Origin: Pseudomonas chlororaphis subsp. aurantiaca
Lineage (GTDB): Bacteria; Pseudomonadota; Gammaproteobacteria; Pseudomonadales; Pseudomonadaceae
DNA: 64,000 bases
Assembly (NCBI RefSeq): GCF_013466605.1
Contig: NZ_CP059162.1
Location: 3,720,001-3,784,000, forward strand
Direction of reading: 5' to 3'
Shown here piece by piece: positions 1 to 64,000 of this stretch. Position numbers and translations under genes: made by a program. Position 1 is the stretch's first letter; each line of letters begins with the position of its first letter. The notes under the pieces were generated by a model, which ran no database searches, was not told the DNA's origin, and saw only the letters and a program-made list of their open reading frames with translations.

Positions 1-1181
1 CCAGGATGTTCCTGAACCTCCCGCGGAACGCTGAGCGATAAATGGCGTTGATGTGCCGCCTCGACCATTGCCTGGCAGATGGGGTGCGTCGAAGCCTGCG
101 CCAGCGAGGCCGCCAGGCCAAGCAGATACTGGGGATTGGCCAGCCCGTTGACTTCTATCGACTGCAGGCGCGCATGGCCGCTGGTCAGTGTGCCGGTCTT
201 GTCGAGAAATACCTGCCTGATCCCGGCCAACGCCTCCAGGGTCGTGCCGTCCTTGATCAATATCCCGCGCCGCGCCGCCCTCGAAATGCCTGACATGATG
301 GAAATCGGCACCGCCAGGATCAACGGGCAAGGTGTGGCGACCACCAGCACCGCCAGAACCCGCAAGGGATCGCCACTCATTTGCCAGGCCACTGTGGCGA
401 TCAGCAAGGTCAGCGGGATGAACAGCAGCGCATAGCGGTCGGCCAGGCGCACAAAAGGTGCGCGCGAGCGTCTTGCCGTCTCCGCCAGCCGCACTATCCC
501 GGCATAGGTGCTTTGCGCTGCCGTGCGCGTGGCGGTCAGCAGGAAAGGTGCACCAACATTGGATACGCCGCTGGGCAGTTGCTCACCTTTGCGACGGGTT
601 ACCGGCAACGACTCACCGCTGAGCGCCGATTCGTCCAGGATGGCCGCGGGACTCAACAGGCGACCATCGACCGGTATCACCTCCCCCAGGCGCACCAGCA
701 ATGTCTGCTGCGGTTGGATCTGTTCGACGGGGATCCTGCGTAAGCCGCCCTGCTCCTGTAGCCAGGCAAAACGTGGGGCGCGATCGATGAGCGCGCGAAG
801 CTCGCGCTCGGCGCGTTGCCTGGTGAAGAATTCCAGGGTGCGCCCGGTAGCCAGCATCAAGGCAATCACCGCAGCCACCAGCATTTGCTCCAGGACCAGG
901 GCGGCAATCATCGACATCAGCGCGATCAGGTCTACACCCGCCTCGCGCCGGGCCAGGCGCCGGGCAATCTCGACGAGCAGGACCAGGGTCATCACCAGGC
1001 TGCCTGCGGCCCAGCCTAGCGATGCCCAGCCGGGCTTCTGCGCCATGTGCGCAACGCCACCGGCCAGGAGCGTCAGGACGCAGAACAGCAATAGCAGTGG
1101 GTTCAGCCACTTGCCGAACATCGAGGAGAGTTCCTCAAAAGGCGAATCGAATTCAGCGCGGTGAAAAACGTTGTCCTTCAT
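1..1181 (-). CDS. Heavy-metal-type P-type ATPase, N-terminal part (cut by window edge)
   Basis: Translating the minus strand from the ATG at 1181 gives an unbroken frame of about 393 codons that leaves the window before any stop, so the nucleotide-binding domain and C-terminus are missing. Visible in order are N-terminal hydrophobic helices, the actuator-domain loop SGES (about residue 186), a membrane helix with TPCPL (about 279) and the phosphorylation site DKTGT (about 328). This order is that of P1B metal pumps, but there is no N-terminal metal-binding domain and the membrane motif is TPC rather than CPC or SPC, so the substrate cannot be assigned. It lies 61 bp downstream of the MBL-fold gene on the same strand and is probably co-transcribed with it. 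Confidence 0.85.
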   Translation of the reverse strand, partial: MKDNVFHRAEFDSPFEELSSMFGKWLNPLLLLFCVLTLLAGGVAHMAQKPGWASLGWAAGSLVMTLVLLVEIARRLARREAGVDLIALMSMIAALVLEQMLVAAVIALMLATGRTLEFFTRQRAERELRALIDRAPRFAWLQEQGGLRRIPVEQIQPQQTLLVRLGEVIPVDGRLLSPAAILDESALSGESLPVTRRKGEQLPSGVSNVGAPFLLTATRTAAQSTYAGIVRLAETARRSRAPFVRLADRYALLFIPLTLLIATVAWQMSGDPLRVLAVLVVATPCPLILAVPISIMSGISRAARRGILIKDGTTLEALAGIRQVFLDKTGTLTSGHARLQSIEVNGLANPQYLLGLAASLAQASTHPICQAMVEAAHQRHLSLSVPREVQEHP

Positions 1182-1242
1182 AGGATCACTCTCGTATCCA
1201 CCACGACGCCTCGATCGATGAGTGGCAACACCGGGGGATCTG

Positions 1243-2631
1243 TCAGAGCGACAGGCTTGCAGGCTGGTCGGCAGCCGAGAGCTCGACGCTGTCGCGGTAC
1301 TCCGGCACCGAGACCGACCATCCCAGCTCCTGGCTGATGCGGCGGCGCAGCACGTCCGAGGCGTTGGGCTCGCCATGCACCACGAAGGTGTGCTTCGGTG
1401 GCCGCTTGAACCCGCGCAGCCACTGCATGATTTCATCGGCGTCGGCGTGCGCGGACAAGGTTTCCATCGGCACTACTTCGGCGCGGATCGGCACATCCTT
1501 GCCGTGGATACGCACCGACTCGGCGCCCGCGACTATCTGCGCGCCGCGGGTGCCGCCGGCCTGGAAGCCCGGAACCAACAACGTATTGATCGGGTTGGGG
1601 GCCAGCGCCTTGAGGTGGTGAACCACCCTGCCGCCGGTGGCCATGCCACTGGCGGCGATGATCACCGCGGGCGTGCGCTGCAGATCCAGGTTGATCGATT
1701 CCTGGGTCGTGCGCACGAAATGCGCGACATGACACATGCCTTCGCACTCCTCCTGGGAGAGGCGATGCTCGCTGCGAAAACGCTGGTACAGGCGCGTGAC
1801 ATCGGTGGCCATGGGGCTGTTGAGGTAGATCGGCAGGTCGGGAATCGCACGTTTCTGCAGCAGCCGGTACAGGTGATACATCAGCAATTGCGCACGCCCT
1901 ACCGCAAACGACGGTACCAGGGTGATGCCACGGCGCATCGCGGTTCGGCTGATGACCTGTGCCAGTTGCTCTTCCGGCGACTCGACGGGGTGCCGGCGGT
2001 CGCCATAGGTCGACTCCACCAACAGATAATCGGCGTGCTCGATGGTTTCCGGGGCGAACATCAAAGGGTCGTTGGGCCGTCCCAGGTCCCCGGAGCACAC
2101 CAGCGTGACGCCGCCGGCCACGACTTCCACCGTGGCCGCGCCGAGAATGTGCCCGGCGCAGCGCAACTGGATGCTCACTCCCGGAAGGATATCGACCCGA
2201 TGGTGCAACTCCAGCGGCCGCAGCAGCTTCAGGGCACGTTCCGCGTCCTGCTCGGTATAGAGCGGCAGCGCCGGGGTGTGTTTCGAGTAACCATGGCGAT
2301 TGGCGAACTCGGCCTCTTCCTCCTGCAGGCGGCCACTGTCGCGCAACAGGATTTTCACCAGCTCACAGGTGGCGGCCGTGGCATATACCGGGCCTCGGTA
2401 ACCGTTGCGCGCCAGTACCGGCAGGTAGCCGCTGTGATCCAGGTGGGCATGGGTCAGGACAATCGCGTCCAGGTCGCGAACCGGTAGCTGGAACGGGTCC
2501 CAGTTATGCAGGCGTAATTGCTTGTAGCCCTGGAACAGGCCGCAATCGATCAGCACATGCTGGCCTTCATGCTCCAGCAGGTACTTGCTGCCGGTGACCG
2601 TTCCGGCCGCGCCGAGAAATGACATTCGCAT
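1243..2631 (-). CDS. MBL-fold / beta-CASP RNA-processing-type hydrolase
   Basis: A 462-residue protein with a metallo-beta-lactamase N-terminus (metal motif HAHLDHSG at residues 61-68, further ligands near AGHILGAA and SGDLG), followed by a beta-CASP segment and a C-terminal RMMBL-like segment with the late His motifs SAHADADE and VVHGEP. Proteins of this architecture act on RNA as endo- or exonucleases; the substrate here is unknown. The start at 2631 has AGGAGA seven bases upstream. An FNR/Anr-like box lies 61 bp upstream at 2692-2705, so induction under low oxygen is likely. Confidence 0.9.
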   Translation of the reverse strand: MRMSFLGAAGTVTGSKYLLEHEGQHVLIDCGLFQGYKQLRLHNWDPFQLPVRDLDAIVLTHAHLDHSGYLPVLARNGYRGPVYATAATCELVKILLRDSGRLQEEEAEFANRHGYSKHTPALPLYTEQDAERALKLLRPLELHHRVDILPGVSIQLRCAGHILGAATVEVVAGGVTLVCSGDLGRPNDPLMFAPETIEHADYLLVESTYGDRRHPVESPEEQLAQVISRTAMRRGITLVPSFAVGRAQLLMYHLYRLLQKRAIPDLPIYLNSPMATDVTRLYQRFRSEHRLSQEECEGMCHVAHFVRTTQESINLDLQRTPAVIIAASGMATGGRVVHHLKALAPNPINTLLVPGFQAGGTRGAQIVAGAESVRIHGKDVPIRAEVVPMETLSAHADADEIMQWLRGFKRPPKHTFVVHGEPNASDVLRRRISQELGWSVSVPEYRDSVELSAADQPASLSL

Positions 2632-2691
2632 GCTCGTCTCCTTGAACTTTCATGGGAACGCTATTGATCGCTCCTTTCGCCCTGGCGACCG

Positions 2692-2705
2692 TTGACCTTT
2701 ATCAA
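2692..2705. promoter_or_regulatory. FNR/Anr-like box upstream of the MBL-fold gene
   Basis: TTGACCTTTATCAA matches the TTGAT-N4-ATCAA consensus at 9 of 10 positions. It lies 61 bp upstream of the start at 2631, a spacing shared by the other boxes in this region. Confidence 0.6.
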
Positions 2706-2728
2706 CCGTGGCTGTGCCCGCGGTCATT

Positions 2729-3649
2729 TCAGCCGGTCTCGGCGGGCGGCTTGACCAGCATCAGGCTGCAGGGGGCACGGTGCAGCAGGCTCTCGGCGGT
2801 ACTGCCGACGAAAGTCTCGACTCCGTGGCGGCAGGCCGTGCCCAGCACAATCATGTCGAAAACGTTCCTGCGGGCGAAATGGCCGATCACCTGATGGGGA
2901 ATGCCGGCCAGCAGATGTCGGCGTTTCTGCTCGACCCCATAACGCTCGGCGAGCAGATCGAAGGCCTCTTGCTGGGCATCGTTGACCGCATCCCGCAGGC
3001 TGTCGTCCAGGCTCGAGGTCGGCACACTCGTCACCGTGTCGCCCACTACCGACCAGTTGCTGACATTGAGCAGGTGCAAGGTCGCGCCGCAGGACGTTGC
3101 CAGCGTCGAGGCCAGGTCGAGAATCCGTTCGTTGAGCCCTTGGGTCAGCGCTTCCAGGTGGGACAGGTCGATGGCGGCAAGGATCTTCAACGGCTTGGGG
3201 TTTTCCGCGCGGGTGACCAGGTGCAAGGAGCCGGGACAGTCACGCAGCAGCAGCCAGTCCAGGGGCCGATGGAAGACCCGGTCGAGCGCCGGCACCCGTT
3301 GCACATCCTTGATCACCAGGTCCGGGTGGAAGTCGTTCACGTATTCAAGCACGTGGCCCGGGCTCAACCTGGCCCAGACCACCTCGGTGGTCACCTGCCC
3401 TCCCTTGCATCGCTCCAGCCTGGCCTGTTGCTCGAGCCAGTGCCGGTGCACCTGCAGGTATCCTTCCCGGGCCTGGGTCATCGCGTCATGGTCGAACAGG
3501 CCGGCCACCGCCAGCGCGTTGACATAATCGAAAGCGACAATGTGCAACATCGCACCTGTTGCGCAGGCCAACGCCTGCGCCCGTTCGAATGCGGGGGTGC
3601 GGATCATCTCCGTCGGTGCAATGAGCAGTAAACGTTGTATTTTCAACAT
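2729..3649 (-). CDS. Tandem universal stress protein
   Basis: A protein of about 306 residues made of two UspA-type halves. The N-terminal half begins with a beta strand (RLLLIAP) and contains the motif RVFHRPLDWLLLRDCP, of which variants recur in all four Usp proteins of this window. The C-terminal half ends with a nucleotide-loop-like stretch (GTACRHG...GSTAESLLHRAPCSLMLV) close to the G-2X-G-9X-G(S/T) motif of ATP-binding Usps. ATG 3649 was chosen over GTG 3652 because GAGG lies six bases before it. The gene is probably co-transcribed with the upstream lipoprotein gene (gap 82 bp). The likely role is survival under energy or oxygen limitation, by analogy with Anr-controlled Usps of Pseudomonas. 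Confidence 0.9.
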   Translation of the reverse strand: MLKIQRLLLIAPTEMIRTPAFERAQALACATGAMLHIVAFDYVNALAVAGLFDHDAMTQAREGYLQVHRHWLEQQARLERCKGGQVTTEVVWARLSPGHVLEYVNDFHPDLVIKDVQRVPALDRVFHRPLDWLLLRDCPGSLHLVTRAENPKPLKILAAIDLSHLEALTQGLNERILDLASTLATSCGATLHLLNVSNWSVVGDTVTSVPTSSLDDSLRDAVNDAQQEAFDLLAERYGVEQKRRHLLAGIPHQVIGHFARRNVFDMIVLGTACRHGVETFVGSTAESLLHRAPCSLMLVKPPAETG

Positions 3650-3731
3650 CACACACCTCGTCCTGGAAACGCTTTACCGTGTAACTGCCAGCCCGGCTTC
3701 CTGCCCGTGAGCGTCGTTCAAAGATCATTCA

Positions 3732-3986
3732 TTACTTGCGAGCCGCCTTGTCGAGCATCCGGCGAGCACGTTCATTGGCCTCATCCGCAGTCCGTTGCGC
3801 CTGGCTGGCCGCTGCCTCTGCCCGTTCCGCCTTCAAATAAGCCTCATCGGCCCTGAGCCTCGCCGTCGCGGCGTTGTTTTCCGCGGACTCCAGTCGCGCG
3901 TCGACTTCCTGGGCATATCGGTGGCTGCAACCGGCAGTCGTCGCCAACACGATGTTCAGCAATACAACGGGCAAGTGCTTATCCAT
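3732..3986 (-). CDS. OprI/Lpp-like outer-membrane lipoprotein
   Basis: An 84-residue protein with a short hydrophobic signal and a lipobox (TTAGC; Cys about residue 20), then an Ala-rich heptad helix with RADEAY and TADEANERA motifs, ending in Lys-Ala-Ala-Arg-Lys. Length, helix pattern and C-terminus closely follow OprI, the Pseudomonas murein lipoprotein that links outer membrane and peptidoglycan through its terminal Lys. It appears to be a paralogue placed in a stress island rather than the main oprI gene; that is inference from context. An Anr-like box lies 77 bp upstream (4063-4076). Confidence 0.8.
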
Positions 3987-4062
3987 GGTTTTCCCCTCAG
4001 TCGATTGCGACTGGATAGCTTCAGGCTGTGTTTCGAGTATCGGGCGTTATCGACGTGAACCT

Positions 4063-4076
4063 CTGATCTTTGTCAA
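4063..4076. promoter_or_regulatory. FNR/Anr-like box in the lipoprotein/BON intergenic region
   Basis: CTGATCTTTGTCAA matches the consensus at 8 of 10 positions and is placed 77 bp upstream of the minus-strand lipoprotein start (3986). Confidence 0.45.
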
Positions 4077-4120
4077 CTAATGCCGGCTAGCGATCAGCGG
4101 ACGGACTCAGCGAAGCCTTG

Positions 4121-4134
4121 TTGATTTAGCTCAA
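4121..4134. promoter_or_regulatory. FNR/Anr-like box upstream of the BON protein
   Basis: TTGATTTAGCTCAA matches TTGAT-N4-ATCAA at 9 of 10 positions and ends 87 bp before the BON-protein start at 4221. Confidence 0.6.
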
Positions 4135-4220
4135 TGTCCTGGTGTTGCTCAGGCGTAGAAAAAAACAGGGAGGCCGGTTTGTAATCCGTACAACCAACAC
4201 ATCAGCCAAAGGACACCATC

Positions 4221-4868
4221 ATGAGCGACCTGAATCTGCGTAAATTCATTCTGGAGGAGCTGGAGTTCCAGCCTGACATCGATGCCGCCAACATCGGTGT
4301 GACAGTGGAGAACGGTGTGGTCACGCTCACCGGCCACGTCAACAGCTACGCCCAGAAAATCAGTGCCGAACGTGCGGTAAAAGGCATCAAGGGGGTACGC
4401 GCGCTGGCCGAGGAAATCCAGGTCAGGCTGGAAAAAGGCGCCGGCACGGCGGACGACACCATTGCCAACCGAGCCGCGAACATCCTCAGTTGGAGTTCAG
4501 ACGTTCCTGAAGGCGACATCAAGATCATGGTGCAGAACGGCTGGATCACCCTCGAAGGTGAAGTCGACTGGCAGTACCAGAAAGAAACCGCGGAGCGGGC
4601 GGTACGTAAATTGTCTGGCGTGGTGGGCGTGGACAATCGACTTACCCTGCGTCCGCGGGTGGATGTGGCCGATATCCAGCAGCGTATCGAGGATGCCCTC
4701 AAGCGCAATGCGGAAATCGATGCCAAGGCCATTCACATCAAGGTCGACGGTGATGTGGTAAAGCTTGAAGGCAAGGTTCATTTGTGGCGCGAACGGCAGA
4801 TAGCCGAACGAGCTGCCTGGTCAGTGCCGGGGGTGAGGAAGGTAGACGATCATTTGCTGATCGCCTGA
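4221..4868 (+). CDS. Triple BON-domain protein
   Basis: A 215-residue protein with three repeats of the BON fold (about residues 3-70, 78-145, 150-214). Each shows the Gly-rich core (VENGVVTLTGHV, VQNGWITLEGEV, VDGDVVKLEGKV) followed by an A/E-R-A helix and a V-x-G-V turn. BON domains bind membranes or phospholipids, and many such proteins belong to osmotic or envelope stress responses. No signal peptide is visible, so the protein looks cytoplasmic, unlike OsmY. It leads into the ftsH and K+ channel genes (gap 86 bp to ftsH), which may form one transcript under the box at 4121-4134. Confidence 0.85.
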   Translation: MSDLNLRKFILEELEFQPDIDAANIGVTVENGVVTLTGHVNSYAQKISAERAVKGIKGVRALAEEIQVRLEKGAGTADDTIANRAANILSWSSDVPEGDIKIMVQNGWITLEGEVDWQYQKETAERAVRKLSGVVGVDNRLTLRPRVDVADIQQRIEDALKRNAEIDAKAIHIKVDGDVVKLEGKVHLWRERQIAERAAWSVPGVRKVDDHLLIA

Positions 4869-4954
4869 ATCGATCACCCGGGGAGCCCACGGTTTCCCCG
4901 GGTGATAGGCGGCCTGCCCGGCCTCACCCCGTGCCCTCTCCTTGAGACAAGGCC

Positions 4955-6796
4955 ATGAACAAAAGTCACCAATGGAACCTGTCCTACTTCGTGATCGCGT
5001 TGGCCATGGTCGCCCTCGCTCAGTTTCTCTTTTTCGATCGTCATGTCGTGCAGGACATTCCTTACAGCCAGTTTCTGCAACTGCTGAACGAGCAGAAGGT
5101 CAGCGATTTGCGAATCGAGAAGGATCGGATCAGCGGCAAACTGCAGCCTCCCATCGATGGGCACAACCTGTTCTCGACGGTGCGGGTCGAGCCGGCACTG
5201 GCGGCGGATCTTGCCCGATCGGCTGTCGGATTCAGAGGAGTCAATGAAAACCCCCTGTTGAGTAACCTGCTGGGGTGGTTGCTACCTTTTGCCCTCATCA
5301 TGGCGGTCTGGCATTTCCTGTTTCGCGGGCTGGCAGAAAAACAGGGCCTGGGGGGATTGATGAGCATCGGTAAGTCCCGGGCCAAAGTGTTCGTGGAGCG
5401 CGATACCGGGGTGACCTTCGCCGATGTCGCGGGCATCGATGAAGCCAGGGCAGAACTGGTGGAGATCGTCTCGTTCCTCAAGGACAAGGCCAGGTACGCG
5501 CGCCTTGGGGCGCATATTCCCAAGGGGACGTTGCTGGTCGGTCCACCGGGTACAGGCAAGACCCTGGTGGCCAAGGCCATCGCCGGGGAAGCCGGGGTAC
5601 CGTTTTTCTCGATCTCGGGCTCCGAATTCGTCGAAATGTTCGTTGGCGTCGGCGCCGCCCGAGTGCGTGATCTGTTCGAACAGGCCAGGCAGGCCGCACC
5701 CTGCATTATTTTCATCGATGAGCTCGATGCCCTGGGCAAGATGCGGGGTATCGGCGCGTTCGGTGGCAATGACGAAAAAGAGCAGACGCTCAACCAGCTA
5801 TTGGCCGAGCTGGACGGATTCGACCCCCGCGAAGGCGTCGTCCTGCTGGCCGCAACCAATCGCCCCGAGATTCTCGACCCGGCGCTGTTACGGGCGGGCC
5901 GCTTCGACCGGCAGTTGCTGATCGATCGCCCCGATCGCAAAGGCCGAGAGGCAATTCTCAAGGTCCACCTGAAAAAAATTGCCGCGGCAGCGGACCTCGA
6001 TTGCCAGCGTATCGCCGACATCACCACCGGTTTCACTGGCGCCGACCTGGCCAACCTGGTCAACGAAGCCGCCATCGTGGCCACCCGCCGCGGCGCCGAG
6101 TCGGTCCACCTCGACGACTTCACCTCGGCTGTGGAGCGCCTTGTCGCGGGGGTCGAGCGCAAGAGCAGCTTGCTGCACCCCGACGAACGCAAGGTGGTGG
6201 CCTACCACGAGATGGGGCATGCCCTGGCCGCCAGCAGCCTCCCGGCCATGGACCCGGTCCACAAGGTGTCGATCATCCCCCGCGCTGCCGGTTCTCTGGG
6301 GTATACCCTGCAACGGCCGACCGAGGATCACTTCCTGATCAGTTGCCAGATGCTCAAGGACCGGATTGTCGTGCTGATGGCCGGGCGCGCCGCCGAGTTC
6401 CTTGCCTATGGCCAGATATCCACCGGCGCCGCCGACGACCTGGGGCACGCCACCGATATTGCCCGCCAGTTGATCACTCGGTTCGGCATGGACTCGACAC
6501 TCGGCCAGTCGGTACTCGAACGACAACCTGCAAGCTATTTGGGCGAACGCCTGCCGCGAGGTGGCGAGAGAGACTATTCGGAACAAACCGCCCGGGAAAT
6601 TGACCTGGGCATCCGCGCCTTGCTCGATGAAGCCTATGACAAGGCCAAGGCCCTGCTCCAGAGCCGCCGGAACGACCTGGATGCCGGAGCCCGCCTGCTG
6701 CTGGAAAAGGAGACCCTGACTCCCGAGGAATTTCCACCGCTCCGGCCGTTGGTGCCAGCCCCGGCGTCGCAGCGGCTGAGCGCGACGCGGTCCTGA
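4955..6796 (+). CDS. ftsH: ATP-dependent zinc metalloprotease FtsH (additional copy)
   Basis: A 613-residue AAA protease of the inner membrane that degrades misfolded membrane and cytosolic proteins. Two membrane segments frame a short periplasmic domain (about 9-27 and 107-125). Then follow Walker A GPPGTGKT (about 196), Walker B FIDELDAL (about 253), the second region of homology [20 protein letters not shown], the zinc site HEMGH (418-422) and the distal acidic ligand in [10 protein letters not shown]. The stress-island setting and the shorter C-terminus suggest a second, stress-specific copy rather than the housekeeping ftsH usually beside rrmJ. No rrmJ or folP is nearby. Confidence 0.93.
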
Positions 6797-6855
6797 CCAG
6801 GCATTGTTCTGCGCAACGAACGCGCGCCCTTCCCCTTTTTAGCTGGAGGCCCGTC

Positions 6856-7281
6856 ATGCTCGTTGTCACGCTGATCAATACGCTGGTGGTGGTCGTCGTC
6901 GTGGTCATTCACTACGAATGCCTGTTACGTCTGAACGACTGGCTGCCCAAACTTAAACTCTGGAGCCGCTTCAGGATCGTTGTCGGGGTGTTCGGTGCGC
7001 TGATGGCTCATGCGCTGGAAGTCTGGTGCTTCGCGCTGGTCTATTACCTGATGACGCTCTCCAGTGAGTGGGGCAACCTAAAGGGCAACTTCGATGGCTC
7101 GCTCATGGACTGCGTGTACTTTTCCTTCACCACGTACACGACGATCGGTTTCGGCGATATTTCACCTGTGGGCAACCTCAAGTACCTGACCGGGCTGCAG
7201 GCATTGACCGGGCTGGTCCTCATATCCTGGACAGCATCGTTTCTGTTTCTCGAAATGCAGAAGTACTGGAAGAACAGATGA
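6856..7281 (+). CDS. Small two-TM potassium-channel-like protein
   Basis: A 141-residue membrane protein with an N-terminal helix, a second hydrophobic segment, a pore loop with the filter-like sequence TTIGFGDISP (about residues 94-103), and a final membrane helix. The filter is TIGFGD instead of TVGYGD, a variant seen in some K+ channels. No RCK/TrkA-N regulatory domain is attached. SD GGAGG lies six bases before the ATG. It is 59 bp downstream of ftsH on the same strand, suggesting co-expression and a role in membrane-potential control under stress (inference). Confidence 0.85.
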   Translation: MLVVTLINTLVVVVVVVIHYECLLRLNDWLPKLKLWSRFRIVVGVFGALMAHALEVWCFALVYYLMTLSSEWGNLKGNFDGSLMDCVYFSFTTYTTIGFGDISPVGNLKYLTGLQALTGLVLISWTASFLFLEMQKYWKNR

Positions 7282-7314
7282 CCCCCAGCCCTCCTTCCTT
7301 GCACGCTCTGACAC

Positions 7315-9690
7315 TCAAGTACCGGTAGCCGGCGTCCATTGCCAATTCAGCACCTCGGGCATGTCCTGCCCGTGTTCGATGAGGTAGAGCTTGTGTTTTT
7401 CCAGGGTCGACCAGTAGCGTGACCGCGCCAGCTGCAACTGATCATGCAGCCGTGGCACCCGCTCGATCACGTCCAGCGCCAGTTGGTAACGATCCAGGTT
7501 GTTGATCACCGCCATGTCGAACGGTGTGGTGGTCGCGCCCTCCTCCTTGAAGCCCCGCACATGGAAACGCTCGGGATTGTTTCGCTTGTACAGCAACCTG
7601 TGGATCAGCGCCGGGTAGCCGTGGAACGCGAAGATCACCGGCTTGTCGAGGGTAAACAGCTGCTCGAAGGCACTGTCCGGCAAACCGTGGGGGTGCTGGT
7701 ATGAAGGCTGCAGCACCATCAGGTCGACGACATTCACCACCCTTACCCGCAGGTCCGGGACGTACTCACGCAGCAGGGTCACGGCGGCCAGGGTTTCCAG
7801 GGTCGGCACGTCGCCGGCGCAGGCCATCACTACGTCGGGGTCCTGGTCATCCCGGCAGGCCCAGTCCCATCGACCGATCCCGGCCTGGCAATGGCGGATG
7901 GCCGCATCGATATCCAGCCACTGCCATTCCGGTTGCTTGCCGGCCACGATGACGTTGATGTAGTTACGACTGCGCAAGCAGTGATCGGCTACCGACAACA
8001 GGCAATTGGCATCGGGTGGCAGATAGATTCGCGCTATATCGGCCTTTTTGTTCGCCAGCAGGTCGATGAACCCCGGGTCCTGGTGGGAGAAGCCGTTGTG
8101 GTCCTGGCGCCAGACGTGGGAAGTCAGCAGATAGTTGAGCGAGGCCACGGGTTTGCGCCACGGCACCTCGGCGGCGGTTTTCAGCCATTTGGCGTGCTGA
8201 TTGACCATCGAATCGACGATGTGAATGAACGCCTCGTAGCAGGACAGCAGGCCGTGCCGCCCCGTCAGCAGGTAGCCCTCGAGCCAGCCTTCACAGACCT
8301 GTTCGCTGAGGATTTCCATCACCCGACCGTCAGCCGCCAGGTGGCTGTCGTCGGGCTCTTGTGGATCCATCCAGGCCTTGGCACTGACCTCATAGACCGC
8401 GTCCAGCCGGTTCGAGGCCGTTTCATCCGGGCCGAACAGGCGAAAGTTGCGCGACAGCAGACTGTTTTTCATCACATCCCGCAAGAACCTGCCCAGCACG
8501 CGGGTGGCCTCTGCCCGCAGGCAGCCCGGCGCCGTGAGCTGCACGGCGTAGTCGGCGAACCGTGGCAGATCCAGCGACCGCAACAACAAGCCGCCATTGG
8601 CATGGGGGTTGGCGCTCATGCGCCGGTGCCCGGTGGGCGCCAGTGCGGCAAGCTCGGGCAGCAAGGCACCGTTGGCATCGAACAGCTCGGCGGGGCGATA
8701 GCTGTTGAGCCACTCCTCGAGCTGGCGCAGGTGCAGCGGCTGCTGGAAATCGGCCAGGGGCACCTGATGCGCACGGCAGGTGCCTTCGACTCGATGGCCG
8801 TCGACGAATTTCGGCCCGGTCCAGCCCTTGGGCGTGCGTAACACCAGCATGGGCCAGAGGGGGCGCTCCGGAGCCCGGTCCTGGTTATTACGACGGGCGA
8901 CGCGCTGGATCTCGCGAATTTCCTGCAGCACTGTGTCCAGTGTCCTGGCCAGCGCCTGGTGCACCTCCATCGGGTCATCGCCTTCGACGAAATACGGGTC
9001 GTAGCCATAGCCATACATCAGGGCCGACAGCTCGTCCTCGCTGATCCTGGAGAGCAGCGCCGGATTGGCGATCTTGTAGCCGTTGAGGTGCAGGATCGGC
9101 AACACCGCGCCGTCGCGCGCCGGGTTGAGGAATTTGTTGGAATGCCAGCTGGCCGCCAGCGTTGCCGTTTCCGCCTCTCCATCACCGATGACACAGGCCA
9201 CGATCAGGTCCGGATTATCGAAGGCGGCGCCGTAGGCATGAGCCAGGCTATAACCCAACTCGCCGCCTTCATGGATCGACCCTGGAATCTGCGCCGAAAC
9301 ATGGCTGGAGATCCCGTACGGCCAGGAAAACTGCCTGAACAGGCGGCTCAGGCCGCTGGTGTTGCGCCCCACCTCTGGATTGAGCTCGGTGTAGGTGCCT
9401 TCCAGGTAGGTCTGGGCCACGACAGCCGGCCCGCCATGACCGGGGCCGGCGATAAAGATCATGTTCAGATCGTACTGGTTGATCAGCCGATTGAGGTGCG
9501 TGTAGATGAGGTTGAGCCCCGGTGTGGTGCCCCAGTGCCCCAATAACCGCGGCTTGATATGGGCCAGGGCCAGAGGCGCCTTCAGCAACGGGTTGTCCTT
9601 GAGGTAGATCTGCCCGACCGCCAGGTAATTGGAGGCCCGCCAGTAGGCATCCAGCGTCTCCAGTTGTTCCGCACTCAGGAAGCCGCTCAT
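7315..9690 (-). CDS. Phosphoketolase (xylulose-5-P / fructose-6-P)
   Basis: A thiamine-diphosphate enzyme of about 791 residues that cleaves xylulose-5-P or fructose-6-P with phosphate to give acetyl phosphate. Visible are the N-terminal sugar-phosphate motifs [13 protein letters not shown] and [20 protein letters not shown], the TPP-binding GDGEAETA...N, and the C-terminal domain with NVVDL and [15 protein letters not shown] 9690 was chosen because GGAGAA precedes it by six bases and the upstream extension lacks family residues. Acetyl-P made here could feed ATP formation via acetate kinase when respiration stops. A perfect Anr/FNR box lies 70 bp upstream. Confidence 0.93.
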
Positions 9691-9760
9691 GAAGTTCTCC
9701 GCCAGGGCCCGGCCCACCGAGCGACATGCATTGATTCTGGGGACCTGGAACACTCAAGAC

Positions 9761-9774
9761 TTGATTTACATCAA
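9761..9774. promoter_or_regulatory. Perfect FNR/Anr box upstream of phosphoketolase
   Basis: TTGATTTACATCAA is a 10/10 match to TTGAT-N4-ATCAA. It lies 70 bp upstream of the phosphoketolase start and about 160 bp upstream of the divergent regulator gene. Confidence 0.8.
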
Positions 9775-9933
9775 GCACCGGCGAGGCCATTGAAGCTGAA
9801 TAAGCCATCGTTCCATCGACGCCGTTTAACCAGGCCCTTCCACTCGTCGTCTGTTTTTTGCCAGCAGCCGAACGGCCCGCCCTGGCAAGACTCAGAGACT
9901 ATGCTTTACCAACCGATAGAGGGGTCTTATGGC

Positions 9934-10680
9934 ATGCCAGACGCCCGAGCGTACCCGAACCATCATCTCAAGGCTGCCTGTGCCAACTGCAGCGTCTTGG
10001 AGCTGTGCCTGCCGCTTGGCCTGACCGGACAGGAAATCGAGCGCCTGGACACCCTGATCGTGCAACGGTTCAAGGTCAGGAAAGGCGCCGCCCTCTATCG
10101 CGCCGGCGATCCATTGCGCTCGCTTTATGCCGTGCGTATCGGCTCATTCAAGACCAGCGTGCTTTCACTCGATGGGCGCGAGCAGGTCACCGGCTTCCAG
10201 ATGCCGGGCGAAATGCTTGGCCTGGACGCCATCAGCACCGACACTCACACCTGTAATGCGCTGGCCCTCGAAGACAGCGAAGTCTGCCCTATCCATTTTG
10301 CCCATCTGGAAAAACTCGCCCTGGAGCTGCCGTCGCTGCAGCACAACCTGAACCGGATCCTCAGCCGCGAGATCGTGCGCGATCATGACATGTTGATGAT
10401 GCTGGGCAACATGAACTCCGACGAACGCCTGGCGGCCTTCCTGCTGAACCTGTCGCAACGCCTGAGCCTGCGTGGCTACTCGTCCAGGGACTTCATCCTG
10501 AAGATGCGCCGCGAGGAGATCGGCTCCTACCTGGGGCTGAGACTGGAAACCATCTGCCGGGGCATCGCGCACCTGCGGGACCAGGGGCTGGTGGAAATTT
10601 CCGGCCGGGAAGTCAAGGTCCTGAACATGGAGGGACTCAAGCAATTGGTCGCAGGTTGCCACCGTTCAGCCCTGTACTGA
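9934..10680 (+). CDS. Crp/FNR-family regulator, Anr-like with Fe-S cysteines
   Basis: A protein of about 248 residues (longer if ATG 9901 is used). The N-terminus carries C-x2-C-x5-C (CANCSVLELC) and a distal Cys in HTCNALAL, the four-ligand pattern of the oxygen-labile 4Fe-4S cluster in FNR/Anr. A cyclic-nucleotide-binding-like barrel, dimer helix and C-terminal winged helix follow. The recognition helix reads LETICRG where FNR and Anr have VETISR or VETVSR, so the base-contacting Ser is replaced by Cys. ATG 9934 was chosen because AGAGGGG lies nine bases before it. It is divergent from phosphoketolase and 24 bp upstream of an alcohol dehydrogenase gene, and probably serves as the local low-oxygen switch. 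Confidence 0.9.
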   Translation: MPDARAYPNHHLKAACANCSVLELCLPLGLTGQEIERLDTLIVQRFKVRKGAALYRAGDPLRSLYAVRIGSFKTSVLSLDGREQVTGFQMPGEMLGLDAISTDTHTCNALALEDSEVCPIHFAHLEKLALELPSLQHNLNRILSREIVRDHDMLMMLGNMNSDERLAAFLLNLSQRLSLRGYSSRDFILKMRREEIGSYLGLRLETICRGIAHLRDQGLVEISGREVKVLNMEGLKQLVAGCHRSALY

Positions 10681-10704
10681 GCCCTGGAAGCGTGGAGAAC
10701 CATC

Positions 10705-11688
10705 ATGCGCGCCATGGTCCTGCATATCCCCGGCGAGCCGCTGCGCCGGGAAGAACGCCCGGTCCCGACACCCGGTCCCCAGCAACTGCTGATCAAGGTC
10801 CTGGCCTGCGGTGTCTGCCGCACCGACCTGCACCTGGTCGACGGCGAGTTGCCCCAGGCCGTGCTGCCACGGGTGCCGGGCCACGAAATCGTTGGCCAGG
10901 TGACCGCCGTGGGCGCCGACGTCGCGCCGGACCGGATCGGCCAGCGGGTGGGCGTGCCATGGCTCGGCTGGACATGCGGCGAATGCGAGTTCTGCCGCAC
11001 GGGCCGGGAAAACCTGTGCGACCAGGCGCAATTTACCGGCTGTCACCTGGACGGCGGCTATGCCGACTACACCCTCGCCGACGCCCGTTTCTGCCTGCCG
11101 CTTCCCGATGCGCTCTCGGCCACCCAGGCCGCACCGTTGCTGTGTGCCGGGCTGATCGGTTTTCGCGCGTTGCGGATGGCCGGGAATGCGCGGCACCTGG
11201 GCCTCTATGGTTTCGGCGCGGCAGCGCACCTGGCGATCCAGGTGGCGCTGGGCCGGGGGCAGCAGGTGTATGCCTTCACCCGACCCGATGACCACGCGGG
11301 CCAGGACTATGCCCGGTCGCTGGGGGCCAGCTGGGCCGGCCCCTCGGATCAGCCCCCGCCGCACCCGCTCGATGCCAGCCTGATCTTCGCCCCCGTCGGC
11401 CCGCTGGTGCCGTTGGCGCTGGCCGTCACGGCCAAGGGCGGCTGTGTGGTCTGCGCCGGCATCCACATGAGCGACATCCCGGCATTCCCTTATCGACTGC
11501 TCTGGGGCGAACGCAGCCTGCGCTCGGTGGCCAACCTGACCCGCGAAGACGGCAGCGCGTTTTTCGCAGAATTGCAGCACACCCCGGTTCACTGCGACGT
11601 CACCTGCTTCGCCCTGGACGATGCCAACCAGGCACTGGAATGTCTGCGGGCCGGTCAGTTCAACGGTGCGATCGTGCTCACCCCGTGA
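10705..11688 (+). CDS. Zinc-dependent alcohol dehydrogenase
   Basis: A 327-residue medium-chain dehydrogenase. The catalytic zinc site is shown by CGVCRTDLH and GHEIVG, the structural zinc by C-x2-C-x2-C-x7-C (CGECEFCRTGRENLC), and the Rossmann fold by GLYGFGAAAHLAIQ, where the usual GxGxxG is altered to GFGAAA. It resembles AdhP/AdhA-type NAD(P)-linked enzymes interconverting primary alcohols and aldehydes. It directly follows the Anr-like regulator gene on the same strand, so fermentation-related NADH disposal is a sensible role (inference). Confidence 0.88.
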   Translation: MRAMVLHIPGEPLRREERPVPTPGPQQLLIKVLACGVCRTDLHLVDGELPQAVLPRVPGHEIVGQVTAVGADVAPDRIGQRVGVPWLGWTCGECEFCRTGRENLCDQAQFTGCHLDGGYADYTLADARFCLPLPDALSATQAAPLLCAGLIGFRALRMAGNARHLGLYGFGAAAHLAIQVALGRGQQVYAFTRPDDHAGQDYARSLGASWAGPSDQPPPHPLDASLIFAPVGPLVPLALAVTAKGGCVVCAGIHMSDIPAFPYRLLWGERSLRSVANLTREDGSAFFAELQHTPVHCDVTCFALDDANQALECLRAGQFNGAIVLTP

Positions 11689-11700
11689 CGCCCGAGCCGT

Positions 11701-12597
11701 TCACCTGACCGCCAGAATACTGCCCGGCACCGAGTACAGTGCCCGCTCGGTATTGCTGCCGATCAAGCGGTCGATCCCCAGCCGATGCACAGTTCCCATC
11801 ACCACCACATCGGCCAGGTACTGCTCGACGAAATCACTGATCGCCGGCACCGGCGGACCCGGGACGAAGTGCCGGCGTTCCGGCGGGATGGCGTAGCGCT
11901 CCGCCAGGGTGACAAACGCCTGGTGCAAGGACTCACGCAGCTCCTCGACGACGTCCATGCCCCAGCCACCGCTGACCAGCGGTGCATCGCCATTGAATGC
12001 CGGCGACAGGTCATAGGCGTACAGCAGGTGCAGTGGCGCATCGCATTGCAGGGCCAGGACATTGGCGGTCTGGATGATGGTGTCGTTGAGGCCGCTGATC
12101 TGTGTCGATGGATCGAATGGATCCACCGCCGCCACGACCCGGTGCGGCAACCCGTAACGGGCCTGGTTCACCAGATGCACAGGAATCGGGCATTCACGCA
12201 GCAAATGACAATCGAGTGGGGTGATGAACACCCGCTTGAGCAGCGGTTCCAGGCTGACGTCCTTGATCAGCAGGTCGGGGCCGAGCTCCTCGACCGTCTT
12301 CAGGATGTCCAGCAGCGGATGGGTGGTGAACAGCACGTCGACCGTCGCCTCCAGCCCCAGGTCGCCGAGCCGCCGGGTCTCTTCGGCCACCCAGCGGCGA
12401 TGGCGCCGCATATAACGCTGATAACCCGCCTCGTCGATCTTCTCTTCCCACAAGTGCACCACCGGCGCCGGCTCGGCGAAGGCGCGTACATGCAGCGCAG
12501 CTCCGCTGGCCTTGGCCAGCGCAACCGCCCGCAGCGAGGCAGGCGACTGATGCAGGGTTGGATCGGCAATCAGCAGCAAATGTTGGTAATGCCCCAT
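11701..12597 (-). CDS. Tandem universal stress protein
   Basis: A two-domain Usp of about 298 residues. It shares with its paralogues the N-terminal strand (HLLLIADPT), the linker motif RVFITPLDCHLLRECP and the C-terminal GTVHRLG...GSNTERALYSVPGSILAV nucleotide loop. The 14-base leader cgaggtgtgtgatg before its ATG is identical to that of the Usp gene at 2729-3649, which supports duplication. Start ATG 12597 is preferred over GTG 12600 on SD spacing. An Anr-like box lies 75 bp upstream. It is convergent with the alcohol dehydrogenase gene, 12 bp apart. Confidence 0.9.
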   Translation of the reverse strand: MGHYQHLLLIADPTLHQSPASLRAVALAKASGAALHVRAFAEPAPVVHLWEEKIDEAGYQRYMRRHRRWVAEETRRLGDLGLEATVDVLFTTHPLLDILKTVEELGPDLLIKDVSLEPLLKRVFITPLDCHLLRECPIPVHLVNQARYGLPHRVVAAVDPFDPSTQISGLNDTIIQTANVLALQCDAPLHLLYAYDLSPAFNGDAPLVSGGWGMDVVEELRESLHQAFVTLAERYAIPPERRHFVPGPPVPAISDFVEQYLADVVVMGTVHRLGIDRLIGSNTERALYSVPGSILAVR

Positions 12598-12671
12598 CAC
12601 ACACCTCGCTCAGGCACCGGTCGAACAGGCCGGCATGCGCCAAGAGTGCGCCTTGTCCCCCGGTAAGCGGC

Positions 12672-12685
12672 TTGATTTACATCAG
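12672..12685. promoter_or_regulatory. FNR/Anr-like box upstream of the Usp gene at 11701-12597
   Basis: TTGATTTACATCAG matches at 9 of 10 positions. Its first 13 bases equal the phosphoketolase box. It is placed 75 bp before the start at 12597. Confidence 0.65.
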
Positions 12686-12719
12686 ATCCCAATCAATGAA
12701 CGAGGTCTGTCGCCAGTGT

Positions 12720-12733
12720 CTGATCCAGATCAG
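12720..12733. promoter_or_regulatory. FNR/Anr-like box upstream of the GNAT gene
   Basis: CTGATCCAGATCAG is a palindrome matching at 8 of 10 positions, 86 bp upstream of the GNAT start at 12820. Confidence 0.45.
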
Positions 12734-12819
12734 ATCCGGGTGCCATCAGCAGGGTAAAACCAAGCGAACCGCGTGTGCATTGCCGCGCGGCCCCTTTCGG
12801 CCGTATGGAGAACCCCATC

Positions 12820-13383
12820 ATGCTCACTGTCAAAGACCACAACGAACGGGCCGCCGCCGTCTACGCCGCGGTCCCCGGAGAACACTGGATCGAAGCGCTG
12901 AGGGACGGCCATCATGTGCTGATCCGGCCACTGGCGGAAAAGGACCGCGAGCGGGAGTACGCCTTTATCAAGCGCCTGTCTCCCGAATCCAGGCACATGC
13001 GCTTTCTTGCCCAGATCAGCGACCCCAGTGGTGCCATGCTCGATCAGTTGATGAACATCGACGGCAAGCAGCGCATGGCCTACGTCGCACTGGCTCACGA
13101 TAACGGACAACTGATCGAGATCGGCATCAGCCGCTACGCCGCCACGGGCGAACAAGAATGCGAATGCGCGGTGACCGTCGCCGACGAATGGAGACACCTG
13201 GGCCTGGGAACCTTGTTGATGGAGCATCTGATCAAGGCTGCCCGCAAGAACGGCTTTCGCCAGATGTATTCGATCGACGCCGCCAGCAATGCGCCCATGC
13301 GCGACCTGGCCAAGGCCCTGGGTTTCGAACGCAGTCACGATCCCGACGACAGCCGCCAGGTCATCCATCGCCTCCACCTGTAA
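12820..13383 (+). CDS. GNAT-family N-acetyltransferase
   Basis: A 187-residue protein with a GNAT core: a basic N-terminal strand (VLIRPLAEKDRE), a central strand with CAVTVADEWRHLGLGTLLMEHLI holding the acetyl-CoA loop (Q/R-x2-G-x-G), and a C-terminal strand before AKALGF. It resembles the acetyltransferase domains of Pat-type protein acetylases but has no CoA-ligase-like domain. The substrate is unknown. ATG 12820 was chosen because GGAGAA lies about nine bases before it. It sits between two Usp genes under an Anr-like box, so a role in metabolic down-regulation under low oxygen is possible. Confidence 0.82.
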   Translation: MLTVKDHNERAAAVYAAVPGEHWIEALRDGHHVLIRPLAEKDREREYAFIKRLSPESRHMRFLAQISDPSGAMLDQLMNIDGKQRMAYVALAHDNGQLIEIGISRYAATGEQECECAVTVADEWRHLGLGTLLMEHLIKAARKNGFRQMYSIDAASNAPMRDLAKALGFERSHDPDDSRQVIHRLHL

Positions 13384-13390
13384 AATCAGC

Positions 13391-13426
13391 GCCCCGTGGC
13401 GGACCGGCCAGCGGTCCGCCCGGGGC
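13391..13426. terminator. Long hairpin between convergent GNAT and Usp genes
   Basis: Nested arms GCCCCG/CGGGGC and GCGGACCG/CGGTCCGC form a strong GC-rich hairpin between stop codons at 13383 (+) and 13441 (-). No clear T run follows on either side, so it may be a weak bidirectional terminator or a 3'-end stabiliser. Confidence 0.5.
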
Positions 13427-13440
13427 GACTCAACCCTCGA

Positions 13441-14358
13441 TTACAGCCTTTTGTCCGGTTTTATCGCCAGCACACTGCATGGTGTCCGATGCAAAAGCTG
13501 CTCGGCGGTGCTGCCCAAGAGTTTTTTCAATCCCTTGTGCTGAACGGTTCCCATGACAATGACGTCAGTGCGGTGGGTAATCGCGAAGTCACAGATGCAC
13601 GACAGCGGCGTACCTTCGATGAAGTGGCGACGCTCTGGCGGCACGCCATGGCGTTCGGCGAGTGCCGCGAACGCCTCGAATTGCGCCTCGCCCAACACTT
13701 CGTAGATCCCGGCGCTCAATGGCAGCACGCCAACCCCCATGTCCTGGGCATACACCGCGGCCCAGTCATACACATGCACCAGCTCGAGTCCCGCGGCACA
13801 TTGCCCGGCCAGCTTTACCGCGGCGTCGATAATCTGGTCGTTGAACACCTTGTCCTGCTCTTCGCTGCGCAGCACGTCGACGATGGCCAGCACATTGCGT
13901 GGCCGCGGGTTGAGGGCATTGGTCACCAGGTGCACCGGCACCGGACAATCCCGTAGCAGCTGCCAATCCAGCGGGGTGAAGAACACGCGCTTCAAGGCCG
14001 GCTCTTCTTCGGCGTCCTTGATGATCAGGGCCAGGGGCATTTCATTGACGAAGTGCAGGATTTCTTCGAACGGACGGTGCACCCAGACCACTTCGCAGGT
14101 GACCTCTATGCCCTGTTCGCTCATCGAGCGAGCTTGCTCTTCGAGCCATTGCCGATGGCTGTGCAGATAACCATCCCGGGCCTGGGCGATCTGTTCGGGC
14201 GCGAACAGGCCGGCCACCGCCAGCGCCTGCAGATAATCAAACGCCACGATATGCAAGGGTAACTGCATCGCCCGGGCCAGTGCAGCGGCGCGGTCGAACG
14301 CCGGCGTCCGGTTCATGGCTGGCGGGGCAATGAGCAATAAACGCTGAGTCTGCGACAT
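13441..14358 (-). CDS. Tandem universal stress protein
   Basis: A two-domain Usp of about 305 residues, closest in pattern to the first Usp of the window (RLLLIAP start, RVFFTPLDWQLLRDCP linker, GTVQHKG...GSTAEQLLHRTPCSVLAI end). ATG 14358 was chosen over the upstream starts because AAGGTG lies four bases before it and the paralogues begin there. An Anr-like box lies 74 bp upstream (14432-14445). Confidence 0.9.
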   Translation of the reverse strand: MSQTQRLLLIAPPAMNRTPAFDRAAALARAMQLPLHIVAFDYLQALAVAGLFAPEQIAQARDGYLHSHRQWLEEQARSMSEQGIEVTCEVVWVHRPFEEILHFVNEMPLALIIKDAEEEPALKRVFFTPLDWQLLRDCPVPVHLVTNALNPRPRNVLAIVDVLRSEEQDKVFNDQIIDAAVKLAGQCAAGLELVHVYDWAAVYAQDMGVGVLPLSAGIYEVLGEAQFEAFAALAERHGVPPERRHFIEGTPLSCICDFAITHRTDVIVMGTVQHKGLKKLLGSTAEQLLHRTPCSVLAIKPDKRL

Positions 14359-14431
14359 AAGGCACCTTGGCATGCGGCCGTCTAAAAACACTGACTGGAA
14401 TTGCAGATTGAAGGTTTCAAGGCCGGGTGAC

Positions 14432-14445
14432 TTGATCTTTGTCAG
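14432..14445. promoter_or_regulatory. FNR/Anr-like box upstream of the Usp gene at 13441-14358
   Basis: TTGATCTTTGTCAG matches TTGAT-N4-ATCAA at 8 of 10 positions, 74 bp before the start at 14358. Confidence 0.5.
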
Positions 14446-14464
14446 CTACCCGAAGCAACAGGCT

Positions 14465-15703
14465 TCAGTACAACCAGATGCCGGCCCACATCGCCAACGT
14501 CAGCAGTACCTGGCCCGGAATGACATAAGCGGCGAAGCGGTGCCCGCCGCTGACCCAGGCCACCAGGCATTTGCTCAGGGAATTGCTGCTGATCACGATC
14601 AGCACCGGCGTGGCGATAGCCTGGAACGGCAACTGGCCGGACTTGGCCAGGGAGGCTATCGACGCCGTCGAGGAATGGGCGTCGGCGAAACCGCTGAGGG
14701 TCGCCGTGACCATCACCCCTACTTCGCCAAAGTGGCTCAACATCACCGACGACAGGAAAGTAATACCGGTCATGGCCAGCGTGACGAGCAAGGCCAGCTT
14801 GAGGTTGAACGCGCCGCCGACCTTGATCGGCTGGTGGGCGTCCTGGGCTGGTGCGGGAAACATCAGGCACAGGCCATACAATGCCGTGGCGGCCGCACCG
14901 GCGAATAGCGGCCCCCACATAGGCCCCAGCAGACCGGTATCGACCGCGCCCAGGATCAGGCCCACCTGGGTCAGGGTGGCCAGGTTGGAGAGTAGCGCCG
15001 CCGAGCCCAGGACCTTGATGCTGTCCGGTTCTTTGGCAGCGATATGCCCCATAGCGGCGATGGTCACCGTGCTGGAGGCGAACCCCGAAGCGATGGCACT
15101 GATCGCATAACCATAACGGGTGCCCAGGGTACGGACGGCGATATGGCCTATCGCGCCCACGGCCATCAGCAACACGGTCAGGGTGCAGATGGTGCGCAAA
15201 TTGATCGCGGCATAAGGCCCGATGTAACGATCCGGCGCCAGCGGCAACACCACCAGCGCGGCGATCAGCAGTACCAGGCCGTCGCGCATTTCCGCTTCGC
15301 TCAGTTGGCTGCGGGCGAAATGATGCAACTTTTGCCGATAGGCCAGCAGCCCGGCCATCACCACGCCAATGGCAATCGCCAGTTCCGGCGCCGTACCGCA
15401 CATCGCCCCCAGCGCCAGTACCGTGAGCAACGCCACTTCGCTGGTCACGCCCGGGTCGCTGCCCAGGCTTCGCCAATACGCCACGGTGACCAGCGAGGCC
15501 AGGCAGATCGTCATGATCCCTAGCAGCAGGCCACCACCGACCTGCATGGCCACGTATCCCAGCAGCGCGGTAATGGCGAATGTGCGCAACCCGGCACAGG
15601 CTCGGCTGTCTCCTCGCCCCTTGTGCCGCTCGCGCTCCAGGCCGATGAGCAGGCCGATTCCCAACGCAGCCGCCGCGCCCTCCGGGCCAAGGGTCGCACT
15701 CAT
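14465..15703 (-). CDS. MgtC/SapB-DUF4010 membrane protein
   Basis: A 412-residue protein. An N-terminal MgtC/SapB-type segment (GIGLLIGLERER near residues 15-26 and GLRTFAITALLGY) is followed by a DUF4010-type membrane domain with many helices (SGFASSTVTIAAMG, SGFADAHSSTASIASLA). The two related S-G-F-A motifs suggest an internal duplication. The transported substrate is unknown for this family. SD GGAGG lies four bases before the start. It follows no obvious Anr box. Confidence 0.85.
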   Translation of the reverse strand: MSATLGPEGAAAALGIGLLIGLERERHKGRGDSRACAGLRTFAITALLGYVAMQVGGGLLLGIMTICLASLVTVAYWRSLGSDPGVTSEVALLTVLALGAMCGTAPELAIAIGVVMAGLLAYRQKLHHFARSQLSEAEMRDGLVLLIAALVVLPLAPDRYIGPYAAINLRTICTLTVLLMAVGAIGHIAVRTLGTRYGYAISAIASGFASSTVTIAAMGHIAAKEPDSIKVLGSAALLSNLATLTQVGLILGAVDTGLLGPMWGPLFAGAAATALYGLCLMFPAPAQDAHQPIKVGGAFNLKLALLVTLAMTGITFLSSVMLSHFGEVGVMVTATLSGFADAHSSTASIASLAKSGQLPFQAIATPVLIVISSNSLSKCLVAWVSGGHRFAAYVIPGQVLLTLAMWAGIWLY

Positions 15704-15748
15704 AGCGCCTCCATATCCGGGTGAACCTTGCAGCCCTGGCCACGAGGG

Positions 15749-15991
15749 TCACTTCACCAGGCCTGGGCAGGCTCCCTTGCTGGTCGTCGGGGCGGATCGG
15801 TTGCCGGCGGTCCGAGGGGCGTCCCCCATCAGACCGGGGCTGGCCGGCCAGGCATGCGGCGCAGCGATGCGCGCCTTGAGTTGACCGACGAAGGCCGTTG
15901 CCGCTTCCAGGCTGCTGAAGCTCACTTCCAGGGTATCCATGTGCACCACCCAGCCGTGGCCGGTCGGATTCTCTGTAATGTCGATGATCAT
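15749..15991 (-). CDS. Small hypothetical protein
   Basis: An 80-residue protein beginning MIIDITENPTGHGWVVHMD, with alternating beta strands and an A-rich helix (SSLEAATAFVGQLKARI), then a low-complexity tail. The N-terminal half looks like a small DUF2188-like strand-helix fold, but this is not certain. ATG 15991 has GGAGG six bases upstream, better than the longer start. It lies 42 bp downstream of the alcohol dehydrogenase gene on the same strand and is probably co-transcribed. Confidence 0.6.
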   Translation of the reverse strand: MIIDITENPTGHGWVVHMDTLEVSFSSLEAATAFVGQLKARIAAPHAWPASPGLMGDAPRTAGNRSAPTTSKGACPGLVK

Positions 15992-16032
15992 CGATCGCCT
16001 CCGTCCAAGCACCCGCGTCGCCCGCCCCGGCA

Positions 16033-17106
16033 TCACGGGGTAATCGCCACCTTCATGACTCCGTCCCGCTGGTGAGCGAACAGCTCATAGGCGGCTTCGA
16101 TATCGTCGAGTTTGAAGCGGTGGGTCACCAGCGGCGACAGATCGACCCCGCCGCTTTGCACCACCGCCATCAAGCGGCGCATGCGTTCCTTGCCGCCGGG
16201 GCACAGGGTGCTGACGATGCTGTAGTCGCCCAGCCCGGCGGCGAAGGCATCGAGGGGGATGTGCAGGTCGCTGGAATACACGCCGAGGCTGGACAAGCGC
16301 CCGCCGGGCCGCAGCACGCGCAAGGCGGACTCAAAGGTGCCCTGGGTGCCCAGGGCTTCGATGGCCACGTCGACGCCACGGCCATCGGTGAGCGCCATGA
16401 TCTGCTCGACCACGTTGCCGTCCCTGAAGTTGACCACCTGGGTCGCCCCCAAGCGTTTGGCCACCGTCATGCGCTCGGCCACGGCATCCACGCCGATGAT
16501 CTGGCTGGCGCCTTTGAGCCGTGCACCGGCCACCGCGCAGAGGCCGATCGGCCCCAGGGCGAATACCACGACGGTGTCGCCGATATTGACCTCGCCACGC
16601 TCTGCCCCGGAAAACCCGGTGGACATGATATCGGGGCACATCAGCACCTGTTCGTCGCTGAGGCCGTCGGGGATCGGGCACAGGTTGGCCAGGGCATCCG
16701 GCACCAGCACGTACTCGGCCTGGCAACCGTCGATGATATTGCCGAACTTCCAGCCGCCGGTGGCGCGAAAGCCGTGACGGGTGTCCGGGCCGTCCTGGGA
16801 AGCGCAACCACACAAGCAGGCATAGCTTTGCCCGCTGGGCGTGATGGCCCCGGCTATCACCCGCTGCCCTTCGGTAAAACCGCGCACCTGCGAACCCAGT
16901 CGCTCGATGATGCCCACCGGTTCATGACCGATGGTCAGGCCCTTGGCCACCGGGTACTCGCCCCGCAGGATGTGCACGTCGGTGCCGCAGATCGTTGTCG
17001 TGGTGATGCGCACCAGGGCGTCCAGTGGGCCTACTTCCGGGATCGGCTTCTCATCAAGCACGATCCGGTTCTTTTCAACGAAAATTGCCGTTTTCATGGT
17101 GGCCAT
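16033..17106 (-). CDS. Zinc-dependent alcohol dehydrogenase (secondary-alcohol/threonine-type)
   Basis: A 357-residue medium-chain dehydrogenase with catalytic zinc residues in CGTDVH and GHEPVG, a nucleotide-binding stretch VFALGPIGLCAVAGA followed by the acidic strand end IIGVDA (Asp, favouring NAD), and the loop GPLDALVRI. The region corresponding to the structural zinc site reads CLCGCASQDGPD and is not the standard four-Cys lobe, as in isopropanol-type dehydrogenases. A perfect Anr/FNR box lies 76 bp upstream. Confidence 0.9.
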   Translation of the reverse strand: MATMKTAIFVEKNRIVLDEKPIPEVGPLDALVRITTTTICGTDVHILRGEYPVAKGLTIGHEPVGIIERLGSQVRGFTEGQRVIAGAITPSGQSYACLCGCASQDGPDTRHGFRATGGWKFGNIIDGCQAEYVLVPDALANLCPIPDGLSDEQVLMCPDIMSTGFSGAERGEVNIGDTVVVFALGPIGLCAVAGARLKGASQIIGVDAVAERMTVAKRLGATQVVNFRDGNVVEQIMALTDGRGVDVAIEALGTQGTFESALRVLRPGGRLSSLGVYSSDLHIPLDAFAAGLGDYSIVSTLCPGGKERMRRLMAVVQSGGVDLSPLVTHRFKLDDIEAAYELFAHQRDGVMKVAITP

Positions 17107-17181
17107 GGTGATCCTCCAGTCCTGAGCTCGCGCTTGAGTCCAGCAAGAGTTCCAGGCTGCGCCGGGAGGCAGGCCCTGAGG

Positions 17182-17195
17182 TTGATCATGATCAA
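17182..17195. promoter_or_regulatory. Perfect FNR/Anr box upstream of the alcohol dehydrogenase
   Basis: TTGATCATGATCAA is a 10/10 match, 76 bp before the minus-strand start at 17106. Confidence 0.8.
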
Positions 17196-17260
17196 TAATT
17201 CATCAATGGGCCCCTCGCGACTGACCGCACGTCAGCTGGCCCGCTCCACTGCCGGACGGG

Positions 17261-17274
17261 TTGATACAGATCAA
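17261..17274. promoter_or_regulatory. Perfect FNR/Anr box upstream of the Usp gene at 17366-18298
   Basis: TTGATACAGATCAA is a 10/10 match, 91 bp before the plus-strand ATG at 17366. With the box at 17182 it makes a divergent pair of sites serving opposite strands. Confidence 0.8.
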
Positions 17275-17365
17275 GCCCGCTCCCCCGGCCGGAGGCAGGA
17301 TCGCAGAAGGTTTCACGGCCGAAGACGCGTTGCCGTCACTTGCTATTACCCCTGGGAGATTTGTC

Positions 17366-18298
17366 ATGTCCGAGCAAGCACGTTTCATGCTGGTCGCCTC
17401 GCCGCTGATGGAGAACAGCCCGGCCTTCGATCGGGCCGCCGCGCTGGCCAGGGCCGAAGATGCAGCCCTGCACATCGTCGCCTTCGACTACCTGGAGGGT
17501 CTGGCCACGGCCAGCCTGGTCAACGAACAGGCCCTGGAGCAGATGCGCCTGGGCTACGTCGAGCGCCATCGCCAATGGCTTGAGGAACAGGCCCGCCCGC
17601 TGCGCAAACTGGGTGTCACCGTCACCACTGAAGTGGTGTGGGTGCAAAACCCGCTGCAGGAAATCCTGACGCACCTCAAGGAACAGCCCATGGCCCTGCT
17701 GATCAAGGCCCTGGAGCATCAATCGCGGCTGTCGAGGGTGTTCTTCACTCCCCTGGACATCCACCTGCTGCGCGAATGTCCGGTGCCCCTGCATTTTGTC
17801 AGCCATGTACGGCATGCGTTGCCACGCAGGATCGTCGCGGCGGTCGACCCGTTCCATCGCGATGGTCAGTACCAGGACTTCAACGACCGGATACTGCATG
17901 AAGCCTCGAAACTGGCCAGCGCCTGTAACGCCGAACTCGACGTGATCTATGCCCATGACTTGTCATCCATCGACGAGGACGAATTCAACTTCGACCAGAG
18001 CTCGACGTTTTTCTCGTCCAGCAAAGTCAAGACCCTGTTCGACGCACAGGGCGCGGCCTTCAACGAACTGGCCGAACGCAACGGCATTCCAGCGGAACGC
18101 CAGCACATGATCATGGGCAACCCGGCCAAGGTCCTGACCAGCTACGCAGACGCCTATGACGTCGACGTGATTGTCATGGGCAGGGTCGGTCATCGTGGTG
18201 GCTTGGGGCGCCTGATCGGCAGCACGGTGGAGCAATTGCTGTACAAGATGCCTTGCAGTGTGTGGGTGGTTTCGCCCGAGGTGCTGACGGCTGAATAG
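17366..18298 (+). CDS. Tandem universal stress protein
   Basis: A 310-residue two-domain Usp, the only one of the four on the plus strand. It has the family start (RFMLVASPLM), the linker motif RVFFTPLDIHLLRECP and the C-terminal GRVGHRGG...GSTVEQLLYKMPCSVWVV nucleotide loop. ATG 17366 was chosen because GGGAG lies seven bases before it; the upstream extension contains the Anr box. Confidence 0.92.
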   Translation: MSEQARFMLVASPLMENSPAFDRAAALARAEDAALHIVAFDYLEGLATASLVNEQALEQMRLGYVERHRQWLEEQARPLRKLGVTVTTEVVWVQNPLQEILTHLKEQPMALLIKALEHQSRLSRVFFTPLDIHLLRECPVPLHFVSHVRHALPRRIVAAVDPFHRDGQYQDFNDRILHEASKLASACNAELDVIYAHDLSSIDEDEFNFDQSSTFFSSSKVKTLFDAQGAAFNELAERNGIPAERQHMIMGNPAKVLTSYADAYDVDVIVMGRVGHRGGLGRLIGSTVEQLLYKMPCSVWVVSPEVLTAE

Positions 18299-18359
18299 AG
18301 CCCCTTTTCAGGAGGCTTGCCCCCGCGCGCCTGGCCGGCAACCTCGCGGCCTTTACCGG

Positions 18360-18998
18360 TCAGCCAGCGCGGCGCGCCAATTGCGTGAGGTAAGCGCAGA
18401 ACATGTCTGCCATCGCGTCGGCATAGGTCTGGATCTCTGCGGCGGTGCGCGGGCTTTCTGAAAAGTCCTTGCCTACGCTGCTGAGGGTGGTGGTGATCAA
18501 GTCGGCGGCCAGGACGCGGGCCGCCTGCGGCGCCTCGGGCAGCGCCTCTTCCATGAAAGCCTGGAAAATCCTCTCTCCTTGCGCCTTCACGGCCTGCGCT
18601 TCGGGGGCGTGGCGATACAGCGGCGCGGCGTCGTTGAGCGCCACGCGCATCCTGGCTTCCTCGCATTCGGAATGGATAAACACCCGGACCAGCACGCGCA
18701 ACCGTTCCAGCGGGGCTTCGCCGACATCTTCGAGGATGCCGCGCAGCATCTGCGTGGTCTGTTGCCACTCATCGCTTTGCAGCCGGAACAGGATCGCCGC
18801 CTTGTTCGGGAAGTATTGGTACAGCGAACCGATGCTGACGCCGGCCTTCTCGGCCACCCGCGCGGTGGTGAAACGCTGCGCGCCTTCTTTGGCCAAAACC
18901 TGAGTAGCGGCTTCCAGGATCGCCGCGACCAGCTCCGTCGAGCGCGCCTGTTTAGGGGCTTTTCGCGAGGAAACCTGCGGGGTCCGGCGATTGCTCAT
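18360..18998 (-). CDS. TetR-family transcriptional regulator
   Basis: A 212-residue protein with a TetR DNA-binding N-terminus (AATQVLAKEGAQRFTTARVAEKAGVSIGSLYQYFPNKAAIL, about residues 30-70) and an all-helical ligand domain. It is divergent from an O-methyltransferase gene, and the 129-bp gap holds a perfect 8-bp inverted repeat likely to be its operator. The ligand is unknown. Confidence 0.9.
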   Translation of the reverse strand: MSNRRTPQVSSRKAPKQARSTELVAAILEAATQVLAKEGAQRFTTARVAEKAGVSIGSLYQYFPNKAAILFRLQSDEWQQTTQMLRGILEDVGEAPLERLRVLVRVFIHSECEEARMRVALNDAAPLYRHAPEAQAVKAQGERIFQAFMEEALPEAPQAARVLAADLITTTLSSVGKDFSESPRTAAEIQTYADAMADMFCAYLTQLARRAG

Positions 18999-19060
18999 GA
19001 CGGCCTGGCAGGGCCGGAGCCAATGCGAATAGCAGATGCGGTCACTTGCTCATATCCTCT

Positions 19061-19084
19061 AAATGCGACGAATTGATCGCATTT
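19061..19084. promoter_or_regulatory. Probable TetR operator palindrome
   Basis: AAATGCGA and TCGCATTT form a perfect inverted repeat separated by eight bases between the divergent TetR and O-methyltransferase genes, the usual place for autoregulation. Confidence 0.65.
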
Positions 19085-19127
19085 TAGTTACGCGCCACCC
19101 GGCGTCAACTTCACACGGGATCCCCCC

Positions 19128-19787
19128 ATGACCAGCACACTGACTACTTCCCCGCTCGCGCCCTTGCTCGATCGCCTGTTCGAGCAGGCCCATACGGCAA
19201 CCAGCCCGGCCGTCGCCGGCATCTCCCGCGAAGAACGCGAGCGCCTGATGCACAGCAAGACCGAATACATGGATTTCTATGGCCGCCTGAAAGACCTCTG
19301 GCTGCCCGTCTCGCGCGAAACCGGCGGACTGTTGTACATGCTGGCACGCAGCACCCGGGCCCGACACATCGTCGAATTCGGCACCTCGTTCGGCATCTCG
19401 ACCCTGCACCTGGCCGCGGCCATCCGCGACAACGGCGGCGGCCGCCTGATCGGCAGCGAGTTCGAAGCGTCCAAGGTAGAACGGGCACGCCAGCACCTGC
19501 TCGAAGGCAGCCTGGCTGACCTGGTGGAAATCCGCGAAGGCGACGCGCTGAAGACCCTGGCGGTCGACCTTCCGGAAGCCATCGACCTGCTCCTGCTCGA
19601 CGGCGCCAAGGCGCTGTATGCCGACATCCTGGCCCTGGTCGAAAGCCGCCTGCGCCCGGGCGCGCTGATCGTCGCCGATAACACGGATTACTGCCCGGAC
19701 TACCTGGCCCGGGTACGTTCGCCCGGCAGTGGCTACCTGTCCGTGCCCTTCGGCAACGACGTGGAGCTGTCGATGCGGCTTGGCTGA
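19128..19787 (+). CDS. SAM-dependent O-methyltransferase
   Basis: A 219-residue class I methyltransferase of the catechol/caffeoyl-CoA O-methyltransferase type. The SAM motif HIVEFGTSFGISTLHLA lies near residues 80-96, the acidic SAM contact is in IGSEFEASK, and the metal/catalytic region includes LLLLDGAK and IVADNTDY. The natural substrate is not known. It is divergent from TetR, and its TGA overlaps the start of a decayed NTF2-like frame (CTGA where ATGA would be expected). Confidence 0.88.
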   Translation: MTSTLTTSPLAPLLDRLFEQAHTATSPAVAGISREERERLMHSKTEYMDFYGRLKDLWLPVSRETGGLLYMLARSTRARHIVEFGTSFGISTLHLAAAIRDNGGGRLIGSEFEASKVERARQHLLEGSLADLVEIREGDALKTLAVDLPEAIDLLLLDGAKALYADILALVESRLRPGALIVADNTDYCPDYLARVRSPGSGYLSVPFGNDVELSMRLG

Positions 19788-19915
19788 GTCATATCCAAGA
19801 GTACCAAGCGATCATCGAAACCCTCGGCCACTGCATCGAAGGCAACCGGCAGGCCAGCAGCGCGACGATGAAGCCTGTGTTTCATGAACATGGCGACGAT
19901 TTTCGGCCGCCTTGA
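19784..19915 (+). pseudogene. Truncated NTF2-like gene remnant
   Basis: The plus frame from 19784 reads L-SHIQEYQAIIETLGHCIEG then NRQASSATMKPVFHEHGDD, and stops at 19915 after about 43 codons. This resembles the first helices of small NTF2/lumazine-binding-like proteins of about 120 residues. The expected overlapping ATGA start has become CTGA, and everything after the first third is lost. It lies exactly where the M28 peptidase gene of the next cluster ends, and so looks like a gene broken when that cluster arrived. Confidence 0.6.
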
Positions 19916-21558
19916 TCTGGATAACGTCGCGGGCCATCAGCCGGATCTGCCTGTCCCTGGAGTCTGGTCCGGATAGCCGGCGAGCGCAGTGCGGGACGCC
20001 ATGACGAGTCGGCCAGCAGGAGCAGCGTTTCATGAAGCACGTCGATGTCGGCGCAGAGGCTGGTGAAGTCCCAGTACCTGTCGAACGCATCGGACGTGCT
20101 GTGATACAGGTTCGAGTCGTAGAAGTCATGCCGTTTCAGGCCTTCCTCCACGCCCCCGCTGATCAGGTCGCTGCCGGTACTGACCTGGACCGCGGGGATG
20201 TCGATCTTGGCGAAGCTCGCCTGGTCGGATCGGTAGAAGTAGCCGGCGGCGGGCGCGTCATCGAGACTGATTTGCCGGTTCAGTTGCTTGCCGGCCCGCA
20301 TGAACGCACTGGGCAGCTCGGATTGATCACCGTCCACCAGGCTCAGGTCGCGGGTCCTGCCGATTGGCACGAAGCCATCAACGTTGAGCGCCGCGACCAC
20401 ATCAAGGCCGGTCTCGTCGATCAACCGGGCGACCTGGGCGGAACCGAGCATGCCCACCTCCTCCGCGGTGGTCCAGGCAAAGAGCACGGTGCGGCGTAGC
20501 GGGCCCGCGTTCGCCAGCCGCCTGGACAGTTCGAGCAACACAGAGACACCGACCGCGTTGTCAACTGCGCCGGGGTAGTAGCCACGGGGCTGGCTGCTGT
20601 CCGGGGTCCTGCCGAGATGATCCCAGTGCGCGCACAGCAATACGCATTGCCGGGGGAAAAGCGCGCCTTTGTGCATGCCCAGCACATTCCGGCAATGGCC
20701 GATCTTGATCTCGAAACCCAGGCGCAGCTGCAAGCGGACGTCGAGCCAGGGCGCGCGTCTGGCCATCGGCCATGGGTCGGCCAGGAAGGCATCGAGCTCG
20801 ACACCGGCCCTGGACAACAACTGCCGGCCGAAACGTTCGCTGCAGATCCCCTCGAATGCCAGGCCACTGCGCACCGCGCCCGGAAGAAACCGAAACGGCC
20901 GGCGCATCTCGTCCCGTACCAGATGGAAGGCGCTGCCGAACAGCTCATCGGTGTGGACGATGATCACGCCCGCGGCGCCTTGTCGAGCGGCCTCCTCGAA
21001 CTTGTATTCCCAGCGGCCGTAGTAGGTCATCCGCTCACCCTGGAAGCGCTCGCCCCCCGGGCTGTTGCGCCCGGGATCGTTGGGCAGCGCCACCACCACC
21101 TTGCCGACGACATCGAGCCCGGCGTAATCGTCCCACTGGTATTGCGGCGCGACTATGCCGTAGCCGACGAAGACCAGAGGCGCGTTGTCGAACACGACGC
21201 GGGCCTGCTGGGAACGAATCAGCAACTCACCATCGTGCAGCGGGTCGGGCTGCCAACCGTCGCCCTGGATGGTCACCTGCCCGCCCCGCGGGGTAGCGGA
21301 ACCAAGCGCCACGGACTGAAAAAGGCTTCTGCGGCCGTGCCAGGCCTTGAGCCCCATCCCCCGTGCCTTCCCGGCAATCCACAGGGATGCCCGCGCCCCT
21401 CCGGGCTCCCCTGCCCCACGCCCGGCGAAAAGCGCGCCGGACAGGGTCCGGCAGTTGTCGGCGAGTGCCGCGGCATGGGCCTTGTGCCTGAGGTAGCCAC
21501 GCAAGGACGGCGCGCCCCCGGGCTTGGACTTGGCCTTTTTTGGCAGTGACCGGCGCAT
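19882..21558 (-). CDS. M28-family metallopeptidase with PA domain
   Basis: A 558-residue protein with a PA-type inserted domain (about residues 130-260, VFVGYGIVAPQYQWDDYAGLDVVGK) and an M28 di-zinc core. The zinc ligands and catalytic acids are present: AHWDHLG, GAVDNAVG, TTAEEVGMLGS, ALNVDGF and the final His in YHSTSDAFDR. Known relatives are aminopeptidases, usually exported; this one starts MRRSLPKKAKSKPGG with no signal peptide, so it appears cytoplasmic. Its ATG follows the TAG of the amidohydrolase-like gene directly, implying translational coupling. The last ~30 residues are arginine/proline-rich and run over the broken NTF2-like gene, so the original C-terminus may differ. Possible roles are trimming a peptide product or detoxifying it. 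Confidence 0.88.
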   Translation of the reverse strand: MRRSLPKKAKSKPGGAPSLRGYLRHKAHAAALADNCRTLSGALFAGRGAGEPGGARASLWIAGKARGMGLKAWHGRRSLFQSVALGSATPRGGQVTIQGDGWQPDPLHDGELLIRSQQARVVFDNAPLVFVGYGIVAPQYQWDDYAGLDVVGKVVVALPNDPGRNSPGGERFQGERMTYYGRWEYKFEEAARQGAAGVIIVHTDELFGSAFHLVRDEMRRPFRFLPGAVRSGLAFEGICSERFGRQLLSRAGVELDAFLADPWPMARRAPWLDVRLQLRLGFEIKIGHCRNVLGMHKGALFPRQCVLLCAHWDHLGRTPDSSQPRGYYPGAVDNAVGVSVLLELSRRLANAGPLRRTVLFAWTTAEEVGMLGSAQVARLIDETGLDVVAALNVDGFVPIGRTRDLSLVDGDQSELPSAFMRAGKQLNRQISLDDAPAAGYFYRSDQASFAKIDIPAVQVSTGSDLISGGVEEGLKRHDFYDSNLYHSTSDAFDRYWDFTSLCADIDVLHETLLLLADSSWRPALRSPAIRTRLQGQADPADGPRRYPDQGGRKSSPCS

Positions 21559-22344
21559 CTAGGCCCCCTGCTCCCTGGAAAAATGCTTGAACAACCGGGC
21601 GCCATTGTCGAAGAACACCTGCCGGTGGTACTGCGGCGCAATCGCCCTGGCGCACGCGGCGAAATAACCCGGGTAATCGACAGCGGGCCAACCCGAGCCG
21701 AAGACCAACCTGTCCGGCTTGCCGGTGTAGTCGAGCATCCAGCGGATCGGCTCGATCAGCAGCCTGTCCAGCGTGGCCTCGGAGACATCGCTCAACGGGC
21801 CCTCGATGATCGAACTGAGGTCGAGCCAGACATTGTGATTCTTCGCCGCGAGCACCGCGGCATCGGTGAACCAGGGATTGCCGCTGTGCACCAGGAGGAA
21901 GTTCACCTCGGGATGCTCGACTATGACCTCGTCCAGGCTCAGCGGATGGGCATACTTGAGCTTGGAGCGATGCCAGCCGGTGTCGCCGCTGTGGAACAGC
22001 ACCGGGACATCGAACTGGCGCGCCAGGGCGTACAGCTCCCGAAGCCGAGGGTCGTCGGCGTACACATGCATGAACCCGAGGTTGATCTTGATCGCCAGGT
22101 AGACGCCGTCGGCCAGCCCCTGTGCCAGCGACTCGGAGCACCATTCAGGCTGGGCGATGACCGCGCACCTGCCCACCCCCAGTTCCCGCAACGCCTGGTC
22201 GCCGCAGGCGGGGGCACGGGAGTCGGTCACCGAGGCGACGATATTGAAGCGTGATTGCAACGCCTGGAACGCTTGCAGGCTGCCCGCCGCGGCGAACTCG
22301 GTATGCACGTGCGCGTCGAGAACGGGCCCGGAATAAGTGCTCAT
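21559..22344 (-). CDS. Amidohydrolase-2-fold protein with altered active site
   Basis: A 261-residue TIM-barrel protein of the amidohydrolase-2/ACMSD type. It has the N-terminal metal motif DAHVHTEF, further His residues in VLFHSGDTGW and LLVHSGNPWF, and the C-terminal barrel strand LVFGSGWPAVDYPG. In active relatives this last strand reads FGSDWP; here the metal/water-activating Asp is Gly (GGT for GAT). The protein may be inactive as a hydrolase or catalyse something else. ATG 22344 was chosen because AGGGAAG precedes it by about ten bases. It is in the biosynthetic array, 64 bp downstream of the second permease. Confidence 0.82.
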   Translation of the reverse strand: MSTYSGPVLDAHVHTEFAAAGSLQAFQALQSRFNIVASVTDSRAPACGDQALRELGVGRCAVIAQPEWCSESLAQGLADGVYLAIKINLGFMHVYADDPRLRELYALARQFDVPVLFHSGDTGWHRSKLKYAHPLSLDEVIVEHPEVNFLLVHSGNPWFTDAAVLAAKNHNVWLDLSSIIEGPLSDVSEATLDRLLIEPIRWMLDYTGKPDRLVFGSGWPAVDYPGYFAACARAIAPQYHRQVFFDNGARLFKHFSREQGA

Positions 22345-22408
22345 CGAAAAACTTCCCTGTGGGTCGATCACTATCGCCGCGCGGCATCCGGCGCGGCACC
22401 TTGAAGCA

Positions 22409-23197
22409 CTAGCTGCTAGCGCTGCTGTAGGACCTCAGGGCAAACAGCCAGAACACCCTGGACAGGCACAGGAAGGCGACAGCGAACAGAATCGCGCCGA
22501 GTACCTGCGGCCATCCGACCATGCCCATGGCCCCGGTAACCGGGACGTTGGAAACGAAATACACCGGGACGAGGAAGGTCAGTATCGTGCGGATCGTCTG
22601 CGGAAAGGCCGATACCGGAAACCGTGCGATTTCCATCAGCGTATAGCTGATGATCCAGACATCGCCGATCTTCACGAACCAGATCGACAAGGTGCAGGTG
22701 ATCAGGAACACCGAGTAGAAAATCGCCACCCCCGCGGCCATCAGCCCGAGGAACGCTGCGAGGTTGCCTGCACCCAGCGCGCCTTCGCTGTACATGGCGT
22801 ACAGCACCACGGCAAGGCCGATCAGTACCCGGGGCAGTTCCCAGAGGCTGATCTTCGAACAGGACACCAGGAACTGACTGTCGACCGGACGCACCAGCAG
22901 GTAATCCAGGTCACCGGTGCGCACCTTCTCCGACAACGCGTGCAGGCTGGGAAACAGCCAGACCTCCAGCAGGCCCTCGAGGATCAGCGCCACGCCGAAC
23001 AGCGCCAACACCTGGTGGAGGTTCCAGCCGCCCAGGCTGCCGACTTCGGCGAACATGGCATCGAGGAAGTACAGCGCCAGGAGCATGCCGACCACCGTAT
23101 TCACCGCATTGGTGATGGCATTGGCGCGAAACTCCAGTTCCGCGAGCATCGAATGCCTGATCAGGGCCAGCAGGACTTTCAAGGTTCTCAGGCTCAT
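22409..23197 (-). CDS. ABC-2 type exporter permease (second subunit)
   Basis: A 262-residue protein with six predicted membrane helices, of the uncharacterised ABC-2 permease type paired with a second permease and an ATPase (COG3694-like). ATG 23197 overlaps the stop of the first permease by four bases (ATGA), giving translational coupling, so the longer upstream frame was not used. With its two partners it probably exports the product of the cluster. Confidence 0.85.
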   Translation of the reverse strand: MSLRTLKVLLALIRHSMLAELEFRANAITNAVNTVVGMLLALYFLDAMFAEVGSLGGWNLHQVLALFGVALILEGLLEVWLFPSLHALSEKVRTGDLDYLLVRPVDSQFLVSCSKISLWELPRVLIGLAVVLYAMYSEGALGAGNLAAFLGLMAAGVAIFYSVFLITCTLSIWFVKIGDVWIISYTLMEIARFPVSAFPQTIRTILTFLVPVYFVSNVPVTGAMGMVGWPQVLGAILFAVAFLCLSRVFWLFALRSYSSASS

Positions 23198-23997
23198 ATG
23201 CCGGCTCCGGAAAAGCGCTTCAGGCCCTGGCGCCACAGGCCCCGGCGCAACGCCACCAGCACCAGCACCCAGAACAGCTGGGCCACGAAACCGTACAGCA
23301 GCTCGATGCCCGCGGCCTTACCGATCAGCACCTTGACGGGAAAATCCAGAGCCGAGGCGAATGGCAGCAGCGCGACGATGGAGCGGGTCGCCTCGGGGAA
23401 CAGGTCGACGGGAATGAGCGTGCCGCCCAGAACGGTGTACATCGACCAGACCAGGGCATCCAGCGCCACGGAGTTGGCCATCCAGAACGCCAGCAGGCCG
23501 ACGCAGTAATAGATATGGAAAATGATGATCCAGGCCAGGACCAGCGAGACCAGGAAAAACGGCAGCTGCCTGGCGATGCTCGGCAGGTCAATGTCGAACA
23601 GGGAGGCGCCGATGCAAAACACCGTCACCACGATCGGCGCGCGCACCAGCATCTGCCCCAGATGTTCGGCCACATGGAACCAGAACGGCGCGACCGGCTT
23701 GAGCAGGCGGCCCGACAAGGTGCCGTGGCGTATCTCGTCGTTCAGCACGAAGATGACCCAGACCGCGGTCAGTTGCCTGACCAGATAGATGCCCAGGAAA
23801 TACGCCACGAAATCGCTTGCAGCGTACCCACCAATCACCTGGTCCCGGGAAAGCTCCCACCAGATCAGCATCATGAACAACGGCGCGACGCCGCTGATCA
23901 GCCACACGAACAGCTGCGCCCGGTAGATCACGGTCACCAGCACGCTCGTGCGGATCAGGCGCCCGGCAATGCCGGGCAACGAAGCCAGGGCGACCAT
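23194..23997 (-). CDS. ABC-2 type exporter permease (first subunit)
   Basis: A 267-residue, six-helix membrane protein of the COG4587-like ABC-2 permease group (FVAYFLGIYLVRQLTAVWV, NDEIRHGTLSGRLLKP). ATG 23997 overlaps the TGA of the ATPase gene by four bases, so the 455-residue frame that extends upstream in the ORF is mostly out-of-frame ATPase sequence and was rejected as the start. Confidence 0.86.
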   Translation of the reverse strand: MVALASLPGIAGRLIRTSVLVTVIYRAQLFVWLISGVAPLFMMLIWWELSRDQVIGGYAASDFVAYFLGIYLVRQLTAVWVIFVLNDEIRHGTLSGRLLKPVAPFWFHVAEHLGQMLVRAPIVVTVFCIGASLFDIDLPSIARQLPFFLVSLVLAWIIIFHIYYCVGLLAFWMANSVALDALVWSMYTVLGGTLIPVDLFPEATRSIVALLPFASALDFPVKVLIGKAAGIELLYGFVAQLFWVLVLVALRRGLWRQGLKRFSGAGI

Positions 23998-24983
23998 CAG
24001 GCGTGCTCCCTTGGCAGCAACAGGCGGGGGAACGCCTGCTCGAGGGACGGGCTCTGGATCGAGATGTCCGTCACCGGGAAGCTCGCCAGCAGCTGTGCCA
24101 CGGTCTTGGCGACCTGCTCCTCGGGCACCAACAGTTCGGCGCCTTCGTTGTCCAGCCGGATCAGCTCGCCATAGGGGCGCAGGGATTCGTCGCTGACCGC
24201 CGAGGAGAAACGCAGGCACACCCGGCGCTCGGAAACATGGGCCTTCACCAGCGCCTGCCGGCCGCCGTCGAACACCACCTGGCCACGGTCCAGGACGATG
24301 ACCCGGTTGGCCAGCGCCTCGATGTCCGCCATGTAGTGCGAGGTCAGGATGATCGTCGCCCCGAACGCCTTGTTGTAGTCGACGAGGAATTTGCGGATCG
24401 CGACCTGCATTTCCAGGTCCAGGCCGATGGTGGGCTCGTCGAGAAACAGAATGCTCGGGCGATGCAGCAACGACAGGATGAGCTCGCATTTCATCCGCTC
24501 GCCCAGGGACAGCTTCCTGACCGGGCGGCGGGCGATGTCGCCGGCCGACAGCAACTCGCACAGTTCATCGATCCGGCGCCGGCATTCGGCAGGCGGTATG
24601 TCGTAGAGGGCACCGTGCAGGTGGAAAGACTCCAGCGCCGGCAAGTCCCAGGTCAGTTGCTGCTTTTGCCCCATGACCAGGGTGATCGACTTGAGGAACT
24701 CCGGCCGTCTCTTGAAGGGTTCATGTCCCAGGACCGAGAGATGCCCGCTGCTGGGCCGGACGATGCCCGAGAGCATTTTCAGGGTCGTGGTCTTGCCCGC
24801 GCCATTGCCGCCGAGAAACCCGACCACCTCACCCGCGTCGATCGAAAAGGAGACATCCCTGACCGCGGGGATGAACTCTTTCTCACGCCGAAAATACCGG
24901 AGCAGGCTGCGTGAATGGCCGTCACTGGCTCGGTACACTTCGTATACCTTGCTGACATCACACAGCTCGATTGCTTTTGACAT
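23997..24983 (-). CDS. ABC exporter ATPase
   Basis: A 328-residue ATPase of the COG4586/DrrA-like type that works with two ABC-2 permeases. Walker A is GGNGAGKTT, the Q-loop is in LVMGQKQQ, the signature is LSLGERMKCE (about residues 165-174), Walker B is ILFLDEPTIGLD, and the H-loop is TSHYM. A C-terminal extension of about 90 residues follows the core, as in DrrA-type drug exporters. SD GGAGATGT stands just before the ATG. It is the first gene of the exporter trio and lies 118 bp after the VOC-like gene. Confidence 0.92.
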   Translation of the reverse strand: MSKAIELCDVSKVYEVYRASDGHSRSLLRYFRREKEFIPAVRDVSFSIDAGEVVGFLGGNGAGKTTTLKMLSGIVRPSSGHLSVLGHEPFKRRPEFLKSITLVMGQKQQLTWDLPALESFHLHGALYDIPPAECRRRIDELCELLSAGDIARRPVRKLSLGERMKCELILSLLHRPSILFLDEPTIGLDLEMQVAIRKFLVDYNKAFGATIILTSHYMADIEALANRVIVLDRGQVVFDGGRQALVKAHVSERRVCLRFSSAVSDESLRPYGELIRLDNEGAELLVPEEQVAKTVAQLLASFPVTDISIQSPSLEQAFPRLLLPREHA

Positions 24984-25101
24984 ACATCTCCTTGATAACT
25001 CGCGCGTCCTGCGATTCAGTCAAAACGCCAGAATACTAGCATGGTGATCCTAGGTACTTGCCCGGCTGGCCGGGACCATCGGCAGCTGTGGCGCGGCGTA
25101 T

Positions 25102-25938
25102 TTATCGGCGGCGCGCCAGCAGTTGCGCCTGATGCCAGGCAGGGGACAATCCCGTGTCGATTACAAGACAGATCGACGGCGCGACCTTTGACTGGGCGAG
25201 CAGCCCCAGGCCGGGCACGTGGTCCAGGGCGAAGTCGGCCGCTTCGAGCATCGCGGTTGTCCGACCCAGGTCGACCGTGGCCAGGTGCACCAGGCAGGAC
25301 GCCCGCGCCAAGTCCACCGGCCCACTGTGGCGCTGCGCTGCGCGGTGCAGAAACGCCAGCCACTGGTGACCGATGGACAAGTGCCCCTCCTCCGTGCCGA
25401 TGCTCCCCGTCACGTCGCCAAGGCCTTCGAAGCAATGGCGTCGATCCTGCTCGGGCTGGGCGCAGAGCAATGACACCCCGCTGATCGCAAACAGGCCATT
25501 TTCCGCTACCAGCAGGGTGAGGTCCGTACCGATACCGCGCAGGTACTGAATGACCGACACCGGTACATCTCCCGGGCTGCGGGCCGGCAGGCTGGCAATC
25601 AGCCAGGCCGGTGCCTCCTCGCCCAACGGCGTCTTCTCGGTCACCGCCAGGGCCGCACGCCGCGCGGGCGAAAGGCCTTCGACATCCGCCAGCAGATCGG
25701 TCGAGCAGAGCCAGATCGAACAGGGTCGAAGATCCTGCCCCTCCCCGGCCCCCACGGCCCCCTCGGAACAGAACTCAAGATACCCCCCACTCAACCTGAA
25801 GAAGGCGCTTACGCGTCCGTCGCCGTGCTGCACTTGTCGCGTATGCCCGATGAAGCCTGCCCGCTCCCACTGTCCGATGACCTCCGCGAACAGGCCCTCC
25901 GGCAGCGGATAGACGATGTGATCAAGATGGGATATCAC
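25102..25938 (-). CDS. VOC/glyoxalase-like protein
   Basis: A 278-residue protein starting ISHLDHIVYPLPEG, the typical first strand of the VOC (glyoxalase/bleomycin-resistance) fold with a metal-type His, and with GGYLEFCSE closing the first module. The second half is more divergent but has LVHLATVDLGRT strands. GTG 25938 was chosen because AGGGAG precedes it by about nine bases; the upstream ORF extension lacks family features. The reaction is unknown. VOC proteins can be isomerases, dioxygenases, or binders that sequester an antibiotic. Confidence 0.72.
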   Translation of the reverse strand: MISHLDHIVYPLPEGLFAEVIGQWERAGFIGHTRQVQHGDGRVSAFFRLSGGYLEFCSEGAVGAGEGQDLRPCSIWLCSTDLLADVEGLSPARRAALAVTEKTPLGEEAPAWLIASLPARSPGDVPVSVIQYLRGIGTDLTLLVAENGLFAISGVSLLCAQPEQDRRHCFEGLGDVTGSIGTEEGHLSIGHQWLAFLHRAAQRHSGPVDLARASCLVHLATVDLGRTTAMLEAADFALDHVPGLGLLAQSKVAPSICLVIDTGLSPAWHQAQLLARRR

Positions 25939-26024
25939 CAGCGCTCTCCCTGCGGCTGCAATCGATGTCCAGTTCCCCCGTCGCCCGCCGAAGCACCGTC
26001 CTGTGCTCAGGCATGGGTATCGGT

Positions 26025-26654
26025 CTAAGGGCGCTTGCCCCGGGTGCAAAGCGTCAGCCCGTGCTCGTGCACGCCACCGCTTTTCACCTCCTGGGTCACC
26101 GCCTGCAAGCCCGTCGCCTTGAAGGCGTCGAGATAGCGAGCTTGCGGCCAGCGCGTCAGCTTCACGCCCAGCTCTTGCGCCCAGTCCTGCGACTCGTGGC
26201 TTTCCTCGTAGTAGTCGACCATGACGATCAGTTCTCCGCCCGGCGCCAGCAGGCTGGCGGCTTTCTCGATGGCGGCGGCGATGTCCTCGAAGTAATAGAA
26301 CACCTCCATGGAGAAGATCAGATCGAAATGGCGGCCTGCTGGCGGGCGCCAGTTCAGGAAGCTCTCGACATCGATCTCGACGTTATCCAGGTCGGACACC
26401 CTGGTGGCGCACATGCGGGCCATTTCCTGGCTGAGTTCCACGGCAAGGCAATGCCCGCTGGCGAACTTCGACCTGGCCATGTACTCCAGGGCGTAACCAT
26501 TGCCCGGCCCGATCTCCAGGTAACGCCCTGTAGATGGTTCAAGGGCGGACAGCACAGGCTCGACCCGGGCCCAATGTTCCCGGGCCATGTCCACCGCGCC
26601 ATCCTCGATGGCCCACTCGTCGAAGAGCGCCTCGACTTCCAGTTCGTGACTCAT
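26025..26654 (-). CDS. Class I SAM-dependent methyltransferase
   Basis: A 209-residue methyltransferase. SAM motif I is RYLEIGPGNGYALEYMA (about residues 43-59), the acidic loop is CLAVELSQE, and motif II is HFDLIFSMEVFYYFED. The C-terminus has LIVMVDYYEESHESQDW. It resembles small-molecule methylases of the UbiE/Trm group; the target is unknown. SD AGGAG lies six bases before the ATG. It is probably a tailoring enzyme of the cluster. Confidence 0.88.
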   Translation of the reverse strand: MSHELEVEALFDEWAIEDGAVDMAREHWARVEPVLSALEPSTGRYLEIGPGNGYALEYMARSKFASGHCLAVELSQEMARMCATRVSDLDNVEIDVESFLNWRPPAGRHFDLIFSMEVFYYFEDIAAAIEKAASLLAPGGELIVMVDYYEESHESQDWAQELGVKLTRWPQARYLDAFKATGLQAVTQEVKSGGVHEHGLTLCTRGKRP

Positions 26655-26690
26655 CCAACACTCCTGTTTGCAGTTGGGATTCGACCCGCG

Positions 26691-27800
26691 TCAGCGGATC
26701 CATCGATAGAAATGTACGGCGTTGCGATGCGAGCCGATCACCAGGTGACCGTCATCCGTAAGCAGTGGCGAGGAATGAAAACCGCCACTGTGCTCCAGGC
26801 GCCACAGGCTCTCGCCGGTGCGTTGCGCCAGGCAATGCAGGCGCTCATCCGTGCCGACCAGCAAGGCATCGCCGGAAGGCAGCACGGTAAAGGGCGTGTA
26901 CCTGAACTCGCACTCCAGGTTGACCCGCCACAGGCATTGCAGGCTGTGCAGGTCGATCCCGTACACATGCCCGTCATTGCTGCCGACGTACGCCACCCCC
27001 TGCGGGGACAGGCTCGGGCAAGACACCACGAAGCCATCGGTGTGAAATTGCCTGAGGACCGTACCGCTTTTGGTCTCGAACACGATGATCTTGCCGTCGA
27101 CTTCCGTGCCTATGACACCACGCCCCGAGGCATGGTCGATCGCCGCGGTGCCTTCGAACCTGCCGGTTTCGGTGATTCTCCAGCGCTCCTCGCCGTCGGG
27201 CCTGAAGCACATCAGGATATTGTCGGTGCCGACGATGACATTGCCGTCCGCATCCAGTGCTGGCGAGCTGTAGAGATCGTCCTCTACCTGCTCGTCGAAC
27301 GACTGCTTCCACAGCAACCTGCCCGAGGCATGGTCAAGGGCGTACAGCGTATGATCGTAGCTGCCTGCGTAGACGATGCTTCTGGCTGGATCGATGGTCG
27401 GGCTGGCATGGAATGGCCCCTGAGCATGAAAGGCCCAGAGGCATTCGCCATCCTGGCTTATCCGGCGCAAGACATGGTCCTCGCAACCCACCACGAAACT
27501 GCCATCGTCCGACACCGCAGGAGAGCTGTAGACCGGCCCCTGGGTCGCGAAACGCCACTGGTGCGCGCCATCGCGCAGGCTGACGCACTGCAGGCTGTTG
27601 TCCCAGCAGCCGAAAACGATGCGGTCCTCGCCGATCCTGCACGGAATGCTCCATACCCGTTCGGCGCAGGGAATCGTGCGCTGATGAGTCGGCTTGACGT
27701 GCCAGTCCAGCACCGGCGTATCCCGCCATGGCCTGTAACAGCGCAGCGCCTGGTTGTTTTTGTACCATGTGCTTTGCAAATGCTCAGCGTAATCCGACAC
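26691..27800 (-). CDS. PQQ-type beta-propeller protein
   Basis: A protein of about 369 residues composed of seven or eight repeats of 38-42 residues with the PQQ-blade pattern (S-P-x-x-D-D/P-G-x-x-x-x-G ... L-x-x-x-D-x-x-G-x-x-x-W), for example SPAVSDDGSFVVG, SPTIDPARSIVYAG, SPALDADGNVIVG, CPSLSPQGVAYVG. GTG 27800 was chosen because GGGGAGG lies five bases upstream. No signal peptide or dehydrogenase residues are seen, so it is unlike periplasmic quinoproteins or BamB. A cytoplasmic propeller in an operon with a TPR protein and tailoring enzymes suggests a scaffold or an unusual enzyme. Confidence 0.82.
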   Translation of the reverse strand: MSDYAEHLQSTWYKNNQALRCYRPWRDTPVLDWHVKPTHQRTIPCAERVWSIPCRIGEDRIVFGCWDNSLQCVSLRDGAHQWRFATQGPVYSSPAVSDDGSFVVGCEDHVLRRISQDGECLWAFHAQGPFHASPTIDPARSIVYAGSYDHTLYALDHASGRLLWKQSFDEQVEDDLYSSPALDADGNVIVGTDNILMCFRPDGEERWRITETGRFEGTAAIDHASGRGVIGTEVDGKIIVFETKSGTVLRQFHTDGFVVSCPSLSPQGVAYVGSNDGHVYGIDLHSLQCLWRVNLECEFRYTPFTVLPSGDALLVGTDERLHCLAQRTGESLWRLEHSGGFHSSPLLTDDGHLVIGSHRNAVHFYRWIR

Positions 27801-27838
27801 GCCACCCTCCCCGGACACTTCCCGGTCCGTCGCGCTGC

Positions 27839-28276
27839 TTATTGGCACATTGTCCGCCTGGCGTCTTCTATGCCGCCGCCGTACTTCTCGGATATCTCGA
27901 TCTTGTAACCATTGGGATCGAGAAAATAAACCGAACGTGAAGAGTGGTATTGAACTTCATAATCGGGGAGCAACTTCACGCCGTGATCGCGTAGTTGCGC
28001 CAGAACATGGTCGAAGTCTTCCACCAAAATACCGAAGTGAGTAATTTCCAGGCCATCATTCTTTACACCCCGCCCTTCGGCATATTCATGCATGCATAAA
28101 TACAGTGTCTGATCCGCGCCAATAATCATCCAGCGGGTAAAGGCACGAATACCCACTTCCTTCACTTCGAAACCGAACACCCGCGCATAAAACGCCTGGC
28201 TTTCTTCAATATCGGCCACATCGAGCTGGATATGATCGATACCCACGATTCTGATCCTGTCGAGCGGAGCATTCAT
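27839..28276 (-). CDS. VOC-family (glyoxalase/dioxygenase-like) protein
   Basis: A 145-residue single VOC unit pair. Metal-ligand candidates are His in GIDHIQLDV, His in ITHFGILVED and Glu in GYKIEISE, the classic H-H-E arrangement, with the family motif YFLDPNGYKIEI. Such proteins include glyoxalase I, extradiol dioxygenases and FosA-type resistance enzymes. Its ATG overlaps the TPR gene's TGA (ATGA), so the two proteins are coupled in translation. Confidence 0.88.
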   Translation of the reverse strand: MNAPLDRIRIVGIDHIQLDVADIEESQAFYARVFGFEVKEVGIRAFTRWMIIGADQTLYLCMHEYAEGRGVKNDGLEITHFGILVEDFDHVLAQLRDHGVKLLPDYEVQYHSSRSVYFLDPNGYKIEISEKYGGGIEDARRTMCQ

Positions 28277-29526
28277 TGGACAAGCCCTCGATAATCATCC
28301 GGCAACAGGCCGTCGGTTTCCCAGGTATCGATATAGGATTTGAAGAACGGCAGCACTTCCGGCGAATGTTGCCGGGCTACTTCATAACCGGCGATACCGG
28401 CGGATATATTTGTCTTGTCGAGTAACAGGGTGCTCTTGAACGCGTCCAGCGCCTGGTCGAAGTTCCCCAGTTGCTGATGACAGGCACCGATCATGTATTG
28501 CGAGTAAGTCACCCGTGGAAAACCGATGTCGTAAGCCTTCTGGAAGCGTTGCAACGCGCGTTGCCATTGCCGGTCGACCACTTCGACCTCACCGGCCTCG
28601 TGATAGGAAATACTCCAGTCGGGATCGTAGGCAAGCAGCTCATCGGCCACACGCCGGGCACTTTCGACATCGCGGGCGACGTAGAGCATTTCCTTGAGCT
28701 TCGACTCGTAGACAGTCTTGCGTGCTTCCCGGGCCTCGATACTGCCGCCTCTCTCGCCGCGCAACACCGCCTCGGCATACTCTTCGGCCAGCAGCATGTA
28801 TTGCCGCGTGGTGGCGACGTCGCCCCGGGCCGCCGGCACCATGGCCAGGCCGCGATAGAACGAAGACAGCGAAACCAGATCCGCCGGCGTGGTGCTCGAG
28901 GCAATCTGCTTGACCGCCGCCTCGCCCGTGCCGATGAACCAGCGGTTCAGCTCGTCATCGATGGCATTGCCCTTGATTTTCCAGACGATCGCCTGGGAGC
29001 AGACATCCAGCACCCGGGCTGGCGACAGCCGATGGGCCTGCATGAGCGCCTTGAGTGCGGTGAAGTCGTCCTGATGCGAGGATTGCATCTCAAGACGGTT
29101 CTGAATGGCAAAGCGGGCCAGATGATAAGTCACCCGCTGATCGGGATAGAGCGCGTCATAAGGTACCTCGGCCAGTACCTGATTGGCGAAGCGGTACCGG
29201 CAGCTGGCGGCCAGGGACTGTGCCAGGCTCAGTTTCTGCACCGGCGGAGCCCATTCGCGCAGGTCCGCCAGCCACTTCAGCTTGGCGACCGGACCGTCCA
29301 TCCCGTACGAGAAAAACTCGAGCTCATCGACGCTGATGGCGTGCCGCTGCGCGACTTCGACCAGTGTCGAGGGTTCAAGAAGTTGAGGCACCCGATAAGG
29401 CACTTCATCGAAATTCTGTTCCGCCAGCCCCGCACACACAGAGCGGGACCAGTTCGTTTGATGCACGCCCGTGTCATCGTAAAAGAACACGGCGCGCGAG
29501 AATGCGTCATCCACTTTTCTGGACAT
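28273..29526 (-). CDS. TPR-like helical protein of unknown function
   Basis: A 417-residue, mostly alpha-helical protein. The C-terminal half contains TPR-like units (LLAYDPDWSISYHEAGEVEVVDRQW and SQYMIGACHQQLGNFDQAL), including the A-L-x-x-F-x-x-A pattern. The N-terminal ~190 residues are not recognised; they include WSRSVCAGLAEQNFDEVPY. No enzyme motif is visible. SD GGGAGA precedes the ATG by four bases. It is the first large gene after the 18-codon ORF and the two hairpins. TPR proteins often bind short peptides, so it may handle the short ORF's product. Confidence 0.8.
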   Translation of the reverse strand: MSRKVDDAFSRAVFFYDDTGVHQTNWSRSVCAGLAEQNFDEVPYRVPQLLEPSTLVEVAQRHAISVDELEFFSYGMDGPVAKLKWLADLREWAPPVQKLSLAQSLAASCRYRFANQVLAEVPYDALYPDQRVTYHLARFAIQNRLEMQSSHQDDFTALKALMQAHRLSPARVLDVCSQAIVWKIKGNAIDDELNRWFIGTGEAAVKQIASSTTPADLVSLSSFYRGLAMVPAARGDVATTRQYMLLAEEYAEAVLRGERGGSIEAREARKTVYESKLKEMLYVARDVESARRVADELLAYDPDWSISYHEAGEVEVVDRQWQRALQRFQKAYDIGFPRVTYSQYMIGACHQQLGNFDQALDAFKSTLLLDKTNISAGIAGYEVARQHSPEVLPFFKSYIDTWETDGLLPDDYRGLVQ

Positions 29527-29573
29527 ATCATCTCCCTATGACATGTAGGAACCGCGAGAGGTGTGATTAAAAA

Positions 29574-29600
29574 TACGGCCGAAGCAATGCTTCGGCCGTA
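29574..29600 (-). terminator. Strong hairpin with U5 tract between the short ORF and the TPR gene
   Basis: Perfect 12-bp inverted repeat TACGGCCGAAGC / GCTTCGGCCGTA around a 3-base loop. On the minus strand it is followed at once by TTTTT, the form of an intrinsic terminator. It stands 37 bp after the short ORF's stop and 47 bp before the TPR gene start, so downstream genes need read-through or antitermination. Confidence 0.75.
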
Positions 29601-29603
29601 CTT

Positions 29604-29625
29604 CACAAGACACCGGTATCTTGTG
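29604..29625 (-). promoter_or_regulatory. Second hairpin immediately before the terminator
   Basis: CACAAGATACC / GGTGTCTTGTG on the minus strand pairs over 11 positions with one G:U. It begins 12 bases after the short ORF's stop and ends three bases before the terminator stem. It could protect a short transcript or take part in attenuation. Confidence 0.55.
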
Positions 29626-29637
29626 TACAGCAGACAA

Positions 29638-29694
29638 TCAGAGGATGAACAGCGCCGAAAGGATTCGGGTCTGAACGCTTTGATATTTAATCAT
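29638..29694 (-). CDS. 18-residue peptide: candidate precursor or leader peptide
   Basis: The frame ATG...TGA encodes MIKYQSVQTRILSALFIL. GGAG lies eight bases before the ATG, an ideal ribosome binding site, and a similar GGAGAT element precedes the TPR gene. The peptide has a polar, basic first half (K3, R10) and a hydrophobic second half (ILSALFIL). It is the first ORF of the minus-strand array and is followed by two hairpins, the second terminator-like. That layout fits either an abundant precursor peptide made from a short transcript (as with pqqA or mccA) or a regulatory leader whose translation controls read-through. It matches no precursor I recognise. Confidence 0.55.
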   Translation of the reverse strand: MIKYQSVQTRILSALFIL

Positions 29695-30194
29695 TTCACT
29701 ATCTCCATGTGATTAAAGGTTGCTGCCGAGTTGCAGCGATATCAGGTCTAGTTGCCACCCCGAAAAAGGTCAAGGAAACTCATCCAAAAAAATTTATTTA
29801 GCCGAAAAGCAGTCACAGAGAAAAAACCCGCTCATCCTTTATATACTTAGAACATATACTCAACCGCACAAGAATTTAACTGAACAGTTAGAACACATAT
29901 AGAGCCCATTGTTATCAGCGACTTACTCGCGCAAACAAAATGACAACGGCGCCACTGCGACTATCCACTCGAACGGTTATCAATCGCTGCGCCGTTTCAT
30001 TTGAATGCCTATACCCACGAGCTTATCGCCGCAACAACTTGTAATACTTCGCCTTTGCTTGACGCTTTCACAAAACTCAACTAATTAAACTTCCTTCCAG
30101 AACGGTACATGGACTTGTCCGCAGACGGAAACAAGGCACATGAATGGAACTCAACAGGCTGCCCGGCAGTCGCGAAGATCAGGAGCGATCGACG
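29695..30194. promoter_or_regulatory. AT-rich divergent promoter region of the cluster
   Basis: This 500-bp gap between the short ORF (-) and the ribosomal protection gene (+) is clearly richer in A+T than its surroundings and must hold both promoters. It contains a direct repeat, TTAGAACATATA (29847) and TTAGAACACATATA (29888), starting 41 bp apart, and an inverted repeat AACGGCGC (29945) / GCGCCGTT (29989). I could not place convincing -35/-10 pairs. No coding frame here is believable. Confidence 0.5.
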
Positions 30195-32168
30195 ATGAAA
30201 TCCCTGAGCATGGGTATCCTGGCGCATGTCGATGCCGGCAAGACCAGCCTGACCGAGCGGATACTTTTCGACGCTGGCGCCAGGCCGCGCCTGGGCAGTG
30301 TGGACTCGGGCAGCACCTACACCGACAACCTGCTCCTGGAGCGTGAACGCGGCATCACCATCAGGTCCGCGGTGGCTTCGTTCGAGCTCGACGGCATCCT
30401 GGTGAACCTGCTGGACACTCCCGGGCACCCGGACTTCATCGCCGAGGTGGAGCGCACGCTGGCCTTGCTGGACATCGCCATTATCGTGGTGTCGGCGATC
30501 GAGGGGGTCCAGGCCCAGACCCGCGTACTGGTGGGCGCCCTGCAGCGACTGGCGATTCCCCATGTGTTCTTCGTCAACAAGGTCGATCGCAAGGGGGCCG
30601 ACTTCCAGCGCACCCTGGAGGCGCTCGGCAGCCACCTGAAGAGCCGGCCCCTGTCACTGGTCAGCGTGCACGATGCCGGGACTGGCCTGGCGACGGTCGA
30701 AACCAGCGATCCGGCGGCGCCCCAGGTGATGGCGCAGTGGCTGGATCTGCTGTGCGAGCATGACGAAGCCTTGCTGCACGACTATGTCAGCGCCCCTGAA
30801 GCCATTGGCAAGGCGCGCCTCGAGCGGGAGTTGCGCCAGCAACTTGGCCAAGGCCTGGTCAACCCGGTGTTCGCCGGGTCCGCCATCACCGGGGTCGGCG
30901 TCGCACAGATGATCGAGGCAATCACCCGGCTGGCCCCGGTCAAGTCTTATGACGCCAGTGCCCCTGTGCTTGCCTCGGTGTTCAAGATCGACAGAGGCTG
31001 GGGTGGGCACAAGCGCTTTCATCTCTGCATGCTGGCCGGGACCTTGCGCCTCAGGCAAACCGTCGACACGCCGCAAGGTGCGTCCAGGGTCACCGGCATT
31101 CATGTGTCCGCCAGCGGCGGCTTGCAACCCGCCACCCAGGCCACCGCAGGCCAGATTGCCTGCATCACCGGGCTCGAAGGCGTGCGCATCGGTGACCGCA
31201 TCGGCGCTTGCAGCGAGCGCGGCAAAGGCGCCCACACCTTCACCCCCCCGGCTATCGAAACCCATGTCTCCCCCGCTTCGCCGGGGCAGACCAAGGCGCT
31301 CTGGGAGGCGCTCAGTGCGCTGGCCGAGCAGGATCCACTGATCGACCTGCGAAGAAATGCCGCGGGCCAGGTGTTCGTCTCGCTGTACGGCGAGGTACAG
31401 AAAGAGATCATCCAGGCCACGCTGCAGGACGAGTACGACATCCAGGCCCTCTTCGAGGAAAGCTCGGCCATCTGCGTCGAAACGTTGCTGTCGAGCGCCG
31501 AGGGCCTGGAGTCGCTCGACGATGAAGGCAATCCCTTCCTCGCCACCGTGGGTATTCGGGTCAGTCCGGGGGCGCCGGGATCGGGCCAGACATTCATCCG
31601 CGAAGCCCATGCCGGGCTGATGCCGACGAGCTTCTACAAGGCCATCGAGGAATCGGTCTTCGAAACCCTCCGGGAAGGCCGGCATGGCTGGGCGGTGCAC
31701 GACTGCGAAGTCGCGCTGACCAGGGTCGACTATGCATCCCCCTCGAGCACGGCCGCTGATTTCCGCCACCTCACCCCCCTGGTGCTCGCTGCGGCGATCG
31801 GACGGGCCGGTACCCAGGTGTGCGAGCCGCGCAGCCAGTTCCGCATCGAGGTGCCCGCGGCGCTGAGCAGCCCAGTCCATGCCTTGCTGGCCAAGGCCGG
31901 CGCCACCCTCAACGGTGCGACCCTGAGCGGCGAGACCGTGCGCATTCAAGGCTCGATCGTCACCACGCGCATCTACCGGCTGCAACATGAAATCCCTAAC
32001 GCCACCAGCGGCCTGGGCTTCATGGAAAGCGAACTCGCCAGCTATGCGCCAGTTGCGGGAACACCCCCCTGCCGGGAGCGGACCATGGCCAACCCTTACA
32101 ACCGGCATGACTACCTTCGGCAGGTACGGCTCGGCCTGCGCATGGGCAGGCCGGCCAGCAACGCCTGA
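30195..32168 (+). CDS. TetM/OtrA-type ribosomal protection GTPase
   Basis: A 657-residue translational GTPase of the EF-G superfamily. The G motifs are AHVDAGKTSLTE (G1), RGITI (G2), DTPGH (G3), NKVD (G4) and a GSA-type G5, followed by EF-G-like domains II-V. The N-terminal run (GSVDSGSTYTDN...LERERGITIRSAVASF) follows the ribosomal protection family, above all OtrA of the oxytetracycline producer, rather than housekeeping EF-G, which has a different G1-G2 spacing and about 700 residues. Known members remove tetracycline from the 30S A site. ATG 30195 has AGGAG nine bases upstream. It is divergent from the biosynthetic array, the usual arrangement for self-resistance. Confidence 0.92.
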   Translation: MKSLSMGILAHVDAGKTSLTERILFDAGARPRLGSVDSGSTYTDNLLLERERGITIRSAVASFELDGILVNLLDTPGHPDFIAEVERTLALLDIAIIVVSAIEGVQAQTRVLVGALQRLAIPHVFFVNKVDRKGADFQRTLEALGSHLKSRPLSLVSVHDAGTGLATVETSDPAAPQVMAQWLDLLCEHDEALLHDYVSAPEAIGKARLERELRQQLGQGLVNPVFAGSAITGVGVAQMIEAITRLAPVKSYDASAPVLASVFKIDRGWGGHKRFHLCMLAGTLRLRQTVDTPQGASRVTGIHVSASGGLQPATQATAGQIACITGLEGVRIGDRIGACSERGKGAHTFTPPAIETHVSPASPGQTKALWEALSALAEQDPLIDLRRNAAGQVFVSLYGEVQKEIIQATLQDEYDIQALFEESSAICVETLLSSAEGLESLDDEGNPFLATVGIRVSPGAPGSGQTFIREAHAGLMPTSFYKAIEESVFETLREGRHGWAVHDCEVALTRVDYASPSSTAADFRHLTPLVLAAAIGRAGTQVCEPRSQFRIEVPAALSSPVHALLAKAGATLNGATLSGETVRIQGSIVTTRIYRLQHEIPNATSGLGFMESELASYAPVAGTPPCRERTMANPYNRHDYLRQVRLGLRMGRPASNA

Positions 32169-32185
32169 TCACCTCGGCCCCGGGT

Positions 32186-33154
32186 TCAGACCACGGGCGC
32201 GGCGCTTACCTGGTTCAACTGATACAGATCGGCCTGCGACAGCTGCAACTGCGGGGCCGCCATGATCTCCCGCAGTTGCTCGACCGAGCTGGCTCCCACC
32301 ACGGGTGCGACCACGGCGGGGCGAGACAACAGCCAGGCCAGGGCAACCTGGGTGCAGCTGCTGTCGCGCTCCTGGGCGATCCGCCGCAGCACCTCGAGGG
32401 CCTGCCAGTTCCGGGCGTTGAAGTAGTCTCGCTGCACGCCCGCCGCGCGAGGCGAGCCCGGCAAGGCTGCCTGCTGTTGGTAGCGGCCGCAGAGAAAGCC
32501 CTTGGCCAAGGGGTTGTAGGGCAACAGACCGACCCCCTCCTCCACGCACAGCGGCTGCAGTTCGGACTCGATTCGATCACGCTCCAGCAGGTTGTAGCGT
32601 TCCTGGACGCTGACATAGCCCGCCAGGGCCGAGCGCTCGCTGATCGCCAGCGACTTCATCAACCGCCAGGCCTTGAAGTTGGAGCACCCCACATAACGAA
32701 CCAGCCCACGCTGCACCAGATGGTCGAAGGCCCGTAGCGTCTCCTCCACCGGGACATCGTCGTAGTCGTCATGCGCCTGATACAGGTCGATGCAGTCGAC
32801 TTGCAAGCGGCTCAAGGAACCTTCGACAGCCTTGACGATATGCCGCCAGGAAAGCCCCTGGTCATTCGGCCCTGGCCCCATGCGCCCGGACACCTTGGTC
32901 GACAGCAGCACCTCGTGCCGCTTGGTCGTGGTCTGCAACCAGCGCCCGACGAACTCCTCCGAGGCCTTGCCCCCCACCCCGTCGGCAAAGACCGGATAGA
33001 CATCGGCGGTGTCGATCAGGTTGCCGCCTGACTCGACGTAGGTATCGAACAACCTGCGCGATGTCGCTTCATCCACCCACCAGTCGCATTGCGCGGTTCC
33101 CAGCGCAATGGCGGAAACCTTCAGCCCTGAACGGCCAAGACGCCTGTAATCCAT
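32186..33154 (-). CDS. Aldo/keto reductase
   Basis: A 322-residue (beta/alpha)8 NADPH oxidoreductase. The catalytic tetrad is visible: Asp in LIDTADVYPV, Tyr in DVYPVF, Lys in LLSTKVSG and His in LYQAHDDYD. The NADPH loop lies in VVGASSVEQL near the C-terminus. It belongs to the YajO/YghZ-like group. It is convergent with the ribosomal protection gene (17 bp between stops), so membership of the cluster is possible but not shown. Confidence 0.9.
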   Translation of the reverse strand: MDYRRLGRSGLKVSAIALGTAQCDWWVDEATSRRLFDTYVESGGNLIDTADVYPVFADGVGGKASEEFVGRWLQTTTKRHEVLLSTKVSGRMGPGPNDQGLSWRHIVKAVEGSLSRLQVDCIDLYQAHDDYDDVPVEETLRAFDHLVQRGLVRYVGCSNFKAWRLMKSLAISERSALAGYVSVQERYNLLERDRIESELQPLCVEEGVGLLPYNPLAKGFLCGRYQQQAALPGSPRAAGVQRDYFNARNWQALEVLRRIAQERDSSCTQVALAWLLSRPAVVAPVVGASSVEQLREIMAAPQLQLSQADLYQLNQVSAAPVV

Positions 33155-33297
33155 GATCGATCCTTACTTCCCTGTGGTATTGGTTCCATGCATCCGCGGC
33201 GCAGTATAGTCGCGGCCGCCTCTGGCGCTCCCGCCCTCGCGCGATGATGTGGCGCAGCGACAGCGAGACAAACAAGCGTCAATCAGGCGCCTGCCGT

Positions 33298-35085
33298 TCA
33301 AGGTTGCTCGTCGTACCCTTCCCCCTCCAGCGGCTGTAGCGCGAGGTAGCTGTCGACGGCATCGTCTATGGTCGGGAAGAACGCCGCTTCGCCAAACCGC
33401 GCGAACAGCCCGAACCGCTTCAGCTTGTCCTTGACCGGGTCTTTCATCTGGGCCACGCACAGCTTTATGCCAGCCTGGTGCAGGGTGTCGTCCAGTTCCG
33501 CCAGCATGTCGGCGGACGTCACGTCGACGCTGGTCACCGGTTCCGCCGCCACCACCAGCCAGCGCACCGGTGTCGGCGAGGCCGCCACGGCGTCCAGCAC
33601 CCGGTCATGGAACAGCTCGGCGTTGGCGAAGAACAACGGTGCATCCCAACGAAACAGCACCACACCAGGGATCAGGCGCGCATCGGGATAACGCGTGATG
33701 TCGTGATAGCCCTTGATCCCTTCCGCCCGCCCCAGGACCGCCGAGTAAGGGCGCCACCCATCCCACAGGAACTCGATGACGGCGATCACGATGGCCAGGC
33801 CGATGCCTTCGATCGCGCCCAGCACGGCCACGCCGACGGTGCAGACGATGGAGAGCCCGCATTCCCAGCGCTGGATGCGGTAAATCCGCCGCAGGTCGCG
33901 GATTTCGATCAGGCCAATGGCCGATGCGATCACCACCGCGGCCAGGGCGCTGGTGGGCAGATTCTCCAGCAGGTCCGGGGCCAGCATCAGTAGCAAGGCC
34001 ACGGCCAGCGCGCCTATGACTCCGGTCAACTGGGTCCTGGCGCCGGCGGCCTCGGCCACGGGGGTTCGCGACGAACTGCTGCAGACCGCAAATCCCTGGA
34101 AAAAACCGGCGGCCAGGTTGGCAACGCCAAGCCCGACCATCTCCTGGTTCGGATCGACATAGCTGTGGGTCCGTGCCGCGTAGACCCGGGACAGCACGCT
34201 GGTATCGGCGAACGAAACCAGGGCCACCGCGCAGCCGCCGATCAGCACCGGGCCGATATCGGCGCGGCTGATCCAGGGGATGGCGAACCCCGGCAGGCCT
34301 TGTGGCAGCGAGCCCAGGACCGACACGCCGGCTGTTGCCGCAAGGTCCAGCCCCGCGACGGCAATGGTCGCCGCGGTAACGGCGATCAGGATGCCCGGCA
34401 AGCGCTTGTACTTCCTGAACAGCAGGATCACCGCCAGGGTCGCCGCGCCGACCATGAAGGCTGTCCAGTTGGTTTTCCCTTCCAGCACCGCTGTGGCAAT
34501 GGCCCACAGGTTGTTCAGCGGCCCGTCGGCGTCCACCGTGAAACCGAAGAGTTTCGGCAACTGGCTGATCAATACCGTCAATGCGATGCCGTTCATGTAG
34601 CCGTAGCGGATCGGTTTGGAAAGCAATTCAGTGACAAAACCCAGGCGCGCGATGCCGGCCAGGACGCACACCGCCCCCGACACGATGGCCATCATGCTCG
34701 CCAGGACGACCGCGCGCTGCGGGTCACCACCGGACAGTGGCAGGACCACGGCGAGGATTACCGCGACCAGCGAGGAATCCGGTCCCAGCACCAGGATCCG
34801 GCTGGGGCCGAACAGCGCATAGGCGAGCAACGATACTATGGTCGCGTAGAGGCCATAGATGCCGGGCAGGCCCGATGCCACGGCGTAGGCGATGCCGACA
34901 GGCACCAGCACCGTGGTCAGCACCAGCCCGGCCACGAAGTCGTAGCGCAACCAGGCCATCCGGTAGTCCTGCAGCATGCGCAGCCCGGGCAGCCAGCGGC
35001 TCCAGCGGTTGTGCCCGGCGCCGGCATCCCGGCGGGCAATCCGGCCGGACTCCGGGACGGGTGGTGAAGACCCCGAACGGCTCAT
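33298..35085 (-). CDS. SulP-family anion transporter with STAS domain
   Basis: A 595-residue membrane transporter with about 12-14 helices, the SulP signature region (ASGLPGIYGLYATIVSLLAYALFGPS near residues 70-95) and a C-terminal STAS domain (about 465-580). Substrates in this family include sulfate, bicarbonate and C4-dicarboxylates; the sequence alone does not decide. It is upstream of the aldo/keto reductase gene on the same strand with a 143-bp gap. Confidence 0.92.
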   Translation of the reverse strand: MSRSGSSPPVPESGRIARRDAGAGHNRWSRWLPGLRMLQDYRMAWLRYDFVAGLVLTTVLVPVGIAYAVASGLPGIYGLYATIVSLLAYALFGPSRILVLGPDSSLVAVILAVVLPLSGGDPQRAVVLASMMAIVSGAVCVLAGIARLGFVTELLSKPIRYGYMNGIALTVLISQLPKLFGFTVDADGPLNNLWAIATAVLEGKTNWTAFMVGAATLAVILLFRKYKRLPGILIAVTAATIAVAGLDLAATAGVSVLGSLPQGLPGFAIPWISRADIGPVLIGGCAVALVSFADTSVLSRVYAARTHSYVDPNQEMVGLGVANLAAGFFQGFAVCSSSSRTPVAEAAGARTQLTGVIGALAVALLLMLAPDLLENLPTSALAAVVIASAIGLIEIRDLRRIYRIQRWECGLSIVCTVGVAVLGAIEGIGLAIVIAVIEFLWDGWRPYSAVLGRAEGIKGYHDITRYPDARLIPGVVLFRWDAPLFFANAELFHDRVLDAVAASPTPVRWLVVAAEPVTSVDVTSADMLAELDDTLHQAGIKLCVAQMKDPVKDKLKRFGLFARFGEAAFFPTIDDAVDSYLALQPLEGEGYDEQP

Positions 35086-35129
35086 GGGATACGGTCCTTT
35101 GCAATGTGCAAATTGGCGTGTACCTGCGC

Positions 35130-35951
35130 TCAGAACTTTTCCGGCACCCGCCGCAACGGATGGTCCGACTCCCGATAGCCGCCCGGCTTCTGGCGTTTGG
35201 GCAATACCACTTTCTCTCGTGGTACTTCCTTGTAGGGAATACGGCTGAGCAGGTCGGAGATGATATTCAGGCGCGCGCGGCGCTTGTCGTTGGAGTCGGC
35301 CACCAGCCAGGGTCCATGTTCGGTGTCGGTGGCCTTGAACATCTCGTCGCGGGCGCGGGAGTAGTCATACCAGCGGCTGTATGACTTGAGGTCCATGGGC
35401 GTCAGCTTCCAGATTTTGCGTCCGTCCTTGATCCGTGCTTCGAGGCGGCGGGTCTGTTCTTCCGGGCTGACTTCCAGCCAGTACTTGAGCAGGATCACGC
35501 CCGAATCGACGATCGCCCGCTCCACCAGCGGCACGGCCTTGAGGAAGCCGACCGCCTGCTCTTCGCTGCAAAAGCCCATCACCCGCTCGACACCCGCGCG
35601 GTTGTACCAGCTGCGATCGAAGATCACCACTTCGCCCGCCGCGGGCAGGTGCGGCAGGTAGCGTTGCAGGTACATCTGGCTTTTCTCGCGGTCGGTCGGC
35701 GCCGGCAGCGCCACCACCCGGAACACCCGCGGGCTCAGGCGCTCGGTCAGGGCCTTGATGGTGCCGCCCTTGCCGGCGCCGTCGCGCCCCTCGAAGACGA
35801 TGCAGATCTTGATGCCCTTTTCGCGCACCCACTCCTGCAGCTTGACCAGCTCGACATGCAGTCGCCGCAACTCGTCCTCATAGTCTTTTTTGCTCAGCTT
35901 CGCGTGTTCAACGGCAGCGCCCTTGGCGGCGCCCTTGTTGTTTTTTGCCAT
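35130..35951 (-). CDS. ppk2: Polyphosphate kinase 2
   Basis: A 273-residue PPK2-family enzyme that transfers phosphate between polyphosphate and nucleotides. Walker A FEGRDGAGKGGTI lies near residues 53-65, the lid/Walker B region has IFDRSWYNRAGVERVMGF, and the PPK2 motif KYWLEVSPEEQTRRL follows. One-domain length fits the class I NDP-using enzymes. SD GAGG precedes the ATG by eight bases. It sits 44 bp downstream of the SulP gene's start, in the same orientation. Confidence 0.93.
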   Translation of the reverse strand: MAKNNKGAAKGAAVEHAKLSKKDYEDELRRLHVELVKLQEWVREKGIKICIVFEGRDGAGKGGTIKALTERLSPRVFRVVALPAPTDREKSQMYLQRYLPHLPAAGEVVIFDRSWYNRAGVERVMGFCSEEQAVGFLKAVPLVERAIVDSGVILLKYWLEVSPEEQTRRLEARIKDGRKIWKLTPMDLKSYSRWYDYSRARDEMFKATDTEHGPWLVADSNDKRRARLNIISDLLSRIPYKEVPREKVVLPKRQKPGGYRESDHPLRRVPEKF

Positions 35952-36077
35952 GACCCGAACCTCATTCCCGACTCCATCGATCGCGTGAGTCTAGTCGATG
36001 ATCCGCCACCCACAGGGTCGCCCAGGCCGGCTGGGGGCGCGGCGAGGAACAAGCGCCCCCGCCCGCTCGCCCCTGGC

Positions 36078-37688
36078 TCAAAACACCGCGATATGGGCAT
36101 CCGTGCGCGGTTCGGTGCCGCCGCACAGCACGCCGCTTTGCGGGTCGCGCAGGATAATCTGCCCGCGCCCATAGCTGGTCAGGTCGCAGGCCACCTGCAC
36201 CTCGTGCCCGCGACGCGCCAGGGCGGCGCTCATGTCCCGCGAGGCGTTCTGTTCGATCCCCACCTGCAGCCCGCCCAGCCATTGCCAGCGCGGCGCATCC
36301 AGGGCCGCCTGCGGATTGAGGCCGAAATCCACCAGGTTCATGACCATCTGCACATGCCCCTGGGGTTGCATGTAGCCGCCCATCACGCCAAACGGTCCCA
36401 TTGGCACGCCGCCCTTGCTGAGGAAACCCGGAATGATGGTGTGGAAGGTCTTCTTGCCGGGCGTCAGGCAGTTGGCGTGTGCAGGGTCGAGGCTGAACTC
36501 TTCGCCGCGGTTCTGCAGGGCGATGCCGCTGTCGGGCAGCACCACGCCCGAACCGAAGCCGTGGTAGTTGCTCTGGATGAACGACACCATGTTGCCCTCG
36601 GCATCGGCGCTGGCCAGGTAGACCGTGCCGCTGGCGTGCGGGTCGCCCGGCTGCGGGGCCTGCGCCTGTTCGCCGATCTGTGCCCGGCGCTGGGCCGCAT
36701 AGCGGTCGCTGAGCAAGTCCTCCACCGCGACCCGCATATGCGCGGGGTCGGTGATGTAGTGCAGGCCGTCGCTGTAGGCCAGCTTCATCGCCTCGAGCTG
36801 GCGGTGCCAGGTCTGCTGGCTATCGCGGTGATCGAAGTCGAAGCCTTCGAGAATCTTCAGGGTCATCAGTACCACCAGGCCTTGGCCGCTCGGTGGAATC
36901 TCCCAGACGTCCACGCCACGATAGTTGACCTTGATCGGCTCGACCCACTGCGCGCGGTAATCCTGCAGGTCGCTGGCGCGCAGGTAACCGCCGGTGGCCC
37001 GCGAGTGCTGGTCCAGGCGTTGCGCCAGGGCACCGCGATAGAAGCTTTCGCAGCCGCTGGCGGCCAGTTCCGCCAGGGTCCGGGCTTGCGCCGGGTTGCG
37101 AAACATCTCCCCGGCCCGGGGCGCCCGGCCGTCGATCAGATAGGTGTCGAACCAGCTGTCGAGCACGGTATTGCGGCTCGGGGTGAAGTTCTCCAGCGCG
37201 CTTTGCCATTGCAGGGCAACCACCGGCGACACCGGAAAGCCGTCGCGCGCCAGGCTGATGGCAGGCTGCAACAGCTCGGCGAATGGCTGGCGGCCGAAAC
37301 GTTTGGACAGTTCGGCCCAGGCCGATGGGCAGCCCGGCACCGTCACTGGCGTCCAGCCGTGCAAGGGCATCTGTTCATGGCCGGCGGCTTTCACCGCCTC
37401 GATGCTCAGGGCCTGGGGGGCCACGCCGTTGGCGTTCAGGCCATGCAGCTTGTTCTGGGTCCAGACCAGGGCAAAGGCATCGCCACCGATGCCGCAGCCG
37501 GTGGGCTCGACCACGGTCAAGGCCGCCGCCGTGGCGATTGCGGCGTCGATGGCGTTGCCACCGCGACGCATGATTTCGATGCCGGCCTCGGCGGCCAATG
37601 GCTGGGACGCGGCGACCATGCCGCGCTTGGCGAACACGCTTTGTCGCTGGGAGGCGTAGGGATACTCGTGGGCAGAAAATTTGAACAT
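36078..37688 (-). CDS. Gamma-glutamyltransferase-family protein
   Basis: A protein of about 536 residues of the GGT N-terminal-nucleophile family. It keeps the early block MVAASQPLAAEAGIEIMRRGGNAIDAA, the site of autocleavage before Thr in HASGTVYLASADAEGNMVSF, and the late GGGYMQPQ-like GVMGGYMQPQGHVQ. There is no signal peptide, unlike periplasmic Ggt, so a cytosolic acylase/YwrD-like enzyme is likely. ATG 37688 was chosen over 37724, which would overlap the ABC gene. It lies downstream of an amino-acid ABC transporter, suggesting catabolism of an imported gamma-glutamyl compound. Confidence 0.88.
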   Translation of the reverse strand: MFKFSAHEYPYASQRQSVFAKRGMVAASQPLAAEAGIEIMRRGGNAIDAAIATAAALTVVEPTGCGIGGDAFALVWTQNKLHGLNANGVAPQALSIEAVKAAGHEQMPLHGWTPVTVPGCPSAWAELSKRFGRQPFAELLQPAISLARDGFPVSPVVALQWQSALENFTPSRNTVLDSWFDTYLIDGRAPRAGEMFRNPAQARTLAELAASGCESFYRGALAQRLDQHSRATGGYLRASDLQDYRAQWVEPIKVNYRGVDVWEIPPSGQGLVVLMTLKILEGFDFDHRDSQQTWHRQLEAMKLAYSDGLHYITDPAHMRVAVEDLLSDRYAAQRRAQIGEQAQAPQPGDPHASGTVYLASADAEGNMVSFIQSNYHGFGSGVVLPDSGIALQNRGEEFSLDPAHANCLTPGKKTFHTIIPGFLSKGGVPMGPFGVMGGYMQPQGHVQMVMNLVDFGLNPQAALDAPRWQWLGGLQVGIEQNASRDMSAALARRGHEVQVACDLTSYGRGQIILRDPQSGVLCGGTEPRTDAHIAVF

Positions 37689-37720
37689 GGCAGGACTCAC
37701 ACAAGGTTGAGAATTCGGGT

Positions 37721-38500
37721 TCACAACACCCGACTGAGAAAGGCCCGGGTCCGGGCATGGCGGGGCTGGCTGAAGATCTGTTCGGGCGGGCCCTGCTCGA
37801 TCAGCTCACCTTGATCGAGCACCGCCACCCGGTCGGCCACTTCGCGGGCAAAACCCATTTCGTGGGTGACCACCACCATGGTCATGCCCTCCTCCGCCAG
37901 CTCCTTGATCACTTGCAACACTTCGCCCACCGTCTCCGGGTCGAGGGCGCTGGTCGGCTCGTCGAACAGCATCGCCTGGGGTTTCATCGCCAGCGCCCGG
38001 GCGATCGCCACCCGCTGTTGCTGGCCGCCAGACAACATTGAAGGATAGTGGCCAGCCTTCTCCGCCAGCCCCACACGCTTGAGCAGTACCCGCGCCTGCT
38101 GCTCCGCGGCGGCGCGCGGCACGCCGAGGACGTGGACCGGCGCCTCGATGATGTTTTCCAGGGCGCTCATGTGCGGGAACAGGTTGAAGCGCTGGAACAC
38201 CATGCCGATGTCCCGGCGCTGGCGGGCGATGTTGCGTTCCGAATCGCGCACCAGGCTGCCGTTGGCCCGCGTGCGATAGCCCATGGGCTGGCCGGCGACG
38301 CGGATCTGCCCGGCCTGGATGTCTTCCAGCAGATTGATGCAGCGGATAAAGGTGGTCTTGCCCGAGCCGGAGGCGCCGATCAGCACCACCACTTCGCCGC
38401 GCCGGACTTGCAGGGAGATGCCCTTGAGAATATCCAGGTCGCCGAAGGACTTGTGAATGTCCAGGGCTTCGATGACCAGTTCTTCACTCATGTGCGCCAT
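37721..38500 (-). CDS. Polar amino-acid ABC transporter ATPase
   Basis: A protein of about 259 residues of the GlnQ/HisP type: Walker [11 protein letters not shown]-loop [10 protein letters not shown], signature LSGGQQQR, Walker [15 protein letters not shown]-loop [14 protein letters not shown] 38500 follows the permease TGA by two bases and has GAGAGGG eight bases upstream, so the longer frame was rejected. It energises uptake with the neighbouring permease and binding protein. Confidence 0.93.
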
Positions 38501-38502
38501 GC

Positions 38503-39270
38503 TCAACGCCCTCTCAGCAGTTTCAGGGTGTGACGCCCGAACAGGCGGCTGGCCGCCGGCGCCGGCCGCTCGGACTGGCCGAAGCGGTTCTCCAGCCAAC
38601 GCTGGAAAAAGCCCCAGAGCGTGGTCAACGCCAGGAAGTAGAGGGCGACCACCAGGTACAGCTCGAACACCCGGAAGGTCGCCGAGGTGACCATCTGCGT
38701 ACTGAGCAACAGCTCCTGCACGCCGATGACGCTGACCAGGGTGGTGTTCTTCAACATCACGTTGAACTCGTTGCCCAGCGGCGGGACGATCACCCGGAAC
38801 GCCTGGGGCAGCACAATGCGCCGCATCAGCTTGGGGAAAGTCATGCCCAGGGAGCGCCCGGCCTCGTACTGGCCTTTATCCACCGCGCCGATGCCGGCGC
38901 GGATGATCTCGGCCATGTACGCGCCTTCGTTGAGGCCCAGGGCGATGATCGCCGCCTGGATATTGCCCGGCACCACGAACCAGCCCAGGTGCAGGTCCTC
39001 GAAGCGGAAAATCCCCCCGGCCGCCAGCGCGGTGTACAGGAACACGATCTGCACCAGCAGCGGCGTGCCGCGCATCAGCCACACATAAAAGCACACCGGA
39101 TACTGCAACAGCGGGTTGCGCGACAGCTTCATCAACGCCGCCAGCAACCCCAGCACACAGCCCAGGAGCATGGCCGATACGCTGATCAGGCAGGTCAGCC
39201 CGAGCCCCGTCAGGTAGACATCGCTGGGCAGCAACAGGTACTGCCAGAACACGTCCCAATTGAAGTTCAT
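38503..39270 (-). CDS. Polar amino-acid ABC transporter permease
   Basis: A 255-residue HisM/GlnP-type permease with five or so membrane helices, the family motif [15 protein letters not shown] and the EAA loop [27 protein letters not shown] 39270 starts at NFNWDVF, in line with the family; upstream codons belong to the leader. It lies between the binding protein and ATPase genes. Only one permease is present, so it may act as a homodimer. Confidence 0.92.
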
Positions 39271-39281
39271 CGAGTCCGCCC

Positions 39282-40091
39282 TCAGTCCAGTTTGTCGCTG
39301 CCGACATGCCATTTATCCAGCAACGCGGCGTAGCTGCCATCGGCGCGCATGTCCTGCAGGATCGTGCCCAGCGCCGCGCTCAGTTGCGGGTCCTGCTTGC
39401 GCACGCCGAAGCCGGTGAGGATCCGGTTGAACGCCGGCACCGCCGGTTGGAACAGGTCCGGGGCCAGTTGCTGATAGTGCCCGGCGGATTCCACCGTGGT
39501 GCCGAAGGCGTCCACCTGGTTGATGCGCAGCGCCTGGAAGGCATCGGCGTCGACGTTGTACACCACCAGTTTCATCGGTGGCTTGCCGGCCGCCTGCAAC
39601 TTGTCGTTCTCGGCGCCGAGCAGGAGGCGGATGGTCGAACCGTTGCTGACCGCCACCTTGAGCCCGGACAGGTCCTGTAGTGAGTTCACCGCTTTCGGGT
39701 TGCCCTTGGGCACCACGATCGACTGGCTGGAGTACATGAAATTGACGATGTCGATCACTTCCCGACGCTCGGGCTTGTCGAACAGCTGGTCGACGATCAT
39801 GTCGCATTGCTGCGCCAGCAGCGCCGGGATCAACCCGGCGAATGGCGAGATGCGCCACTCGACTTTCTTGCCACCCAGGCGCTGGGCAATCGCCTCGCCC
39901 ATGTCCACTTGCAGCCCCACCGGTTTCTGTTGCGTGTCGAAGGACACCAGCGGCGGCGAGTCCATGCCGGAGCAGTAGACGATCTTCTCGCTCTTGCTCA
40001 AGCGCTCCGGCAACTCGGGGGCGGCTTGCGCCCATAGGGAACAACATAGACTCAAGGTAAGAACGGCAGCTGACGCGCAAGGCTTGTGCAT
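39282..40091 (-). CDS. Amino-acid ABC transporter substrate-binding protein
   Basis: A 269-residue periplasmic protein of the SBP_bac_3 family with a signal peptide (cleavage likely after WAQA), the start of lobe I (ERLSKSEKIVYCSGMDSPPLV) and the family block GLQVDMGEAIAQRLG. The Asp of DMGEAIA matches the family signature. The ligand is unknown; the downstream GGT hints at a gamma-glutamyl compound or amino acid. Confidence 0.9.
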   Translation of the reverse strand: MHKPCASAAVLTLSLCCSLWAQAAPELPERLSKSEKIVYCSGMDSPPLVSFDTQQKPVGLQVDMGEAIAQRLGGKKVEWRISPFAGLIPALLAQQCDMIVDQLFDKPERREVIDIVNFMYSSQSIVVPKGNPKAVNSLQDLSGLKVAVSNGSTIRLLLGAENDKLQAAGKPPMKLVVYNVDADAFQALRINQVDAFGTTVESAGHYQQLAPDLFQPAVPAFNRILTGFGVRKQDPQLSAALGTILQDMRADGSYAALLDKWHVGSDKLD

Positions 40092-40170
40092 GGCATTACT
40101 CCAGTCATGTCGGGTAGCAAGGGCGGCTGGCGCTCACGGCAAGCGTGAGTGCCCGGCGAAACGTGGGTGG

Positions 40171-40839
40171 TTACTGATGGGCCTCCAGGAACTGGATCAG
40201 CCGCGGAATGGTGCCTTCGATGTGTTCGCACACCACTTGCGCCGCCTTGTCCGGGTCGCCGGAACGCAGCGCGGCAATGATCGAGGCGTGTTCGTCACGG
40301 GCGCTGCGGGGCTTGTCGGCGTGTTGCAGCCACAGGCGCATGTGCGGCTCGATCACCGAATACAGCGCCGAGATCTGCCGCATCAGCCGCGGGCGTTCGC
40401 TCAGGCTGCACAGGTATTCATGGAAGGCGCGATGGCGGCTGACCCACTCGGCGCTGTCTTCGCGGTAGTCGTCCATCTCGTCGAGCAGGCGCTCCAGATG
40501 GCTGAAATGGCGCTCGGTGATCTTGCCCGCCGCCACCCGGATCGCCAGGCCTTCGAGGGCGCTGCGCATTTCGAAGACTTCGCGCATTTCATCGATGTTC
40601 AAGCCACGGACAATGGCGCCGCGATTCGGTCGCAAGGTCACCAGGCCATCGGCATCCAGGCGTCGGAAGGCTTCGCGCACCGGCATGCGGCTCATGTTGA
40701 TTTCGCTGGCGATGTCCTCGGCGATCAGCCGCTCGCCGGTGCGGAAACGCCCTTTGCAGATCGCTTCCAACAGAAAGTTGTAGGCCTCCTCCTCCGCGGT
40801 CACGGGCTGGCGCTCGGTATAGGCTGGGGCGAATTTCAT
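40171..40839 (-). CDS. GntR/FCD-family transcriptional regulator
   Basis: A 222-residue regulator with an N-terminal winged helix (FLLEAICKGRFRTGERLIAEDIASEINMSRMPVREAFRRL) and an all-helical FCD ligand domain with metal-type His residues (RHRAFHEYL, HMRLWLQH). ATG 40839 has AAGGTG upstream; the longer frame reads through the promoter. It lies upstream of the ABC/GGT genes in the same direction, with an 79-bp gap to the binding-protein gene, and probably controls them. A TTGTATCCAA element at about 40859-40868 resembles FCD-type operators. Confidence 0.88.
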   Translation of the reverse strand: MKFAPAYTERQPVTAEEEAYNFLLEAICKGRFRTGERLIAEDIASEINMSRMPVREAFRRLDADGLVTLRPNRGAIVRGLNIDEMREVFEMRSALEGLAIRVAAGKITERHFSHLERLLDEMDDYREDSAEWVSRHRAFHEYLCSLSERPRLMRQISALYSVIEPHMRLWLQHADKPRSARDEHASIIAALRSGDPDKAAQVVCEHIEGTIPRLIQFLEAHQ

Positions 40840-41085
40840 CGGCGGCACCTTTTGTATTTTTGTATCCAATTATCCATATAGCCAAAACAGCACATTGCAT
40901 GCCAAGGCCCCGCTGCGTTTTGCAGGTGTTTGATTCGTTTGGTTTTTGATTAATCGGGAAGGCGGGCCAAGAGAATTGCTGATCATGACGGCGAGTGAAA
41001 ACGCCCCAGGACGGGGCTCATGGTGCACAGAAAATGTGCTGGCGGTAACAGTTGACCGGGGCTCTTCATTTTCCACTGACCCACA
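40840..41085. other. Intergenic region upstream of the GntR gene
   Basis: About 245 bp without a believable gene. It holds the GntR promoter with an AT-rich stretch and the TTGTATCCAA element near 40859-40868. Nothing else was recognised. Confidence 0.5.
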
Positions 41086-41121
41086 TAAAAAACGGGCGCC
41101 TGCCACGGTGCCCGTTTTTTT
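41086..41121 (-). terminator. Intrinsic terminator of the NTF2-like gene
   Basis: Stem ACGGGCGCC / GGTGCCCGT with A-run on one side and T-run on the other. On the minus strand it lies about 36 bp after the NTF2-like stop (41157) and ends in six T residues. The flanking T run at 41115-41121 would also let it act on the plus strand. Confidence 0.8.
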
Positions 41122-41156
41122 GGCCAATGGCTGGCCGCCCTGCTCTCGCTGGCGGC

Positions 41157-41591
41157 TCAGCCAGACGCCTTGCTCGCCGCCAGATAGGGCGCCAGGCGGC
41201 GCGCCATTTCTTCGCCGAGGGCCTGCAGGCCGCTCATGGGACGGACCATCACCTCGAATTCGACGATCTTGCCGGCTTCGTCGAAGCAGATCAGGTCGAT
41301 ACCCTTGATCTGCCGCTCGCCGACCCGCGCGCTGAACTCCAGCACCACGCTCAGGCCATCGGCGCTGACCAGTTGGCGGTGATAGGCGAAGTCGCTGAAC
41401 ACCTTGAACACGGTATTGAGGATGGTCGAGACCACCGGCGCGCCCGGATAAGGCGTATGGGCCATGGGCGAACGGAATACCACTTTCGAATCCAGCAGGT
41501 CAGGCAAGGCGCCCAGGTCGCCCTGGGCAAGCATGGCGTGCCAGCGCTGCAGGGAGGCAGCAGCCTGGGGATGCAGTTTCAGATCGGACAT
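41157..41591 (-). CDS. NTF2/SnoaL-like protein
   Basis: A 144-residue protein with an NTF2-like cone fold: helix ASLQRWHAMLAQGDLGALPDLL, strands VVFRSPMAHTPYPG, and VLEFSARVGERQIKGIDLICFDEAGKIVEFEVMVRP. This is the SnoaL/DUF-type pattern of small isomerases and binding proteins with no fixed function. ATG 41591 has AGGAG seven bases upstream, so the 229-residue frame was cut back. Confidence 0.85.
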   Translation of the reverse strand: MSDLKLHPQAAASLQRWHAMLAQGDLGALPDLLDSKVVFRSPMAHTPYPGAPVVSTILNTVFKVFSDFAYHRQLVSADGLSVVLEFSARVGERQIKGIDLICFDEAGKIVEFEVMVRPMSGLQALGEEMARRLAPYLAASKASG

Positions 41592-41740
41592 GGTGTTCTC
41601 CTGTCGCTGGTAAGGGTCGGACTGGGGAGCTGAGGTTCGCTGCGATTGACCGGGCCACCATAAACGCCGGGCGCGGCGCGCAACAATGATCGAAAATGAC
41701 ACTTGACTGATCGCAATGAGCAATCCGCGTGGCGGCATCT

Positions 41741-42265
41741 TCAGGGCTGGCAGAGTTGCTCGAACAGCCTGGCGTGCTGCGGGAAGCGTTCGCTGAGCTG
41801 GCGTTTGCAGCCCAATTGCATGTCCGCGTAGTCGAACCCGGGGCACACCGCTTCACTGATCAGGCCATAACCCGCCGCGCCGGGCAGCAGCCGCGAGGCC
41901 TTCCATACGCCGCCGGGAACGTGCAGCTGCAAACATTGCCCGGCCAGGACATCGCTGCCCATCACCAGGGTTTGCAGGCGGCCGTCCGGGAACACCAGGC
42001 AGTATTCGAGGGCATCCCCGAGATGGAAGTAATGCAGGATGTCGGACTGGTTCAGATGGAAGTGAGCGATAGGCAAATCCCCGGTCAGCAGGTAATAGAT
42101 GGAGGTCATCAAGTAACGCTGCCCGCCCGCGCTGGCGAGCATTGGCCGCTGGTCCGTCTGGAAGGTCCGGCGGTAGTAACCGCCTTCCGTATGCGGCTCC
42201 AGGTTGAGGGCGCTGAGCAATTGTTGGGCACTGCAAGCAGGCTTGGGCGGGAGCTGGTCAGTCAT
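41741..42265 (-). CDS. Cupin (DUF985) protein
   Basis: A 174-residue single-domain cupin of the DUF985 type. It shows LEPHTEGGYYRRTF near the N-terminus, the double-stranded beta-helix region SIYYLLTGDLPIAHFHLNQSDILHYFHLGD with metal-type His residues, and LHVPGGVWKASRL. Function is unknown; relatives include epimerase-like sugar-binding cupins. It stands alone between two minus-strand units. Confidence 0.87.
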   Translation of the reverse strand: MTDQLPPKPACSAQQLLSALNLEPHTEGGYYRRTFQTDQRPMLASAGGQRYLMTSIYYLLTGDLPIAHFHLNQSDILHYFHLGDALEYCLVFPDGRLQTLVMGSDVLAGQCLQLHVPGGVWKASRLLPGAAGYGLISEAVCPGFDYADMQLGCKRQLSERFPQHARLFEQLCQP

Positions 42266-42371
42266 GGCGGGATCGCAGGTCAGGGAGTTGCTCCCAGCGT
42301 AGCAGCGCCTCGCCCTGGCGCCCTCGGCTGGCCCGACCTGCCGTGCGAATGGCAGGTCGAGCCCTTGTCAT

Positions 42372-44258
42372 TTACGCCCGCCGCGTGCCGGCTACCTTGC
42401 CGGCCGGTGCAGGCTTGCGCGACAGGGTCCTGGTCCGGCGCAGGTAACGCACGGCCCAGACCAGCAGCATGCCAAGGCTCAACAACAGCGGAACCGCGGC
42501 GATGTTGAGCATCTTCAAGGTCCTGCCCAGCTCATCGATATTGGCGTTCAGCTGGTACTGCACCTCGCGCAGTTCCTTGCGAATGCGGGTTTTCTCCTGC
42601 AGGAACTGGCGCACCGTTGCCTGCTGTTCGGCGCTGAGGCTCTCGCCCTTTTCCGACGAACCCTGCAACTGCTGCAGCTTGCCTTCGGTTTCCTCGAGAC
42701 TTTCCTCGAGGGCGAAGCGTTTGGCGCGGAAGCTGTCTTCGGCCTGGCGGCGCAATTGCTCCACCACCACGAACGGACGGCTGTAGGGGCCGCGCGAGCG
42801 CAGGTTGTTCAGGGCATCCGAACCAGCGAGGTTGTCCAGGGTGTTGAGCACGAAGGAGGCGTTGTCCGCCCATGGCCGCGTTGCCGGGCGCCCGTTGATG
42901 TCCTGCATCTCCAGCCACATCCGGTCGCTCAACAGGTCCGTATCGGCCACCACCACCAGGTTGACCTGCTGCGCTTCCTTGAGGCCGTCCTTGCGTCCCT
43001 CTATGCCCTCGGCAAAGGCGGTCTTTACCGGCCCCTGCACCCGGGCGGCGACGATGTAGCGCTGGCTGGGCTGCGCCTGATCAAGCAACATCTGTTTGCG
43101 GTCGGCGGGCTTGTCGAAACGGTCCGCCTCGAAGGCCTTGGCCGAGTCGGAGCTGTACATCAGCGGGGTAAAGCGCGTGCTGGCGCCGGCCACCGGTTCG
43201 AGGATGCCGACTGTGCTCAGGGCGATGAACTCCAGCCCGGCGGTACTCGGGTCCTGCTGGCTCAAGGCGGCTTGCGGCACACCCAGGGTGAACGGCCGCG
43301 GCATCGGACGCCCGTCCTCCTCAGAACTCTCCATCAAGGCATAGAGGTTGTCCCCCAGGACCTTGCCCGGCTGCATATGAATGCCCCAGGCCTTGAACAA
43401 CGGCTCGAGATTGGAGGACTTGTCCTTGCTCTGGATGCCGAAGTACTCCTCGCCGGAGTCCTGTTCGCTGTAAGGATCGACGAAGGCCAGCAGCTTGCCG
43501 CCGCGCAGCACGAACTGGTCGATGGCGTACAGGGTCGGCTGCGAAAGTTTTTTCGGGTGCAGCAACATCAGGATGTCGACGTCTTTCGGGATGTCCTGGG
43601 TATCGGACTTGAGCTGTTGCAGATCGAAATCCCGGCGCAGCTCCTGGATCAGCATCCACGGCTCGGTCTTGCTCTGCGTGCGGATATCGAAGCCACCGTT
43701 GGCCGGCAGGCTGCTCAGCAGGCCCAGGGTTGGACGCTTCGGGTTGGCCAGGGCCTGCAGCAAGCGGCTGATGTCGTACTCGAGAAACTCTTCCTGATCC
43801 GGCGCAAAAAACTCGATCGTCTGGGCGTTGTTCTGCTCATCGGTGCCGGCCAGGCCGAAATACACTGGCGCCCCGCCCTGCCCCAGCGGCACGGCCTGCA
43901 GGCCGAACTCGCTGGCCTTGTCCTCGTCCGCGGAAAACGGCAGCGGGTCGATGACATGCAGGCGGATCTTGCCGTCGGCCTCGCGCTCATAGACCTTGAG
44001 CAATTCCTGGACACGCTGGGCATAGCCGCGCATCGGCACCAGTTCCTTCGAGCCACTGTCGGAAAAGTAGAAATACAGGTCGAGCGGTTGTTTCAGCTCC
44101 GCGAGAATCTGCCGGGTGCCGGCGCTGATGGAGTAGAGCTTGTTCTGGGTCAGGTCGAACCGGACACCGGTGAGCAGCAACCCGGTCGCCAGGTTGAAGG
44201 CCAGGAACAGCACGGCAATCAGCAACAGGCCGGAAGTGGAATACAGCATGCGTTTCAT
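42372..44258 (-). CDS. GldG-family ABC-transporter auxiliary protein
   Basis: A 628-residue protein with one membrane helix at each end (about 7-29 and 593-612) and a large periplasmic part of the GldG/DUF4350-like fold, including FDLTQNKLYSISAGTRQIL and a late coiled coil (SLEETEGKLQQLQG...LREVQYQLNANIDELGRTL). In Flavobacteria GldG belongs to the GldAFG exporter needed for gliding; Pseudomonas does not glide that way, so the role here is unknown. It is 10 bp downstream of the permease gene. Confidence 0.87.
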   Translation of the reverse strand: MKRMLYSTSGLLLIAVLFLAFNLATGLLLTGVRFDLTQNKLYSISAGTRQILAELKQPLDLYFYFSDSGSKELVPMRGYAQRVQELLKVYEREADGKIRLHVIDPLPFSADEDKASEFGLQAVPLGQGGAPVYFGLAGTDEQNNAQTIEFFAPDQEEFLEYDISRLLQALANPKRPTLGLLSSLPANGGFDIRTQSKTEPWMLIQELRRDFDLQQLKSDTQDIPKDVDILMLLHPKKLSQPTLYAIDQFVLRGGKLLAFVDPYSEQDSGEEYFGIQSKDKSSNLEPLFKAWGIHMQPGKVLGDNLYALMESSEEDGRPMPRPFTLGVPQAALSQQDPSTAGLEFIALSTVGILEPVAGASTRFTPLMYSSDSAKAFEADRFDKPADRKQMLLDQAQPSQRYIVAARVQGPVKTAFAEGIEGRKDGLKEAQQVNLVVVADTDLLSDRMWLEMQDINGRPATRPWADNASFVLNTLDNLAGSDALNNLRSRGPYSRPFVVVEQLRRQAEDSFRAKRFALEESLEETEGKLQQLQGSSEKGESLSAEQQATVRQFLQEKTRIRKELREVQYQLNANIDELGRTLKMLNIAAVPLLLSLGMLLVWAVRYLRRTRTLSRKPAPAGKVAGTRRA

Positions 44259-44268
44259 CGAATCGTCC

Positions 44269-45003
44269 TCACTCGGCTTTCTTCAGGTTGACCGTCACCA
44301 CCGTGGCCATCAGCCAGGCGACGATCACGCTGAGGAAATACAGCGGATCGCGCAGGTCGATCAGCCCTTTGCTGATCGCGCCGAAATGCGTCAGCAGGCT
44401 CAGCGAGGCCAGCAAGTCCAACAGCCATTGCGGCGCCCACGGGTTGATGGCATCCAGCACCAGGGAGAAACCGCAGGCAACGAACAGGAAACACACCGTG
44501 AAGGCGAGGATCAGGGCGATCACCTGGCTCTTGGCCATGGCCGACATGCAGGAGCCGATCGCCAGGTAGGCGCCGGCGAGCAACCAACTGCCCAGATAAC
44601 CGGTCAGGATCACGCCGTTGTCCGGGTTGCCCAGGTAATTCACGGTCAGCACCATGGGCAGGGTCAACAGCAGGGTGAGGCCGGCGACGACCCAGGCGGC
44701 GAGGAACTTGCCGACCACCGCTTCGAAACAGCTCACCGGCAGGGTCATCAGCAATTCGATGCTGCCGGACTTGCGCTCCTCCGACCACAGGCGCATGGCC
44801 AGGGCCGGCAGGAGGAACAGATAAAGCCAGGGATGGACGTCGAAGAACGGCGCCAGGTCCGCCTGGTTACGCTCGTAGAAACTGCCCAGGTAGAAGGTGA
44901 AGACGCCCGAGAGCACCAGGAAGATCTCGATGAACACGAAGGCCAGCGGCGTGGCGAAATAACTGCCCAGCTCGCGCTTGAAAATCACCGGTAGCTGTCT
45001 CAT
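44269..45003 (-). CDS. GldF-like ABC-2 permease
   Basis: A 244-residue membrane protein with six helices of the ABC-2 family (IFKRELGSYFATPLAFVFIEIFL; EERKSGSIELLMTLPVS). Its start overlaps the ATPase stop by four bases (45000-45003). It pairs with the ATPase and the GldG-like protein as one exporter. Confidence 0.9.
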   Translation of the reverse strand: MRQLPVIFKRELGSYFATPLAFVFIEIFLVLSGVFTFYLGSFYERNQADLAPFFDVHPWLYLFLLPALAMRLWSEERKSGSIELLMTLPVSCFEAVVGKFLAAWVVAGLTLLLTLPMVLTVNYLGNPDNGVILTGYLGSWLLAGAYLAIGSCMSAMAKSQVIALILAFTVCFLFVACGFSLVLDAINPWAPQWLLDLLASLSLLTHFGAISKGLIDLRDPLYFLSVIVAWLMATVVTVNLKKAE

Positions 45004-45923
45004 GCCGATCCTCCTCGGGTCAGGGTCTGGAACACTTCATCGAGACGACCCTGCTCCAGTTCCAGGCGCTTCATCTTCCAGCCACGCGCGGTTACCAGCG
45101 CGTTGACCTGCGGGAAAATCACCTCGCCAGGCCGCGCCAGCAGGGTCAGGCTGCCCTCGGCCGGGTTCTCCTCGACGCCCGCCACGCCCGGCAATACCAC
45201 CAGGGCCAGCAGGTCCAGCGGCTCGTCGGCCTGCAAGGTCACCGCCTGGCGATAGCGCGAACTGCGCTCCAGCTCATACGGCGTGCTGTCGGCCAGCAAG
45301 CGGCCATTGCTGATGATCAGGGCGCGGTTACAGACGGCCGAGACTTCTTCGAGGATGTGGGTCGAGATGATCACGATCTTGTCCTGGCCCAAGTCCTGGA
45401 TCAGTTGGCGAACCAGTTGCTTCTGGTTCGGGTCGAGCCCGTCGGTGGGTTCGTCGAGAATCAGCACCCGCGGATCGTGGAGGATCGCCTGGCCCAGGCC
45501 GACCCGGCGGGTGAAGCCCTTGGACAGGGTCTCGATGGTCTGGCGCCGGACTTCGCCCAGCTCCAGCAGGTCGATCACTCGATCCACCCGTTCGCGCTTC
45601 TGTGCGCCGCGATAGCCGCGAACGCTGGCAATGAACTCGAGAAACCCCTGTACCGCCATATCGCTGTAGCTGGGTGCGCCTTCCGGCAAGTAACCCATCT
45701 GCTGCTGGGCGTGACGGGTCTGGGTGCGGATGTCGAACCCCATGATGCTCGCGGTGCCGGAGGTCGGCGCCAGAAAGCCGGTGAGCATTTTCATCGTGGT
45801 GGATTTACCTGCACCGTTTGGCCCAAGAATCCCCAGAACTTCTCCCGGGCCGATATGACAGGACAGATCGTCGACCGCGACCTGTCCGGAAAAAGACTTG
45901 GTTAGTTTTGATATTTCGATCAT
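45000..45923 (-). CDS. GldA-like ABC transporter ATPase
   Basis: A protein of about 307 residues: Walker A GPNGAGKST, Q-loop MGYLPEG, signature LSKGFTRRVG, Walker B VLILDEPTDGLDPNQ, H-loop STHILEE. The signature LSKGF is a variant of LSGGQ that is common in this ATPase group. ATG 45923 has GGAAG upstream and starts at the family's IEISKLTKSF; the extra 49 residues of the open frame are leader sequence. Confidence 0.92.
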   Translation of the reverse strand: MIEISKLTKSFSGQVAVDDLSCHIGPGEVLGILGPNGAGKSTTMKMLTGFLAPTSGTASIMGFDIRTQTRHAQQQMGYLPEGAPSYSDMAVQGFLEFIASVRGYRGAQKRERVDRVIDLLELGEVRRQTIETLSKGFTRRVGLGQAILHDPRVLILDEPTDGLDPNQKQLVRQLIQDLGQDKIVIISTHILEEVSAVCNRALIISNGRLLADSTPYELERSSRYRQAVTLQADEPLDLLALVVLPGVAGVEENPAEGSLTLLARPGEVIFPQVNALVTARGWKMKRLELEQGRLDEVFQTLTRGGSA

Positions 45924-46216
45924 GGCTTCCAGGTTCAACAAGAGAAGTCTGAGGTGAACAGCTAAAGGCCATTCATATTCAGCAGGGGGTTGGGATTGGG
46001 TAGTTGCAACAGGATCAATAGCCGTGTTGTGCCGGAATGGGCGCAATACAATACACGCTGATATTTTCAATAAGGGTATAAAGCCATATGAACAAGATCA
46101 TTCAGTAGAAATATAAGATTTATCTTACTCATGCAAAGTATTGCTCTTAACGCCAGCTGACATTATTTCCTAGTATCCTACCCCTCATATTTTTACTTGA
46201 GTTTACTGGGAGACAT
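45924..46216. other. AT-rich intergenic region
   Basis: About 290 bp between divergent genes, with lower GC than the surroundings. It must hold the promoters of the ATPase operon and of the coiled-coil gene. No defined operator or RNA was recognised. Confidence 0.5.
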
Positions 46217-47302
46217 ATGCTCTTACGTACTATCTTCATCGAAAACAAAGAGCAGCAAATGCTGACTGCGGCTTTGCTCTGCAGTTTTTCTGTTCCAGAA
46301 GCAGGTCGAAACTTTCTCGCCTATAGCCTGAACGAAAGCATTGATGATGATAATCTGCGCGTCTATATCGCTTTGTTATTCAACGAAGGCGGTAATTACT
46401 GCCTGGGCGCCCTGGACTCGGACGAAGATGGGCAACTGGCGATGCGCGTGTTCGGCCAGATCCTGCGCGAAGCCGCCACTGGCGAACGCCGTGAAAGCGA
46501 TGTGCCCTACCATCTGCTGGACCTGAACAAACAACAGTTGCCCGCCGCCGCCGCGGCGGACCATCGACTCTTGAGCACCAAGAAGGAATGGGTCGCCAGG
46601 CTGCTGAGCTTCCAGGCTTCAGCTCAATCTGGCCCGGCGGTTGAACATTCACCCACCGTCATCGATGACCAGCAACTCGACGCCGCCCTGGCACAGCTCG
46701 ACGAACAGTTGGACCACAGCGCGGAACAGGAACACCACGAATCCACCGAGACTGCCGATGGCTGCGAAACGGAAAGCCCCCGGCCAGAGGCGCCTGCGGC
46801 CGAAATTCGCTACTCCGATGCCGGCCCCCTGCCGATGCCGGCCGAGCAGCAGAACCCGGGCGGCTTCCAGGATGACGACTGGCCTTTCCCGGGCACCGAC
46901 CCCGAGCAGTTCCTGCAGGATGTAGAGGTCAGCCTGATGGAGTTTTCCACTATCGCCGACCGGCTCAAGCAGCAGAAACAGCACAGCCAGGCACAACAGC
47001 AGACCTTGAACTCCAGGGAGTCTCAACTGCAGGAGAAAGAGCGCCTGTTCGAACGGAAGGAAGAACAGTTACAACAATGGCAACGGCAACTTGATCAGGA
47101 TCGGCAAGCCGACAGTGCGCTACGCGCGCAACAAGAAGAGCGTCAGTGCGAACTGGATAAACGTGAAGAAGCTCTGCAGCAAAAGACCAGGGAACTGGCG
47201 CAGCAATTCAAGAAGCTCAACCATGCCAAGGACCACTTCAACAACACCCTGAAAAACCTCAATGAGATCATTCGAGTCAATGAGGATGTGCTGTCCGAAT
47301 AA
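46217..47302 (+). CDS. Unrecognised protein with C-terminal coiled coil
   Basis: A 361-residue protein not assigned to a known family. The first ~120 residues are compact (MLLRTIFIENKEQQMLTAAL, DDDNLRVYIALLFNEGGNYC). Residues ~130-240 are acidic and Pro/Glu-rich and probably unstructured. Residues ~245-355 form a Gln-rich coiled coil (QKQHSQAQQQ, KERLFERKEEQLQQWQRQL). The upstream 290 bp are AT-rich, and the start follows GGGAGACAT. It stands alone between the Gld-like exporter and a binding-protein-like gene. Confidence 0.75.
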   Translation: MLLRTIFIENKEQQMLTAALLCSFSVPEAGRNFLAYSLNESIDDDNLRVYIALLFNEGGNYCLGALDSDEDGQLAMRVFGQILREAATGERRESDVPYHLLDLNKQQLPAAAAADHRLLSTKKEWVARLLSFQASAQSGPAVEHSPTVIDDQQLDAALAQLDEQLDHSAEQEHHESTETADGCETESPRPEAPAAEIRYSDAGPLPMPAEQQNPGGFQDDDWPFPGTDPEQFLQDVEVSLMEFSTIADRLKQQKQHSQAQQQTLNSRESQLQEKERLFERKEEQLQQWQRQLDQDRQADSALRAQQEERQCELDKREEALQQKTRELAQQFKKLNHAKDHFNNTLKNLNEIIRVNEDVLSE

Positions 47303-47358
47303 ACCTATCCTGGCCGCCAGGCAAACTTCGTTGTTACCAGGACTGATGGCCCACTCAA

Positions 47359-48150
47359 TTACAAGCTGCCTGACTTTGTCGACTTTGCCATCGAATCGTT
47401 ATTTAGATAGCGACCTTTGACTTTCTCGATATAACCGTCACGGCGCATGGTTTCTATGGCTTTCGCGACATGGGTCACGACATCGGCGTTGCACACTTTG
47501 GAACAGGCAAGGTAAAGCTCATGACTGACCATGGGCGGGCTCATCAACAGCGGCCGGCTGGAGACGCGCTTCCAGATATACCGGCTTTCCTGGACCCCGT
47601 TGAACCAGGCGTCCACCCTGCCCTTCAACAACAGTTGCGCGGGGTTTCCGCCGATCTTGATCGCATAGATCTGTTCCGGGGCGAAGCCTTTGCTGCGCAG
47701 GATTTCTTCCTGGGCACTGCCCAGCCCCACGGCGATGGCCTTGAAACGCCGCCGGGCTTCTTCGAAGCTCGCCACTTTATGCTCGAGGCTGAAAAACGCC
47801 CGGTCCATCTGCATGATCGGGGCAATCCAGGTGTAGCGATGTTCCCGCTCGGGTGTGCGGCTGAGTGGAGCGATCAGGACGTTGTCCTTTTCAATGGCAT
47901 ATTTCTGCGCCCGCGCCCACGGCAGGGCTCTGGGTTCGCTGGCATACCCGCTGTTTTTCAGCGCCTGCAAGACAATGTCACCGACTATGCCGTGACGATC
48001 GCCCTGATCGATCAGGGTCAGGGGCGGTGCGTCCGGCACCAGGAACTCGAGGGGCTCCTGTGCCCCGAGCACAGGAATCGATCCCAAAAATAGCGGCAGT
48101 AACAACAGGGTGAAAAGAGAAACGCCTTTGGCTGGTGTTCTGTCAATCAC
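47359..48150 (-). CDS. Periplasmic solute-binding-like protein (SBP_bac_3 fold)
   Basis: A 263-residue protein with a signal peptide (hydrophobic LFTLLLLPLFLGSIPVLGA) and an extracellular solute-binding fold: PPLTLIDQGDRHGIVGDIVLQAL, PWARAQKYAIEKDNVLIAP, and a C-terminal AKAIETMRRDGYIEKVKGRY. There is no ABC transporter beside it, and such orphan proteins in Pseudomonas can act as sensors or be vestigial. Ligand unknown. Confidence 0.82.
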   Translation of the reverse strand: MIDRTPAKGVSLFTLLLLPLFLGSIPVLGAQEPLEFLVPDAPPLTLIDQGDRHGIVGDIVLQALKNSGYASEPRALPWARAQKYAIEKDNVLIAPLSRTPEREHRYTWIAPIMQMDRAFFSLEHKVASFEEARRRFKAIAVGLGSAQEEILRSKGFAPEQIYAIKIGGNPAQLLLKGRVDAWFNGVQESRYIWKRVSSRPLLMSPPMVSHELYLACSKVCNADVVTHVAKAIETMRRDGYIEKVKGRYLNNDSMAKSTKSGSL

Positions 48151-48930
48151 ACAACGAGCCTCTTATTGGCTTTTATTCGATATTGAGTGGTCGGTGGTCA
48201 GGGTGTGAATGGTAGAGCAGTGTGGTTGTCGGTACCCTGCTTCTGCCGATTCGGACAAAGATAGCCCCCGTTTTCTTCACTATTGTTTGACTTCAGGCAA
48301 ATGATCGGGCGGCGCTACAGACCCTGCGCAGTATACGACGGGAACGCGACGGCCTTATCGAAGGTCGTATCGGTCGCCATGGTCGGGCGGCCTGAAAGTG
48401 TCAAGGCAACCAGATAGAGCGTCCATGGATCGCTGGTGTGCAAACGGATGCGCCTTGGTTCAAGTGACGCTTGAAAACAGTGGCGCCCGCAAAGTTGAAG
48501 AACGTCTCTCGACCAAGCGACTTTCACCCATGTTATCAGCGCAAAAAAACACCTTTGGGATTGCTGCAACCGGGGTTTTCCCGGTCAACGAGTGGCGAAG
48601 TCTGAACACCGGCTGTCTAGGTGAAAGATAAACGCGCCGTTGGCCTTTTTTTCATGTTCGTTTCACATTTTTCCGCTTAACCTGAATCCATTCAGGGGCG
48701 CTGGGAGCCAGCTCGGCCATCTAATCGAGACAAAAGCTAACACATTGATCTGGCTTTACTTTTACCTTGCATGATCTTTACTGCAATCAGGCATGGATGA
48801 GCATACCGACCTCACTTATGGACGCGCTTCAATGACCGAACCAAAAACGCCTTTTTTGAATAACCCCATCTGTAGCACAGGCGCTTTTTCTTCTTTCGAT
48901 TGCTGAAATCCTTTTTTCCCCGAGGTCTAA
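48151..48930. other. Long non-coding gap upstream of the arn operon
   Basis: About 780 bp without a believable gene; the small ORFs on either strand have poor start regions and no family features. A hairpin ACCGGG/CCCGGT lies at 48569-48585. The arn promoter must lie in the right part. PmrA/PhoP control is known for arn in Pseudomonas, but I could not identify a clear binding-site pair by eye. Confidence 0.45.
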
Positions 48931-50079
48931 ATGAACCAGGTTTTCCTTCCTTTCTCGCGCCCGAGTATCGGCGATGAAGAGGTTGCTGCGGTCGAGCAGG
49001 TTCTACGTTCCGGCTGGATCACCACCGGACCGAAAAACCAGGAGCTCGAGCAGCAATTCGCCGCGCGGGTCGGCTGCAAGCACGCGGTGGCGCTGTCGTC
49101 GGCCACCGGCGGCATGCACATCACCTTGCTGGCCCTGGGGATCGGTCCCGGCGACGAGGTGATCACCCCCTCGCAGACCTGGGTTTCCACCGCCAACATG
49201 ATCTGCCTGCTGGGGGCGACGCCGGTCTTCGTCGATGTCGACCCGCACACCCTGATGACCGACGCCGCCACGGTTGAAGCAGCGATCACGCCACGGACCA
49301 AGGCGATCATCCCGGTGCATTACGCCGGCGCCGCCTTCGATCTCGACCCGCTCTACGCCCTGGCCGACAAACACGGGATCGCGGTGATCGAGGACGCCGC
49401 CCACGGCGCCGGCACTACCTATCGCGGGCGGCCCGTCGGCGCCCGGGGCACGGCGATCTTTTCCTTCCATGCGATCAAGAACATGACCTGCGCCGAAGGC
49501 GCGATGTTCGTCAGCAATGACGAGGCCCTGGCCAACCGGGTGCGCATGCTCAAGTTCCATGGCCTGGGTGTCGACGCCTATGACCGCCTGACCCACGGGC
49601 GCAAGCCCCAGGCCGAGGTGATCGAGCCCGGCTTCAAATACAACCTGGCGGATATCAATGCCGCCATCGCCCTGGTGCAGTTGCAGCGCCTGGACGCGAT
49701 CAATCGCCAGCGCGAAGTCCTGGCCAACGCCTATCTGGAGCAACTGCGCGACCTGCCGGTGCAACCGCTGCACCTGCCGACGTATCCGCAACAGCATGCC
49801 TGGCACCTGTTCATCCTGCGCATCGACGCCGAGCGTTGCGGCATCGATCGCGACGGCTTCATGAAGGCTTTGCAGGAACAGAACATCGGCAGTGGCATCC
49901 ATTTCGTCGCCACTCACCTGCACAGTTATTACCGCCAGCGCTTCCCGGATGTGCATTTACCCAACACCGAATGGAACTCGACACGCCTGTGCTCGATTCC
50001 GCTGTTCCCCGACATGACCCTCGACGATGTCGAGCGGGTCGTCGGCGCCATCAAAACCTGTCTGGACCGAAGCCTTTGA
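48931..50079 (+). CDS. arnB: UDP-L-Ara4O aminotransferase ArnB
   Basis: A 382-residue PLP enzyme of the DegT/DnrJ family that converts UDP-4-keto-arabinose to UDP-L-Ara4N. The PLP Lys is in [14 protein letters not shown], with the phosphate-binding [11 protein letters not shown] and [10 protein letters not shown] upstream. It begins the arn operon; GAGG lies five bases before the ATG. The stop overlaps the TTG start of arnC. Confidence 0.96.
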
Positions 50080-51095
50080 AACCTTACCCAATCCAGTTCG
50101 TGTCGATCGTCATTCCGGTCTACAACGAAGAACAGAGCCTGCCCGAACTGCTGCGCCGCACTGTAGCGGCATGCCGCCAGCTCAAGCACGATTTCGAGAT
50201 CGTCCTGGTCGACGACGGCAGCCGCGACGAATCGGCACAGATCCTCGAGGACGCCGCCAGCCGCGAAGGCAGCCCGGTGGTGGCGGTGATCCTCAACCGC
50301 AACTACGGCCAGCATGCGGCGATCATGGCCGGTTTCGAGCAGTGCCGCGGCGACGTGGTCATCACCCTGGATGCCGACCTGCAGAACCCGCCGGAAGAAA
50401 TCCCGCACCTGGTGGCCCAGGCCGAGCTGGGCTACGACGTGGTCGGCACGGTGCGCAACAACCGCCAGGATTCCGCCTGGCGCCGCTGGCCGTCGAAGCT
50501 GATCAACCTGGCCGTGCAACGCTCCACCGGCGTGGCCATGAACGACTACGGCTGCATGCTGCGCGCCTACCGCCGCAGTGTGGTCGACGCCATGCTCGCC
50601 TGCCGCGAACGCAGCACCTTTATCCCGATCCTGGCCAACAGCTTCGCCCGCCACACCACCGAGGTGCTGGTGAACCACGCCGAGCGTGAACACGGCGATT
50701 CCAAGTACAGCCCGATGCGCCTGATCAACCTGATGTTCGACCTGATCACCTGCATGACCACCACGCCGCTGCGCCTGCTGAGCATCATCGGTTTCAGCAT
50801 GGCCGGCCTCGGTGTGCTGTTCGCCCTGTTGCTGATTTTCCTGCGCCTGGTGTTCGGTTCCGAATGGGCCGGCGACGGTATGTTCGTGCTGTTCGCCATC
50901 CTGTTCGTGTTCACCGGTGGCCAGTTCATCGGCATGGGCCTGTTGGGTGAATACCTGGGGCGCATGTACAGCGATGTGCGCGCCCGCCCACGCTTCTTCA
51001 TTGAAAAAGTCCTGCGCAGCCAGCCTGCCGCCCCTGCTCCCGCTGTCACGGTCGACGGTCTAACTTCCACTCTCTCCGATCAGGTTTCGCCATGA
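50076..51095 (+). CDS. arnC: Undecaprenyl-phosphate Ara4FN transferase ArnC
   Basis: A 339-residue GT2 glycosyltransferase with N-terminal catalytic domain ([33 protein letters not shown]) and two C-terminal membrane helices (residues about 235-300). It moves formylated Ara4N from UDP to undecaprenyl phosphate at the inner face of the membrane. The frame begins with TTG at 50076, overlapping the arnB stop (TTGA) and matching the family's N-terminus KPYPI; the long open frame upstream is not used. Confidence 0.95.
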
Positions 51096-53098
51096 GTCAT
51101 AAAGCTGTTGTCTTCGCCTATCACGATATCGGCTGCGCAGGCCTCGAAGCCCTGCTCAATGCAGGCTATGAAATCGGCGCGGTCTTCACCCATGCCGACG
51201 ATCCGCAGGAAAACACCTTCTACGCCTCCGTGGCCCAGTTGTGCTCGCTCAAGGGCATCCCGGTGCATGCCCCGGAGGACGCCAACCACCCGCTGTGGAT
51301 CGAGCGCATCGCCAAGCTGAAGCCTGACTACATCTTCTCCTTCTACTATCGCAACCTGCTCAACGAAGCGCTGCTGGCCACCGCCAGCAAAGGCGCGTTC
51401 AACCTGCACGGTTCGCTGCTGCCGAGCTACCGTGGCCGCGCGCCGGCCAACTGGGTGCTGGTCAATGGCGAAAGCGAAACCGGCGTGACCCTGCACCGCA
51501 TGGTCAAGCGCGCCGACGCCGGGGCGATCATTGCCCAGCAGCGGGTGGCCATCGAACGCAGCGATACCGCGCTGAGCCTGCACGGCAAGCTGCGCGCCGC
51601 CGCCGCCAGCCTGCTGCGCGACACCCTGCCCGCCCTGGCGCAAGGCAAGGTCAGCGAAACCGCCCAGGACGAATCCAGGGCCAGCTACTTCGGTCGCCGC
51701 ACCGCGGCCGACGGCAAGTTGCTGTGGAGCCAGCCGGCCGAACAGCTGTTCAACCTGGTGCGTGCCGTGACCAAGCCTTACCCGGGCGCGTTCTGCGCCG
51801 TGGGCGAACACAAGCTGATCGTCTGGAGCGCCGAGGTGGTCAAGGGCAACGACGGCCAGGCCCCGGGCCGGGTGATCAGCGTCGACCCGCTGCGCATCGC
51901 CTGTGGCCAGGACTCGCTGCGGATCAACGCCGGCCAGCGCAACGATAACGGCCTGTACCTCAGCGGCCCGCAACTGGCCAACGAGCTGGGCCTGGTGGAC
52001 GGCTCGCTGCTGCGCGGCGCCGAATCCGGCCGTGCCCCACGGCGTACCCGGGTGCTGATCCTCGGCGTCAACGGCTTTATCGGCAACCACCTGTCCGAGC
52101 GCCTGCTGCGTGACGACAAGTACGAAGTCTACGGCCTGGATATCGGCTCCGACGCCATCGAGCGCCTGCGCGACCACCCGCACTTCCACTTCGTCGAAGG
52201 CGATATCAGCATTCACTCCGAGTGGATCGAGTACCACATCAAGAAGTGCGACGTGGTCCTGCCGCTGGTGGCCATCGCCACGCCGATCGAATACACCCGC
52301 AACCCGCTACGCGTGTTCGAACTGGACTTCGAAGAGAACCTCAAGCTGGTCCGCTACTGCGTCAAGTACAACAAACGCGTGATCTTCCCGTCGACCTCCG
52401 AGGTCTACGGCATGTGCCAGGACCAGAACTTCGACGAAGACAGCTCCAACCTGATCGTCGGCCCGATCAACAAGCAGCGCTGGATCTACTCGGTGTCCAA
52501 GCAGTTGCTGGACCGGGTGATCTGGGCCTACGGCAGCAAGGGCCTGAACTTCACCCTGTTCCGTCCGTTCAACTGGATGGGGCCGCGCCTGGACCGCCTG
52601 GACTCGGCACGCATCGGCAGCTCCCGGGCCATCACCCAGCTGATCCTCAACCTGGTGGAAGGCACGCCGATCCGCCTGTTCGACGGTGGCGAGCAGAAGC
52701 GCTGCTTCACCGACATCGCCGACGGCATCGAGGCCCTGGCGCGCATCGTCGACAACGAAAACGATGTGTGCAACGGCCAGATCATCAACATCGGCAACCC
52801 GGACAACGAAGCCAGTATCCGCCAGTTGGGCGAAGAGCTGCTGCGCCAGTTCGAGGCCCACCCGCTGCGTGGCAACTTCCCGCCGTTCGCCGGTTTCCGC
52901 GAGGTCGAGAGCAAGTCGTTCTACGGCGCCGGCTACCAGGACGTGGAACACCGCAAGCCGAGCATCGCCAACGCCAAGCGCCTGCTGAACTGGGAGCCGA
53001 CCGTCGAGATGAAGCAAACCATCGGCAACACGCTGGACTTCTTCCTGCGCGAAGCCATGCTCGAAATCGCGGAGCCCTCTAAAGAAGAAGCATGCTGA
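51092..53098 (+). CDS. arnA: Bifunctional UDP-GlcA decarboxylase / UDP-Ara4N formyltransferase ArnA
   Basis: A 668-residue two-domain enzyme. The N-terminal formyltransferase (about 1-305) has the N-x-H region [16 protein letters not shown]. The C-terminal short-chain dehydrogenase (about 317-660) starts with [15 protein letters not shown] and has the catalytic SEVYG...Y-x3-K (IYSVSKQ). It oxidises and decarboxylates UDP-glucuronate made by Ugd and formylates UDP-Ara4N. The ATG overlaps the arnC stop by four bases. Confidence 0.96.
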
Positions 53099-53982
53099 TG
53101 CAGGCAGGTCTGCGAATCGATGTCGACACCTATCGCGGCACCCGTGAGGGGGTGCCGCGGTTGCTGGAACTGCTCGACGAGGCCGGGATCAAGGCCACCT
53201 TCTTCTTCAGCGTCGGCCCGGACAACATGGGGCGCCACCTGTGGCGCCTGATCCGCCCGCAATTTCTGTGGAAGATGCTGCGTTCCAACGCCGTCGGCCT
53301 GTATGGCTGGGACATCCTGCTGGCGGGCACCGCCTGGCCGGGCAAGCCGATCGGTCGCGACCTCGGGCACCTGATGCGTCAGGCCCGGGACGCCGGTCAT
53401 GAAGTCGGCCTGCACGCCTGGGATCACCACGGCTGGCAGGCCAATGCCGGGCGCTGGAACCAGGCGCAGCTGATCGAGCAGATTCGCCAGGGCGTCGACA
53501 CCCTCAATGACATTCTCGGCCAGCGCATCGACTGTTCGGCGGCCGCCGGCTGGCGCGCCGACGAGTCGGTGATCGAGGCCAAGCAGGGCTTCGGCTTTCG
53601 CTACAACAGCGACTGCCGCGGCACCTCGATCTTCCAGCCGCGGCTGGCGGATGGCGGCCTGGGCGCCCCGCAGATTCCGGTCGACCTGCCGACCTTCGAC
53701 GAAGTGGTCGGGCCGACCGTCGTGGCCCACGACTTCAACACATTCATCCTGGACCGGTTCAGCCCCGACAGGCTCAACGTCTACACCATTCACGCCGAGG
53801 TCGAAGGGATTCTGATGGCCAACGATTTTCGCCAACTGCTGGCGCAAGCCCGCCAGCGCGACATTCATTTCACTGCCCTGGGCGAGCTGTTGCCCGCGTC
53901 CTTGCAGAGCCTGCCCCAGGGGCAGGTCATTCGTGGCGCCCTCGAAGGCCGCGAAGGCTGGCTGGGGGTGCAAGGCGCATGA
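53092..53982 (+). CDS. arnD: 4-deoxy-4-formamido-L-arabinose-phosphoundecaprenol deformylase ArnD
   Basis: A 296-residue NodB/polysaccharide-deacetylase-fold enzyme. Metal and catalytic motifs are [14 protein letters not shown]-x3-H-like [10 protein letters not shown] and RYNSDCRG. It removes the formyl group so that Ara4N can be flipped and transferred. The start at 53092 overlaps the arnA stop; the in-frame ATG at 53098 is also possible. Confidence 0.95.
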
Positions 53983-55625
53983 CCAGACGCTGGGCCCTGC
54001 CTCTTTTACTGCTTGCCTTCGGCCTGTTCTACCTGCTGCCGATGGCCACCCACGGTTTGTGGATTCCCGATGAAACCCGCTATGCGCAGATCAGCCAGGA
54101 AATGCTCCTGACCGGCCACTGGGCATCGCCGCATTTCATGGGCATCCGTTATTTCGAGAAGCCGGCCGCCGGCTACTGGATGATCGCCCTCGGCCAGGCG
54201 GTGTTCGGCCAGAACCTGTTCGGCGTGCGGGTGGCTTCGGCCCTGAGCATGGGCCTGAGCGTGCTGCTCACCTACCTGCTGGCCAGGCGGCTGTGGAACG
54301 ACCCGCGCAAGAGCCTGGTCTGCGCCCTGCTGTACATGAGCTTCTGCGTGGTGGTCGGCGCCGGTGGTTATGCCAACCTCGACCCGCAGTTCACCTTCTG
54401 GGTCAACCTGAGCCTGGTGGCGCTGTGGTTCGCCCTGGACAACCAGACGCTGCGCGGCCGCCTGCTGGCCTGGACCGGCCTGGGCTTCGCCTGTGGCATG
54501 GGCTTCATGACCAAGGGTTTCCTCGCCTGGCTGCTGCCGGTGCTGATCGCCCTGCCCTACATGCTCTGGCAGAAACGCTTGCGCGAGCTGTTTGTCTACG
54601 GCGGTGTGGCGGTGCTGGTGGCGATTGTCGTCAGCCTGCCGTGGGCCCTGGCGGTGCATGCCCAGGAAGCGGATTACTGGCGCTTCTTTTTCTGGCATGA
54701 ACACATCCGTCGTTTTGCCGGTGACGACGCCCAGCACGCTTCACCATGGTGGTACTACCTGCCGCTGCTGGTGGCGTTCAGCATGCCCTGGGTCCTGGTG
54801 CTGCCGGGCGCCTTGAAGCAGGCCTGGCAGACCCGGCGCCAGGCGAGCATCGGTTTCCTGCTGCTGTGGCTGATCCTGCCGCTGGCGTTCTTCAGCCTGA
54901 GCAAGGGCAAGCTGCCAGCCTATATCCTGCCGTGCCTGCTGCCGCTGGCGCTGCTGATGGGCAATAGCCTGAGCGACCGGCTGCACGCCGGGCAGACCCG
55001 GATCATCCGCCTCAACGCTGTGCTCAACCTGGTGCTGGGCCTGTTGCTGCTGTTGGCGCTGGTGTATTTCCAGCTGAAGAAGCCGCTGTACAGCAACGAG
55101 CCCGGGCACCTGGTGCTGGTGTTCCTGGCCCTGCTTGGCTGGAACATGAGCAACCTGCTGCCGGCCTTCCGCCCGCTGCGCCTGTGGGCCGCGCCGGCGC
55201 TCGGCAGCTGGCTGTTCATCGCCCTGCTGCCCGCCGGCCTGCCGAACTCGGTGGTCTACAACAAGATGCCGGATCAATTCATCATCGATCACGCCGAGGA
55301 ACTCGCCCGGAGCCACACCCTGGTGAGCAATGACCTGGGCGCCGCCTCGGCCCTGGCCTGGCGCCTCAAGCGCCCGGATATCGCCTTGTACAACACGACA
55401 GGCGAAGTGAAATATGGCCTGGCCTATCCTGACACCCAGCATCGTTACATCGACCTGCGCAAGGTCGGCGAATGGATGCCTGCGGCCCGCAAGCTGGGTC
55501 AGGTGGCCGTGGTGATGCGTATCAATGGCGACGAACACTACGAAATCGATCTGTTGCCGCAGGATTTCAAACGTTATGACCAGGGCAATCTCGTGATCCT
55601 GATCTTCCCTCAGAGCCAACCATGA
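53979..55625 (+). CDS. arnT: Undecaprenyl-phosphate Ara4N transferase ArnT
   Basis: A 548-residue inner-membrane GT83 enzyme with about 12 helices that moves L-Ara4N from undecaprenyl phosphate to lipid A phosphates, giving polymyxin resistance. The first periplasmic loop shows the family acid pair [15 protein letters not shown], and the block [10 protein letters not shown] follows. Length fits the family. Start overlaps arnD by four bases. Confidence 0.96.
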
Positions 55626-55966
55626 GCCTGTTGCTGCTACTCGTCGCCTGCCTGCTGACCTGCCTGGGCCAGATCGCCCAGAAGTTCGCCGTGGAAAGCT
55701 GGCGCGGCCAGCCTTCGGGCGCGCTCGACAAACTGCGCTCGCCCTGGCTGTGGCTGGCCCTGGCCAGCCTCGGCCTGGGCTTGCTGGTGTGGTTGCTGGT
55801 GCTGCAACGGGTCGAGGTCGGCATTGCCTACCCGATGCTCAGCCTGAACTTCGTGCTGATCACCCTGATCGCCCGCTTCGTCTTCCATGAAGCCATCGAC
55901 CGCCGCCACTGGCTCGGCGTGGTGCTGGTGCTCGCTGGCGTACTGCTGTTGAGTCGCCACGCATGA
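55622..55966 (+). CDS. arnE: Ara4N-phosphoundecaprenol flippase subunit ArnE
   Basis: A 114-residue, four-helix EmrE-like (small multidrug resistance fold) protein. With ArnF it flips Ara4N-phosphoundecaprenol to the outer face. The C-terminal block [22 protein letters not shown] is typical. Starts and stops overlap its neighbours by four bases. Confidence 0.93.
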
Positions 55967-56376
55967 GCCGGGTTCGCGGTTTCACTTTCGCCATGGGCAG
56001 CGTGCTGCTGGTCAGCACCGCGCAACTGGGCATGCGCTGGAGCATGACCCGCCTGCCGACGCCGGCGGACTGGCTGGCGGCGCTGTCCAGTGGCCAGGTC
56101 GACCTGCTGGCGCTGGGCGTGGTGCTGGCGGCAATCCTCGCCTATGTCCTGTCGATGCTCTGCTGGCTGGCGGCGTTGCGCGACCTGCCGCTGGGCCGGG
56201 CCTATTCCCTGCTCAGCATCAGCTACGCCCTGGTCTACCTGCTGGCCGCCGCGCTGCCGCTGTTCAACGAGCCGTTCAGTCTTTCGAAAACCCTGGGGGT
56301 GGCCCTGGTCATCCTCGGCGTCATTATCATCAACTCACGACCTGCTCCCGCGACAAGTCCCAGGAATACCCCATGA
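55963..56376 (+). CDS. arnF: Ara4N-phosphoundecaprenol flippase subunit ArnF
   Basis: A 137-residue, four-helix partner of ArnE, with the family block [27 protein letters not shown] and [19 protein letters not shown]. It overlaps arnE and ugd by four bases each. Confidence 0.92.
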
Positions 56377-57746
56377 AAATCAGCGTATTTGGAAGTGGTT
56401 ACGTCGGCCTCGTACAGGCCGCCGTGCTGGCCGAAGTCGGCCACGATGTCATCTGCATGGACATTGACGAGCACAAAGTCCAGCAGTTGCAACAGGGGCA
56501 CGTCAGTATCTTCGAGCCCGGGCTGTCGAGCCTGGTGCGCGACAACCTGGAAAGCAAACGCCTGAGCTTCACCAGCGACGAAAAGCTCGCGGTGCAACAT
56601 GGCCAGGTGCTGTTTATCGCGGTCGGCACGCCGTCCAGCGAGGACGGCTCGGCCGACCTGCGTTATGTGCTGTCGGTGGGCGACGCCGTGGCCCGGCACC
56701 GTGAGCAGCCGGTGATCCTGGTGGAGAAATCCACGGTGCCGGTAGGCACCGGCGACACCTTGAAAGCCCATATCGAAAAGGCCCTGGACGGGCGCGCCCT
56801 GCAGTTCGATATCGTCTCCAACCCGGAATTCCTCAAGGAAGGCTCGGCGGTTTCCGATTGCCGCCGTCCGGACCGGATCATCGTCGGCTGCGAGCGCGAA
56901 GAAGTCCGCGACGTGATGCGCGACCTCTACGCCCCCTTCAACCGCAACCATGACCGCATCATGTTCATGGACCTGCGCAGCGCCGAGCTGACCAAGTACG
57001 CCGCCAACTGCATGCTGGCGACCAAGATCAGCTTCATCAACCAGATCGCCGAGCTGGCCGAACACCTGGGGGCCGACATCGAATCGGTGCGCCTGGGGAT
57101 CGGCGCCGACTCGCGCATCGGCTACCACTTCATCTACCCGGGCTGCGGTTATGGCGGCTCGTGTTTCCCCAAGGACATGCGCGCGCTGATCCACAGCGCC
57201 GAGCAGGCCCATTGCTCCAGCGACCTTTTGCAAGCGGTGGAAGCCATCAACGAACGGCAGAAACACAAGCTGTTCGAGCGCATCAACGCCTTCTACCAGG
57301 GCGACCTGAAAGGCAAGACCTTCGCCCTCTGGGGCCTGGCCTTCAAACCCAACACCGACGACATGCGCGACGCCCCCAGCCGGGTGCTGCTGGAGTCGCT
57401 ATGGGCCGCCGGCGCCAACGTGCGCGCCTTCGACCCGGAAGCCATGCAGGAAACCCAGCGCCTGTACCCCGACGAGCCAAAGCTGATGCTGATGGGCACC
57501 CCGGAATCGGTGCTCAACGACGCCGACGCGCTGATCATCTGCACCGAGTGGCAGCAGTTCAAGGCGCCGGACTTCCAGCTGCTGCAACAGCGCCTCAAGG
57601 CCCCGGTGATCTTCGACGGGCGCAACCTGTACGACGCCGAGCGCCTGGCCCGTGGCGGCTTCACCTACTTCCCGATCGGTCGCGGCGAGTCGCGCCGCCT
57701 GCCGATTCCTCACCGGCAATGGGCCGACGCCAGGGCCAAGGCCTGA
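56373..57746 (+). CDS. ugd: UDP-glucose 6-dehydrogenase
   Basis: A 457-residue NAD enzyme making UDP-glucuronate, the substrate of ArnA. The Rossmann motif is [16 protein letters not shown] at the N-terminus, substrate motifs include NPEFLKEG and [11 protein letters not shown], and the catalytic Cys is in [13 protein letters not shown]. Translationally coupled to arnF by a four-base overlap. Confidence 0.96.
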
Positions 57747-59672
57747 ATGCCCAGGGCCGGCAGCACGCCTTCCAGCACCCTGCATTGGCAAGCCTGGGGG
57801 CTGGGGCTGCTGGCCCTGCTGCTGTTCTGTGCCGGCGCCGGGCAAGTGGCGGTGATCGGCTTCGATTCGCGCTTCGTGCTGTTCGCCAAGGAAATGCTGC
57901 GCCATGGACCGGGCTTCTTTCCCACCACCTACGGCCAACCCTACGCTGACTACTCCAGCGCCTCGACCCTGCTGATCGACCTGTTCGCCCTGGCCTCGGG
58001 CCAGGTCACGACACTCGCGGCCTGGCTGCCCACGGCCATCGCCGGGGCGCTGATCGTCAACCTCATGTACCGCCTGCTGGCGCCCAGTTCAAAAACCTGG
58101 GCCTTGACCAGCATCGCCCTGCTGTTGCTCAGCAGCACCTTCATCAGCGAAACCCGCGCCGTCTCCCTCGACCTGATGCTCGCGGCCATCGCCCTGGCGG
58201 TGTTCTACCTGGGGTATGCGCACGATCATTTCGCCGCGCCGCGCCGCCTGTGGCTGATCCTCGCGTTGCTGGTCGCGGGGTTCGCCATTCGCGGGCCGAT
58301 CGGCCTGGTGATTCCCTGCGGCATGCTGTGCAGCTATTACCTGCTCGAAGGCCAGTGGCGGCGGATGTTCATCTTCGGTGGCTGCGCCCTGCTCCTGCTG
58401 CTGGCGTGCGTGGCGCTGTTGCTGGGGCTGGCCCGACTGAGCGGCGGCCCGGCCTTTGTGCAGGAGGTGATCCGCATGCAGTTCATCGGGCGCATGGATG
58501 GCAGCGAAGGCAGCAGCGGCCCGTTCTATTACTTCAGCAGCTCCCTGGGCAACTATGCCCTGGCCTACCCGCTGGCGATCCTGACCTGGCTGGCAGTGTG
58601 GCTCGGCCCCCGCGAACAGCAGGACCGCGCGCGCAGGCTGCTGGTGCTGTGCAGCGCCGCGGCCCTGCTGGTGTTGATCGGCCTGTCGATTCCCCAGGCG
58701 AAAAAAGCCCGCTACCTGCTACCGATGTTGCCCATGCTGGCGATCGTCGCGGCTTATCCCTTCCACGATATCCAGGGTCGCGGCCTGGCCTGGCTGCGCC
58801 AGGGCATCCAGGCCCTGTGGCTGCTGACACCCGGATTGCTGATAGCGGCGTTGCTGGTGGTGCAGCGGCGCTTTGCCGAACCCTTGGCCGGCTTGACCCC
58901 TCTGCTGGTGTTGCTCGGCGTTTTTCAGCTGGCGGCGCTGGGCCTGTTGCGCATGCCGCGCTGGCGGATTGGCGGCCTGGCCCTGGGGGCCGTGCTGGCC
59001 GTCTGGAGTGCCTATATCCTTGGGTTCGAGCCGCTGGCCCGCCAGCTCTACGACACCCGCACCTTCACCCTGGCCGCCTGGAAGCTGATCGAACAGGACC
59101 CGGCCCCGGTGGTGCTGCACCATATGGGCAAGGACGCCAAGGCCATCAAGTTCATGGTCCATCTCGACCAGGATCTGCAGCCGCTGTTCACCGAACGCGC
59201 CGAAGCCCTTGCCGCCATACCAGGCCCAGCCTGGGTGGTGATGGATCAAAGTGACCTGGCGACGCTCAAGGCCACGCCCCTGGCGCGGCTGGCCCCGGTG
59301 CTCAGCGGGCGCTTCGACAAGAACGACTTCGTCATGCTGCACCTGCCTGCCACCCCCCCAACCCTGAACGGTTGCCCCACCGCGCCCTGGCTCCTTACAC
59401 TCGCGCCCCATGACTCTGCAAATCCGCCTGGCCACAGAGGCCGATGCCCTTCTGCTCCCCGCCATCGAACGCAGCGCCGCCGCGCTGTTTCGCCGCGACC
59501 CCGAACTGGCCTGGCTGGCCGATGCCGAGGTGCCCGACGCCGCGCAGCACCGCGCGCATATCCGCCAGCAGCGGGTGTGGGTGGCGGTGCTCGATCAAGA
59601 GGTGTGCGCCTTCCTCGACGCCGAAGCCTGCGCCAATGCACTGCATATCTGGGAAATCTCGGTCGCCAGTAG
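57747..59672 (+). CDS. ArnT-like membrane glycosyltransferase, 3' end disturbed
   Basis: A GT39/GT83-like integral membrane protein starting directly after ugd (TGA then ATG). About twelve helices, first loop GFDSRFVLFAKEML with the acidic residue of the family, then SETRAVSLDLMLA. The real domain ends near DFVMLHLPATPP. From there the open frame continues about 100 more codons of Pro/Arg-rich sequence across the GNAT gene in another frame. At 59353-59359 a C7 run precedes this; with one C fewer the frame would stop at TGA 59365-59367, giving about 539 residues. Either the genome has a one-base slip or the frame is truly extended. It probably modifies lipid A or a similar envelope glycolipid. 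Confidence 0.82.
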   Translation: MPRAGSTPSSTLHWQAWGLGLLALLLFCAGAGQVAVIGFDSRFVLFAKEMLRHGPGFFPTTYGQPYADYSSASTLLIDLFALASGQVTTLAAWLPTAIAGALIVNLMYRLLAPSSKTWALTSIALLLLSSTFISETRAVSLDLMLAAIALAVFYLGYAHDHFAAPRRLWLILALLVAGFAIRGPIGLVIPCGMLCSYYLLEGQWRRMFIFGGCALLLLLACVALLLGLARLSGGPAFVQEVIRMQFIGRMDGSEGSSGPFYYFSSSLGNYALAYPLAILTWLAVWLGPREQQDRARRLLVLCSAAALLVLIGLSIPQAKKARYLLPMLPMLAIVAAYPFHDIQGRGLAWLRQGIQALWLLTPGLLIAALLVVQRRFAEPLAGLTPLLVLLGVFQLAALGLLRMPRWRIGGLALGAVLAVWSAYILGFEPLARQLYDTRTFTLAAWKLIEQDPAPVVLHHMGKDAKAIKFMVHLDQDLQPLFTERAEALAAIPGPAWVVMDQSDLATLKATPLARLAPVLSGRFDKNDFVMLHLPATPPTLNGCPTAPWLLTLAPHDSANPPGHRGRCPSAPRHRTQRRRAVSPRPRTGLAGRCRGARRRAAPRAYPPAAGVGGGARSRGVRLPRRRSLRQCTAYLGNLGRQ

Positions 59673-59985
59673 CGCCCAGGGGCGCGGCATTGGCCGCCGC
59701 CTGCTGGAGACGGTGCGCGAACAGGCGCGCCAGCAAGGCTTCAGTGCCCTGACCCTGAGCACCTTCCGCCAATTGCCGTGGAATGAACCTTTCTACCAGC
59801 GTTGCGGTTTCGTCACCCTGGACGCCGACCAACTGGGGCCGCGCCTGCAGCAGGTACTGGCCGAGGAAGTTCGCCACGGCCTGCCAGCGGCCCGGCGCTG
59901 CGCCATGCGCCTGACGTTGCCTGCTAATTGTAGGAGCGAGGCTTGCTCGCGATGCGATGGCAAGCCTGGGCTGCCGGATCGCTAG
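59410..59985 (+). CDS. GNAT-family N-acetyltransferase
   Basis: A 191-residue protein; the GNAT core covers about residues 3-145, with the acetyl-CoA loop SVASSAQGRGIGRRLLETV and the late motif NEPFYQRCGF. The last ~18 residues are read from a REP element at 59929-59954, so the original protein probably ended a little earlier or has been extended by the repeat. The substrate is unknown. It overlaps the extended reading frame of the preceding glycosyltransferase. Confidence 0.85.
   Translation: MTLQIRLATEADALLLPAIERSAAALFRRDPELAWLADAEVPDAAQHRAHIRQQRVWVAVLDQEVCAFLDAEACANALHIWEISVASSAQGRGIGRRLLETVREQARQQGFSALTLSTFRQLPWNEPFYQRCGFVTLDADQLGPRLQQVLAEEVRHGLPAARRCAMRLTLPANCRSEACSRCDGKPGLPDR
59929..59954. 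repeat. REP element
   Basis: TGTAGGAGCGAGGCTTGCTC followed by GCGATG is the typical Pseudomonas REP half, with the hairpin arms GCGAG/CTCGC. It overlaps the 3' end of the GNAT frame and precedes the MFS gene. Confidence 0.8.
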
Positions 59986-60026
59986 GGGTTGTCGCCCACT
60001 CAGACAACAAGGACTCATGCACCACC

Positions 60027-61208
60027 GTGGCCACTTATTCGCTGGTTATCCGCCGCCTGATGATCTGCTCGCTGACCATTGTCGTCAGTCGCGCCATCAC
60101 CAGCCCCTTGCTCACCCTGTTCCTCAGCGAAAAACTCAGCCTCGACCAGCAGGACGTCGGCCTGCTGCTGGGGATCGCGGTGTTCATCGCCACCCTGCTC
60201 GCGCTCTATGGCGGCTACATCCTCGACCGCCTGGACAAGCGCCGGCTGCTGATCCTGAGCATGCTCTCCAGCGGCATCGGTTTTGTGCTACTGACCTTCG
60301 CCCACAACCTCTACCTGACCACCGCGATCCTGGTGATCACCGAAACCGCCTCGGCGCTGTTCCTGATCGGTTCCAAGGCGATCATCAGCGAGAACCTGCC
60401 GGTGAGTCAGCGGGCCAGGGTGTTCTCCCTGCGCTACACCCTGACCAATATCGGCTACGCCACCGGCCCCATGCTCGGCGTGGTGATCGCCGGGCAGCTG
60501 CCGCTGGCACCGTTCCTGATCGCCGGCGCCATCGCCTTTCTCAGCACCCTGCTGATGCGCGGCATTCCACCCACGCCGGGCCTGCCCTTGAGCAAGCCGC
60601 AGAGTTTCCTCAATACCCTGGTGACCCTGAAAAACGACCGCACGCTGATCATGTTCACCTGCGGCTGCCTGCTCAGCACCATCGTCCATGGGCGTTTCAC
60701 CCTGTACCTGTCGCAGTACCTGCTGGTCACCGAAGACGCGAAAAGCGCCCTCGACACCATGGCCGCCCTGCTGGCCTGCAACGCCATCAGCGTGATCCTG
60801 TTGCAGTACCAGATCGGCCGGTTCCTCAAGCGCGAACAATTGCGCCACTGGATCGCCGTCGGCACCAGCCTGTTCATCCTCGGCCTGATCGGCTTCAGCC
60901 TGGCCGACAGCCTGCTGGGCTGGTGCCTGGCGATGTTCGTCTTCACCCTCGGCGAGATGATCATCTACCCGGCGGAATTCCTGTTCATCGACACCCTGGC
61001 CCCCGAGGCACTGCGCGGCAGCTATTACGGCGCGCAGAACCTCGCGGCCCTGGGCGGCGCCTTGAGCCCGGTGATCTGCGGTTATCTGCTGGTACACACC
61101 CCGGCACCGACCATGTTCTATGCCCTGAGCGCCTTGACCGCCCTCGGCGGGCTGCTGTGTTTCATCAGCGGACGGCGGGTGGCGCAGGTCGCGACAGTGC
61201 AAAAATAG
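60027..61208 (+). CDS. MFS transporter
   Basis: A 393-residue protein with 12 predicted helices of the major facilitator superfamily. The loop 2-3 motif is present as YGGYILDRLDKRRLLILSML, and the second half repeats weakly (EFLFIDTLAPEALRGSYYGAQN). It resembles MdtH/YdeE-type drug efflux carriers. GTG 60027 was chosen on family N-terminal fit; the upstream frame runs through the REP element. Substrate unknown. Confidence 0.85.
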   Translation: MATYSLVIRRLMICSLTIVVSRAITSPLLTLFLSEKLSLDQQDVGLLLGIAVFIATLLALYGGYILDRLDKRRLLILSMLSSGIGFVLLTFAHNLYLTTAILVITETASALFLIGSKAIISENLPVSQRARVFSLRYTLTNIGYATGPMLGVVIAGQLPLAPFLIAGAIAFLSTLLMRGIPPTPGLPLSKPQSFLNTLVTLKNDRTLIMFTCGCLLSTIVHGRFTLYLSQYLLVTEDAKSALDTMAALLACNAISVILLQYQIGRFLKREQLRHWIAVGTSLFILGLIGFSLADSLLGWCLAMFVFTLGEMIIYPAEFLFIDTLAPEALRGSYYGAQNLAALGGALSPVICGYLLVHTPAPTMFYALSALTALGGLLCFISGRRVAQVATVQK

Positions 61209-61297
61209 TGCATTTAAACAGCATTATTATGAATTTGTAGGCGCTTCGATTGATCGGCACACTGTGCCGGTTCCTCCCCCAACTGTTGGAACGCTTC

Positions 61298-61333
61298 AGG
61301 GCTTTCTGGTGATCCAGACAAGCCCTTCTTTTT
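61298..61333 (+). terminator. Intrinsic terminator after the MFS gene
   Basis: Stem GGGCTT-CTGG / CCAG-AAGCCC with a short loop, followed by TTCTTTTT. It is about 90 bp after the MFS stop. A second small inverted repeat CGGCACA/TGTGCCG lies just upstream near 61255-61269. Its position excludes the HPP start at 61332. Confidence 0.75.
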
Positions 61334-61364
61334 GCCCGCTGAACCGGAATTGGATCGCTTCGTC

Positions 61365-62072
61365 ATGCTTGCTCGCTGGAAACCCGCCGCCATCAATACC
61401 CGCCCCTCGGAATGGAGCCGCGCCGCGATCGGCATGGCCTTGGGCACGCTGTTCAGTGTCTGGTTGTGCAGCCGGGTGTTCGGCATGGAGGTGGCGCTGC
61501 ACCTGATCGGCCCGCTGGGGGCTTCGGCGGTGCTGCTGTTCGCGGTGTCGTCCGGGGCGCTGGCGCAACCCTGGTCGATCCTCGGCGGCTACCTGTGCGC
61601 CGCGGTCCTGGCGTTGCTGGTATCCCATGTGCTCGGGCGTACCCTGGGCAGCGCCTGCCTGGCCGCCGGCATGTCCCTGGTGCTGATGTGCTGGCTGCGC
61701 TGCCTGCACCCGCCGGCCGGCGCGGTGGCCCTGACGATGGTGCTGGCCGACCCGGCGACCATCGCCCTCGACTGGCTGGCCCTCGGGCCGGTGATGCTGG
61801 CGGCCCTGTGCCTGTTGCTCAGCGCCCTGGCCTATAACAACCTGACCCGCACCCGCTATCCCAAGGGCCAGAGTGAACCCGCGACCCAGCTGCCCGCCGA
61901 GCAGCCATCCACCGATGCCCTGGCCATCACCGCCGCCGACCTCAAGCTGGCGCTGGATGAGATGCAGGAGTTCTTCGACGTCACGCCGCAAGACCTGGAG
62001 CAACTGATCCATGCCAGCGAAGCCCATGCGCGCCGGCGCAGTATTGGTGAGGTGTTGGCGTCGCGGGTTTGA
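61365..62072 (+). CDS. HPP-family membrane protein
   Basis: A 235-residue protein with an N-terminal HPP domain of four or five membrane helices (about 25-160). The name motif appears as LRCLHPPAGAVALTMVL, and GPLGASAVLLFAV matches the first helix pair. The C-terminal ~70 residues are soluble and acidic (LDEMQEFFDVTPQDLEQLI). HPP proteins have been linked to nitrite transport in plants and cyanobacteria; the role here is unknown. ATG 61365 was preferred to the TTG at 61332, which lies in the terminator. Confidence 0.85.
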   Translation: MLARWKPAAINTRPSEWSRAAIGMALGTLFSVWLCSRVFGMEVALHLIGPLGASAVLLFAVSSGALAQPWSILGGYLCAAVLALLVSHVLGRTLGSACLAAGMSLVLMCWLRCLHPPAGAVALTMVLADPATIALDWLALGPVMLAALCLLLSALAYNNLTRTRYPKGQSEPATQLPAEQPSTDALAITAADLKLALDEMQEFFDVTPQDLEQLIHASEAHARRRSIGEVLASRV

Positions 62073-62089
62073 TCGGGGATATCCGGACA

Positions 62090-62215
62090 GATCGCGGAGT
62101 CAGGCTTTACGGCAACTGCGTTGCCGATCGCAGCCTCGCAGACTCCGCGATCCCTGTAGCCGCTGCCGCAGGCTGCGCTCGAGCGCGAAGCGGTCGTAAA
62201 ACCAGACGCCGCGTT
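62090..62215. repeat. Nested inverted repeats with REP-like sequence
   Basis: A perfect 12-bp inverted repeat, GATCGCGGAGTC (62090) / GACTCCGCGATC (62141), encloses a smaller one, CGGCAAC/GTTGCCG. It is followed by TGTAGCCGCTGCCGCAGGCT, a recurrent extragenic element of the P. fluorescens group. It separates convergent HPP (+) and LysR (-) genes and may act as a transcription barrier. Confidence 0.7.
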
Positions 62216-62232
62216 TTCAAGATTGCCCCGAC

Positions 62233-63096
62233 TCAGATCATCGGGTCCCAACGCTGCGACCAGTCGGTGTCGCTGGCGATGACTTCGCGCAGCACTTCGA
62301 AGGCCTGCTGCAGCTCCGCCGAATCCCGTTCGCGGGCGTACAGCAGGTAGGTCGGGAAGTTGAACTCCGGGGCCTTTTCCACCCGTTCCAGCACGCCGCT
62401 GTCCAGGTAGCTCTGCACCACCCGGGTACGGAAGTAGCCACTGCCGCCGCCCTCGAGGATGAACTGCAAGGCCAGCGGCCCGAGGTTGAACCCCACCGCG
62501 GCCTTGGCCTGGTCCGGCAGCGCCGCGTCGTGCTGGCGGCGGAAATCCTCGCCCCAGTCGATGTACACATAAGGCTCGGGCTTGCCGGCCAGGCGCACCA
62601 GGATCAGTTTTTCCTCGAGCAACTGCTCGACCTGCAACCCCGGCCCGTACACCGGCTGGAACACCAGAGCCGCATCCAGCACACCCAGTTCCAGTTGGCG
62701 TTGCAGGCTCGCGCCCTCGGCGATCTGGCTGCGCACCGCATAGCTGGGAATCGCCTGGCGCAAGCGGCGCACCCAGTTGAGCATCAGCGGATTGCACAGG
62801 CTGACTTCACCGCCGATGTGCAGCACGTTGCGATAACCGGCCAGCAGCGGCAGGTCGCGCTGGGCGGCCTCCCAGGTCTGCACCAGCTGGTTGGCATAGA
62901 CGATGAACGCCTCTCCGTCGGCAGTCAGCCGCGCCCCGGCGCGGTTGCGCACGAACAGCTTGCAATTGAGCTGGCCTTCGAGGTTCTGCACCCGGGCGCT
63001 GATCGCGGTCTGGGTCAGGTGCAGGCGCTCGGCCGCGGCGATCAGGCTGCCGCTGCGGACGATTTGCAAAAAGGTGCGGGCCAGGTCGATGTCCAT
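62233..63096 (-). CDS. LysR-family transcriptional regulator
   Basis: A 287-residue regulator with the N-terminal helix-turn-helix FLQIVRSGSLIAAAERLHLTQTAISARVQNLE and a periplasmic-binding-like effector domain (about 90-285). It stands alone, with an AT-rich region upstream. Its target is probably not in this window. Confidence 0.93.
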   Translation of the reverse strand: MDIDLARTFLQIVRSGSLIAAAERLHLTQTAISARVQNLEGQLNCKLFVRNRAGARLTADGEAFIVYANQLVQTWEAAQRDLPLLAGYRNVLHIGGEVSLCNPLMLNWVRRLRQAIPSYAVRSQIAEGASLQRQLELGVLDAALVFQPVYGPGLQVEQLLEEKLILVRLAGKPEPYVYIDWGEDFRRQHDAALPDQAKAAVGFNLGPLALQFILEGGGSGYFRTRVVQSYLDSGVLERVEKAPEFNFPTYLLYARERDSAELQQAFEVLREVIASDTDWSQRWDPMI

Positions 63097-63414
63097 GGAA
63101 CCTCTGGGTCACGAAAGTCGAGCGCCATTGTAACGACCCTCGGCCATCGAGCCAGGCTTTCAACGCTTGCACAGCGGCTGACTGTTACAAGCTGACAGCT
63201 GAATAACAACCACGATATGTTTCGGTAAGTTTGCTTATTACCATGTCCGACAACACCGCGACTTTACTGGCGCCGAATAAATAATGACTTATTTGTCAGG
63301 TTACTTCGTGAAATATCTTCACTGACCTGAGAAACAATATTTTCACAAAACACCCACTTAATATCGACACAACTCCTCCAAGAATTAGTGCGCTCGCCAC
63401 CTTGGGAACTGTCG
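63097..63414. other. AT-rich divergent intergenic region
   Basis: About 320 bp between the LysR and GtrA genes, AT-rich in its right half (63200-63390), as expected for promoters of horizontally variable surface-sugar genes. No defined site was recognised. Confidence 0.45.
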
Positions 63415-63828
63415 ATGTCGCAATCGTTAAAAACGGCCTTCAATCATTATCTGCAGCAACTTTCCCGCTATGCCCTGGTGGGCGTTCTCGCCACCTTGAG
63501 TCACTACGCGCTGTTCCTGGTCCTCATCGCTTGCATGCCGGCTCTGCTGGCAAGCCTGCTGGGCGCCGGCCTGGGCACCTGGGTCAGCTATCAGGGCAAC
63601 CGACGCTGGACCTTTTCCCGGGCGGACCACGAGGCCAGGGCCGATCAGGCCCTGCGGTTCTGCCTGACGGCCGCCGGCTACAACCTCGGCAATGCCTTGC
63701 TGATGCTGTTCCTGCTGCGCCTCGAACCTGACTCGCCACTGCTGATGCAAGTGTTCAGCACCCTCTGCCTGACCCTGGTCAGTTACTGGATAAATCGAAC
63801 CTGGACTTTTAAAAATGAAGTTACCTAG
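63415..63828 (+). CDS. GtrA-like membrane protein
   Basis: A 137-residue, four-helix protein of the GtrA family (YALVGVLATLSHYALFLVLI; SYQGNRRWTFSRAD; SYWINRTWTF near the end). GtrA-type proteins are thought to flip undecaprenyl-phosphate-glucose for O-antigen or teichoic-acid side-chain glucosylation. ATG 63415 has GGGA about eight bases upstream. The next gene overlaps it by 14 bases. Confidence 0.88.
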   Translation: MSQSLKTAFNHYLQQLSRYALVGVLATLSHYALFLVLIACMPALLASLLGAGLGTWVSYQGNRRWTFSRADHEARADQALRFCLTAAGYNLGNALLMLFLLRLEPDSPLLMQVFSTLCLTLVSYWINRTWTFKNEVT

Positions 63829-64000
63829 TTGTGCTCGACCAGATACTGGCGAAATGCTCAGCATCATTATCTGCTGCTATAACGAAGCCCATGTATTACC
63901 CGAGTTCCATCGCCGCCTGATGTTGGTGATGGATACACTTTCACTGGTCTACGAGGTTCTCTATGTGAACGACGGCAGCCAGGATGACAGTTCCGACTTG
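63815..64000 (+). CDS. GT2-family glycosyltransferase, N-terminal part (cut by window end)
   Basis: The frame from ATG 63815 reads through LSIIICCYNEAHVLPEFHRR and VLYVNDGSQDDSSDL, the classic GT2/DPM1-like start with the nucleotide-binding Asp in VNDGS. It runs to the window end without a stop, so it is partial. ATG 63854 is an alternative start. With GtrA it suggests a GtrB-type bactoprenol glucosyltransferase, hence surface-polysaccharide modification. Confidence 0.85.
   Translation, partial: MKLPSCARPDTGEMLSIIICCYNEAHVLPEFHRRLMLVMDTLSLVYEVLYVNDGSQDDSSDL

Follow-up and report, generated by a model that had tools for sequence, protein, structure and literature searches.

A candidate RiPP-like pathway in Pseudomonas: a 13.2-kb block associating a conserved 18-residue precursor, a TPR protein, a predicted VOC metalloenzyme and a ribosomal protection GTPase

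In RiPP pathways, genes for modifying enzymes, for a peptidase and for an exporter accompany that of a short conserved precursor, which is very short in the case of microcin C. The Pseudomonas locus described here resembles them in that its short conserved precursor has candidate modifying enzymes for neighbours, together with peptidase and exporter genes; tandem precursor copies and a hairpin separating the precursor from the enzymes are further points in common. It differs from them in its core, made of a TPR protein, a VOC protein and a propeller, and in a precursor of only 18 residues. The absence of standard class markers, claimed in an earlier note made from the DNA letters, is supported for the array proteins scanned (Pfam, NCBIfam): no LanB/C/M, YcaO, radical SAM or MNIO protein appears among the matches listed for the ten array proteins (for the ABC ATPase and VOC1, the best 25 NCBIfam matches listed), and none of the ten shows a match to a PqqD/RRE leader-binding domain in the Pfam scan (E 0.1). 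The route to the product could not be matched to any known class. Among the literature matches listed (titles and first lines of abstracts, open-licence papers), no description of the gene set was recognised and no RiPP report of VOC-metalloenzyme chemistry with a TPR-presented precursor was found; the precursors described in PMC12703449 are of another type.

Two protein families provide further points of comparison. TetM removes tetracycline from the ribosome. The GTPase of the present locus shares with OtrA, TetM and TetO its GTPase domain, a near full-length alignment and the SPxST loop, with tet_protect as its best NCBIfam family, but it scores below the NCBI cut-offs and lies in a block without recognisable tetracycline genes (Pfam, NCBIfam). 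The first VOC protein (VOC1) has the fold and the HHE residues of single-domain VOC metalloenzymes such as FosA and FosB, and also matches the ChaP and L-DOPA dioxygenase folds; it differs from these proteins by its 17–30% identity to the 50 best structures, its family-wide YHSSRS and HE motifs and its TPR neighbour.

A cluster relative is found in the annotated phosphonate cluster of the Rhizobium rhizogenes plasmids pC5.7d and pC6.5c. Eight protein genes are common to both (TPR, VOC1, VOC2, propeller, methyltransferase, amidohydrolase, M28 and protection gene), together with the precursor on pC5.7d, in a rearranged order. The Rhizobium cluster differs by additional aminoethylphosphonate, LicD, nucleotidyltransferase and PhyH genes and an MFS pump, by the lack of any match to the ABC trio, and by a protection gene of another branch. 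None of the six terms searched for this cluster was found in PMC6546132.

With moderate confidence, the Pseudomonas block can be read as a mobile pathway in which a ribosomally synthesised precursor of 18 residues would be turned into a small compound acting on the ribosome. Judged from its genes, it is a candidate for a new RiPP-like class of pathways.

Extent and composition of the block

The window, i.e., the whole stretch of 64,000 nucleotides analysed, contains a segment to which blastn homology ends at 19984–20004 and 33154–33210 in 7/7 other Pseudomonas loci. The same gene order is found in all seven of these full loci (six distinct genomes, L010 and L053 being from one genome), beyond what chance would give. 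The earlier proposal of a discrete biosynthesis and export block is supported. The ends of this 13.2-kb block are near-identical across four flanking contexts, and it appears to be a travelling pathway in some Pseudomonas. Flanks are common to L009, L010/L053, L052 and L054 at about 91–93% identity; these loci are therefore partly related, and the counts over 398 genomes given below overstate independence. The O-methyltransferase and TetR genes to the left were excluded from the unit, as they have no match in the seven Pseudomonas loci. Of note, this O-methyltransferase has a 31% match inside the divergent Pseudomonas cluster of G417. No tRNA was found within the window.

Table 1. Features of the block and of the precursor region (positions in the window)
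Feature	Position	Strand	Basis
M28 metallopeptidase, proposed trimming/release	19882..21558	-	PF04389, 117 bits; HxD, D, EE, D, H motifs
Amidohydrolase-fold protein, probably starting at an internal ATG near 22344	21559..22371	-	PF04909; HxH motif
ABC-2 permease 2	22409..23197	-	PF06182
ABC-2 permease 1	23194..23997	-	PF06182
ABC exporter ATPase, DrrA-like	23997..24983	-	TIGR01188, 214.7 bits, below cut-off 312
VOC2, divergent VOC-fold protein, probably with a GTG start	25102..25938	-	match to Rhizobium protein
SAM-dependent methyltransferase	26025..26654	-	PF13489
PQQ/ACSF4-type beta-propeller	26691..27848	-	PF13570, 179.8 bits (cut-off 133)
VOC1, small vicinal-oxygen-chelate metalloenzyme (predicted), proposed core modifying enzyme	27839..28276	-	triad; FosA-like fold
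TPR superhelix protein, proposed peptide-binding partner	28273..29526	-	TPR matches; model; homologue alignment
Strong hairpin then T-run in the gap separating precursor and TPR genes; may be a partial terminator	29571..29603	-	fold
Precursor peptide gene, 18 residues, MIKYQSVQTRILSALFIL	29638..29694	-	conserved; GGAG upstream
OtrA/TetM-type ribosomal protection GTPase, divergent from array	30195..32168	+	NCBIfam; TetM alignment
Aldo-keto reductase, part of travelling unit	32186..33154	-	block homology ends at/just beyond

As a whole, the earlier reading of this locus is partly supported. Each of the genes it named proved to be a long open frame where it had been placed, and most of the identities agree with Pfam or NCBIfam matches. 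VOC2 has no Pfam or NCBIfam match of its own and is assigned through a weak, partial match (27% identity) to a Rhizobium Glyoxalase_3 protein. Of the ATGA overlaps described, two are seen, each four bases long (TPR/VOC1 and permease 1/permease 2), whereas the ABC ATPase/permease 1 junction reads TGATG and the amidohydrolase and M28 genes abut. The GTPase start proposed at 30144 should probably be moved to the position given in Table 1, because the TetM alignment begins at residue 18. The range first delineated also holds the aldo-keto reductase gene, unlisted at that time, which travels with the cluster and adjoins the protection gene in 7/7 Pseudomonas loci compared.

The protection gene and the distribution of the cluster

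The GTPase is EF-G-like and homologous to TetM over its length. It keeps the TetM-type SPxST loop, presumably located in domain IV, and reaches 613 bits against NF012153 (cut-off 775) and 606 against NF000120 (cut-off 900), below both curated cut-offs. Among 398 Pseudomonas genomes, TPR and VOC1 are each present in six, the same six, and the protection gene in five, all among these six. The suggestion that this gene is part of the unit is thus upheld, 5/5 Pseudomonas carriers also having the array. That gene and array travel together holds within these 398 genomes but not in the plasmid collection, where relatives of the protection gene occur in 888 records, nearly all devoid of TPR and VOC1, and TPR with VOC1 in only 4. 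As for the possibility that the array genes are scattered elsewhere, no second copy of TPR or VOC1 was found in the window's genome.

The surroundings of five Rhizobiaceae protection genes were read: three stand alone and two belong to versions of one cluster. The one Paenibacillus relative read is also stand-alone, and no protection gene was seen in the stretches read of the G417 and Macrococcus VOC1/TPR clusters. The protection gene of the Rhizobium cluster groups in the tree with stand-alone Rhizobiaceae genes (97/95 and 98/96 support), apart from the Pseudomonas ones. This branching suggests a second, separate recruitment, but the tree would also fit an origin of the stand-alone genes from within clusters.

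The cluster carries its own ribosome-protecting gene, and its product is therefore probably a ribosome-targeting antibiotic; we infer in this way a compound hitting the ribosome. Ribosome targeting cannot be assumed across the whole TPR/VOC1 family, because relatives of the protection gene are common outside clusters and the stretches read for G417 and Macrococcus showed none.

Wherever the surroundings of a cluster were read, VOC1 lies beside TPR. In a class scan (E ≤ 1e-25), the window itself was the one match among 229; in one other order (E ≤ 1e-15), the one match among 227 was a distant VOC gene in G749. The latter, which has a stop inside, 35–38% identity and no TPR or propeller match in 19.5 kb, was set aside and is not counted as a member. 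TPR matches on Streptomyces plasmids were likewise dropped (59% query cover, 28.5% identity, no VOC annotated alongside in one record). No match was found in viral contigs and phages.

The 18-residue precursor and its alternative readings

The key result is the conservation of the precursor; the short ORF had been noticed earlier without being established as a conserved precursor. Comparison of its copies shows the 18-codon ORF to be a real conserved gene under purifying selection, of fixed length, and tied to the TPR, VOC1 and propeller trio. It occurs in 15 copies across 8 Pseudomonas loci (7 genomes), each encoding 18 residues; the 15 genes comprise 9 distinct sequences, and the copies form tandem pairs in 6/6 Pseudomonas relatives. 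Thirteen of the 18 variable sites (out of 51) fall at third codon positions (P = 5e-5, random placement). Nine codons vary synonymously only and four change the residue among the 15 genes, and the pooled pN/pS is 0.13 (7 sequences). Both ends are conserved in Pseudomonas, with an N-terminal MIK[YF]xS and a C-terminal LSALFIL motif. No secretion signal is apparent by eye. Around the precursor, the scanner called neither a consensus terminator nor a sigma-70-like promoter, a point against the proposed pathway, and Rfam returned only two sub-threshold microRNA matches over 801 bases.

Similar peptides could be traced outside this group, using background ORF sets from which the cluster loci were left out. 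The 18-mer of the R. rhizogenes plasmid cluster scores 52 against the precursor, versus a background best of 25 (11,903 ORFs), and the N-terminus of the G417 peptide scores 38, versus 30 (12,782 ORFs). A 19-mer of the Macrococcus cluster was dropped as a homologue, since 489/4,726 background ORFs score as high, and is therefore counted by position only. It lies in the right place with a hairpin of its own, as judged by eye. A gene-encoded precursor is thus conserved with the cluster, as in RiPP pathways.

In an unlikely alternative, the array would build a small molecule out of free metabolites. The protection gene would then be a passenger drug-resistance gene, and the peptide an accessory protein. 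The Rhizobium version holds a PEP mutase, the enzyme by which phosphonate clusters are recognised, as well as a phosphonopyruvate decarboxylase and a transaminase (aminoethylphosphonate), all above curated cut-offs, so that at least one version of the cluster may use a non-peptide building block; genes for ribosomal protection are also common on plasmids. In contrast, no strong match to PEP mutase occurs in the window's genome, where the best one reaches 45 bits (30% identity, partial alignment). Furthermore, the protection gene is found only with the array in the 398 Pseudomonas genomes, inside a unit with near-fixed ends, and the peptide is constrained, duplicated in relatives and present in 8/8 full Pseudomonas loci.

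It is rather improbable that the ORF encodes a regulatory leader peptide, on which ribosome stalling would control the hairpin, and hence transcription of the array, as for antibiotic-response leaders. The hairpin between the ORF and the TPR gene is indeed strong (−41.9 kcal/mol in the window, folding the 110 nt after the precursor stop; −41.9 to −45.8 kcal/mol after the second copy in relatives, 4 loci folded from 3 genomes), the four codons preceding the stop show no DNA-level variation in the Pseudomonas copies, and the protection gene is close by. On the other hand, each of the tandem copies in relatives has its own ribosome-binding site, and the changes lie mostly at third positions. The Rhizobium homologue does not precede the TPR gene but follows VOC1 on its downstream side, and yet its amino acids are kept, while the similar N-terminus in G417 begins a 55-residue protein.

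Receptors of the RRNPP type belong to the TPR proteins and have short hydrophobic peptides as ligands, and the peptide ends in LFIL, but a signal–receptor pair of this kind controlling the array by quorum sensing is very unlikely, given that the TPR protein has no DNA-binding or phosphatase module by which such a receptor would be recognised (Pfam), that its 50 best fold matches are TPR or related helical-repeat proteins with no RRNPP receptor named, that its gene overlaps VOC1 (ATGA) and keeps this neighbour in Rhizobium and Macrococcus, and that the precursor combines a conserved N-terminus with the lack of a visible secretion signal.

Proposed pathway and related clusters

In the favoured reading, that of a ribosomally made precursor converted into a ribosome-targeting compound, the TPR superhelix would grip the precursor through its N-terminal part. 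The TPR model (pLDDT 92) is nearly all helical, and the aligned homologues are 28–87% identical. VOC1 could then modify the core, close to the conserved S-A-L-F. Its residues H15, H80 and E127 are invariant over 25 aligned rows and align with the H, H and E of FosB, which makes it, according to alignment and model, a probable single-domain HHE metalloenzyme with two His and one Glu as predicted metal ligands in a VOC fold. The propeller, also encoded in the Rhizobium, G417 and Macrococcus clusters, may serve as a partner or scaffold; no signal peptide is seen in it by eye. Tailoring would involve VOC2, the methyltransferase (a 51% identical gene lies near the Rhizobium protection gene, with one gene between), the amidohydrolase and the aldo-keto reductase. 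The cluster holds both a peptidase and an exporter: the M28 enzyme would act on the peptide by trimming the leader, and the ABC trio would export the product. Finally, the divergent OtrA-like GTPase would free the producer's own ribosomes of this product at the 30S A-site region, in the way TetM acts on tetracycline.

A broader proposal, plausible but somewhat doubtful at this stage, is that of a new RiPP class present in both Proteobacteria and Bacillota. Its VOC metalloenzyme would act on a very short precursor presented by a TPR protein, one branch making a 30S A-site inhibitor and having recruited tetracycline-type protection GTPases at least twice. Some of these GTPases may therefore have arisen, or been maintained, because of a non-tetracycline compound. 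If true, this would explain, on ecological grounds other than tetracycline, why Gram-negative soil bacteria carry protection GTPases, and would provide a candidate ribosome inhibitor with a built-in hint to its binding site. It would also define a compound class without a recognised NRPS, PKS or standard RiPP gene, and the association of the 18-mer with TPR, VOC1 and propeller would provide a searchable signature for peptide-derived compounds.

VOC1 homologues are also named in Xenorhabdus, Photorhabdus and Bacillota, among them Paenibacillus and Brevibacillus. The type of pump varies with lineage, with an ABC exporter in the present block, MATE in the G417 and Macrococcus clusters and MFS beside the Rhizobium cluster, and the G417 cluster contains an M3 peptidase.

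One gene block, its ends nearly fixed, in several contexts

The locus lies within positions 3720001-3784000 of a complete 6.95-Mb genome. Its gene set and strands were found as claimed in the earlier note, with a single minus-strand array and a divergent OtrA/TetM-like GTPase, the candidate protection gene (see table). The gene overlaps described there were recovered as ATGA in two pairs, but the third pair is TGATG. Sequence motifs of M28 peptidases and amidohydrolases were found in the array proteins.

Features of the block in the window and of related clusters (VOC, vicinal-oxygen-chelate fold; locus handle before the colon for clusters elsewhere)
Feature	Position	Strand	Remark
Array: 18-codon ORF, TPR (superhelix protein), VOC1, beta-propeller, methyltransferase, VOC2, ABC ATPase, two ABC-2 permeases, amidohydrolase, M28 peptidase	29694 to 19882	minus	
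18-codon ORF (proposed precursor)	29638-29694	minus	
OtrA/TetM-like GTPase	30195-32168	plus	transcription directed away from array
Aldo-keto reductase	after GTPase	minus	
Divergent cluster of G417 (Pseudomonas): 55-residue peptide MIKYESTEFAKVSAYF..., then M3 peptidase, TPR, VOC1, MATE, propeller, arginase-family protein, O-methyltransferase, JmjC protein	L050:7298-16305		
Rhizobium rhizogenes pC5.7d cluster: TPR/VOC1/peptide core alongside aminoethylphosphonate genes, LicD, nucleotidyltransferase, PhyH, protection GTPase	L034:586-21194		also on pC6.5c (L068)
Macrococcus armenti plasmid: VOC1/propeller/MATE set	L035:11086-15936		also on L067

The entire set is present in three named records (P. 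neuropathica P155, Pseudomonas sp. AKS31 and CFBP 13711) and in four further Pseudomonas genomes, and the gene order, which the earlier note had proposed to look for elsewhere, is the same in all seven other full Pseudomonas loci. Since AKS31 and G252 represent one genome (flanks 100% identical, counted once), these relatives are six distinct ones. In 7/7 loci, DNA homology to the window extends from 19984-20004 to 33154-33210, and their flanks (1.4-6.3 kb per side) have no match to the window. Flanks are common to loci L009, L010/L053, L052 and L054, whereas L011, L051 and the window each have flanks shared with no other locus, which amounts to four flanking contexts for one unit. The ends of this block, to which the protection gene and the reductase belong, are nearly fixed from one context to the next. 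Two stretches of the window are low in GC, 46001-48000 (0.547) and 28001-30000 (0.545, the precursor/TPR region), compared with 0.629 for the whole window.

The 18-codon gene, a proposed precursor

The 18-residue ORF is a real gene under selection. It occurs as a tandem pair in each of the seven other loci and as a single copy in the window, giving 15 genes and 9 distinct sequences, all 15 encoding 18 residues with GGAG upstream. Third codon positions account for 13 of the 18 variable nucleotide sites (P = 5e-5 for a random placement). Variation is exclusively silent in nine codons, while four (positions 4, 5, 9 and 11) show a residue change. The LFIL codons are invariant at the nucleotide level across the 15 genes, which may reflect either an added constraint at this level or gene conversion. 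The upstream part of the window copy resembles the first copy of the relatives and its 3' part the second, as if a tandem pair had been fused by one deletion. A hairpin folds 3' of the window copy and of the second copies for which folding was computed; it was not called by a consensus terminator scan.

Related clusters, core enzymes and candidate product

The two R. rhizogenes plasmids carry VOC2, TPR, VOC1, propeller, amidohydrolase, M28, methyltransferase and GTPase genes, rearranged and interspersed with aminoethylphosphonate genes; identity between pC5.7d and the window is highest for VOC1 (61%) and lowest for VOC2 (27%). Between VOC1 and the nucleotidyltransferase, pC5.7d encodes the 18-residue MVEFTSTKMEILSSLFII, preceded by AAGGAG, which scores 52 against the Pseudomonas set, a value reached by none of 11,903 background ORFs (best 25). 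A peptide-phosphonate hybrid is possible for these plasmids. In G417, the first 16 residues of the peptide score 38 (best of 12,782 background ORFs, 30); arginine modification of this peptide is possible. The protein database holds three proteins similar to this peptide; one, labelled Pseudomonas syringae, scores 30 over its first 16 residues, equalled by 1/12,782 background ORFs.

Two Macrococcus plasmids carry TPR, VOC1, a MATE pump and propeller on a Gram-positive replicon, the TPR gene being broken by an in-frame stop; a GTPase match was absent from the 23.4 kb searched of one of them. On L035, a 19-residue ORF and a hairpin precede the gene for a 241-residue protein without Pfam hit; similarity of this 19-mer to the precursor set was not significant in the background ORF test.

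The cluster has a TPR/VOC1/propeller core. VOC1 is well conserved: each of the 58 homologues listed from a 5.8-billion set has an identity of 55% or more, and 57 cover at least 83% of the query, in a search blind to distant kin such as the G417 VOC1 (43%); their sources are Pseudomonas, Agrobacterium, Paenibacillus, Peribacillus, Brevibacillus, Bacillus, Xenorhabdus, Photorhabdus, Macrococcus and Vibrio. The H15, H80 and E127 columns are invariant in a 25-row alignment and line up with H, H and E of FosB, which we take to be its metal ligands. The top structure match of the VOC1 model (pLDDT 83) is FosA; TPR is modelled with confidence (pLDDT 92) as a helical superhelix, and its matches are generic repeat proteins.

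In the proposed pathway, the 18-residue peptide would be the substrate, modified by VOC1, and the product would be exported via the ABC trio and act at the 30S A-site region. The product of the Rhizobium cousin may be a phosphonate; judging from gene content, the Pseudomonas product is probably not one, since no convincing PEP mutase was found in the window genome. Among the matches listed from titles and abstract openings of open-licence papers, none was recognised as describing this gene set.

Distribution and ancestry of the protection gene

The earlier note had asked whether the GTPase always accompanies the array. In Pseudomonas the two travel together: among 398 genomes (own included), TPR (E <= 1e-30) and VOC1 (E <= 1e-15) occur in the same six, and the GTPase (E <= 1e-80) in five, which are the five full clusters. 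A GTPase match was absent from the 19.5 kb read of the sixth, G417. A second search covered 57 genomes: the window's own, 35 further members of its genus (a sample that overlaps with the 398) and 21 others from its order. There, TPR was found in the window only, plus a partial 30% match in the relative G047, and the sole full GTPase match was the window's; the next best was partial (E 1.4e-37), and we read it as EF-G kin. In both searches, scoring was confined to a few top candidates from each genome. The protection gene is thus linked to the block. Outside the genus, 888 of 72,556 plasmid records match the GTPase (E <= 1e-60), versus 6 for TPR and 4 for VOC1, and stand-alone GTPases were found on three other Rhizobiaceae plasmids and in one Paenibacillus. 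Those three, the OtrA-like genes of L037, L038 and L039 (Agrobacterium, Ensifer and Rhizobium plasmids), are ~50% identical, with no biosynthetic array annotated within 15 kb on each side.

A tree was built from 16 protection proteins and EF-G, two of its eight Pseudomonas rows being one genome. These eight rows cluster together (support 100/100), and the GTPase of the Rhizobium cluster falls within the stand-alone genes from Rhizobiaceae (97/95, 98/96). The simplest reading of this topology is separate recruitment; shedding of the stand-alone GTPases from clusters is a possible alternative. The window GTPase scores under the NCBI cut-offs for tetracycline protection. Its alignment with TetM covers almost the entire protein and includes the SPxST loop, which would lie in domain IV and have a role in displacing tetracycline.
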